DNA of 43,764 nt from Fragilaria crotonensis (Eukaryota > Bacillariophyta > Fragilariophyceae > Fragilariales > Fragilariaceae), in the NCBI GenBank assembly GCA_022925895.1, contig JAKSYS010000528.1, positions 1 through 43,764 on the forward strand. The letters run 5' to 3'. The notes below the pieces were generated by a model, which worked only from the letters and a program-made list of their open reading frames with translations, searched no databases and was not told where the DNA came from. The translations under genes were made by a program, and so were the position numbers. Below are positions 1 through 43,764 of the stretch, one piece after another; within the stretch, counting starts at the first letter, position 1, and each line of letters starts with the position of its first letter.

Positions 1-131
1 ACACGAAGGATTGTTGCACATCAACCACAAAATTCCAAATCCCACCATGGACGCCAAGAATACAATCGTGATCGCAATCGCATTTGATTCTGCAGATGAA
101 TTGCATTTGTTAGCACTGCATTGCAAGTAAT

Positions 132-782
132 TCATGAGGCAGACACCATAGGCATGGTTTCTTCGACACAAGTGTTGCAGCAATGGAGGGCGGCGCAAAC
201 CAATCCGATGGTGTCGCACGACGTGGATGCTTCGGCAAGGCCATTGAAAAAATTGTTGCCGCACGAAGGATCGCAAGTACCGGTCGAGGCGTCCGTACAT
301 GCGGACACCCTTTCATCTTCCTGAACACAAACGTCCAGAGACACAGCCACAGGAGTCGACGGCCATGCACCAGTGGGAAGGGACGGCGCCGTTCCAGAAT
401 CTTGTGGTTGGGACACGGGAGCAAATGGCTGAATAACTACCACCGGAGAAAAAGAGTAAGGAGCAAAGACAGGGGCCGTTGTTGAAACCAAAGCCTGCTG
501 ACTTGGTGCTGGTGAAGCGAAGGGGGAGGAAAGTGCTGGCGAGGAGGATATAGGTGGGACGGTGGAATCAAGAGGAGAAGATGCAACTGGAACACCGCTC
601 GATGGAATCGATGCAACAGGGGGCGTTGTACCTAAGCTCTGACTTTCTACTGAGATCTGAAACACGTGCAAGGTGTAAGCTCCCTGAATCTCTTCGCAAG
701 AGTTGCATGTATCATTACCTCACTTGCGGCTGTCTGCGCTTACCAGAATGGCCAAAAGGGCGAGCGAACAAGATAAGCGCAT
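132..782 (-). CDS. Secreted 12-Cys-module protein, copy 1, truncated by frameshift
   Basis: First member of the tandem Cys-rich family. Exon 1 (782-744) encodes a 13-residue hydrophobic leader, MRLSCSLALLAIL. A phase-0 GT-AG intron (743-657, 87 bp) follows, then exon 2 (656-132), giving about 187 aa. After the leader come roughly 100 residues rich in Pro, Ser and Thr, then a Cys module with nine cysteines in the spacing of its neighbour at 1422-2202. The module stops early. Compared with that neighbour, one A is missing near base 155, which shifts the frame after the conserved CVEET and leads to a stop at 132. The last three cysteines and the hydrophobic tail are therefore lost, although recognisable decayed sequence continues to about base 35. 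It may be a recent pseudogene or make a soluble secreted form. The exon/intron structure is clear; function is unknown. Confidence 0.65.
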
Positions 783-1421
783 GTTGTTCGCTGTTCAAAT
801 AACTAAATCTTGTTGGCTGATGTCGTTTTTTTTTGTTTTTGAGATCTTGCTGTTGAGAGTTGGCCTTCATTCTGGAGTACTGTTACTCCTAGAGTAGTAG
901 CATCACGGCACCATCTGGTCGCATCATTCTCTGGAATAAGTCCTGACAAGGCACATGTAGTACTCTTCTACGGACTATAGACAAACAAACGCGGTCCGGC
1001 CTAATGATTATGTTGATGATTCAATATGTTACTTCACGAAAAAAGACAAACCGCGTCCCGTTGAAACGTGCTTATTAAATGCCTGAACGTGTTAGCCTTC
1101 CCACGTTTCATGATTCTCGTGTACTACGTAATATTCATAGTTGCACGGGACTTGGACGCCGGACTCCGTTTTGCACTATGTATGCATACACTCCGAGTAC
1201 GTCTATTCGGTATTCGGAACTTCGAAGCAATCGTAGTGTTGGGCCACCAGTTACAACGTACATTGTTCCTCTGAAGCATACTCCGGACTCTGCATATTCA
1301 TTATAATGTACTGCACGTTGCATGAATACAGCCGTTTAGGGTACGTACACCTAGGTCTTAAGTCATCACATGAATTCCGGACTACGCATCGTGGACACGA
1401 GGGATTGCTTCTACTACCACA
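783..1421. other. Intergenic, no gene seen
   Basis: This spacer separates copies 1 and 2 of the Cys-rich family. Only short unsupported ORFs are present. Bases about 1200-1380 hold several short palindromic words built on GTAC and ACTCCGGA, of the kind scattered through other spacers in the window. Confidence 0.6.
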
Positions 1422-2202
1422 CTACCACCACATTCCAAATCCTACCATGGAGGCAAAGAATACAATCGTGACCGCAATCGCATTTGATTCTGCGGAGGAT
1501 GAACTGCATTGGGTATCACCGCATTGCATGAGGTCCATGAGGCAGACACCATACGCATTGGTTTCTTCGACGCAAACGTTGCAGCACTGGATGACGGCAC
1601 AGATCAAGCCGAGAGCTTCACATTCGGACATATCTCCATTACTATTTTCCACAATACTGGCGCACGAAGGATTGCAAGCATCGGTCACAGTGGCCGCACA
1701 TGCGGTCAATCTTTCGTCCTCCTGAACACAGACTTGCAGAGACACCGCCACAGGAGGCGAAGTCCACGAGCCAACAGGAGCGTTTCCAAAACCTGTTGGT
1801 TGGGAAATGGGAGCAAATGGTTGGAAAAGTGCTGTAGGAGCCCAGGGAATAGGAGGAAATGGTGCAAAGGCGACAGGGGGGCTTGTTGGACCCGAAGTCT
1901 GACTTGGCGAAGGCCTGGCGATGGGAAAGGACGGTGGTGGTGTGGAGGATACAGGTGGAATGGTGGGATAAAACCATTGAGAAGTTGGAGACGGAGCACC
2001 CTTGATAGGAGCCAATGAAGTTAATGCGAAAGGGGGCGTTGTGGGGCCCAAGGTCTGGCTCTCTGCTGAGAACGTCTGAAACAAATGCAAGGCGTGTAAG
2101 CTCCGTCAATCTTTCGACAGAGTTTCACGTATCATTATCTGACTTGCGTCTGTCTGCGCTTACCAGTACGGCCAAAAGGACGAATGAAGAAGATTTGTGC
2201 AT
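1422..2202 (-). CDS. Secreted 12-Cys-module protein, copy 2, intact, with hydrophobic tail
   Basis: Exon 1 (2202-2164) encodes the leader MHKSSSFVLLAVL. The phase-0 intron (2163-2076, 88 bp) starts with the same 14 bases as in copy 1. Exon 2 is 2075-1422, giving about 230 aa. The mature protein has a Pro/Ser/Thr-rich stretch of about 110 residues and then one complete module of 12 cysteines, spaced C-x9-C-x7-C-x3-C-x13-C-x6-C-x4-CC-x2-C-x9-C-x6-C-x4-C. It ends in a Ser-rich spacer and about 20 hydrophobic residues finishing in GMWW, with no charged cytoplasmic tail. That end is typical of a GPI-attachment signal, or else of a C-terminal membrane anchor. I infer a cell-surface or wall-associated protein. 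I do not recognise a named family. Copy 1 is its closest relative in the window. Confidence 0.8.
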
Positions 2203-2967
2203 GTTCGCTGTTCCAATTTCAGCGCTTCAAACTCTCGTTTATGCTTTTTGTGTGAGATCCTCCAGGTAAGAGCATTCCCATTCTATCGCGTTTATGATTG
2301 CACTACGAATGCTGCGACATGAATTCATACCAGAAATAGGCTTCCGACCCAAGATTCGATGTTACATAACCGACGTATCGAAAATCGAAACGTGCTTGAA
2401 TGCGTGAACGTTTCTACCTTCGCATGTATCATAATGCTGTTGGACTCAAACTGACACTATCCACCGGTCAGCTCCGTAGGCAAAGCGTTGCCTTTGAAGT
2501 ACTTCAACATCACATTAAATCGTGCTTGGCAATAGGCCCAAAGTCAAATACCTGGTGGCAACTTTCTTAATCCTGAAATGATCCAGCTGACTGAATGCGC
2601 TCATTCGACCGTGAGATTTTTTCCCTTTTGTAGGGTGCACTGAATTGTATTCCCCTCGTTCAATCCACCTGGAACATGCTTTCTTTTTCGTGGGCACTCG
2701 TCACATTGAGTATGAGAAGGATGATCACAGCAAAACAGCAACGCCGGCCCGCTACTACGCGATGAGGAGAGAATTTTTTTGTGGAAGAAGTTCCATAACA
2801 CTCAGCTGTTAGTAGTGTACAATGCGATCGTTACCTCGTTCAGTGTCGAGTCAATGGAGTCACGACAACAGATCGAATTCCGCACCATACAATCAAGAAG
2901 GAACTTCTGAGCAGCTCGCAGTCCTTGCAGTCGCCAAAGTTGGTATCGAGCAAGTACAAGAACAATA
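2203..2967. other. Intergenic, no gene seen
   Basis: Spacer between copies 2 and 3 of the Cys-rich family. The short reading frames here lack start context, paralogue support or recognisable domains. Part of the spacer (about 2515-2700) resembles 3770-3920: both contain TTAATCCTGA...ATGATC and the stretch ending in a GAAGGATGATCAC-like string. This suggests that intergenic DNA was duplicated along with the genes. Confidence 0.5.
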
Positions 2968-3358
2968 CTAAGGACGTTCAAATGCATTTTGTCTATTTTT
3001 CCAAACTACGCAAACACAACATGAGGGAATGCCTCTTTTCGTTACAGACTTTCGAACCCCGCAATTGAGACCAAGAAGGCGATCGGGAATGCAATGATAT
3101 GCTGCAGGTCGGATGGATGGATCAAACCATCGAGACGTTTCTTCTGGAGCAACGTTTGAAGGAGTGATTGAAGGTACATCAGTGGCTGTTGTTGGTGGTG
3201 TGCCTAGAGTCTGGCTTTCTGTTGAGACCTGAAATAAATGCAAGGTTTGAAAGCTCGGTGAATCATTATGCCATTGTTGCATATGCATCTTTCACTAACT
3301 TTCATCTGTCTGTGCTTACCAGAACGGCCAAAAGTGCAAGTGGCGACGATAGTCGCAT
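2968..3358 (-). pseudogene. Secreted 12-Cys-module protein, copy 3, remnant without the Cys module
   Basis: The signal-peptide exon is preserved (3358-3320, MRLSSPLALLAVL), as is the phase-0 intron (3319-3229, 91 bp, starting GTAAGCACAGACAG). Exon 2 begins at 3228 with VSTESQTLG, clearly matching copies 1 and 2. Similarity runs for only about 40 residues, to the point matching WF-P-I-P in copy 2. It then turns into unrelated sequence with a stop at 2968, giving at most 99 aa. The whole Cys module and the anchor are missing, so a deletion or rearrangement removed the 3' half. A short secreted peptide cannot be excluded, but a degraded tandem copy is the simpler reading. Confidence 0.65.
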
Positions 3359-4551
3359 GTTGTTTGCTGCCGAAGTTGCAATGATTCTAACGATGTTGAT
3401 GCATCATTAGTGAAATACTGAAGAATTTGTGAGATCCTGCTCAGACTTTTTCGCCTTCTTGCTTGTTTATCACTCTGAATCTTCCACTTTTGAGACGTGC
3501 TTGCGTGGGGCGTCGCATGGCGAACGTGTCAAACAATCCCCTCCGAGTATTCGTTCTACTGTATGATACGTGTACCGGTAGAGTTCTCTGAGTACCAGGT
3601 ACTCATACTGTACACGGTTCAGTAGGTTCGTCGTGTTCGCTGGCTGCAGAGATCTTTCGGCACATGAAGTCGAGTCGTGTTCGCATGCTGGCATTACAGA
3701 GATTACAGTGCTACCACGTACCTTACGAGAAGTACAAGTACCGGTGTTTCTTGTTCTGGTCGAACCCTTCTTAATCCTGATGATATGATCATGCTGACAA
3801 CAGTTTGTGTTCATTCGATTGTGTGATTTGCGAATGCACTGAACTGCACTCATCGAGTTCATCTACCGGGAGCATGCATTCTCTTTCCTGGACTCGCATC
3901 ACATCGATAATGCGAAGGATGATCACTGCAGAACTGAATTGATGAGAACCTCGCAACACACACACACAACACCCTTTGTGCCATCAATGTTGATATCGAG
4001 TAAGAAGATGAGACGAAATGAGAGCATGAGACAAACTATCGAAACAACATCCAACCTTCCATTTATTCGTTTTGGACTTCGCAACGGCGACATGCCAAAT
4101 TGCTGCTTCTGTTTCTCCGCTACGACAATGTCGAAAACCCCACTGCATTGAGTTGTGGAAATCCATGAGGGTGTGATTGGAGTTGACATGAAGCCGTTTC
4201 CAGATTAAATGAACAACGACCAGAAACGCGCCTATTCCGTTCCAAGAAAAGTGACAGCTGCACCACAACCAAAATGACTACAAGCTAATGCGGGAAAGCA
4301 CACACACACGTATGAAGATAACAAGGAGTTTTACTCGCGTAACAATCACCACCATCACAGACATCTACCTTACCGTTTCTCGCTACTGACCTTTTTACAA
4401 TGGCCGACTGACAGGAAAGTATCGAATGATTCCGAACCAAAAGTTCTCCCAATTGATTTGTCTCACACGTCATTTCCAAGCAAGTGTTGAGAAAGCAGCA
4501 ACACAGTCACAACCATAAACGCACATGCGCTACTAATAGCACTCCGTTCCA
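3359..4551. other. Intergenic, no gene seen
   Basis: About 1.2 kb between copies 3 and 4. Short overlapping frames on both strands (for example around 3470-3862 and 3923-4268) have no recognisable domain and no paralogue in the window. A short CA-repeat tract lies near 3956-3972. Confidence 0.5.
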
Positions 4552-6003
4552 CTACCATACAGATCCATCCAACATGACTGCAACTCCCATCATGGTCGCC
4601 ACAAGAACGGACCAGATTGTCGTATAGGAAAAGGATCCATTCGTGGGCGCCGCAGTTTTGGCTTGATTGACATTTTCATTCCTCAAGGTCGGGGTATTGG
4701 ATGGACGAAATGTGACGGATGGGGCTGAGGAAGGATCTGACATTTCCACATTAGGGGCGGTTGGGTTATTACCCACGGGTGCGGATGTGGTAGTGGGCAT
4801 CATATCGACTGGTGGATTTGGTGTCATACCAGATGACGGCATCATTACCTCTCCTGCAGGAAAAGGTGAGGATGAAGATTCAACACTTGGAGCAGTTGAT
4901 CCCGAAGGTTCCATCATGGGCATCCCCGAGTTCGAAATGGAAGGGAAATCCGCCGTAGTGGGTGCAATCGGCGAGAAGGATCCACAGTTACTGCTGCACT
5001 CAAAGATGGATGCAAGGCAGGCACCATACGCTTTGCCTTCGTTGGCACAAGCAGTGCAACATGTCAGCACATCGCAAATGACTCCAATCGAATCGCATCC
5101 ATTGAATTCACTGGCTGCTGTCACGTTATCACAAGAACCCTCACATGACGGAGCCGTGCTTGCCAAACAACCGTACCAGCCCATTGTTTCCACCTGACAG
5201 TCATCGCTGTGAGCATTGGAAGGATTGAGTGGAGGAAAAGTAAAAGGTGGAAAGGTCAACATGGCGGGGGAAAAGGGCATTGCCGGAGAGGGTGCTGAAG
5301 GTGTAGTATCGGTACAGTCAATGCTATCGCAAGATGCAGCGGTGCTACTGCAGTCCACCACCGTCATTCCGAGCGCTGCACACGATGGGCAACATATGAA
5401 GGACTCGCAAGCGTCTTGGAGATCTCCACAGATTGACCCAGTAGACGTTGTGTTAGACAAGGAAAGACATGAAGTTAGGCATTCAAGAGGATTTGCCATG
5501 ATGCATTGCCTCAAAGCCTCGTTGTCGTCAGCGCAGCTGGCATCCACAAATGGAGGAAGGGTAATGTCGGACCCTCCCGATGGCGGGGAAGACGGAGACG
5601 TAGTCGTCGTAGGAATACTATCACATCCCTCGGTAACACAGTCTGCAAGCATGCAGTTCTTGTATTCGATGACAGATTCGGCGCAAGTCGGGCAACAAGC
5701 GGCGAGAGAGCAATAGGTTGGTTCTTGTGTGCAGTTGCCAGGCGTTTCTATCAAATCAAGCTCACCGTTGGTGCAACTTATGCCACAACCAACAATATTG
5801 GCAGAAACACAGGTATAGTAATCGGTGATATTGCAATCCTGCCCCGTAGCGAGGGCCTGTGGTGCGAAATGCGAGGATGAGAGATGCGAAACGTGAAATT
5901 CATGAGTTGAAATTACAATGTGGCTGCTGAACTTCTGAATGACCTGAGGAATGTTTGGGCTTACCGAAAGGGACACGAGAGCGAGGAGAGAACTGAAGTA
6001 CAT
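4552..6003 (-). CDS. Secreted protein with three 12-Cys modules and GPI-like tail (copy 4)
   Basis: Exon 1 (6003-5965) encodes the 13-residue leader MYFSSLLALVSLS. A 108-bp GT-AG intron (5964-5857) follows, then exon 2 (5856-4552), giving about 447 aa. The intron is a multiple of three and has no stop, so the frame also reads through it unspliced (483 aa). The position, matched to the family, argues that it is removed. The mature protein has three modules of 12 cysteines each, including the invariant CC-x2-CA core. The modules are joined by short Pro/Ser/Thr linkers, one with repeated PPFTFPPL-like units. A mucin-like Ser/Thr/Pro stretch of about 120 residues and a C-terminal hydrophobic segment follow. 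I infer an extracellular, disulfide-rich protein held at the surface by a lipid or membrane anchor. It is the largest member of the array and has no visible lesion. Its biochemical role is unknown. Confidence 0.85.
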   Translation of the reverse strand: MYFSSLLALVSLSVSPNIPQVIQKFSSHIVISTHEFHVSHLSSSHFAPQALATGQDCNITDYYTCVSANIVGCGISCTNGELDLIETPGNCTQEPTYCSLAACCPTCAESVIEYKNCMLADCVTEGCDSIPTTTTSPSSPPSGGSDITLPPFVDASCADDNEALRQCIMANPLECLTSCLSLSNTTSTGSICGDLQDACESFICCPSCAALGMTVVDCSSTAASCDSIDCTDTTPSAPSPAMPFSPAMLTFPPFTFPPLNPSNAHSDDCQVETMGWYGCLASTAPSCEGSCDNVTAASEFNGCDSIGVICDVLTCCTACANEGKAYGACLASIFECSSNCGSFSPIAPTTADFPSISNSGMPMMEPSGSTAPSVESSSSPFPAGEVMMPSSGMTPNPPVDMMPTTTSAPVGNNPTAPNVEMSDPSSAPSVTFRPSNTPTLRNENVNQAKTAAPTNGSFSYTTIWSVLVATMMGVAVMLDGSVW

Positions 6004-7581
6004 TTTTGTTCTTTGGTTATTGGTTGTAAGGGGAGCTGATCTTGAATATTACGATTTCCAATGTCCAGTGAATGAATTATAATACTATTTGAGTTGAATC
6101 CATTGGCAAATGCCACACGAGGGTGTGTGTGCCACCACATCATAAACCATAGCCAGCACCTAAGTCCTGGGAACTCGATTGATTCCCACAAACGGAAGTA
6201 TGCTGTTTGTCAGAAAAGTACACGCCAGTTTGGCGTAGTTGTAGGGTGGCTCCAGGACGGTGCCTTCGTTGTTGCGTGCGCAGTGCATGGTGAAGAGGTT
6301 GATGTGCTCCTGCTCTTGTGGACAGCGGTCACAAGAAGCGAACTTCTGAATCTGTTTCTGTTCCGTGTATCGTGACAAATGAAAAATGAAGGACTCGAAG
6401 GACATGCACAAGACTCGGAGTTTATGGAGAATTTCAGGTCTTCGGCCGCCCGAAGATGGATCAAGCAACGATCACATTTCTACCGTACCAGGTAGTAGAA
6501 AGCATAGAGTACGTCGTTCGTACAACTAATGTATACTACTGCATACAGTGCTACCAGGTAGTGTACCAAGAATAGCACGTTCATTTTGAGGTTGTGTTTT
6601 TTTTACTGCATACAGTGCTACTGTAGTTTCGTGTTACAGTACTCCGTGTAAGCTGTAAGCTGTAAGCTGTAAGAGGAGGCTCGTACGACTGCGCTTACTG
6701 TACTTCAATACTGTAAAGCTCTCTACTACTGTATGCATAGTAGATAGAAGTGTTCTGAAGACCTCCTTAACTTGTAACACATAGATCACAGATCTATTAA
6801 TAGGTCGGTGCATCACACAAGTATAGGTATAATTTGATGGTCACAGTGCCCCATGTTGTCGGTGGCATTTCATAAATGCACAAGTATTATGCCCATTCTT
6901 CTCTCTATCCGCACTAGGATACAACTCCGTTGTTTGCCGTCAACGCCAAGGACGGTAACGACGAAGAAACTTGATGCAGTATTGTCCACAATTTACGGAT
7001 TCATGACATGTGCGGGGCATCGCGGGAAAACCTGGGTAGTAGCAGACGTATTAGGGGAAATCACTAGGACGCTGCTATTGGCCACACCAACAAGTCAATT
7101 GGAGGTGAAATCAACTAGACTGTTCCCTTTCTTTCACCACGTCTCGGAAGCACCTTTGCTGAGATCCCCAGTTCCAGTTCGCTGTTCGAGTCCTATTCGT
7201 GTGAAACTTGCATCTCCCAACGACTTGCGTTCCGAAAGCATTAAATCAGGCGAGTACATGGGATGCTCGAGGACCAGGTTTTCCTTTCTCGGGTGATGTT
7301 GCAGTGTGTGCGGATTTATTGGGTGACTGTCTTCCCGAGGATCATGAACCAATGAATTCTGGGGTCATAGCATCGACGTGAACTGTGCGTAGCAAACTAA
7401 CGCGGGTGGCAGTATCGAAGTCATGGTGCAGGGTGCAGTATTGTACATTTTGTCCTAATAGCTTAAGTTACCTTGTAGCTGAGGAATGGTGATACATTTG
7501 ATACAACTCTATCAAGTGAGAAGCGGCCAAGACTTCCACGTACATGTTTGACAGCCAAGAATACAATACAAGGAGAGACGA
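6004..7581. other. Intergenic, one doubtful small ORF
   Basis: This spacer lies between the copy 4 gene and the glycosyltransferase gene. An ATG-started plus-strand frame of 147 codons (6853-7296) has no signal peptide, domain or paralogue, and I do not call it. Bases 6480-6640 contain repeated words such as TACTGCATACAGTGCTAC (about 6537 and 6604) and GTACCAGGTAGT, next to a 7-bp tandem repeat at 6648-6673. Confidence 0.45.
6648..6673. repeat. 7-bp tandem microsatellite (GTAAGCT)n
   Basis: The heptamer GTAAGCT is repeated about 3.7 times without mismatch. It lies in intergenic DNA and has no evident function. Confidence 0.85.
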
Positions 7582-8781
7582 CTATGCCAGTCCTTCGTGA
7601 GCCACTGATTGAATCACAGCACGATTCCACGTATCACGCCAGAGTCCCAAGGCCCAATCTGGAAGCAAAAGGGTGTTAAGCAATTCCGGGATAAATTCGT
7701 CTGGTAACGTCATCAGGGAAGTGCCGTTCACTGGTATACCGATATCTGGGATTGCAAACCATGCTTCCCATGGCTTGGGCGTTCCAATGTAGTGAACCAC
7801 AGAGCAATCATGGTATGTATCATTGTGCTGGTACTTTGGTCGTTGATTGAGGCGCGATTTCGGGTCCTCTGGCTCAAACCGTTCCGGGAAGCGCTGAGCG
7901 TATTCAAAAAATACATCTTGATCTGTGTATGCCTCTCGTCGCATCATTGTCTTATAATCAATATCGGTGCAGTTTCCCATGCATGTACCATTGACAAGCA
8001 TCTCAACCATGTACGAGAAGGTCGTGTCGTTTGGTCTCGCCAGCATAACGCCATTGTTGAAGTAGTAGCGGCTACCGACAGCCAAAAAGTCAAGTTGTGG
8101 CTTTGAACGAAATCTTTGGATAATGTCGTACATGCAATCAATGAGATCCCCTCGCGCCAGTGTGTCAATATCAATGTAAAACACAATATCGCATTCCACA
8201 ATGTCTGGTCGAAACAAAAGTATTTTCGAGAAAACGTCTCGAAAACGTTCTTGGACAGACGAACGATGAAGTGCAATGGCACTCAATAAATTCTGAGGCA
8301 GGTCAACCATCTTAACTTGAGCCCCGAGGGCTTCCAGTATTTCTTTTTCCAAGGGCTGGATGGTATTATTGCCGACAACAATTACCAGGGGTGGATGGGA
8401 TGTCAATGCACTGGACTCTGCCAGAGACGCCACAAGAGCAACTGATCCATTGAAATATGACGGATCACAAAGGAAAAGAACGAACCTAGTCATTTCACGG
8501 ATCGCCGTCAAGTCCACCTTGGCCACTTTTCGCAGCAATGCCCCATTGAAGATTCCTTTACTTTCTTGGGCAAAGCCGAGGGTTGATGTTTTGTTTCTGC
8601 TTTCATTGGGTGTCAGCTCCGTCCTACAAGCGATGCCCCTAGATTTGTTGACGTTGGTCAGCACTGGAACCGTGATGAAGAATCGGATGAGAACATTCGT
8701 GCTCACCACTAGAGCAATCAAAGCCAAGATGCGCCAAACGTTGTGTAGAATAGATCCAGGATGATCTCTTGGGATGCCCAT
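7582..8781 (-). CDS. GT8-like glycosyltransferase, type II membrane protein
   Basis: A single-exon gene of 399 aa. I place the start at the ATG at 8781, because the frame is open further upstream only from a GTG. Residues about 17-36 form one membrane segment behind a short N-terminal tail, as in Golgi type II transferases. The lumenal part shows hallmarks of glycosyltransferase family 8, the glycogenin/LARGE/galactinol synthase type. These are the metal-binding DxD in FYIDIDTL (Asp204 and Asp206), the acceptor-side YFNNGVMLARP (240-250), a TDQDVF motif (286-291) and the C-terminal HYIGTPKPW (330-338), where the family His-x-x-Gly-x-x-Lys-Pro-Trp binds the nucleotide sugar. The enzyme should transfer a sugar from a nucleotide donor to a glycan in the secretory pathway. 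Donor and acceptor are not visible. It sits inside the array of secreted Ser/Thr/Pro-rich proteins; a functional link is possible but unproven. Confidence 0.87.
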   Translation of the reverse strand: MGIPRDHPGSILHNVWRILALIALVVSTNVLIRFFITVPVLTNVNKSRGIACRTELTPNESRNKTSTLGFAQESKGIFNGALLRKVAKVDLTAIREMTRFVLFLCDPSYFNGSVALVASLAESSALTSHPPLVIVVGNNTIQPLEKEILEALGAQVKMVDLPQNLLSAIALHRSSVQERFRDVFSKILLFRPDIVECDIVFYIDIDTLARGDLIDCMYDIIQRFRSKPQLDFLAVGSRYYFNNGVMLARPNDTTFSYMVEMLVNGTCMGNCTDIDYKTMMRREAYTDQDVFFEYAQRFPERFEPEDPKSRLNQRPKYQHNDTYHDCSVVHYIGTPKPWEAWFAIPDIGIPVNGTSLMTLPDEFIPELLNTLLLPDWALGLWRDTWNRAVIQSVAHEGLA

Positions 8782-9847
8782 TGGATGAACACATGTAAGT
8801 AACACACTACCTTCCACTGTAGTATAATTGCAGGTTCTGTTGTTGCGTTCTGTTCTCTCAAGTTCGGCACAGTTGACACGACTGATGTTGAACCACTGCG
8901 CTCAAGGTTCGCTGATTGGTTTGGGGGGCGACAATTGTATATTGCGAGGGTGTTATATACATATTCATAGTCGAATTATAGTGCAACGTTCAGTACGTTC
9001 TATCGTACTGAGAACTCAACGGGAAAAAATCAAAATTCGAATGTTCATACTTCGTATGCATACACAATACACATACACACCTATCTGAACGTGCAGTGCA
9101 TGCAATGAGACAACTTTTATGTGGAAATAGGAAGTAGGAAACAGGAACAGAAAAGGGAATGTGTGATACATTCTAATCGAAACCATGGTACTGTATGATT
9201 GTGGTAGATTTCAGGGCTATTCAGTGGCTCGATGATATGAACTGTGGAGAGCGACGAGCGCACTCACCACACAAACATCATGATAGATGAGAAATCAGAT
9301 CAGACTCAGGGAATCGTGTCATTCAAGCTTCTGTTACTCCAACAGGTGGATGCTATGATACATCAACTTGATTGCATGAAAGAATTAAACTTGCGTAAGG
9401 GCATGCACTCTTTGTAGTAGTGACTTTTAAAATCGTGATAAGTACGGCCACAACCTCTTGGCGTAAGACAATTTGCTGAAAACCAAACAGTGCAAGGGGA
9501 CGTTTCCAGGCAGTCGCCCTCATCCACCAGCAATAAAGTCGAAACATTCTTGAACGAGCACGTCACCAACTACCAAAATGCCATGCACCATATCCATGTT
9601 GGAAGGACGAAACTCAGGAGCACACCGAAACCTACAATACTACTACAAATTAGCAACCACGTCAACAAATAACTTCTCAACACTGTACCCTGTTACTCTG
9701 GCTATCCGTGATGTCCTACTCTGAATACGCATTACGAGCATAGGCTATTCGCCTCACAATTACTGGTCAATACTTCCACAACTCTTGTCGTACAGGTTGA
9801 ATTCTCGCTGAGCCTCCAGTACTGGTGTTGGAGGTATGATACCGTTT
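8782..9847. other. Intergenic, no gene seen
   Basis: This holds the upstream region of the glycosyltransferase gene and the 3' flank of Cys-family copy 5. From 9671 on it is a near-duplicate of 14309-14490. The short frames present lack support. Confidence 0.5.
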
Positions 9848-9850
9848 TTA
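9671..9850. repeat. 3'-flank duplicate shared with 14309-14490
   Basis: About 180 bp just downstream of the stop codon of copy 5 is nearly identical to the sequence just downstream of copy 6. Both begin at ACTTCTCAACACTGTACC and continue through TACTCTGAATACGCATTACG into the last codons of the genes. This shows that the two genes were duplicated together with their 3' flanks, relatively recently. Confidence 0.85.
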
Positions 9851-11047
9851 AGCCACGGATTGAAAAAAGGCTGCAAATCCCATAATGGCGGCAAGAATTG
9901 CAGACAAGGCAGTCGATTCTGCAAAGGCTCCGCTCGGGGAGGTAGGAGCTTTGGTTTTCGTACCATTGGATAGGTCTGGAGTCGGTATGGTCTCGTTTCC
10001 AGTCGTTGGACTAGCAGCAGGAGCCGACGTATTTGCCACTGGAGTGATTGTTCCTACGGGAGCAGTCGATCCATCTGGAGCAGTCGATCCTACTGGAGCA
10101 GTTGATCCAACTGGTGCGGAAGTGGATGCATCAGTCGGGGATGGAGATTCAATGACTGGGGACGGAGATTCCATGATCATTGGCATCATCGAGGAGATAA
10201 TTGAAGGAAAATCCACCACCGTGGGCGCAAAGGGCGCGAAGGATCCACAATCATTGGTGCACTGGAGAAGGGATGCCATGCAGGCAGCAAAGGCCCTTCC
10301 TGGGTCGGCGCAAGCATCACAACAGGCCACGCTGTCGCAAAAGGACGTGTCGATAGCATCGCATCCAGTGAGCTCTGAGCCGGAGTCCAAGTTATCGCAC
10401 GCATCGATGCACGTCACAGCATTGCCCAGAATGCAAGTGAACCATACATTGGCTTCCTTTTGGCAGAGTCCGCTGGAAGGTACATTCGGCGGAAGAGATA
10501 TATCCGGAGGAAAGCTAAATGGCGGAAGCGTAAACATACCCGGGCTGTACGGCGGCAGCGTCAAAACCGGAGAGGGTGCTACAGGAGCACAGCTGATAGA
10601 AGGGCAGGAATTTGCGGAAGAGACGCATTCCAACAGAGCCGCTCCAAGAGATTGGCACGATGAGCAACAAGAAAAAATAGAGCAAGATGCTTGGAGATCA
10701 TCGCAGGGTGATCCAGTAGTGACTTGGTCTGACCTGCATGCACCAGTACCACATTCCAATATATTTGTAAAGATGCATCGAGTATAAGCCTCAGTTGCAC
10801 TTGCACAAGTGTTTTCGAAGAATGGAGGAAAGGTGACGTCGACACCACCGATTGATGGAATTGCGGGCGATGGCGAAGACTGGCCCTCAGCAACTGCCTG
10901 TAAGGTGTGATGCGCAGCGTAAGGAGGGACGATTTTGTGAGAATAATTGGCTTGACAACACTTCAGCAGGTAGTCTCAATTACGGCTGTGATTGTTCATG
11001 CTTACAAGGAGGCAAACGAAGGTGAGGAGGGAACCGGGGCCCATCAT
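9848..11047 (-). CDS. Secreted protein with two 12-Cys modules and GPI-like tail (copy 5)
   Basis: Exon 1 (11047-11006) encodes the 14-residue leader MMGPGSLLTFVCLL. The phase-0 intron (11005-10898, 108 bp) runs from GTAAGC to TTACAG. Exon 2 (10897-9848) completes about 363 aa. An AVAEGQSSPSPA stretch leads into module 1 (12 Cys), a Pro/Phe linker (LPPYSPG, LPPFSFPP), module 2 (12 Cys, ending in C-x3-CGSFAPFAP), and a mucin-like region. That region contains near-perfect 6-residue repeats of the type APVGST. The C-terminal segment is hydrophobic and ends in FFQSVA. The protein is predicted to be secreted and surface-anchored. The sister gene at 14489-15767 shares leader, modules, tail and 3' flank. 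Function is unknown. Confidence 0.85.
10050..10117. repeat. 18-bp coding minisatellite in copy 5
   Basis: About 3.7 copies of an 18-bp unit (plus-strand core GGAGCAGTCGATCC) encode the APVGST-type repeats of the mucin-like stalk of copy 5. The sister gene has diverged here, so the repeat number varies between paralogues. Confidence 0.7.
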
Positions 11048-13302
11048 TATGGTTTATGTCTGACACGAGTTCGGATACAAAGTATTTGACGAGCGATCTT
11101 GGATCTTGCGAGCTGAGTTTTATGGCACGATTTATGCTGATCGATGAATCTTCCGAACAGGGTAAAAGATTTACCAGAATCAGGTGTGTTGATCGCCTCT
11201 TTAACTCACCTCTCTGCTTGGTATTAATTTTATGTAGAAGATACGAAACGAAATCTATCTTAACATATGGAGAATTACTGCACCTCGCTGGCACGAACCT
11301 AATGTACCATAATCCTCCTTCGTAGAACTCTACTATCATCCTCGAATAGAACGAGTCCTCGACAACGAAATTAGCCGCGCTGCGAAGACGACAAGGACCA
11401 GGTACTAACAACAATGGTTGGTAGACATCACCCAATCTTTGTTCTGCAAGAACCAACCAACGGCGGCTTCAGAAAACATATAGGTACCTTGTACCTCCGC
11501 TCGCATACGTTGGTCTTCCCTGTTTCAGTATTTTTCCTTAAGTGGGGAAATGTCGAAAGAACGCAACTTGAAGGCTTAGCTCGAAGATACGGATCTAAAA
11601 GTGTTTCCGCCTCGACACTATGGCTGGTTTCATTGTTTTCTTACATATAGTACAACCTGTGTAGACTCAGTACAAATTTTTGTGACGTCATGAATTCGAA
11701 CACGACCTTGCATCCTCGCAGATCCAAACAACACGATCGGCACCACACACAAAAAAGGTTTGCGGACCATGATGGCAAAACGATGACTTCACCAACATAC
11801 ACTTTGAAACTGCCGACCCTTTTGCTGCATTCGGCTCAATCATCCAGTTAAGGACATTGTTTGGCTTGGAAGGGTCGGCAGTTGGGGCATGATGACAGCA
11901 CTACGGGTATATCTACCAACGACTACCGAAAACAACCGTTGCCATCCTGAACGTTTGTACTTCCGCCAGTGAACAAATGTAACTGATAGTTTATTGTGCT
12001 TTGCATTTGTCTCCCATCTTCCTTGCATCAAAATATTGAATTATGATCTCCAAGTAGTAGTCCAATAAGCGTTGGGAGTCTCCTGATTTCTTCATAATTG
12101 TGCTACCGACTTACCACATCAATTTTCCTACAACTAGTGTGCTCAAGCATGCAGCTTCAAGATCAGCAATTCTACAAGGATGTTTTGTGTTTGCATTATC
12201 TATCTGCTGATGAAGAGTCGTAATAACATGATCTGGTGGGATATTTTTGACTCCAGGGTGGTTCCGAGCGAGGCGATGCAACAACACCATGCGAGTTGTG
12301 TGATTTCACAAGGAACTAGAAATCCCAAGACAGCGTGCACAGTCACTACTTTGCCTTGGGCTTTGAACACAGGTTTTCTGACTTTATCGGCCTCCAGAAA
12401 TGACTTCACAACCTTCTACTTAAGCAGCCACGATCAGGATCTGGAGCGGTCGCTTTGCTTCTCATTTAAACACCAAGACTGACCGACATTCCTGCTATAT
12501 CAATGATCACTCTTAGGAGTAGGCACCCACGCCCAAAATACCCAAAATTGTTGTCAATCCTCTTGTCAAGTAGTAGCAGTCTTTCCGACGTATCAACGGC
12601 CTCAGCAATTTTGACAGCCTCAAAATGGGTCCAACTGTCAGTATGGAGCTGCATGACGGGAGCATGTCATCATGATTTTAACGGTCAATGTGATTACATC
12701 CTCAACATGACCAAGTTTGTCGTCCAGTGAAGAGCACCGGACTGATGAAGCCGGCTGATTCATTTCTCGCTCTTCCCAGCATTGGTAATGAGTGTCACAG
12801 TCATCCTCAAGCAACTCGTCGTGGCTCTGCTCCACGTCTAGGAAAAGGCAACGAGCACCTTCTACGAGACAATTGTCACAACCAAGATAGACTCATTTCT
12901 ACCAGTGGGGTCCCTAATTGACTTGAAACACCGAGGAGATGTCAGCAGAAGATGGAGACATCCTCGTGCTGTGGTTGGAGCATGATGTTACGTCGTGTGC
13001 GATGGGAAGGTACAACCGGAAAATTGGCTTCAGCTAAATTTTTTTATTACCGCGTCTACGCATTCCAACGATATGCAGGTCCAGGATGAAACCAGCCATA
13101 TCTTGACGTGACACCGGTGCCTTTTGAGTGTGAGATCAAAGATAGCTGCCATGAATGCGCACATATTAATAGTGGGACTAAAAACATTTAATCGATACAC
13201 AAAAAACCCAAGAAAATTTGAGCGCGCAAAATAACCAAAAAGATATGTTTAGTAGGAGTTCTTTTTTGGCTTATTTTCTTAACTAATAAGTAGTTGGACT
13301 GT
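11048..13302. other. Intergenic, no gene called
   Basis: About 2.25 kb upstream of copy 5. Several minus-strand frames between about 12200 and 12835 are open for 60-70 codons in succession with frame changes between them, so this may be a decayed gene. I recognise no domain. A plus-strand frame at 11056-11325 is also unsupported. Bases about 13071-13100 (GATATGCAGGTCCAGGATGAAACCAGCC) resemble 28860-28890. Confidence 0.4.
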
Positions 13303-13678
13303 CGTGCATCCAGGCTGTGTTATTTTGGGAACTTTTTCTTATTTTGGGAATTTGTTCCCAATTAAACATTTTAAAAGTTCCCGAATTAAACCGTGTAGAA
13401 TACGTAGGATTCAGTAGAGATCATCTGGCCATCGCCCGAATCTTTTTTGGACTGGCGTCGTACTGGCGACTCGGTCAAATAAGTACTGAATTACTGTATT
13501 ACTGTATGATATCATCAATGTACTGACGATCCACGTAGCAATCACGTAGGACTCACACTGTACTGTGTACTGTAATGTTCCCAATTAAAGTTCCCAAAAT
13601 AAGTTTCAAAAATGTCCCGAAATAAGTTATTTCGGTGTTTTGGGGAGCTTTCCCAAAATAACACAGCCTGCGTGCATC
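13303..13678. mobile_element. Non-autonomous hAT-like MITE with 21-bp TIRs and 8-bp TSD
   Basis: The element spans 13311-13670 (360 bp). Its ends are perfect 21-bp inverted repeats: CAGGCTGTGTTATTTTGGGA plus A on the left (13311-13331) and the exact reverse complement on the right (13650-13670). It is flanked on each side by CGTGCATC (13303-13310 and 13671-13678), an 8-bp target-site duplication. An 8-bp duplication together with a terminal CAG is characteristic of the hAT superfamily. The motif TTATTTTGGGAA and its variants recur several times inside both ends as subterminal repeats, as expected for transposase-binding sites. There is no transposase-sized frame, so the element depends on an autonomous partner elsewhere. 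Both ends and the target duplication are intact, so insertion was probably recent. Confidence 0.9.
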
Positions 13679-14488
13679 TATCGATTTATCGTATGATATT
13701 GTGAATTTTGAAAACAATTCACGTTCCACCTTGCGCCGCCAAAAATTCTTCCATAACTACACAAGTAGACCTACCAATGTAACCCCTGCTGAGTCACTGA
13801 TAACTACCGTTCTTAAGTAGCGCAATCAACAGGTTTTGTACTAAGTACCATGCTTCATAGTTCATCGTTCATCGATCAAATCCAGCGGGTTCGGTGATGA
13901 TATTACTCATTACTCCGAATCCGAATCCCACAGGACTCGCCGAACATCAGTGTCGAAAACAACGTATCAAGGTCAGAACGGTGTTTCCAAAACGTCGAAC
14001 TTCAGTTTTAGGCCTAGACCAATGAATTCACACTGTGGATTGGAAATTCCGCTCTACACTTCTCCCGTGCTATTCTGCATCTTGCATCCTCTGTAAGAAT
14101 AGGTGGATGACAAAGCCGTCTTGACCTCGTTGAGAAAACCACGGAAGTGTAAAACACAAGTTACGTGCTGGATTCCTTTGCGTGTGATACATGACTCAGT
14201 GCAGCGCCGACATCCCGCTATCGTCATGCCCTCCCAGCCTGTCGCCGGGCTACCAACGATGACAAGCGCGGTACACAAAGTATTAACACATCAACTACAT
14301 GAAAACTTGCCTACTTCTCAACACTGTACCATGTTACTCTGACTATCCGTTATGTCCTACTCTGAATACGCATTACGAGCATAGGCTATTCGCCTCACAA
14401 TTACTGGTCAATACTTCCACAACTCTTGTCGTACAGGTTGAATTCTCGCAGAGCCTCCAGTACTGGTGCTGGAGGTATAACACCGTTT
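13679..14488. other. Intergenic with duplicated segments
   Basis: This spacer lies between the MITE and copy 6. Bases about 14100-14280 are related to about 16720-16910, sharing a GTGCAGCGC..GACATCC core and CTGTCGCCGG..CCAACGA. Bases 14309-14488 duplicate the 3' flank of copy 5. No gene is supported. Confidence 0.5.
14100..14282. repeat. Dispersed repeat, related to about 16720-16910
   Basis: The two segments share the ordered blocks TCAGTGCAGCGC-GACATCC, CTATCGT, CTGTCGCCGG-CT-CCAAC and AAGCGCGG. The intervening bases have diverged. Neither copy shows inverted ends. The repeats lie on either side of the copy 6 gene, so they may mark edges of the duplicated unit. Confidence 0.6.
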
Positions 14489-15767
14489 TTAAGCCACGGA
14501 GTGATAAAAGGCTGCAAATCCCATCATGGCGGCAAGAATTGCAGACAAGACAGTTGACTCTGCAAAAGCTCCGCTCCTAATGGTAGGTGCTGGGGTTTTC
14601 GTACCGTTGCCGAGGACTGGAGCCGGCGTGGTCTCGTTTCCAGTCGTTGGACTAGCAGCAGGAGCCGAAGTATTTGTCACTGGAGCAGTTGTTTCTACCG
14701 GAGCAGCCGTTCCCACTGGAGCAGATGTGGTACTCGACGACGGTGCCGCCACTGGTGCGGAAGTGGATGCATCAGTCGGAGATGGAGATTCAATGACTGG
14801 GGATGGAGTCGCCATGATCGGCATCATCGATACACCGGGTGGGATTGGCATCAGCGAGGAGACAATTGAAGGGAAGTCCACTGTAGTAGGTGCAAAGGGT
14901 GCAAAGGAACCACAATCAGTACCGCACTGGGCAAGAGTTGCAAGGCAGGCAGCAAAGGCCTTTCCGACGTTGGCACAAGCATCACAGCAAGTCAAAACGG
15001 TGCAAAAGTCACTGTCGAAAGAAACGCATCCTTCGAATGTTGAATTTGTGTCCACGTTTTCACACTGAGTATCACACGTAGTAGCGTTGTTTATCAAACA
15101 CGTCACCCATCCGATAGATTCCTCTGCGCAGAATTCGGTTTCGTTTATGGAAGGTAGATTCGGCGGAAGAGACAAAACAGCGGGATTGAATGGGGGAAAC
15201 GTCAAAGAGGCGGGGTTGAATGGCGGAAACGTCAAAGCAGCGGGGTTGAATGGGGGAAGCGACAGAACTGGAGAGGGTGCCGCTGGAGCAAAACCACAGT
15301 CAACAGTAGTGCAGGAATATGCGCCAGCGACGCATTCCAACATGGCGCCTCCAAGAGCTTGACAAGCTGGGCAACAGGTAAGAAGATCGCAAGATGCCTG
15401 GAGATCATCGCAGGTTGACACAGTATCAACTCCGTTGGAATCGCAAGTGTCCGCACATGAAAATACATTCGAAAAGAGGCACTGATTAAAAGCCAGACTT
15501 TCCTCTGCGCAAGTGCCGAAACCACCGAGTGACGGAGAGATGATCGATGGAGTCGCGGGCGATGGAGAAGACTGGCCATCAGCATGTGCCTATAATGTGT
15601 GTTGTGATGCGCGATGTCAAGGGATGCGAGAGTGTGAGAAAAAATGACTTGACAACATATCTCTCGTGAAGAACAAACACTACGTGCAACAAATATCCAT
15701 CGCGACTGTGACTGTTTGTCCTTACCAGGAGGCAAGCGAAGGTGAGGAGGGAACAGGGGCGCATCAT
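14489..15767 (-). CDS. Secreted protein with two 12-Cys modules and GPI-like tail (copy 6)
   Basis: Exon 1 (15767-15726) encodes the leader MMRPCSLLTFACLL. The phase-0 intron (15725-15590, 136 bp) runs from GTAAGG to TTATAG. Exon 2 (15589-14489) completes about 380 aa. After AHADGQSSPSPA come module 1 (12 Cys), a linker with three 10-residue repeats of the FNPAALTFPP type, module 2 (12 Cys), a mucin-like Ser/Thr/Pro region and a hydrophobic tail ending in FYHSVA. It is closely related to copy 5 in leader, module 2, tail and 3' flank, but its linker and stalk repeats differ. No lesion is visible. I infer a secreted and surface-anchored protein; function is unknown. Confidence 0.85.
15183..15262. 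repeat. 30-bp coding minisatellite in copy 6
   Basis: The plus strand shows about 2.7 copies of a 30-bp unit (core GGGTTGAATGG-GGAAACGTC). It encodes the three FNPA-x-LTFPP repeats between the two Cys modules. Copies 4 and 5 have shorter, diverged versions of this linker. Confidence 0.8.
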
Positions 15768-17055
15768 CGTGGTTTATGGGTGCAAGGAATTTGAATCCAG
15801 ATTCTTTCTAGAGGACTCTTGGATCCTTCAAGCTGAGTTTTATGACACCTCTTCAATGGGCTCGATGTCGTCCAGACAGGGTATGGATACGGCGGTACAA
15901 GTCCCACACCTTGTAACACTCCAGCACTCGTAGTGTACTCCGTAGTAATAATACATACTACAGGAGTAGGCCGAGTACTATATTATACGTTGAATGAAAC
16001 CTCCTATGATGTAGATCGTAGCACATATCATGAATGACACAAAGCAAGTAGTACCATATGTACGATGTCCATTTTCCCACGACCCAAACGCTGGAATCAT
16101 GATTGAACTGCACTGCAGTACGTACATAGTACTAATAATACCACTCCCTACCATGACCTCAAGCATAACACACATCCATTACATTTTCAAAAAAGCAACC
16201 TTTTTAGTTCAACTGTTCTGATGTGCTTGGAGTAGTAAGCAATCGACGACTTCGATAGAATATACGGATTTAAGCGACCTGACTGTCCAATCATCTTTCT
16301 GTGCGTTGCCCACTATGAAAGTGTCCTCTTGTGATTCTGTGACTGGGTGTGTCTGGAGATCTGGATTATTCCGAGTATAAGAGTCCGTACAGCATTCGTC
16401 ATACAGAATACAGTATTTACGGCATTATATCCGAAAAAATGGTGTGGATAGATTTCTCCGAGTCCCACAAGGATCTTCGTCGAACAGTCTCGAAAGTCAC
16501 GAATGACGGTCAGCCCTGTGTGAACGAACGTTGGCTGTTCTGCCTGATGCGATGATGGGTGAATCCATCAAACACAAGATTAAAATCTCTATCGACATTC
16601 TGACGATCGATGGTTCACATGGTCGTGGTAATGTACTAAATAGTGGAGGATTTCTTAACAGAGACTACAAGTGTACTCGTCGAGGGAACTCCCGAGTCCC
16701 GTTTATGCTCTCTCTTAGGTAGGAGGTGGCGTACAAAGTTGCCTTGACATCATTCAGAAAGCAAGATGACGATGGTGTATTATCCCTTTGTGCTCAGATG
16801 CAATGATACTTCAGTCAGTGCAGCGCTGACATCCTCCTATCGTACTGCTGGAGCGCGATGAGACATCCACGCTGTCGCCGGCTTCCAACAACGCGAAGCG
16901 CGGCAAACACACCAAAACCGGCAACACCGTCACGGTCAGGGAGACTTTGCCTGAATGCACCGACATGTAATCCTAGTCCTCCAATCCAATGTTGTTTGCG
17001 TTATTTTAGTCCGCGATGTATTAGTACTTGTTAGCAACAGAAAATAGAACCATCA
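15768..17055. other. Intergenic, no gene seen
   Basis: Upstream of copy 6 and downstream of the 700-aa membrane protein gene. It contains clustered GTACT palindromic words at about 15910-15980 and 16110-16140, and the diverged repeat at about 16720-16910. No supported frame. Confidence 0.5.
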
Positions 17056-19158
17056 TCACTGCAATAAACTGGCAATACAAAGAAAACTCAAAATGTTCTC
17101 GGTCGAATCAGCGATGGACATGTCCAAGGAGTCGTGTCCTTCCCGCATTCCACCCAAAATACGTTGAGGATCTCTCATCCACATGGCCGTTTCGGGTTTG
17201 ATTTGGAATTGCAGTTGAAACTTGGTCGCCAACTCCAGGGACGGGAAAAGTGCATTTTTGTTTTCCAGCATTGGATACACGGTGCAAAGGGCGTGCGACA
17301 ACGCTGCCGATGCCGTTGCGGAAGAATCATGTAGAAAACTGCCCCACAGATCGAGGCGTTCTGATTTGTCGAGTGGTCGTTTCGTTACTTGGTATTTGAT
17401 GGCAAACTCCGCTGAGCGAGCGGTGTATTGCACCATGGCTCCACTGTGGCGGTGGAACTTGTAGATTTGGTAGATCGCTTGTAGCAACCAATGGTCGGGG
17501 ACAAAGTCATGAGATGAGTCGGGAAACTCCTCCAGTTTTGCCAATACCAATTTATCAACAGTTCGAAATGCGATTTCCTTCCATTCCTTACGAAAGCGAA
17601 GCCTTTTTGCGTGGCAAAAATTTGCCAGTCGAGCAAGGCTAAAGGCAGCTTGAGCCTCCGCCGATGCCTCCTTCGTTTCAGTATCTAGCATTACAGATCC
17701 ACTCTTGTCAAAGACAATGTTCTGCAAGAAAAGTTTGTCATTGTCGATAAAGCTCCCCTCAACAAAATTTGCCAACTTCGTCATGGCGTCGAAAAGTCCA
17801 GCATCGCTTGATGAAGTCGTTTCATAGAACTCAATCATAGCCAGCAGCAACATAGAATTGTTTGTCAAGAGCGACGAACTGTCCTTTTCATCCCGAATGC
17901 ACATACCCTCCACAGCGTGGTTTCCATTAGCCAACGGACAATGCTTCAAATGCTGGGTCCTCAAGTGATCTAATCCTTCCGTAATGGTGTGCAACAATCG
18001 AGAATCGCGCCATGTGGTGTGCAGTTTTGATAGGGCATACAAGGCACTGGCATGTCCGTGCCAGAGTTCGGATGATTGATGTGAATACTCGATAAAATGA
18101 CTTCTGGGCAAGTAGTAGCTGACAATGCCTTGATCCTTTTTCCCCGATGTTTGCATCAAGTACTTTCCCGCCGCAATGGCGGCTAATCGAAAATCATGAG
18201 CAGTAAGCTTGGAGTCAAAATAGTGTCGATGTCCATGTTCCAGCGCAATGGCCGGTGCCGCGGAACGGTGATGCGTATCAGTCATGTCGATGAAGATACT
18301 CTTCGTGTGAAACAGATCGAGCTGTTCCAAGTACGTTGAATCATCGCTGTAGTCGGGCACCATTCCCCGAATTCCTTTGAAATTATGCCGATGCATCCAC
18401 ATTGCCAGTCGTTCCCATCTAAGATAGTGTGACTTGTCGATAAAGCAGTGCGCATTGACTTGATCGGGTATGAATGCAATTTCAGCATCCCAGTTGAGTC
18501 CCAGTCCGAACCAATCTCCGTATCTTTCCGCCAGTTGCTTATCATAATTGAAATTCGTGAGTCTCTGCATGCCATCCACGTAATCGACTTGAAACCATGA
18601 AAAGTGTTTGGATACGGGCAATTTACGAGTTGCCTGTTGGAGTGCATCCATGGCCGTCACGTTGGATCGTCCCACCCGGACATACGTCCCACCCGCGTGG
18701 GTGGTGGATGCTGATACAAAGACAACGTAATCGACACCCAACATTGGCTTCGCAGATTGAAGAAAGTCATGGACTGAAACTAGTTTGGACAAATTTCGTT
18801 GAGGTTGGCGGAGGAATTGAAAGACGAGAATGACAGAAAGATTGATGAGAAAGAGAATGATCATGCCCTGAAGTCGTCCGGTAGAGCGGTACGGCTTGCC
18901 ACCGTCCTTATGTCGTTTTGACGACTGTTTCGACTTTAAGGATTGACCAGTCTTTGATTTTCCTTTCGTCGCTTCTCCCATTTGAGATTCATTGGCTTTC
19001 ACTCGCTCTTTCGCTGAAGGTGGAACTGGAACGATTGTTGTTGGAAGGTCACCATATCCATAGATAACCGCAGGTCCGCCTCCGCTACTGGGACCTGGGC
19101 TACTTGTAGTAGAGCTGAAAGAAGGTGGAACGGGCGCTGCACGTCGTCGAGTCGCCAT
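17056..19158 (-). CDS. Type II membrane protein with probable (alpha/alpha) glycan-processing-like domain
   Basis: An uninterrupted frame of 700 aa. I choose the ATG at 19158 because the upstream extension starts only with GTG. The N-terminal 95 residues are basic and rich in Ser, Pro and Lys, with no signal peptide. Residues about 98-116 form one membrane segment, and the rest should be lumenal or extracellular. The large domain has many evenly spaced helices with aromatic residues. It ends in a GGMREGHDS...IADSTENILSFL pattern (about 669-693), which recalls the closing helix of (alpha/alpha)-toroid proteins acting on polysaccharides. That comparison is weak and I cannot name the family. It is non-redundant in the window and shows no lesion, with good coding continuity over 2.1 kb. 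A Golgi or plasma-membrane carbohydrate enzyme is one reading. Confidence 0.8.
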   Translation of the reverse strand: MATRRRAAPVPPSFSSTTSSPGPSSGGGPAVIYGYGDLPTTIVPVPPSAKERVKANESQMGEATKGKSKTGQSLKSKQSSKRHKDGGKPYRSTGRLQGMIILFLINLSVILVFQFLRQPQRNLSKLVSVHDFLQSAKPMLGVDYVVFVSASTTHAGGTYVRVGRSNVTAMDALQQATRKLPVSKHFSWFQVDYVDGMQRLTNFNYDKQLAERYGDWFGLGLNWDAEIAFIPDQVNAHCFIDKSHYLRWERLAMWMHRHNFKGIRGMVPDYSDDSTYLEQLDLFHTKSIFIDMTDTHHRSAAPAIALEHGHRHYFDSKLTAHDFRLAAIAAGKYLMQTSGKKDQGIVSYYLPRSHFIEYSHQSSELWHGHASALYALSKLHTTWRDSRLLHTITEGLDHLRTQHLKHCPLANGNHAVEGMCIRDEKDSSSLLTNNSMLLLAMIEFYETTSSSDAGLFDAMTKLANFVEGSFIDNDKLFLQNIVFDKSGSVMLDTETKEASAEAQAAFSLARLANFCHAKRLRFRKEWKEIAFRTVDKLVLAKLEEFPDSSHDFVPDHWLLQAIYQIYKFHRHSGAMVQYTARSAEFAIKYQVTKRPLDKSERLDLWGSFLHDSSATASAALSHALCTVYPMLENKNALFPSLELATKFQLQFQIKPETAMWMRDPQRILGGMREGHDSLDMSIADSTENILSFLCIASLLQ

Positions 19159-19624
19159 CAATTCGAGCTTTCTCACTTAATAGCGTGGCAATGACGATGA
19201 TATCACTACTCCCAGTCTCCCAGAGTACGAATTGAAACTGAAGTGCAACCAATGCGTTGATTTTCTCCAACCAGTTGGGGATGGGAGTGTATTTGACGAC
19301 GTGACGACACAGACCAAGGCGGTGAAGTTGAGCGGTAAATAGCGGGTAAAGTCGGCCAGGACAATTTTTTAGAGTTTCAACTTTCAACACGGGAGTACTG
19401 TACCGTAGCCAGGAGTGCGTCTGTGCGTCAACACTCCAGTGTGTGCGATCATTTTTTTTGGCAGTAGATGAGTAATACCTACGAGGAGCACTCACCATTG
19501 TCTGCCGAACGACTGAAGGCCGACAGTGGTGCAACTGCAGTACGATTGATCTGTGACAGGACCAACTTTTCTGCTTTCGCTGATACCTTAGACTCATGAT
19601 ATCTTTTAAACATTAGAGACTATA
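19159..19624. other. Intergenic between two minus-strand genes
   Basis: This holds the upstream region of the 700-aa protein gene and the 3' end region of the SYLF gene. A minus-strand frame across 19100-19597 overlaps the start of the 700-aa gene and has no supporting features. Confidence 0.5.
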
Positions 19625-20338
19625 CTATATCGCTGGGACTCTGGTCGCACCGACTTTCGCTCTCCATGACTTCGAACACTTAACTTGCTCTTCGTCTTCC
19701 TCGTTTTGTGCTCCTCCCCCTGCTGCCATGACTATCAACTGATCTTGCAGTTCCTTGGCTCCACTTCGGGAATTGCATCGCACCTTGATATTGCCTCCAA
19801 GTAGAATCTGACGGGGAGTAATTGATGCACCATAAAAGTCTTCGTGTCGACTCTTGTTCCACTTCACCGTGGCGCCTTCCAAGCCGATTCCGCAATGGAC
19901 GCCTCGCGAAAAGCAAAACGCCGTCGTTTCGGCATGATCTTCTCTGCGCTGCTGCTGTCCCCAGTGCGTCTTTGAAACGTGTCCCTCCAACTTTATGTGA
20001 AGGGTGTTTGCGAATTTGGTAATCAAGGTGGGTGTTCGAAAAAACACAATCATGTCACGTTCTTCCGACCCCGCCGACAATCCCAAACCCATACCGTGCA
20101 GTTCGACCGACAGAGGCGAACTCCACTGTCCCGTTTGTGGGTCGTGTGAGAGGAGCAATCCGCTACCGACAGCGCGACTGAGCACGACACCATAGTCTCG
20201 CGTCGAAAGGACGAGAATCCCGTGACACGTTTCAAAATAATGAGCCGGAATGTGCCGACCCTGCCAAAGAATATCCAATGCATTTGAGATTTCAACTCTC
20301 ATGAGTTCCGTGGCGAACAGTTTCTCTGTATGAATCAT
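19625..20338 (-). CDS. SYLF (Ysc84/DUF500) domain lipid-binding protein
   Basis: A single-exon frame of 237 aa, starting at the ATG at 20338. Almost the whole protein is a SYLF domain, the fold of yeast Ysc84 and vertebrate SH3YL1. An N-terminal helix is followed by CHGILVLS (about 38-45), GVVLSRAVGSGLLL (50-63), GQWSSPLSV (70-78) and HGMGLGLSAG (81-90), matching the family pattern G-G-G-W-S-x-P-x-G-x-G-x-x-x-G. SYLF domains bind phosphoinositides and, in fungi and animals, link membranes to actin at endocytic sites. There is no SH3 or FYVE partner domain here. The tail (about 205-237) is acidic then basic and probably disordered. The frame has no lesion. I would expect a cytosolic, peripheral membrane role. 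Confidence 0.87.
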   Translation of the reverse strand: MIHTEKLFATELMRVEISNALDILWQGRHIPAHYFETCHGILVLSTRDYGVVLSRAVGSGLLLSHDPQTGQWSSPLSVELHGMGLGLSAGSEERDMIVFFRTPTLITKFANTLHIKLEGHVSKTHWGQQQRREDHAETTAFCFSRGVHCGIGLEGATVKWNKSRHEDFYGASITPRQILLGGNIKVRCNSRSGAKELQDQLIVMAAGGGAQNEEDEEQVKCSKSWRAKVGATRVPAI

Positions 20339-21630
20339 GGTTGACGAATGTTACAAGTCTTTGCGATCTCTTCTGTTGGTTTTTTTACTCTGTGTTGCTT
20401 TTTGTTGCAGAAATTTTGTGATCGCAAGATTGAGGCAGTATGGATGATGCGTGATGCCGTTTTCAGCGAAAACGAGTATGACTTGGTCAGGACTTCTCTT
20501 CGCGTATCAGTTCTGTTGCATTCGGTTCTCTTGACACGATGCGAAGCTTCGATGAAAGTGCATACGACTTCAACCCGTAAGTACAGTATGTCGAGCCACG
20601 TCTGAAACTGGTACGAAGATGTCACGCGTCAAATCTACCACCAGTCACTCAACCTTGCATGCTGCCGGCAAATCAACGGGACTGGGTTCGCCTCGAATCT
20701 CGACACTCGCCGACACACTCGAAAAGCACCTGCGCAATCCGAATCTTCGTGTTCATGTTTCATGTCGCTCCTCTGTGCAGTGTTATGCGTTTTGAATGTC
20801 GACTGTAGACTGTACTTCAGTACAACACTGTAGTACTACGAATGGTTCAGTGATTCCACGAGGTATGGAATACGTTGCACGGAGGGCGGAGTACTACTTA
20901 CGAGATAGAGTACTCGGAGTAGGAAACAATCCCATCATGTTAACACTCGTATGCATAGTCTAGCATGTCTCACTTATATCACAGTCGAATACCATGACAC
21001 AAAGGCTTGTCCCCTTGAATGTTCATTTTCTCTAAAGATATTATTACACAATGAAAAATGTGGCATCTATCTCGCGACCGAAGACCCAGACCGATGCCCC
21101 ATGGTTAGCGAGATTTCATGGCAAAAACTTTGGCATGGGTTGGGTTAAAATTTCTCTTGCATTGCGCATGGCACAACTTGCTCTTTGTACTTGATATCAT
21201 TGAGTTCATTCCCGGCGGTACAATTATGCATGTTCATAAGGGCAGGTAGCGGCGGTGGCCGAAACGTGGCAATAGGATTTGTTAAGCTCTGGCTCTCACC
21301 GCATACGTGCGACGAGCACTACCGGTAGTGATAATTCAATTCGATACCCAAGCCCTGCTTGCATGTAGGGGAGACTCACTTTCTTATATTGAACGTTCAT
21401 TTGTGAAACCTACTCCTTGGAACTCCGAGTTCCGAGTTGGCCCGTGGTGCATGTTCATGTACTCGGAGTATACCCTGTATACCCTATGCATAAAGAGCGC
21501 GATCCTCACTAGAGTTGTCTAGAGCGGGTATCAGTCCACAGGATTAAGGGGTTCAAAGGTCACCGTTCATTGGAAGTCGTCAAACAAATCACTAAAGTAT
21601 GTAGCTACCGCCTAACCAATTCGTTCCTTC
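20339..21630. other. Intergenic, no gene called
   Basis: About 1.3 kb upstream of the SYLF gene and downstream of the NDPK-like gene. A plus-strand frame at 20348-20605 starts ten bases from the SYLF start and has no domain, so I do not call it. GTACT/ACTCGGAGTA palindromic words cluster at 20810-20930 and 21450-21480. Confidence 0.45.
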
Positions 21631-22749
21631 TTATTTGATCTTGTCCACCTTGGCCAAGATCGTGTCAGCATCCAAATCTTCCAAGGTATCGAAGACGGAC
21701 ATCGTCTTCCCAGGAGCAGTCTCGCCTTCAACTTGCACCTGCGCATCCTCAGCCCACTTGGCAATCGTTTCCTTTGGCACCTTGGTCAAGAGTGCTTTTC
21801 CATAAGGATCCTGTTCCACAGGCACACCAAGCCAATTCATGCGTTCGGCCAAGGCTTCAAAAGGCGATGCTGACGCATGGACACCATTATCACCAGTGTT
21901 GGGTTTGGTAGACAATCCCAACTCCTTGTAGTGGTCCAAAATTTCACGTCGAATCGAAGATTTGGGCGCGGTGGCGGGATCGGTCGCTCCCAAAACCTTG
22001 CCACGAAAGTCGGCCCAGGACAGAGAGTCAGCCGGCCAAGAGACTGTGTACCATTGAATCTTTTCACCAGGATTGGTGTAGGCGGCTCGCATTTCCATGT
22101 AGAAGCCGTTCATGACGTAAATATCGCCAACCTTACCACAGTAGAAGCCTCCACCAAACTTGATGAGGTCCTTCTTCTTATCCAATTTCGACCACAAGTC
22201 GTTCATACCAGCAGCATCCGTTTTGAGCTTTGCTGCGGCGTCCTTGGCATTGTAAACCTTACCGGCCTTGATGGCATCGTCCCAAGATTCGCCGAACAAT
22301 TCCTTGAAACCTGCCTTTCCCTTATCTGGGACATTCAAATCCTTGGGCTGCAACTTGACTGCCTTGCTCGCAATGGCACCATAATGAGTATCGATATGCA
22401 TCTTCTCATCGATAACTTCCGCCTTCATTTCGCCCTTACTCGTGATGCGGATTCCATGCGATCGGAACGAGTCTTCGACGAGCGATTCAACCTTTCCTGG
22501 TGTTCCCTTGCAAGCATGTGGCTTGACAAAGACAAAGGCAGAATTGGTCTTGCCAGCAAGTTGAACTTGCAAATCCTTGTTTTGCTTTTCCAACTCGTCG
22601 ACCTTTTGCAAACTATATCCCGCCACTGCAAATGCTGCCAAACCAACGACAACACCAAAGGTTCCACCACCACCACCACCTCCTCCGGAAGAAGAAGAGA
22701 AATGACGACTGGCGACGCGAGTCGAAGAACGGAAGGAATTGCTCCACAT
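21631..22749 (-). CDS. Large NDPK-like protein, probably mitochondrial
   Basis: 372 aa from the ATG at 22749; the frame extends upstream only from TTG. The N-terminus (MWSNSFRSSTRVASRHFSS) is rich in Arg and Ser and lacks acids, as in a mitochondrial presequence. A Gly run, a membrane segment (about 31-45) and a short coiled coil (46-65) follow. The rest is a nucleoside diphosphate kinase fold split by an insertion. The first half has FVFVKPH (72-78) and the helix-strand unit with HYGAIASKAV. The second half has VLGATDP (about 252-258), SIRREIL and NGVHASAS, whose His (about 291) matches the phosphorylated active-site His of NDPKs (N-x-x-H-[GA]-S). About 110 residues separate the halves, so the protein is roughly twice the usual NDPK length. 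A kinase role in nucleotide balance is likely, but activity is not proven. A fragment of this gene recurs at about 28665-28720. Confidence 0.85.
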   Translation of the reverse strand: MWSNSFRSSTRVASRHFSSSSGGGGGGGGTFGVVVGLAAFAVAGYSLQKVDELEKQNKDLQVQLAGKTNSAFVFVKPHACKGTPGKVESLVEDSFRSHGIRITSKGEMKAEVIDEKMHIDTHYGAIASKAVKLQPKDLNVPDKGKAGFKELFGESWDDAIKAGKVYNAKDAAAKLKTDAAGMNDLWSKLDKKKDLIKFGGGFYCGKVGDIYVMNGFYMEMRAAYTNPGEKIQWYTVSWPADSLSWADFRGKVLGATDPATAPKSSIRREILDHYKELGLSTKPNTGDNGVHASASPFEALAERMNWLGVPVEQDPYGKALLTKVPKETIAKWAEDAQVQVEGETAPGKTMSVFDTLEDLDADTILAKVDKIK

Positions 22750-23578
22750 GGTCAAGGTGTTTTTGGCTGTGTTGTGTACCGGAGCCAATGCCTTTTCCAG
22801 GGCGTGCTGTAGGATACTGTACGTGTAGCGCTCCTAGGAGGCCCCTCTACTACGGTAGTGAAGCTTACAACGTGTTCGTGCAGCGCTTAAGATTCTACGG
22901 CAGACGAGGACTGAGTTCCAATCCGAATCTTTGGTATTTGTGAACCCGTCCGTCCGACGTCGCCAGTCCGACTCCACCCGTATCCCGTATCCCGCCACCC
23001 GCCACACGCCTCCAGATTTGGAACTGCTGCACCATTGGGGTATCATACTACGGTCTATAGTACAAGTACTCCAGTATGACATACAAGGTACTTTGAGAGA
23101 GTCTCTGAGTACAAGTACTCCAGTGCTCCACGCCTTTCGTTTGCAAAATACCATAGACCATAGCGACACTGCTGCTTTGCGGGACGTTTCGTTCGCTGCA
23201 AGCACCAGACTGATACTAGTAGTATTCCAGTATGACAAACACATCAGCGATTAAATCCATCCAATAAGTCAGCATGTGGCTCTCGCGCCAAACCATCAGA
23301 AATTTCCTATGCATATACTGTCGTATCTTTCGTACTTGAACTCTACTCCGATTATGCATCATGTTGTCAACGCCATTCCCATGATGACATGCAGTAGAAG
23401 TACTATGATACCAATTTCAATCCCACTCACCATACGTTCAAAACGAAAACAGTTTTCGGAACAAAAGCACTCCGTTTTGTCCATCTTTACTCTTGATACT
23501 TAACTCCAGTGTATATAAAGTCCATTCCATCTCATAATAACTTTACCACTTGGCAGTCGGAACACTCGCTACATCACC
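22750..23578. promoter_or_regulatory. Shared upstream region of divergent NDPK-like and A1 genes
   Basis: The NDPK-like gene (minus) and gene A1 (plus) point away from each other across about 830 bp. Several GTACTCCAGTA palindromic words lie at about 23040-23120. The A1-proximal half (about 23225-23310) recurs upstream of A2 at about 28918-29005, and the NDPK-proximal segment (about 22906-22970) recurs at about 28735-28790. The shared blocks show that this control region was duplicated with the genes. Promoter function is inferred from position only. Confidence 0.5.
23512..23520 (+). promoter_or_regulatory. TATA box of gene A1
   Basis: TATATAAAG lies 59 bases before the A1 start codon, a plausible distance for a short 5' leader. 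The corresponding site upstream of A2 is weaker (CATAAATTTAT, about 29179-29189). Confidence 0.5.
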
Positions 23579-24197
23579 ATGAAATCCACTGCTTTACAGT
23601 CAATCAGCGACGATAACGTTGCAAGATCTCAGAGCAGCTCTACGGCATCGGTTTCGTCTTTGTCCGACACCGTCAAGGCCACCAATCGGACCACCAAGTC
23701 GTCATTCCAGGCATCCGATGAGCCTTTGCCTTCTGCCCTTTCCGGTACGTACAGTGTGGTGCTACTCTGTCGTCCTTTGGGCAACCACCACTCACCTATT
23801 TCGCAATTCATCTCATTTCACAGATATCAATCATGGTGCCTTCCATGCTGTCTGGAATGGCATAACTGATTCTCAAAAGATGATGTTGGCTGGCCTTCTT
23901 GAGTCCCTCCTGGAAATGCCACAAGCTGATCCACTCGTAAGGACCAAAATGCTGTTGGGATTTCACTACAACCTTACCTATCATGATAACTCCCCAGAGC
24001 ACGCCTCGAAGGTGTCGGACTTGCTCACTATCTTGACTGATCTACCTTTGGACGCTGTGCGAGCAATGCTTTTGTTGACCCGAGACATTTTTGTCAGGGG
24101 TGGACCTGATTCTGTATCATTAATGTCGTTTTCACTTAACAGTGGCCATACGGATAAAAGTCCTAATGACGTTGCCGGCTTTCCCTTCAAGGACTAG
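23579..24197 (+). CDS. Gene A1: Ser-rich N-terminus plus helical domain, unknown family
   Basis: Exon 1 is 23579-23744, the intron is 23745-23823 (79 bp, GTACGT to TTCACAG), and exon 2 is 23824-24197. Splicing joins a split Asp codon (G/AT) and gives about 179 aa. The first 55 residues are rich in Ser and Thr, with STASVSS and TVKATNR shared by all four paralogues. The remainder is helical, starting FHAVWNGITDSQ, with a conserved HASKVSDLL..LTDLPLDAVRAML core. There is no signal peptide or membrane segment, so it is probably cytosolic or nuclear. I do not recognise the family. A2 is about 90% identical. Relative to A2, B1 and B2, A1 lacks the first intron and reads through SSFQASDEPLP instead. 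The gene has an upstream TATA box and a conserved 3' flank. Confidence 0.75.
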
Positions 24198-24540
24198 TGC
24201 ATGGTGAAATGTGCTCGAGCACTTACCTTCAAATAACATATTGACTATAAGGCCTGTCGAAATGTATTAGTGCTAGTGCAATTCCTATGACCATAAGAGG
24301 TGAGGACCAGTATGCTGGTTAATAATCTGGAAGAGAGCATGGCGTTGTGGACTTTCCCTTCATCCACTAGTGCATGGCGACTGTGCTCGGGCACTAACCT
24401 TCAAATAACATAGAGACTATAAGGCCTGTCGAAATGTATCAGTGCCGCGTGACGATAACAACACACCATGATAAACTATTCTTCTCCAGACTGCATTAAC
24501 AATTTACAATATCGCAATGGCAGTGAACCAAAGTGCCGGG
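24175..24540. repeat. Tandem duplicate of the A-gene 3' end
   Basis: The end of A1 and its 3' flank (about 24175-24290) recur at about 24345-24455, with the same order of TTTCCCTTCA..ACTAGTGCATGG, CTTCAAATAACATA and GACTATAAGGCCTGTCGAAATGTAT. The second copy continues with sequence (to about 24540) that matches the flank of A2 at about 30065-30163. The flank is therefore present three times in the window. Confidence 0.8.
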
Positions 24541-26182
24541 AAGGATTCTTTCCATTTAGCCATTCTTGCCTCGGTCGATGATGTCGTCTTTATCACCCAG
24601 CACTTCATTATGATATCAACATGACATGATCCTCTCGTCTACGTCACATTCAGTAATAAGATTGTAAAACGTGCACTGCCTTGATGGATCAGTCAGGAGG
24701 ACTGGTGTGACAATAACGGTATCGTCATGTAACACGCCGTGAACGACAGTGGCACGAGCCGTCGCAGTCAACGGAACGACGTGCGCCCATGCTACATCAG
24801 CGTGGGTCTCGCCATCATCACCAACACCGCTATCAGCTGCGCCGCCGGATGGTCTGGAGGGAGGACTTCAATCCAAATCATAACCACCCAGTTGCACATT
24901 GTTGAACACATTAACACTGATTTGGGAGAGGCACCTTTCCTCGCCAACTCCCAAAATCAGTAACCCGCTAGTGTTGTCGCCTTCCAAACCGCTGCGGAAG
25001 ACATGTGCATTATTTCAACAACGGTGTAGATTTCAGGCTCCGCAACGAATCTGCACTCCCCGATGCAGTTTGCCGTCGACGTGGCAGCTGTCGCCTCGAA
25101 GCACCGTCAATGCGTTACACTTCAATCGAAACACAAGCAAACCACAAGTACGTGGCCAACAATGGCCATACCTTGTCCAAGTTGTTGCGTTCGAAAGCTT
25201 CTTGTCATGTCCTGCACGGCAGGCCCAGTGTGACGCTGATAATTGTTGACCTACCTGTCCGAATCGATGGCTTCGCCTGGGTTGATAGAGTCGGAGCAGC
25301 TCACGTTGTGCGAGTCTGTAGAAGGGGCGTCTCATTGACATCGTAGTTGCCTGCCTCCTCGACCTCGGATATACTTGAAGTAAACGTTCGAGTCGATGAA
25401 TTTGCTCTTTGTCGAACAGTTGTAAGCCACAGAAAATCGATCTTTAACATCTGAACATCTAGCAACACGTTGACCTTGTGGCATTTCACAATAATCATGC
25501 ATTCGAGTGCATATTCTTCCACCAAGACAAATGAATCAGGCTCCACATCGGAGAATAAGGTTGACCCATTCTATCGGATGTGGAAGTAGCAACGACATCA
25601 GTAGCATTTGATTTCTCAAGCCAGACCTGGACACCCGCAAGAGAGGAAAAGCTTAGTGGTAAAAGAAGTATGATTGCTGTCACTGTCAACACTTGCAATT
25701 GCCAGGCAGTTCCCTCTTCTGTGAGAGTCGATTGGACTTCAAATGAAGTTTACAGGAGTTTTGCCGCAACTCATCGCAGTCGCGAACTCGTTTCATTAAG
25801 CACAAAGGGTTAAATTGGTTGAGAAGTCGTCTCGAAACCTGTTTCTCCGACGAGCAGCATCATAAGATTTATATTGGCAGCGCATGGCGTTGAAGGTTTG
25901 GGCAGTTCCAAGCTGGCTTCTCGGCAAACTTGGAACTCCTATCGTAGCAGCCTATTCTACCCTCCCGTTACAGCCCTATCGTCGAAAGACGACCCTAATA
26001 GCCACATGACACCTCTACCGTTCAAAACGTGGCACGATTCGATTCAAACCGCTACGGTTTTGCAATGGAACACAACGTTTGGTCATACTTTACTGTTCCA
26101 CTTGACTCAACGTCAAACACATCCAATAATCCATCACATAAACGTCACCTGACCGAAGGCGGAAACCCTAACTTCCATCGCC
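24541..26182. other. Intergenic, no gene called
   Basis: Between A1 and B1. Frames at 24739-24963 and 25005-25346 (plus) and 25033-25698 (minus) overlap, shift often and show no recognisable domain, so they may be remains of an old gene or element. From about 25830 the sequence is the B1 upstream region, which matches about 31480-31640 upstream of B2 (shared core ACGATTCGATTCAAA). Confidence 0.4.
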
Positions 26183-27405
26183 ATGAAGTCCACCGCTCGT
26201 CAGTCGATTCACGATGGTGATGCTTTTGAATCTCAGGCAGCCTCAACGGCATCCGTTTCATCTCGTGCCAACACCGTCAAGGCCACCAATCGGAATGTAA
26301 GGTATTTAGCTCCATTGATCATCATGGAACGAACTGATTGCGATGCATATGAATGGCGTTACGCCGCCAGGTTCGAAAAAATCGTTTGGAATTTGAAACC
26401 TTGGACATGTCACACATCTGGTTCATCACATAGATCCCATCTCACGTTTTGTTCTCCTAATCATCAACATCAAACATCTTATTGCTGTGATCCTCGACAT
26501 TCAAGATGTCTGAAATCCAACCATCCTCCTCCAACGACTCTTCCCCTGATGCTTTATCTGGTACGTGGACCGGTATCACATACAGAGTACTCCTGTGCTT
26601 TATGCATGTGAGATGACGTATTGTGTTCGAATGTCAATTGTGCTGAGGAGTGCTGTGATGAGGGATGAGGGATGAGTGATAGGAGAGTTAATGCTGCGTC
26701 TCGGCAGGCGAGGAAGAAACTGTAGTAGGCGAAGATGCACCCAAATTCGTTCAGATATGTACTGGGATTAAGTACTCGTACTGGCATTGTTCATGATTCA
26801 TGGTGGCAGACACAGTTTCATTCTTGTGTTGTACTCCGTATGATACCGGTTGTGGCGTTCGATTCAGTTCGTATCTCATACGCTCCAATATATGCTACAT
26901 TACATAGAGATCCTCACATAATCAGCTGCAAAATCTTGCTGATTGCGAAATGAGACACATGACGTATGCTTATGCGACATTCGACCTGCGACGTGCAACA
27001 ATTGACTCACCTCATTTGTATCCTCCTGTATTCATGCGCTAATTTTGCAGAACATCAGAGGGATGTCTTCCTTGCGTTGTGGAGAGGCTTGAACAAAGGC
27101 CAGAGGGCGGTTTTGATTCCTCACCTTAGAGCCTTGTCGTTAAGGCAGGATTAGGAGTGAATCCATTTGCCATGATCGCCATGATGTCCGATGAAATGCA
27201 GGACTATTTTCGCCATAATGAGGGAACCGATTCCGCTGAGCATGCCTCGAATGTGCCGGAATTCTTCATCGAATTGAGTGACCTTTCTGTGGAGGCCGTC
27301 ATAGAAACACTTGCGTTGATTGGTGTTCGTCCACCACAGTACATGGATGAAAAGGACATCTGGATTTCATCCACACCAGAATCCTCGACTGGTGACACAG
27401 CTTGA
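26183..27405 (+). pseudogene. Gene B1: paralogue of B2 with a frameshift in exon 3
   Basis: Exon 1 (26183-26296) encodes the Ser-rich N-terminus, 38 codons from MKSTARQS to TNRN. Exon 2 (26506-26560) is 55 bp, preceded by TTCAAG. Exon 3 starts at 27051 after TTTTGCAG. Intron 2 is 490 bp and contains no insertion, unlike the B2 intron. The frame is correct until about 27128, where one base is missing compared with B2 (CCTTAGAG instead of CCTTCAGAG). The original frame then stops at 27154 after about 90 residues. The remainder of the domain is still readable in the next frame to 27405 (MSDEMQDYFRH, HASNV, LSDLSVEAV). I see no other lesion, so inactivation looks recent. A sequencing error at that base would restore a gene. 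Confidence 0.7.
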
Positions 27406-27653
27406 AGTCATGTTGATTTGCCGGCAAGCCAAAGGAAGAATAGAGACAGAGCACATCGCGAATGAGGCACATCATGCTTTACCATCAGGAACGGTCAGTA
27501 GACCTTCACAAATTTATACTACAGTACACATGCAGTGATACTAGAACCTGATGGAAGCATACGAAACTTATCTACCAGTTTTAAAGGCCTGCCGACATCG
27601 AAAAGGCGCACATGGAGTAGTTGTCCTGCGATCAGTTGAAATGGCATGGGAGG
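27406..27653. other. B1 3' flank, related to the B2 3' flank
   Basis: Bases about 27550-27650 match about 36860-36965 downstream of B2 (CCTGA-G-TAGCAT-C-AAACTT, ACATCG-AAAGG, TAGTTGTCCTGC-ATCAGTTG-AATGGC). The flank was therefore duplicated together with the gene. On the minus strand it is a decayed version of the frame at 36825-37055. Confidence 0.6.
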
Positions 27654-28560
27654 ACTGCACCAACTCGCGACTGTTATCATTTCTGACGTTCACACCCACC
27701 CTTTCGTGTTTTCATAATTCGCCGACAATTTCCACGTGATCCTCCTCACTCGCCGATCGGAGCGGAACCCAACCATCATCATCTTTGGCATTCACAACAA
27801 CCACTGTGCGCTTCAATAACTCCCGAACAATTTGCAAATGGCTGTCATCACTCGCACATATGAGGGCTGCGCGACCGACGGTATTAGTGGCATTCAATGC
27901 AACGGTCGGGTGGTGCTATAAGTCGGGAACAACTTTCAGATGGCCGTCATCAATGGCACACATAGGGCAGTATTCGCGTTTACATCTTCGGCATTCATAT
28001 CCACGATGTCATGTTTCAACAATCAGCGAACAAGTCTCAAATGACCGTATCCAATCGCCAGGATCAAGGCTGTGATTTCCATCGTCGCTCTCGGCATTCA
28101 CGACAACCTTAGCTAGTGTGCATCAATTACTCAGAAACAACAACCAAATGACCCCCCCCCCCCCCCCCCCCCCAGGCACTGGCAATGACGAGAGATGCGC
28201 GACCATCGTCATGCGCGGAATTCAGGTCCATCACATTGTGCTTCAACAACTCGCGAGAGACTTGAAAGTATCCCCTTCTCATTCGCCCAACAGAGGGCGG
28301 TACAACCATCATCATCGTTGGCATTCGCATCCACAGTCGTATGCTTCAATAAATTGCGCACAAATCGCAGGTGACCATTTTCACTCGCCAGCATGAGCGC
28401 GCGTCTGCCATGGCTTGTCTTGTCATTCACATGCACTAGCCAAGACGACGAGGGAGTGCTTCGACAACTCGCGTACCAGAATGACACGACCCTGACAACC
28501 ACCTCAGCATTCCCCTCATCACTCGCAATCATGCGCTAGGTTTAGCATTCAATTCCACCG
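27654..28560 (-). pseudogene. Ankyrin-repeat pseudogene 1
   Basis: On the minus strand, fragments in all three frames spell ankyrin-type units. Examples are TVGRAALICASDDSHLQIV, RELLKRT and GRRALMLASENGHLRFV, with the signature G-x-A-L-x-x-A-x-x-x-G-H-x-x-[IV]-x-x-L-L-K. Frame changes and stops occur every 60-100 codons, no start codon or promoter is evident, and a 22-base C run interrupts it. A homologous remnant lies at 30613-31480. The ancestral gene probably had at least six repeats mediating protein binding. Confidence 0.75.
28152..28173. repeat. 22-base homopolymer C tract
   Basis: An uninterrupted run of C (G on the minus strand, coding Gly in the ankyrin pseudogene frame). The exact length may be unreliable in assembly. 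Confidence 0.9.
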
Positions 28561-28664
28561 GTCAATTCCTCTTGCCAGGATCAAGGGCATCGGAACATGG
28601 TCATTCTTTGCATTCACATCCAACTGCTGGCTATTCTGAGAATCTGGCGTGACAGCTCATTCGT
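28561..28664. other. Spacer after ankyrin pseudogene 1
   Basis: Short spacer with a further faint ankyrin-like remnant (CCAGGATCAAGGGCATCG resembles blocks inside the pseudogene). Confidence 0.4.
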
Positions 28665-28790
28665 GAAAGAGATGCCGACGCATGGACACCATTGTCACGG
28701 TGTTGAGTTTGGAAGACAAAAACGCACGCGAGAGACCAGTCTGAATCTTTGGTTTGTGAACCCGTCCGTACGACGTCTGTACATCCTGGT
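28665..28790 (-). pseudogene. Fragment of the NDPK-like gene and its upstream region
   Basis: Bases about 28675-28718 match the NDPK-like gene at 21868-21912: GACGCATGGACACCATT-TCAC and GTGTTG-GTTTGG-AGACA, the segment around the active-site His. Directly after, about 28735-28790 matches the region upstream of that gene at 22906-22970 (GAATCTTTGGT-TTTGTGAACCCGTCCGT). About 990 bp of gene between them is missing. Order and strand are preserved, so this is the decayed NDPK copy that accompanied A2 when the block was duplicated. Confidence 0.75.
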
Positions 28791-29227
28791 ACCTACACCG
28801 TTGTACGGCATATTTGAGGGTGAACTAATTTATTTGATGTACTGAGCCTACGTCTTTCCACGATGTGCAGGCTCAGGATGAAACAAGCCGTACGCCCTAT
28901 CGGAGTTTTAAGTCATCGCCTCCAGTATGACAAACTAACACCAATAAAATCCATGCTGAATATGTCAAGATGTGACTCTCGAAGAACCATCCGGAATTTC
29001 CTGTATGTAAACTACCCTACACGGAGTATCACCATCATCATCAAAATCATCATCATCGTACCATGGCAATTCTCACCTGACACCAATTTCGATACCTTAT
29101 TTTCCGTTCGGAACGGAACAGTTTCGGAACGAATCACACTCCGTTTTGTCCGTCAAGAGCAAAAACATCCAGTCCATCGCATAAATTTATCAGTTGGCAG
29201 TCGGAACAGAACACTCGATCCATCACC
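28791..29227. promoter_or_regulatory. Upstream region of gene A2
   Basis: Matches the upstream region of A1 in pieces (for example about 28918-29005 against 23225-23310, and the shared GGCAGTCGGAACA..ACTCG just before the ATG). A short ATC/CAT-rich simple repeat lies at about 29030-29056. Promoter role inferred from position and duplication. Confidence 0.45.
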
Positions 29228-29988
29228 ATGAAACCCACTGCTTTACAGTCAATGAGCGATGATAATGTTGCACGACCTCAGAGGAGCTCTACGGCATCGG
29301 TTTCGTCTTCGTCCGACACCGTCAAGGCCACGAATCGGACCACCAAGTCGTCGATGAATGTAAGATATTTATTCCATGCAAGGAAAGGTTGCATGCATCG
29401 ATACATGTGCATGATTCGTTAGTTTTCAAGAGTTTTTCAAATCTCACCACTCTACTCATGGCCATGAATTGCATATCGCATCAACAATATCTTGAAAATG
29501 GCATCCGACCAGCCTTTGCCTCCTGTCCTTTCCGGTAAGTACAGTGTGGTGCTATTCTGTCGTCCTTTTGGGCAACCACCGCTCAGCTATTTGGCAATTC
29601 ATTTCATTTCACAGATATCAATCGTGATGCCTTCCATGCTGTCTGGAATGGCATAACTCGTTCTCAAAAGACGATGTTGGTTGGCCATCTTCAGTCCCTC
29701 TTGGAAAAGCCACACGCTGATCCGTTCGGAAGGACCAACATGCTGTTGGGATTTCTCTACAACCTTACCCATCATGATAACTCCCAAGAGCACACTTCGA
29801 ATGTGTCGGACTTGCTCACTATCTTGACTGATCTACCCTTGGACGCTGTGCGAGCAATGCTTTTGTTGACCCGAGACATTGTTGTCAGGGGCGGACCTGA
29901 TTCTGTTTCAACATTGTCGTCTTCACTTAACAGTGGTCATACGGATGAAAGTCCTAATGACGTTGCCGGCATTCTCTTCATGGCCTAG
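29228..29988 (+). CDS. Gene A2: paralogue of A1 with an extra intron
   Basis: Exon 1 is 29228-29359 (44 codons), intron 1 is 29360-29512, exon 2 is 29513-29534 (22 bp), intron 2 is 29535-29614 (80 bp), and exon 3 is 29615-29988 (374 bp, exactly the length of A1 exon 2). The product is about 175 aa. The acceptor of intron 1 is uncertain. At the position equivalent to TTCAAG in B1 and B2 this gene has TTGAAA, without AG. The next AG (GACCAG, ending 29512) keeps the frame and joins SSMN to PLPPVLSD, which aligns with A1. The domain core is shared with A1 (INRDAFHAVWNGIT, HTSNVSDLL, LPLDAVRAMLLLTRD). No stop interrupts the frame. Cytosolic or nuclear; function unknown. Confidence 0.7.
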
Positions 29989-30612
29989 TGCATGGTGAAT
30001 GTGCTCGAGCACTTACCTTCAAATAACATATTGACTATAAGGCCTGTCGAAATGTATTAGTGCTAGTGCCGAGTGAACTATTACAACACACGATATATTC
30101 TCCTCCAGAATGCATTAATAATTTGCAATACAGCAATCATGGCACTGAACCAAAGCGCCAAAGGCCATCGACGAGATCATGAATTCAGTTGGCATTGTTA
30201 CGATCTGAGGCTTGTGTTGATGTGTAAGGCAGTAAGGCAAACAAATTAGTGATCGTAGCGTCTCGTGTTGAAGCGAGCGAAGTGGTTTCAACAACCGATC
30301 CCTTTGACCAAAACAGGCGACCGGTATATTGGGCAATAATCTGGAGGAATGCAATTTTCTGCACAATGACATGGTTCAGCGACAGCGAATAAAGAGTAAA
30401 CAAAACTGTATTAACAACGAGCGCTGTTGAAATCGAGAGGGGAAACGTTCTAGCCTCGTATTCTTCAATCCTGGCAAGTTTCGCTATCTAACCCGAGACT
30501 TATTCAGAGGTAGTTTTCAGGGAATGGCTGTTGATCGATCGATTCCAGTCTTGAGTTCTCGACTTCCTAAAAATCTGGAGTGACCGTAGTTAGATATTTT
30601 GCATCATGGATC
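29989..30612. other. A2 3' flank plus decayed minus-strand frame
   Basis: The first 170 bp are the shared 3' flank of the A genes. Bases about 30390-30590 are a decayed relative of about 37200-37400 (GAGTAAA, ATCGAGAG-GGAAAC, TTCTTCAATCCTGGC, GGGAATGG), which on the minus strand carries a short open frame. No intact gene. Confidence 0.55.
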
Positions 30613-31480
30613 ATGGAACCAACTCGCGACTGTCATCATTTCTGATGTTCACGTCCACCCTTTCGTGTTGTTATAATTCAATGACAATTTCCACGTGATC
30701 CTTCTCGCTTGCCGAGCAGAACGGAGCGCAGCGCAACCATCATCATCGTTGGCATTCGCAACAACCACTGCGTGCTTCAATAACTCCCGAACAATTTGCA
30801 AATGGCCGTCATCACTCGCATATAACAGGGATGTGCGACCGATGGTATTAGTGGCATTCAAAGCCACGGTCGGGCGCTTCTATAAGTCGCGAACACATCT
30901 CAGATGGCTGTCGTCAATGGCACACAAAAGCTATTCGCATTGAATCAAGCAACGGCATTCATATCCATCATGGCAAGCTTCAACAATCAGCGAACAAGTC
31001 CCAAATGACCCTATCCACTCTCCAGGATCAAGGCCGTGGTTTCCATCATCGCTCTTGGTATTCACGACTACCTTGGCGCGCACCGGCAATGTCGAGAGAA
31101 GCACGACCGTCGTCATGCGTGGCAGTCACGTCCACCACATCATGCTTGAACAATTCGCGAGCGTTGTGAAAATAGGGGGGCTCAACAAGCATAATCCTTG
31201 GCATTCGCTTTCCAAAATTCGCAAGCTTGACTAAGTCGCACTCAACGTGCGGGTGACCATTTCACTCGCTAGTATGAGTGCAATTCTGCCATGGCTTGTC
31301 GTGTCATTCACATCCATCGTGCCGCGTTTCAATACGTCGCGAACAACGACTGCATTGCCATGGGTACAAGCCAAGAAGTGGGAGTGCTTCGACAACTTGC
31401 GTACCACAACCCTGATGACTTGCCAAGATTCGGGGCGGTGTAATGAGTTCTCTCCCACGGTATCAAAATAACCCAGCTTC
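30613..31480 (-). pseudogene. Ankyrin-repeat pseudogene 2
   Basis: Homologous to 27654-28560 over most of its length, at both DNA level and repeat register. Minus-strand fragments include TIGRTSLLYASDDGHLQIV, RELLKHA and DVLKRGTMDV with GRIALILASE. Frames break at about 30870-30930 and 31120-31230. Like pseudogene 1, it lies between an A/B gene and the next B or A gene, so it was part of the duplicated block. Confidence 0.75.
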
Positions 31481-31790
31481 AGAAGCTTGGAACCTTTGCT
31501 GCAGTGCATTCCACGCCTCCCGTCACAGCCCCGTCATCGTCGAAAAAGCCGTTCGCAGTTCCAACCTGACAGAAAATTTGGATACCTCCACCGTTAAAAA
31601 CGTTGCACGATTCGATTCAAAATGAAGCGGACTGGCAACAACGAACAACGTTTTGTCACTCTCCCAGTTTCAGGGTACTATAACTATACTCTTGAAACTC
31701 GACGCCCTTACCCCAACTCCACCCTTTCATTTATCCAATCCATCACATAAACTTCACCTTTCCAGAGGTGGAACCCTGACTTTCGTCGCC
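31481..31790. promoter_or_regulatory. Upstream region of gene B2
   Basis: Shares CTTGGAAC-T, CTCCCGT-ACAGCCC and ACGATTCGATTCAAA with the B1 upstream region at 25870-26060, and CCAATCCATCACATAAAC near the start. Promoter role inferred from position. Confidence 0.4.
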
Positions 31791-34700
31791 ATGAAACCCA
31801 TCGCTTTACAGCAGTCGATTCACGATGGTGACGCTGTTGAATCTCGGACGTCCTCTACGGCGTCCGTTTCATCTCGTGCCAACACCGTCAATGCCACAAA
31901 TCGGAATGTAAGGTATTTAGCTCCATTGAACATGGAGAGAACCAGTTTGTGTGTATGAGGTGCATAGGAATGGCGTTTGGATAAACAACGTCGTTTCGAA
32001 TTTGGAAACCTTGGAAAATATCACACATTGGATGCATCATCATATGGATAGAATCTCACGTTTTGTTCTCCTAAATTGAAACTGGCATCAACATCAATCA
32101 ATCGTAATGCCGTAGGATCCTTTCCGTTCAAGATTTCTCAAATCCAAGCATCATCATCCAACGACTCTTTCCCTGATGTTTTAACTGGTACGTATACCGG
32201 TACCACATACTGAGTACTGCTCTTTGTGCGTGTGAGATGGAGATGGCGTATTGTTTGAATGTCGATTGCGTTGATCAGTGATGAGAAATAAAGGATGGGC
32301 GACATCTAATGGGTGTGACAGTGGCGATCCTTTATCTTCCTGCAGACTGAGCGGTGCACCCGCCGACACCCGAAGTGTGAAAGTGGTATGATAGTAGTTG
32401 TACAGCTGGTTTTTTCGTTGAAGCGTCCGAACGTAGGTTGTGTACAATTCGTACCATGCACGCATATTATTTCCATATCCTTTATCAAGTTTTAGTAGCA
32501 GCTGTCTCCTGCGACCATAAAAATCCATCTCTGTCGACATGATGATCACACCTCGTCCTCCTCGTTTCTTGTCTTTGCTTCTTTGAGTGCACTGTTGACG
32601 AAGCCACGATCGAAGTCCAATGCACACCTGTGAGACTTGAACAATTTCATCAGGCGTTGGATTTCGGAGTACAGAAGTCCTTGATCTTCTGTTATACTTG
32701 TGGCGATGAAGTTGTGGGTACGACCTTGCTGCCTCATTCTCTGCTGACTCTCAAAAAAGATGATGGTAAGTACAAATATATGCGCGTGCTCTCGAAGCAA
32801 ACTTTCCCATCCTTTCTTTGGTCAACTCCTTGATTGAACACGTTGAATCTCTCACAAGTTGTTTGAAATTCTCTCGTCCCCTCTTTTGAGATACAGGAAC
32901 CCGTCGGTAGAAAGCCTTTGCGTGACCCCAGCAAAATTCAATGCCTTCCCCTGCTAATTCGGCATGGAACTTTGGTGTTAGAAGTACCGTGATGCCCAGC
33001 TGAGATCCAAGGTACTGAAGTGCCGTTTCCTCATCCTTGAAATCAGCACACTCTGCGATGAGATGGCGTAGGGAATACCGTAAGTCAATCTTCCCTGAAA
33101 TTGTGTCTTTCTTTCCGTCGACAGTGTATTTATCTAACTCACTTGGATCAATCAGTCCTCTTTCCCACAGAACTTGTAGCATGCCTTTAGATTTTCCTTC
33201 CCATCCAGATAGGATTTTGTCGACTTCTTTGTGAGTTTCGATTGAATTGTTTCTTGCCAATTCCTGAAGTTCGGCTTTAGTGTACCCGCGTTTTTGTTGG
33301 AGCGTCACACCCTTTTCGTTGAGCTCTTCAAGAAGGGTCTTCTTTGTTTTTTCAATTGGCTTGCTTCTTTTCCCCATTATTCGATCATGACGTTGTAAGT
33401 CACGTTGCTCTGGTGTCAAATACCATGGGCCACAGTCGTCAGTATTGAATACCATTGACTGTGTGTCTCCGATGCCCAGGGTTGGTGAGTGTGTGCCCAG
33501 ATAACCCTCTTGTGACATTATGACTGTGTCTCTCATCTGCTGTTTTGATCCTCCAAAGTTCTTTTGCATGTTGATCGCACTGAGTGCACCATCACGTTTG
33601 CGAGCGTGTCCCTGAGAATGATCGAACAAAAATACAAAATCGAAGCTTGGATATAGGATTCGTAGGCAATCAACCACATCCTCAAGCTGAAGACTCATGT
33701 GGTATGAATTCCAATAACCCTGATTATTGATTCCGATGAACAAGTATTTTACGAAGGGGGATTCCAACAAAATCGGCTTCCTCGTTGTTCCCAAGATTTC
33801 CATCGCAGCTGTTGTATCGAGGTAATTTCCACCGCCGAGAGCTGCTGTTTGCCTTGCCATATTCACTCTTTGTAACTCATCCTCTGTCATCTGCCTGCCA
33901 AAGCCGAATTCGCGTGACACGAACGCAGAAAGCATATACCCATCGCCCTCCGACTTGGGCAGAAGTGGCACTTGTCCTTTTGGCCCAACCCATTGTTTGG
34001 AGGACAGTAGATACTGCGCGAAGACAGACTCATCTTGACCAATAATCATCAAGGGCCTGACTGATGATGACACTCGTATGCTTGTTTTGCTTCAACATCT
34101 CGCGCTGCCTCTTCTCCCCTTTTGATTCTTGATATGCAATTCTTCCAATAGTCAACGTGAAACTCAACCCGAGTCTCATCAGATATAATATCATAGTAAT
34201 GATGTCCGAAATCTGTGTCTAAGGTCTTGATCGTAGCAGCTTCACTGAGTGGAAGCTGAATCCAACGCCGACAACGTGGCTCAAGCACGGTAAGGTAGTT
34301 CTTGCAGAATGCATTTCGATGTGCGACAACATCTTCACGTTCATGGCCATCGACGTAGAAGCTCTTCCTTCTCGTATCATACTTGAATCCGAGTAATCGC
34401 ATCCAGCGCCATGCTGTTGTGAAGCTCATGTTTTTAAGTCTATGTGCGCGAAGGAATAGCGCAATATCATCCTCATCTTGATCGACATCGACAGGATTGC
34501 TAGTAGGATTAATGGCTGTAGTACTTGTACTCAATGTTGACGTTTCTGCAGTATCTTCGTCTACTACCGATTCACGTTTCCACAACGCAGCCAGCCTTGG
34601 GATTACAGACGAATGAACGAATTGATAGACTGCTTCAATTGAAAGATGTGACAAGTTCTCGACGCCAAATGCAACAATCTGCTCCTTTGCGCATGGAAAC

Positions 34701-36776
34701 ACTTCGAGAACTCGAGGAAGAGGTCGTTTCCACTGAACAGACAAGTTTGGGTTTGGGAAGCATTCAAAATTACGGAACACAATGTTCCAATTTGCGATGG
34801 TTTTATAGAAGGTTGCTTGCGTCATACCAACAGTGTTCAATACCTTACAAGATTCAGTGCAACAGTCTTGCCACGTCCATTCATTCATTTTGCAAGAGCC
34901 AATCGGTACGCATAACAAAGAAACGTCGCCCTTTGCCTGACAGCGCATATCTCAGCTTTGGTACACACGTTGTCGATATCTCTACCTTGCACAACATTCC
35001 TCCAATTATTTTCTTCCTCATGAACGCTTTGAAGCAGTACAATCCTTCTCTGAAGTGCTTCCATTGGAGTTTCAGAATCGAAATCAGTATCATTCCCATC
35101 CTCGCAATTCGTTGTCCCATGTTTCTTTGGTGGTTTGAACACTCGGTATGCCTCTGGGCTACATGGCCAGTAACTTGAGCTAGAAGCATCAGCAGCAATC
35201 ATTACAGCGGCCGCACAGTATCTCCTATCCTTGCTCGTTTGCTCGGTGATTGCTCAACAATGTCTCCGATCCTTCCTCCCGTTGTAGCCTCCGTGTTGAC
35301 AGGTGTAGTTATCATTGTGTCGAGCGGGTCTTGATCTTGTGCTTGGAATGACTAGCACATTTGCGGCTGCTTCCATTACTTTTTCGTTCCATGCACTGTT
35401 AAGTGGACATGGGTACCGTATCTGCCTTGATTTCTCTGTGAAGTAGTAATAGAATGTGTTCTTGTATGTGACTCTGAACACTCCTGTTGTGTTTGATCCA
35501 TCAAATCGGTGCATCAATTCTCCGAAAGAAGCCGACTTGGACATCCCTGTATTGAACCTTCTTACATCAATGACGCCAAGGGACGCATTGACATCAAATC
35601 TCCTAAAGCTTCAGCCCAAGTTGATGCAGGAAGCCAGCAATTTGACAATCTCGGACCATACGTGATGTCTGTTCGAAGTAGCATGACGGCATCAGTCAAA
35701 ATAGCATATTTACCTTTGTCAACCATTGTATCTATAGATTTATCACCAACAGTAGGTTCACTGAGTTACATAGGAAGGTGACTGCAGGAGGTAAATCTAT
35801 AGATTAGAATGGAAATGTTGCAAACGACGGCTTGAAAATCTCATTGTGGAAGCCTTGCTTCCAACACGACAAAGTCCCGCCCTCGTGACGTCATATTGGC
35901 AGTGAAATCGGTCTAGCGTAGAATTAATACTGGGACGTGCGCCCGGATTTTAGAACAGAAAACCAGCTGTACCAGGTACTCGTACTGGCACTCTGCCTGA
36001 CGGCTGATTGGCAGACAGTTTCGTTTCCTGGATGCTACTGTAGTCTGTAGTCTACTCCCTGCATGCATTTCTACAAATGCAAGCGCTCTACCGGTATGAA
36101 ATAGCTACCGGTAGTAGTAGAGGGATGAATGATATCGGATGTATGACATACTATGCATATGTCGTACTCCGTACTCCAGTACTGCGTTTCATCTTCTCGC
36201 GAATTGCGAAACCAGACACATGACATACACAGTATGAGCGTATGAGTCATGACAACATGGCTCGAGACGCCCCCAGACCCCAGACGCGAAACAATTCACT
36301 TACATTTTGTCCTCCTGTATTCATGCAATAATTCCACAGAACATCAGACTGATGTCTTCAATGCGATGTGGAGGGGCTTTAGCAACGGTCAGAGGGCTGT
36401 TTTGATTCCTCTCCTTCAGAGCCTTGTCGTCGAGGCAGGATTAGGAGTGAATCCATTTGCCATGACCGTCATGATGTCTGATGAAATGCAGGACTTCTTT
36501 CGTCATACTGAGGGGACCGAGTCCGAGTCCGAGTCCGTTAAGCATGCCTCAAATGTGTCGAAATTCTATAATGCATTCAGTGACCTTTCTGTTGATGCCT
36601 TGAGAGAGATACTTGCAATGATTGGTGATCGTCCACCACAGTGCGAGAGTGATGAGAGCACAGGAGCATACTCACCACAGTTCGTGGGGGAAAAGGGCAC
36701 ACGATTGTCCACTTTGACGGGTGACGACACAACTGGGCGTCCTGCTGGTGTTGCCAGCAGTCCAAAGGAAGAATAG
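31791..36776 (+). CDS. Gene B2: Ser-rich N-terminus plus helical domain, with transposon-filled intron
   Basis: Exon 1 is 31791-31907 (39 codons), exon 2 is 32133-32187 (55 bp) and exon 3 is 36340-36776. Splicing yields about 202 aa with no stop. Intron 2 (32188-36339, 4152 bp) starts GTACGT, ends TTCCACAG and contains a 3.57-kb Tc1/mariner-like element. Its outer parts match the 490-bp intron of B1. The protein has the family Ser-rich N-terminus (STASVSSRANTV), then SNDSFPDVL, and a helical domain with HQTDVFNAMWRGFSNGQ, HASNVSKFYN and DLSVDALREIL. The C-terminal 50 residues are Ser/Glu-rich and probably disordered. Compared with the A genes, the domain carries a longer acidic loop (ESESESV). 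Whether the very long intron is removed efficiently cannot be told from sequence. Function is unknown. Confidence 0.7.
32751..34948 (-). pseudogene. DDE transposase (Tc1/mariner-like), split by frameshift
   Basis: Two overlapping minus-strand frames encode consecutive parts of one transposase. The upstream frame (34948-34049) holds a DNA-binding half with TTAWRWMRLLGFKYD and the motif YVDGHEREDVVAHR seen in eukaryotic DDE elements of this type. The downstream frame (34073-32751) holds the catalytic half: Asp14 in GQDES, Asp151 in FVFLFDHSQGH and Glu379 in GIEFCWGHAK, so the D-D-E triad is complete. The frames overlap by 25 bases around GGCCCTTGATG. A one-base slip there joins them in the order expected for the family, so a deletion, a sequencing error or a programmed shift separates them. 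The downstream frame has no ATG at its beginning. The element is probably non-functional as written, but only mildly decayed. Confidence 0.8.
34949..35544 (-). CDS. Possible N-terminal exons of the transposase
   Basis: Two further minus-strand frames lie in the element upstream of the transposase. One (35544-35254, beginning ATG, MSKSASFGELMHR) is rich in aromatic and basic residues. The other (about 35202-34885) contains GTTNCEDGNDTDFD and a helical stretch overlapping the transposase N-terminus in another frame. They could be 5' exons or a separate small protein of the element. I cannot place the splice sites. Confidence 0.35.
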
Positions 36777-36824
36777 TGAGAGCGTACAACGCGTCTGAGC
36801 CACATGCTGTACCATCAGGTTGGT

Positions 36825-37653
36825 CTAGACCTTCACAGTACGAATGCCGTAATTATAGAACCTGACGTTAGCATCCAAAACTTTTCTATCAGTAGTGCAG
36901 AGCCTGGCGACATCGGAAAGGTTCGTATGGACTAGTTGTCCTGCAATCAGTTGTAATGGCGTGTGAGGAATGTAGAAACCCGGTTCATTCTCCTCACGAG
37001 GCTCCACTTCTACTAGTACAAGGCCTTGTCGTTGCCCAATAACGAAACGACGCATGGAAAGGATGGCCTCGCATCACACTTCCTCGTGTTGGCATTCCAA
37101 CAATCCGTGTCGAACTCCCAGTTACTCTTGCGATTTCAGCATTCCTTTTCACAATTGATTACTGCAAGTCGTATGATGCCCGGTTCAAAAACCGCGAATA
37201 CAGAGTAAAGCATTCAGTATTGAGAACGAGCACTGGATAAATCGAGAGCGGAAACTGTCGAGGTTCGCGTTCTTCAATCCTGGCGAGTTCCACAGCCCAA
37301 TCCATGCTGAATCCATCAGGGAATGGTTCTTCCAGTTCTTCACTCGTCGATTCAACAGTTGAGTACTCGATATCTGGAGAAATTTGGAGTGGCAGCAATC
37401 TCCAGTATCGGCATCCAGTCGACATTGCAATCCTCACTAATCAATCTCAGTTGTTCCTCATGTTCCAACACATGAGCAGGCCCGAGAGGCGGACTCGAAA
37501 GACAACATGGCTCGTGTCTCTGTCTTGCCACCTCGGAAATTCCTTTTGTGTCGTCTTGTAGTAAGCCTTACATCCCAACAACAAAAACACCAACAGAATG
37601 ACAAATGAACACGTCTGGAAACCATTTATGGAACAGTTTCCTCCCACCATCAC
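36825..37653 (-). CDS. Doubtful multi-part hypothetical gene
   Basis: Three adjacent minus-strand frames have a coding look. The first (37653-37447) has an ATG and a strong hydrophobic segment, FVILLVFLLLG. The second (37437-37159) has an acidic SPDIEYSTVESTSEELEEP stretch, and the third (37055-36825, ATG) has LVEVEPREENEPGFYIPHTP. Decayed relatives of the second and third lie downstream of A2 (about 30390-30590) and B1 (about 27550-27650). A gene with introns converging on B2 is possible, but I could not find splice sites that join the parts, and a pseudogene is equally likely. Confidence 0.3.
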
Positions 37654-37715
37654 TCCCAGACGAGTTCACTCGGTTTCATCAGTACCACTGTCGCATAATT
37701 CACTTGGGGACCCTC

Positions 37716-38063
37716 CTACCAGTAGTAGTCGTTGTTGTTGTCCATCGTCCATCCCTCATTCTCCTCCTGTAGTATAGTCGTTACTACACGCTTGTCGGTA
37801 TTGTAGTATCGAAAAGTTTGGAATTCCACGACAACCGTTGTAGTTCGTGAGTTGTCCGTGTTTCCGCACCCACACCCATGAATATTGACAACATGACACC
37901 AAAGGGCCAGCAAGACGTAGTATTGTAGCCGACATGTGTGCCAATGGCTTGACAACTTGCAACTGTATGATATTGGAGAACTATTATTAGGTCTCACATT
38001 GCTATTGTCGTCATCGTCGTCATTGCAGCATTGACTGTGTCCGAATGTGAAGGCAAGAAACAT
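37716..38063 (-). CDS. Doubtful small hypothetical ORF
   Basis: 115 codons from the ATG at 38063. It contains an Asp run (CCNDDDDDNSN), a hydrophobic stretch YYVLLALWCHVV and a Thr/Val-rich part. There is no recognisable domain and no paralogue, and the coding look may be chance. Confidence 0.2.
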   Translation of the reverse strand: MFLAFTFGHSQCCNDDDDDNSNVRPNNSSPISYSCKLSSHWHTCRLQYYVLLALWCHVVNIHGCGCGNTDNSRTTTVVVEFQTFRYYNTDKRVVTTILQEENEGWTMDNNNDYYW

Positions 38064-38372
38064 GTCATAGCGGGACTGCACGCACTATTGTAGACTGTAG
38101 ACCAATAATTTTAGGCGACTAATACACAGGTTGTGACTGCTATTACGGTGTACAGTGCACAGTGTGTATTATTTTTTGGCGCCGAGTATTGCGCGAACCA
38201 TGAGGATCAAAAGCACGAATGTACACTTCTACTGTGTGTATTGTCCAGTGCATAGTGCATACCGATCCGTGACCAAAATCCGGAGCATGTTCAGGTCGTG
38301 CGGGTCTAATCTCTCAATTCGGGGCACACTCAAGCAACACACACATCCATTACACACTCAATTTGATCCACC
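38064..38372. promoter_or_regulatory. Upstream region of the OMA1-like gene
   Basis: About 300 bp without a gene. ACACACATCCATTACACACTC directly precedes the start codon context CCACCATG. No TATA box is obvious. Confidence 0.35.
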
Positions 38373-39542
38373 ATGTTGTCTCGTCTTTCTCGATCTCAGT
38401 TTGGTGGACTTGTGCCACTGTTGAAAGTCTCTTCGAATCCTCACTCTATCGTGTTCCATCCGAATCGTTCCTTTTCAACGTTGAATGGATGGAAAGCTCG
38501 ATATACATCCTTTTGGGAACGTCATCGTGTCCGTTTCATCCGGGCGGCCCGATTCGTCAAGTACACTCGTATTCCATTTTTAATTGTATCCATCTATTCC
38601 TTGGGATACCAACAAGGTATTATTGATGATTCTCGCAATCCAGAAGAATGTCGCCAGGCATTGTTGGACAATGTCTTTGCCTCGGTGGGTGTGTCCGATC
38701 GTTCTCACGTTCATACTGTACAGGACGGGGATTCAATGTTAAGAAGTCACAACAAGGACTGCAAACGAATTGCTAAAATTGGTCGTTCCATCGTTCATGT
38801 GGCACGACATTTTGTTCAACAACAACTCGAAACCACAGCGAAAGAAATACGAGCCAAATTGCCACAAGATATTACTAAGGAACAATTTGTTTCCACCTTG
38901 TTGCAGAATTCAGACTTTCAGCAGTGGTACAAGGCGAAAACTCAGTTGGAAGGGAATTGGAGCTATCTCTTGTTGGAAACCAAAGTTCCAAATGCATTTG
39001 TTTCGGAAATTCTTCCCAAGCGGATCTTTGTCACCATTGCCATGCTGGATATCATTGACAATGATGATGAACTCGCTCTGGTTTTGGGACACGAGGTCAG
39101 TCACTTGATTCTCGGACACATGTCGCATCAAAACATGGCCGAAACACTATTGCGGACTCTGGAAATTCTACTCCTAAGTCTTGATCCCACGGAAGGTCTA
39201 TTGTCCCTGGCCGTTGTGGCGTCCCTGGCCGCATTCCGACGTGCCTGTACCGCATCCTTCTCTCGAGATCATGAACGTGAAGCGGATGAATTGGGAATTA
39301 AATTGGCTGCCATGGCATGTTACAACACTCATCGTGCTGCATCGGTCTTTCAACGATTGCATGAGAAGGAACAAGTACCCAGTACGGGGAACAAATTGTT
39401 TTCCTTTGCCAATTCACACCCACCCACTGATGAACGGTATCGTGATTTAGTACTTGCGAGTGAATCTGAGAATGCTGATTCGTATGATAATTGTACAGCT
39501 ATCAAGAAGAAGATGGCGAGTGCTGGATTGAGGTTTTGGTGA
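38373..39542 (+). CDS. OMA1: OMA1-like mitochondrial M48 metallopeptidase
   Basis: A single-exon gene of 389 aa with start context CCACCATG. The N-terminus (MLSRLSRSQFGG...RSFST) is Arg/Ser-rich without acids and fits a mitochondrial targeting sequence. A hydrophobic segment (about 66-78, IPFLIVSIYSLGY) should anchor the protein in the inner membrane. The catalytic zinc site HEVSH (240-244) and the third ligand region EREADELG (301-308) are those of peptidase family M48. The tail NSHPPTDERYRDL matches the family H-P-x-x-x-x-R motif. OMA1 proteases cleave inner-membrane substrates such as dynamin-like fusion GTPases under stress. Length and order agree with OMA1 rather than with the ER protease Ste24, which has many membrane spans. 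No lesion seen. Confidence 0.9.
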   Translation: MLSRLSRSQFGGLVPLLKVSSNPHSIVFHPNRSFSTLNGWKARYTSFWERHRVRFIRAARFVKYTRIPFLIVSIYSLGYQQGIIDDSRNPEECRQALLDNVFASVGVSDRSHVHTVQDGDSMLRSHNKDCKRIAKIGRSIVHVARHFVQQQLETTAKEIRAKLPQDITKEQFVSTLLQNSDFQQWYKAKTQLEGNWSYLLLETKVPNAFVSEILPKRIFVTIAMLDIIDNDDELALVLGHEVSHLILGHMSHQNMAETLLRTLEILLLSLDPTEGLLSLAVVASLAAFRRACTASFSRDHEREADELGIKLAAMACYNTHRAASVFQRLHEKEQVPSTGNKLFSFANSHPPTDERYRDLVLASESENADSYDNCTAIKKKMASAGLRFW

Positions 39543-40548
39543 ATAGTACATGTGAGAAAGGAAAAAAGGAATTGGAGCGGTCAGACGGAAGAGAAGAATT
39601 GGATTGCGATTTTTTTCGTTTCTTTTCCTTCGAAATGCGGGATTTCAGTTGGATGATGTGGCTGACGATGTTAAGGCACGCCTTGAACGTTGACGACAAT
39701 GATTGAAGACTTGACTTGTATGAGTGTGTGCTTGGTGGAAATCAAGCAGATGAAAGCTATTGTGGAAATGTATTTGTTTGTGACAAGATTCCAGTGAGCA
39801 ATGGAAGTGTGACGGCTCTCTATTCCCTGGACTATCGAATTAGTGCGTGCTGACAGAACCATTATACTCAGTAGTGACATCACCGGTGACATGAATAGAG
39901 GAGTTATCTCGTCTCGACTGGTTTGTCTCAAACATTTATCCTGGTCGCCGTACTTGATGACACGTGCAACATTTCTCATTTGGGATGCGCTTATATTTCT
40001 GGAGCCCCCTCGAACTGAATTGTGAAGCAGTCGTGTTGCCGTGGTACTAGTCATGTTATACGTTATCACGACTTGGCTGGTATCCCTCCAACATTTATCC
40101 AGGTTGCCCTATGCGATGACATATCGCCAACATCTCTCATGTGAGATCCGCTAATTTTTGTAGAGCTCCCTCGAACTGAATGGCGAAGCAGTGGTGTTGC
40201 CGTGCTAATAGTCACTCCGTGTATTCATATTACAATGATAAGCGCACAGCCATCGCAACACGAAATTGGTTCCACAAAGTTCTCGGTTCGGTGCGAATAA
40301 TGGCTGGATGAAACGCTATGCGGTGCATCCAGCCTTATGTATAGGAACAGATATCGGCGTATACGCGATTGTTTTGCTCCTTGGGATGAATCTCCTTCTA
40401 CATTAGTATCTACCTAACCTTGTGTGCGCATGATGGATACAACAGCTCCATAATTTGGTATAATTCACCGTTCACCGGTATGGTGGCGTGCAATGCCGTG
40501 TAACACTATTCTCCATCGACACCATATCGCTGCATCCTTCTTCATTCG
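39543..40548. other. Intergenic with tandem repeat
   Basis: About 1 kb between convergent genes. It holds a diverged direct repeat (39929-40054 and 40089-40214). The remaining sequence has no supported frame. Confidence 0.6.
39929..40214. repeat. Two diverged direct copies of about 126 bp
   Basis: Copy 1 (39929-40054) and copy 2 (40089-40214) share CAACATTTATCC-GG, GATGACA, CAACAT-TCTCAT, CCCTCGAACTGAAT, GAAGCAGT-GTGTTGCCGTG-TA and TAGTCA in order. They are separated by 34 bp. There are no inverted ends and no coding frame; origin unknown. Confidence 0.8.
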
Positions 40549-41061
40549 CTACAATTCACCATCCGCTTCTTGCTCCTCATCGGCTAGCACTGGAGTCAAA
40601 ACATCCACCATGTACTCCAAATCATTGCTATGCTGCAAAATGACATAATGCGCCCACTTGCAAGTGACTGGATCGTAAAAATAAGTCCAATATTGTGGAA
40701 TGGATATTGTTTCTTCCGATTGACTCCAGTACGTGGCAATGACACGTAAATGACACCACCCACCATCGGCAGCACAATCAATGTCACGAACATCAATCTT
40801 GAGTTTGGCAATATCAATGGAAAATGCACCAAAGAATTCACGAGGAGATGCCGTCACGGTACCACTCGATGTGCTGGATGTGACCTTGGCATCATCCGCG
40901 TACAACTGATCAATCGCTGGACCCATACCTTGGGACCAATCGTACGAATGCCAGTAATCAATGGCATCCATTGTTTGTTTGTACACATCACAATTGGATG
41001 TTGTCAGATTCAAGATACCAAGAAAGAGAAAGAGCTTGCAAAGGATGTTCTTCGTCATCAT
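40549..41061 (-). CDS. Secreted NTF2/SnoaL-like small protein
   Basis: 170 aa from the first of two ATGs at 41061. Residues 1-22 form a signal peptide (KNILCKLFLFLGILNLTTS), so it should enter the secretory pathway. The mature part has the pattern of an NTF2-like cone fold. An initial helix with DAIDYWHSYDW and AIDQLYADDAKVT is followed by alternating strands with DVRDIDC and GGWCHLRVIATYW, then PQYWTYFYDP and WAHYVIL. SnoaL-like proteins use this scaffold for very different small-molecule or binding roles, and catalytic residues cannot be named. The Cys pair at CAADGGWC may be disulfide-bonded. The tail is acidic. The fold assignment is by pattern only, and the gene itself is well supported. 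Confidence 0.65.
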   Translation of the reverse strand: MMTKNILCKLFLFLGILNLTTSNCDVYKQTMDAIDYWHSYDWSQGMGPAIDQLYADDAKVTSSTSSGTVTASPREFFGAFSIDIAKLKIDVRDIDCAADGGWCHLRVIATYWSQSEETISIPQYWTYFYDPVTCKWAHYVILQHSNDLEYMVDVLTPVLADEEQEADGEL

Positions 41062-41367
41062 TTTGGAGGAAGGGTGTGGTCAGGATAACTATCAACGACG
41101 TCTTGGTTGATGCGCAAGTCGGAGGATGGGAAGTGTGTGTGCTGTTGCGAGTGAAATGTGATGCGCCGAATTTCGTCGAAACTAACGCAAAACGCAACAA
41201 CAAACCTCCGGTGGACGGGGGCCTCGGACTTTTGGTTCTGGTATGTACATAGCGGTTGTTGAAGTCTAATACGAACGCCGACTCAGCGATATGTCCACCG
41301 GATCTGCAAAGATTGTACGAGTATACACTGTATACGAGTACATGACTGTGTTGGGACCTCACTACCG
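41062..41367. other. Intergenic, no gene seen
   Basis: About 300 bp between the NTF2-like gene and the retroelement remnant. GTATACACTGTATAC near 41320-41335 is a palindrome. Nothing else notable. Confidence 0.5.
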
Positions 41368-43681
41368 TTGATGGAAAATGTGTACGATAATCTCCCGCAT
41401 CTGGAATCCAAATGGTTAAGTTCCCTGCGTGGATATTTGGCCTATCAAGCAGGAATACAGTTGGACTACACGGGTGTTGCACCACTAGAGCGACGTCACG
41501 ATGAATTCATTATGGATCGGATATTAGCATCAGGTCGATTCAGCGATAATGAAATCAGGCGAATCAATTGTCGATTATACCTGGGAGCGCTGACAATATC
41601 GGATTTGGCGACGACAGAGGAACGCAGTTAGATCAAGCAAAACTCACGGGTCAAGAATCACTGTTCAGCAATCGTCCGAGGTGGATGAAGGTGCATCAAG
41701 AGTTACCATCTGCAGTATCATGGAAATTATGGAAAAAGCAAATGCGCTATGGAGCTATCCCGACGGCACATTGGTCCAACCCTTGAGGCCTTGGTTACTA
41801 ACTACCACAGAAAGTCGGATATCTTACCCTGCTTACGTCTACAGATCGACATTATACGTGCGACGAATGGGAGGAATATGTCAAATGTCAGGCTTGAAGA
41901 CACTCAACGAATGTATAGAAAGCAATCTCAATATCGAAGAGGAGATTCGAATATGGCAGTACCCGTGGAAATTCAGCAGGCAGGAAGAATGCATCGATGG
42001 GAAATAATCAACAAGCTGTCTCGGAGTATCAACCGCGACCGTTACCAGTGGCTACGTTTGACGACTACGTTCAACAGCTTGATGCATGGGAGGTCGATCT
42101 CCTGCGGCATACAGACTTATTTGTGGATCCGTATACAGCATGTTTAGAGTTACACCAAGGATTTGAAGCCGGGAGCGATGGTTCCGAAGTATGGCACCGA
42201 CGGATCATTCGGATGGATGATTAGCACATCCCAAGGCGAACGAGTAGCGACGGGAATGGGACCATCAAGGGGATACGTAATGGACTCCTACCGAGCAGAA
42301 TGCAGTGGCATGCTGTCAATTCTGCGATTTTGTTGAGGCTGTCTGAATATACAAACATGATTGAACCATGGGACGGTACAATCGGGACAGATAGTCAAAG
42401 CATGCTTGACACAATATTCGGACGAGATCGGACAGGGCCCTGCGGCATCTGCCCCGACTGCACTTCCCAGGAATCTCACCCCCTTGATCCTTTGATACCT
42501 GAATGGGATTTACTCGTTGAAATCCGATATGCTCTTACATATGCCAGGAGTCAAACTGGTCTATGTTAAAGGCCACCAGGACAAGAAGAAGGCGTACAAT
42601 AGACTTACTCTACGGGCGCAGTTAAACGTCGACGCTGATGATTTAGCGGGGAGGTATCAAGATCAATATGGACGCGCACATCCATATGCACTCATGACAC
42701 CGAATACAGGGAGCATTTCTTGTTTATCCAGAGGAACAAAAACTGAAGTATGCGCAAGATATCCGACACCGGGCGACAATAGGACCATTGCGAGAATACA
42801 TTCAAGCCAGTATGGGTACACAGAAGCAACTATGGCTACGATTAACTGGCAGGCGCATGGAAAGGCGATGAAGACAGATGATAAAGAAACGGATACACAT
42901 CACAAAACTGGTACACGAGTGCTTACCCACTCTTGAACGCTTAAACAAGCAAGAAAGCAGAACACGAATGTGCCCAGGTTGTGGAACATGCCGGGAAACC
43001 AGGGACCATATCCTTAAGTGTACGGCCGCAAGTCGTCAGGATTGGAGGGACAGTTTTCATCACATCATTGATGAGTTCCACGCTAAAGAAGAAACAAATC
43101 CATTACTTCGCAATTTATGGAACAAACAATAAGAGACTGGATGGTCACAAATGAGAAGTCGAGTTTCAAGCATCGCCAATTTTCTTTTCCACTGATGTTC
43201 GAGCGTTGATCACCCAGCAAAAATTCGATCGGTTGGCGCCAACGATCAACAGGAGTTCAGTGCGGAATGGAGCCGGATTCAAGACGACCATTATGCAAGG
43301 TTGCGGTCCCAACGAGGCACAGGACAGGCGCAGCGGTCACCGATGGCAAACTAAACTGATTTGTTTGATATGGAAGGAATGGCAAAAGCTATGGAAGATA
43401 AGGAACGAAGAGTTACACGGGAGCGACGCAGCAGACCGTGCCATGCAGGAAAAGCGAGAGATTTCAGCGCAGCTGCGAGAAGTATATGGCAAGCGTCTCA
43501 ATATGAACCGAGAGTCCGCGAACTATTACTTCGTGAAGAACACGAACATATGCATAAGCCACTATGGGTAACTCGGAATTGGCTAACGGTGAATGTACCA
43601 ATTTTCAAAGCGCAAAACGAGCAAAGGAGAAGCGATAGCAGGGTGAGATCGATACGGTCTTATTTTGAACCCGTGCGGTAA
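41368..43681 (+). pseudogene. Decayed 3' part of a reverse-transcriptase/RNase H retroelement
   Basis: Plus-strand fragments in shifting frames. The first (41368-41631) has PHLESKWLSSLRGYLAY and LGALTISDL, resembling the region between reverse transcriptase and RNase H in retroelements common in diatoms. At about 42196-42336 an RNase H segment reads TDGSFGWMIST and YRAECSGMLSILRF, giving the first Asp and the Glu of the active site, followed by a stop. The next fragment gives TDSQSML (third acidic residue) and then KLVYVKGHQD. Further on are a Cys/His cluster, CPGCGTC...RDHILKC (about 42970-43020), and a final helical fragment (43206-43681). At least four frame changes are needed, so it is inactive. 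The reverse transcriptase and 5' part are absent, and no ends or target duplications can be seen. Confidence 0.75.
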
Positions 43682-43764
43682 ATACCGTACAGCGAATTAC
43701 TGATACTGGACGTGGTCCCACTCGGATCATATCTGGTCGTGCGAGTCGACCTTTTATACCACGA
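43682..43764. other. Window end, no feature
   Basis: The last 83 bases follow the retroelement remnant and contain no supported feature. Confidence 0.4.

Follow-up and report, generated by a model that had tools for sequence, protein, structure and literature searches.

The locus raises two questions: whether a twelve-cysteine module repeated in a tandem array of genes belongs to any domain already described, and what such a module might do on the proteins that carry it. The window, i.e. the whole stretch of DNA analysed (43,764 nucleotides from Fragilaria crotonensis, contig JAKSYS010000528.1), was examined together with the rest of the genome, which is that of a diatom, and we read the module as a probable undescribed building block of the surface or wall.

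A tandem gene array and its 12-cysteine module

In the window the family comprises six copies, four intact and two degraded (Table 1). All six share the same gene structure, with an exon 1 of 39 or 42 bases followed by a phase-0 intron of 87-136 bases, and in all of them exon 1 is signal-peptide-like as judged from its sequence without a predictor. The count of four intact and two degraded genes made in the earlier note is borne out by the spliced models, by a frameshift in copy 1 and by the loss of the module in copy 3. In the case of copy 1, the open frame holds one module with nine cysteines, as had been noticed before, while three more cysteines and a hydrophobic tail are found downstream in another frame; since these last elements sit in a different frame, the frameshift lies between C9 and C10. 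Searches for a second haplotype at the DNA level returned repeats and relatives of the glycosyltransferase gene, with no long match to the flanks.

Table 1. Gene copies and complete 12-cysteine modules in the window; protein lengths are from spliced gene models.
Feature	Position	Strand	Details
Copy 1, degraded	132..782	-	exon 1 782-744, intron 743-657, exon 2 from 656
Copy 2, intact, 230 aa	1422..2202	-	exon 1 2202-2164, exon 2 2075-1422; one module; GPI-like tail
12-Cys module, copy 2	1500-1733	-	
Copy 3, degraded	2971..3358	-	exon 1 and beginning of exon 2 kept; module absent
Copy 4, intact, 447 aa	4552..6003	-	exon 1 6003-5965, exon 2 5856-4552; three modules; GPI-like tail
12-Cys module 1, copy 4	5626-5844	-	
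12-Cys module 2, copy 4	5308-5538	-	
12-Cys module 3, copy 4	4978-5202	-	
Copy 5, intact, 363 aa	9848..11047	-	exon 1 11047-11006, exon 2 10897-9848; two modules; GPI-like tail
12-Cys module 1, copy 5	10583-10810	-	
12-Cys module 2, copy 5	10241-10468	-	
Copy 6, intact, 380 aa	14489..15767	-	exon 1 15767-15726, exon 2 15589-14489; two modules; GPI-like tail
12-Cys module 1, copy 6	15290-15514	-	
12-Cys module 2, copy 6	14906-15133	-	structure-modelled module

Recounting gave the same eight complete modules as before, each of about 75 residues and acidic, with a pI of 4.1-4.5. The spacings of the earlier consensus needed correction. C4 and C5 are separated by 10-13 residues and not by 11-18, and C9 and C10, for which 8 or 9 had been proposed, are separated by 9 in all eight window modules and by 8 in none. 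The spacings of 3 (C3-C4) and 6 (C10-C11) hold in seven of the eight modules each, the exceptions being module 1 of copy 5 and module 1 of copy 4 respectively, both with 4, while C1-C2 is 9 in seven and 7 in module 1 of copy 4. A loose expression of the twelve-cysteine pattern matched eight times in the real window and not once in 200 dinucleotide-preserving shuffles; likewise, the four intact window proteins gave no match when the residues of each were shuffled 2000 times.

Family members outside the window

The earlier description of a tandem family holds for the array itself, but members occur beyond the window as well. The same genome yielded three further open-frame genes, on contigs C877, C869 and C32, bringing the total to 14 modules in seven genes, and all twelve cysteines are present in each of the 14. 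On C877 and C869 a hydrophobic start and a GT donor similar to those of the window copies can be read, while no first exon was identified for the C32 gene. Two other matches were also obtained: the one on contig C528 (E 0.24) covers the low-complexity tail only, in a frame encoding another protein, and was rejected as a relative, and the one on contig C179 has an E of 0.08. No relative was confirmed in prokaryote and viral contigs, collections that are not of diatoms, may lack the genome of the window itself and were searched with single-protein queries, which reach close relatives only; this negative result therefore carries little weight.

Secretion with a GPI-like tail, as proposed earlier, agrees with the signal-peptide-like exon of the window copies and with a hydropathy profile in which six of the seven proteins (copies 2, 4, 5, 6, C877 and C32) end in a hydrophobic segment followed by only 1-5 residues. 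Judged in this way, a putative GPI-protein layout, that is a signal-peptide-like start combined with a tail without cytosolic part, is seen in the four intact window genes and in C877, whose start could be read. The same six proteins contain 8-14% proline and 20-26% serine plus threonine, counted on the stop-to-stop frame for C877 and C32. A search for Gpi16 of the GPI machinery was empty, with the controls equally silent. The C869 protein departs from this layout: a lysine-rich tail replaces the GPI-like one, with 38 lysines, 12 KxxK and windows of at least 5 lysines per 14 residues, KxxK and windows being scored without the rules of non-consecutive lysines and X = S or G.

Domain, fold and literature searches

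The earlier observation that no named domain fits the module was upheld, nothing above threshold being obtained in Pfam or NCBIfam, or among the sequences and folds of the PDB. The four intact window proteins matched no Pfam family at E<=10, the three outside proteins gave at E<=1 a single sub-threshold CHCH match and nothing else, and the eight modules matched no family of NCBIfam, a library built for bacteria and archaea. Against PDB sequences, profiles of the module (the second built from 11 of the 14 modules, eight from the window and three from C877) gave CHCHD5 as their best match, at E 0.48 and 0.31. The structure prediction that had been suggested earlier was made for module 2 of copy 6 and returned four helices with a mean pLDDT of 82.4 and a pTM of 0.72; a two-module model showed a similar helix order but at low confidence (pLDDT 42.6) and is not relied on. 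Matches in BFVD were taken as noise (E 7-10, TM up to 0.41), a yfgJ match in the PDB profile search (E 0.38) was taken as chance, and Neogenin, the sole PDB match of copy 6 (E 0.57), falls in the low-complexity tail.

The resemblance to CHCH proteins was followed further. A C1-x9-C2 spacing occurs in 13 of the 14 modules and a C9-x9-C10 spacing in all 14, giving a twin CX9C, and in the model each CX9C is predicted to lie on a helix of its own (helix 1, 3-15, and helix 4, 51-68), the first cysteine standing one residue before helix 1. Furthermore, the CHCHD5 match (PDB 2lql), although sub-threshold, is the closest in the PDB profile search, and the C877 protein matches PF06747 at E 0.01. However, this match scores 16.4 bits for a curated Pfam cut-off of 27.2, C869 and C32 have no PF06747 match at E<=1, and a search of the genome with PF06747 located at least four CHCH sites, all of them outside the loci of the family. 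CHCH proteins are imported into the mitochondrial intermembrane space via Mia40, while the signal-peptide-like exon of the present family argues against a mitochondrial route. The module moreover has eight extra cysteines and the model no PDB fold match. Membership of the CHCH family was rejected, all these matches being below threshold.

Cysteine-rich families of diatoms were compared as well. SiMat7-like proteins and silicanins are, according to the accessible text of PMC5501833 and PMC5525289, membrane proteins of diatoms, secreted or luminal, that have conserved cysteines and a C-terminal hydrophobic segment, and are in this respect similar to the present family. The accessible text of both sources gives SiMat7-like proteins eight conserved cysteines and an RxL site, and Sin1 18 cysteines in an NQ-rich domain, an RxL site and a cytosolic tail; the family described here has instead repeated 12-cysteine modules, a difference drawn from descriptions and not from sequence comparison. 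In contrast with silicanins, where the RxL site follows the signal peptide, RxL is absent from copies 4, 5 and 6, from the spliced part of copy 2 and from C877, and only the few residues noted above follow the hydrophobic segment. Pleuralins resemble the family in combining modular cysteine-rich repeats with proline-rich parts, with a PSCD domain of about 90 aa and a proline-rich N terminus, and frustulins in their acidic cysteine-rich repeats, but the ACR domains of the latter are of about 50 aa and bind calcium (both as far as the accessible part of PMC4557024 describes them). No pleuralin-named PDB sequence was among the module-profile matches at E<=10, which does not amount to a direct comparison with PSCD, a domain rich in Pro, Ser, Cys and Asp, and an ACR motif is absent from all seven family proteins. 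Silaffins are approached only by the KxxK repeats and lysine-dense windows of the C869 tail; silaffins, cingulins and silacidins differ in having one or no cysteine and in being predicted disordered, in the accessible text of PMC5525289.

It could be that the module is an ordinary diatom domain already catalogued, in InterPro only, in PANTHER or in a described orthogroup. We consider this unlikely given the near silence of the searches above and the cysteine patterns described in the accessible text of the papers, which differ from this spacing. No description of the 12-cysteine spacing was found in the accessible text of the open-access literature (PMC5501833, PMC5525289, PMC4557024, PMC7972479, PMC6261938 and PMC6114903), which does not by itself prove that it is unpublished. 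Because no library domain matches, and because the cysteines are kept while the other residues differ widely, an undescribed building block is the probable reading.

Divergence between copies

Outside the cysteines, no column has one residue in more than 10 of the 14 modules. Between copies 5 and 6, all 24 module cysteines are kept, through 7 silent TGT/TGC changes, while amino-acid identity is 0.48 and 0.50 in the modules and 0.75 in the tails. Nei-Gojobori counts with a codon bootstrap, chosen after the pattern had been seen, gave a dN/dS of 1.19 (0.79-1.79) for the 127 non-cysteine module codons and of 0.47 (0.29-0.74) for the Ser/Thr/Pro-rich tail. With cysteines counted, the values were 0.97 (0.45-1.87) for module 1 and 0.61 (0.31-1.10) for module 2. 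A separate count for the two modules with their linker gave 0.67; the 19-codon N-terminal part, at 0.91 (0.15-4.45), is too short for use. Comparisons of copy 4 with copy 5 or 6, cysteines left out, gave 0.50-0.76. A module divergence above that of the tail, as in copies 5 and 6, is not what one usually sees in a folded unit with a purely structural role. Viewed as fast diversification, the pattern would be one of twelve frozen cysteines with the remaining residues changing at about the neutral pace or faster.

Possible roles of the module

These values bear on a role as a recognition surface, in which a fixed disulfide frame would let exposed residues diversify, for gamete or mating recognition or for defence against parasites or bacteria. 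The contrast between modules and tail in copies 5 and 6 speaks for it, as does an array in which copies are gained and broken. Nevertheless, the high value comes from one gene pair only, the values with cysteines counted overlap that of the tail, copy 4 gives lower ratios, and, because the interval of the module dN/dS includes 1, relaxed constraint is possible. There is no known partner or mating-type link either, and the accessible text of PMC6261938 on Pseudo-nitzschia mating-type genes mentions neither cysteine nor GPI. We regard recognition as a tentative explanation, which may be true but is on balance improbable. Biosilica formation in the silica deposition vesicle is distinctly more doubtful; there, acidic modules would bind polyamines or lysine-rich partners and the GPI-like tail would tether the protein to the vesicle membrane. 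The acidity of the modules would suit it, other membrane families with conserved cysteines are known in silica formation from the accessible text of PMC5501833 and PMC5525289, an RxL precedes the module of C32, and the C869 tail recalls the KxxK and pentalysine clusters given as silaffin-like, silica-targeting marks, with non-consecutive lysines and X = S or G, in the accessible text of PMC5501833. However, such a tail occurs in one of the seven genes, the rules on lysines and X were for C869 either unscored or mostly not followed, and the remaining RxL sites are the two in the C869 frame, one upstream of the likely start methionine and the other inside the signal-like stretch. The lack of RxL in copies 2, 4, 5, 6 and C877 counts against this role and also against the wall reading favoured below, this site being typical of many biosilica proteins.

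A union of these two ideas, with an undescribed disulfide-locked helical fold acting as a fast-diversifying recognition module common to GPI-anchored receptors and to a silica-directed, lysine-tailed partner, is scarcely more probable than the biosilica role. By far the least credible is capture of nutrients or metals at the surface. Fungal CFEM proteins carry GPI-anchored helical cysteine modules that bind haem, through an eight-cysteine domain with a haem-ligand aspartate. The present proteins share the outline of that layout, being apparently secreted, GPI-like, helical, cysteine-rich and rich in Ser/Thr/Pro, but they have twelve cysteines per module, 0 or 1 histidine per module, no aspartate among the columns common to at least 8 of the 14 modules, and no Pfam match in the four window proteins. 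As no ligand-type residue beyond cysteine is conserved, binding of metal or haem was dropped as an explanation.

The explanation we favour, with moderate confidence, is a family, expanded in tandem, of diatom proteins that are GPI-anchored at the surface or in the wall and carry rigid modules on Pro/Ser/Thr stalks. The signal peptide suggested by exon 1 would take the chain into the ER, where each acidic module may form a compact, mostly helical unit of the kind modelled, locked by up to six putative disulfides. Proline-rich linkers would string together one to three such modules, and below them would come a Ser/Thr/Pro-rich stretch, probably glycosylated; the hydrophobic C-terminal tail, having no cytosolic part, would be exchanged for a GPI anchor. 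If anchored in this way, the modules would be located within the organic layer of the wall or on top of it, presumably as rigid structural or spacer units and not as enzymes, since outside the cysteines no residue recurs in more than the 10 modules mentioned above. In the lysine-tailed paralogue C869, the same modules might be brought into contact with silica.

If the module is indeed absent from described families, it would be a new building block among the little-known surface proteins of diatoms. The combination of kept cysteines and widely differing residues makes diatom surface recognition testable through population data, and C869 suggests that one unit may serve membrane-anchored and silica-type proteins alike.

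Gene array and module family

The window (contig C479, 43,764 bases) carries six related minus-strand genes (copies 1-6) in the interval 132-15767. Read from the sequence, exon 1 of each copy has 13 or 14 codons and encodes a hydrophobic, signal-peptide-like start; the intron behind it is in phase 0, measures 87-136 bases and opens with a GTAAG donor. Exon 2 is open in copies 2, 4, 5 and 6 (products of 230, 447, 363 and 380 aa respectively), copy 1 carries a frameshift within its module and copy 3 is without a module, in agreement with the four intact and two degraded genes proposed in the earlier note, whose eight complete 12-cysteine modules are all present. A loose expression of the 12-Cys spacing gave 8 matches in the window, 0 in 200 dinucleotide shuffles of the window and 0 when each of the four intact proteins had its residues shuffled 2000 times.

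The module is real, its cysteines are retained and the family extends past the window. The assembly (62.1 Mb, 881 contigs) was searched with single proteins and only the best candidates were scored, hence the member count is a lower bound; at least three further open-frame genes were found, on contigs C877, C869 and C32, after which they are named here. First exon and donor are readable at C877 and C869, and no first exon was identified at C32.

All 14 modules display 12 cysteines, C6-x4-CC-x2-C and C9-x9-C10. C1-x9-C2 and C2-x7-C3 are each found in 13 of the 14 (the second gap being 18 in C32), C3-x3-C4 and C10-x6-C11 in 12; the C4-C5 gap is 10-15, C5-C6 is 6 or 7 and C11-C12 is 3 or 4. The top non-cysteine columns (N, G, A) are conserved in 10/14 modules at most. 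Given that cysteine is the only conserved side chain, the module is unlikely to be an enzyme or to hold a fixed metal or haem site. In a quick tree of these short modules, module 1 of copy 4 groups with that of C877 and of C869 (support 0.95), and the final modules of copies 4, 5 and 6 form another group (0.905), the remaining supports being lower; this grouping suggests an old layout of three modules, the first of which copies 5 and 6 would have lost.

Within the array, a ~1.48 kb segment lying between copies 5 and 6 is also present on C72, C590 and C102 at 97-100% identity and is a recent inserted repeat. The ~360 bp repeat, probably a short non-autonomous element, has at least 18 near-full copies elsewhere in the genome (91-98%) among the matches listed. 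The glycosyltransferase gene has four DNA relatives on C700 (71-73%), and its protein might act on Ser/Thr-rich stretches of the family.

Features in the window and on other contigs of the assembly
Feature	Location	Strand	Match or content
Glycosyltransferase family 8 gene, PF01501	window 7582-8901	-	E 8e-9; between copies 4 and 5
~1.48 kb repeat	window 11619-13101		
~360 bp repeat	window 13310-13670		
400-aa open frame	window 21634-22833	-	sub-threshold, weak NDK match (E 0.0086)
Two similar open frames	window 23583-24197 and 29539-29988	+	no Pfam match at E<=1
M48 peptidase, PF01435	window 38367-39542	+	E 3e-26
C877 gene	84.85-83.98 kb		three modules, GPI-like tail
C869 gene	51.3-52.0 kb		two modules, Lys-rich tail
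C32 gene	51.2-50.4 kb		one module, GPI-like tail
1456-aa frame	C97:29749-33762		three SIT matches head to tail
1008-aa frame	C771:21664-24330		two SIT matches head to tail

Domain and structure searches

The module spacing had been described as matching no named domain, and this holds at threshold in Pfam, NCBIfam, PDB sequences and PDB folds. With the four window proteins Pfam returned no family at E<=10; with the three others, at E<=1, its single match was a below-cut-off CHCH one in C877. NCBIfam returned 0 families for the eight window modules. A model of copy 6 module 2, built with an alignment of the eight window modules, reached pLDDT 82.4 and pTM 0.72 (72.5-76.8 pLDDT for the four other models of the run), with helices at 3-15, 17-23, 43-47 and 51-68. 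Foldseek against PDB chains gave 0 matches at E<=10, which is no proof of a new fold, and three BFVD matches have E 7-10.

PDB sequence profile searches reached CHCHD5 (E 0.48 and 0.31) and yfgJ (0.38). The two CX9C motifs of the module spacing, located over helix 1 and in helix 4, form a twin CX9C that is the likely cause of the weak CHCH signal, and in this respect the module may behave like a CHCH hairpin. However, CHCH membership was rejected because the scores are under cut-off, the CHCH matches obtained from the genome search fall at no family locus and the proteins look secreted. On these searches, the module is classed as probably undescribed, within a known kind of protein, the GPI-like modular Cys-rich surface protein.

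Tail and likely role

A GPI-like tail had been claimed earlier, and six of the seven proteins (four intact window copies, C877, C869 and C32) indeed have a hydrophobic segment at the C terminus with 1-5 residues behind it. The same six contain 20-26% Ser+Thr and 8-14% Pro, and module pI is 4.1-4.5 (acidic). GPI-anchored surface proteins on glycosylated stalks are usually built in this way, with a hydrophobic C-terminal segment and Ser/Thr/Pro richness, and from this layout a GPI-like anchor is predicted. A Gpi16 search gave no match, its controls being likewise silent.

Among known diatom families, silicanin and SiMat7-like proteins differ in cysteine number and have an RxL site, according to PMC5501833 and PMC5525289; the silicanin Sin1 has a cytosolic tail, unlike the short ends seen here. 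For pleuralins, compared by their description in PMC4557024, the likeness is confined to a modular style rich in Cys and Pro, and CatCh1/ISIP2b is characterised by CXC and CXXC motifs that differ from the 12-Cys spacing. A frustulin motif is absent from the seven proteins.

In C869 (L020 1108-2307) a Lys- and Met-rich tail with KxxK repeats replaces the hydrophobic one; the protein has 38 Lys, 12 KxxK and windows with at least 5 Lys in 14 residues. Silaffin-like, silica-targeted marks are given in PMC5501833 as KxxK (X = S or G) plus five non-consecutive Lys in 12-14 residues, and the C869 tail broadly resembles them in KxxK and Lys density. RxL, a further mark of biosilica proteins in PMC5525289, is absent from the proteins of copies 2, 4, 5, 6 and C877; C32 has one, ahead of its module.

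Divergence between copies

Copies 5 and 6 are the closest pair, and their module cysteines are identical (24/24), seven of the Cys codons being silently changed between TGT and TGC. For the other 127 module codons dN/dS is 1.19 (bootstrap 0.79-1.79), a value inflated by dropping the conserved Cys columns, against 0.47 (0.29-0.74) in the tail and 0.46 (0.18-0.99) in the linker; at the amino-acid level the two modules are 0.48 and 0.50 identical and the tail 0.75. Low-complexity tails usually change faster than folded domains, and here the pattern is reversed. When Cys is counted, dN/dS is 0.97 (0.45-1.87) in module 1 and 0.61 (0.31-1.10) in module 2, and copy 4 against 5 or 6 gives 0.50-0.76 with Cys left out of the module codons. 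Since the Cys-inclusive values overlap with the tail, the intervals include 1, the test was picked after the data were seen and the copy 4 values are lower, the pattern is a lead towards diversification, short of proof.

A recognition surface would be the boldest candidate reading of this family. According to the abstract of PMC5501833, silicon-responsive diatom genes are highly divergent, with positive selection seemingly not the driver; hence fast change alone cannot separate a wall role from a recognition role.

Silicon transporters and other frames

The Pfam silicon-transporter (SIT) model gave 19 matches in the genome, 18 above cut-off (best E 4e-193), and the source organism is therefore a diatom. 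Multi-SIT genes are described in araphid Synedra species in the abstract of PMC6114903, and the fused SIT frames on C97 and C771 hint that the organism may be an araphid pennate. In the window, the 400-aa frame is perhaps a divergent NDK-like protein, and 23521-23600 and 29168-29249 share 81% DNA identity.
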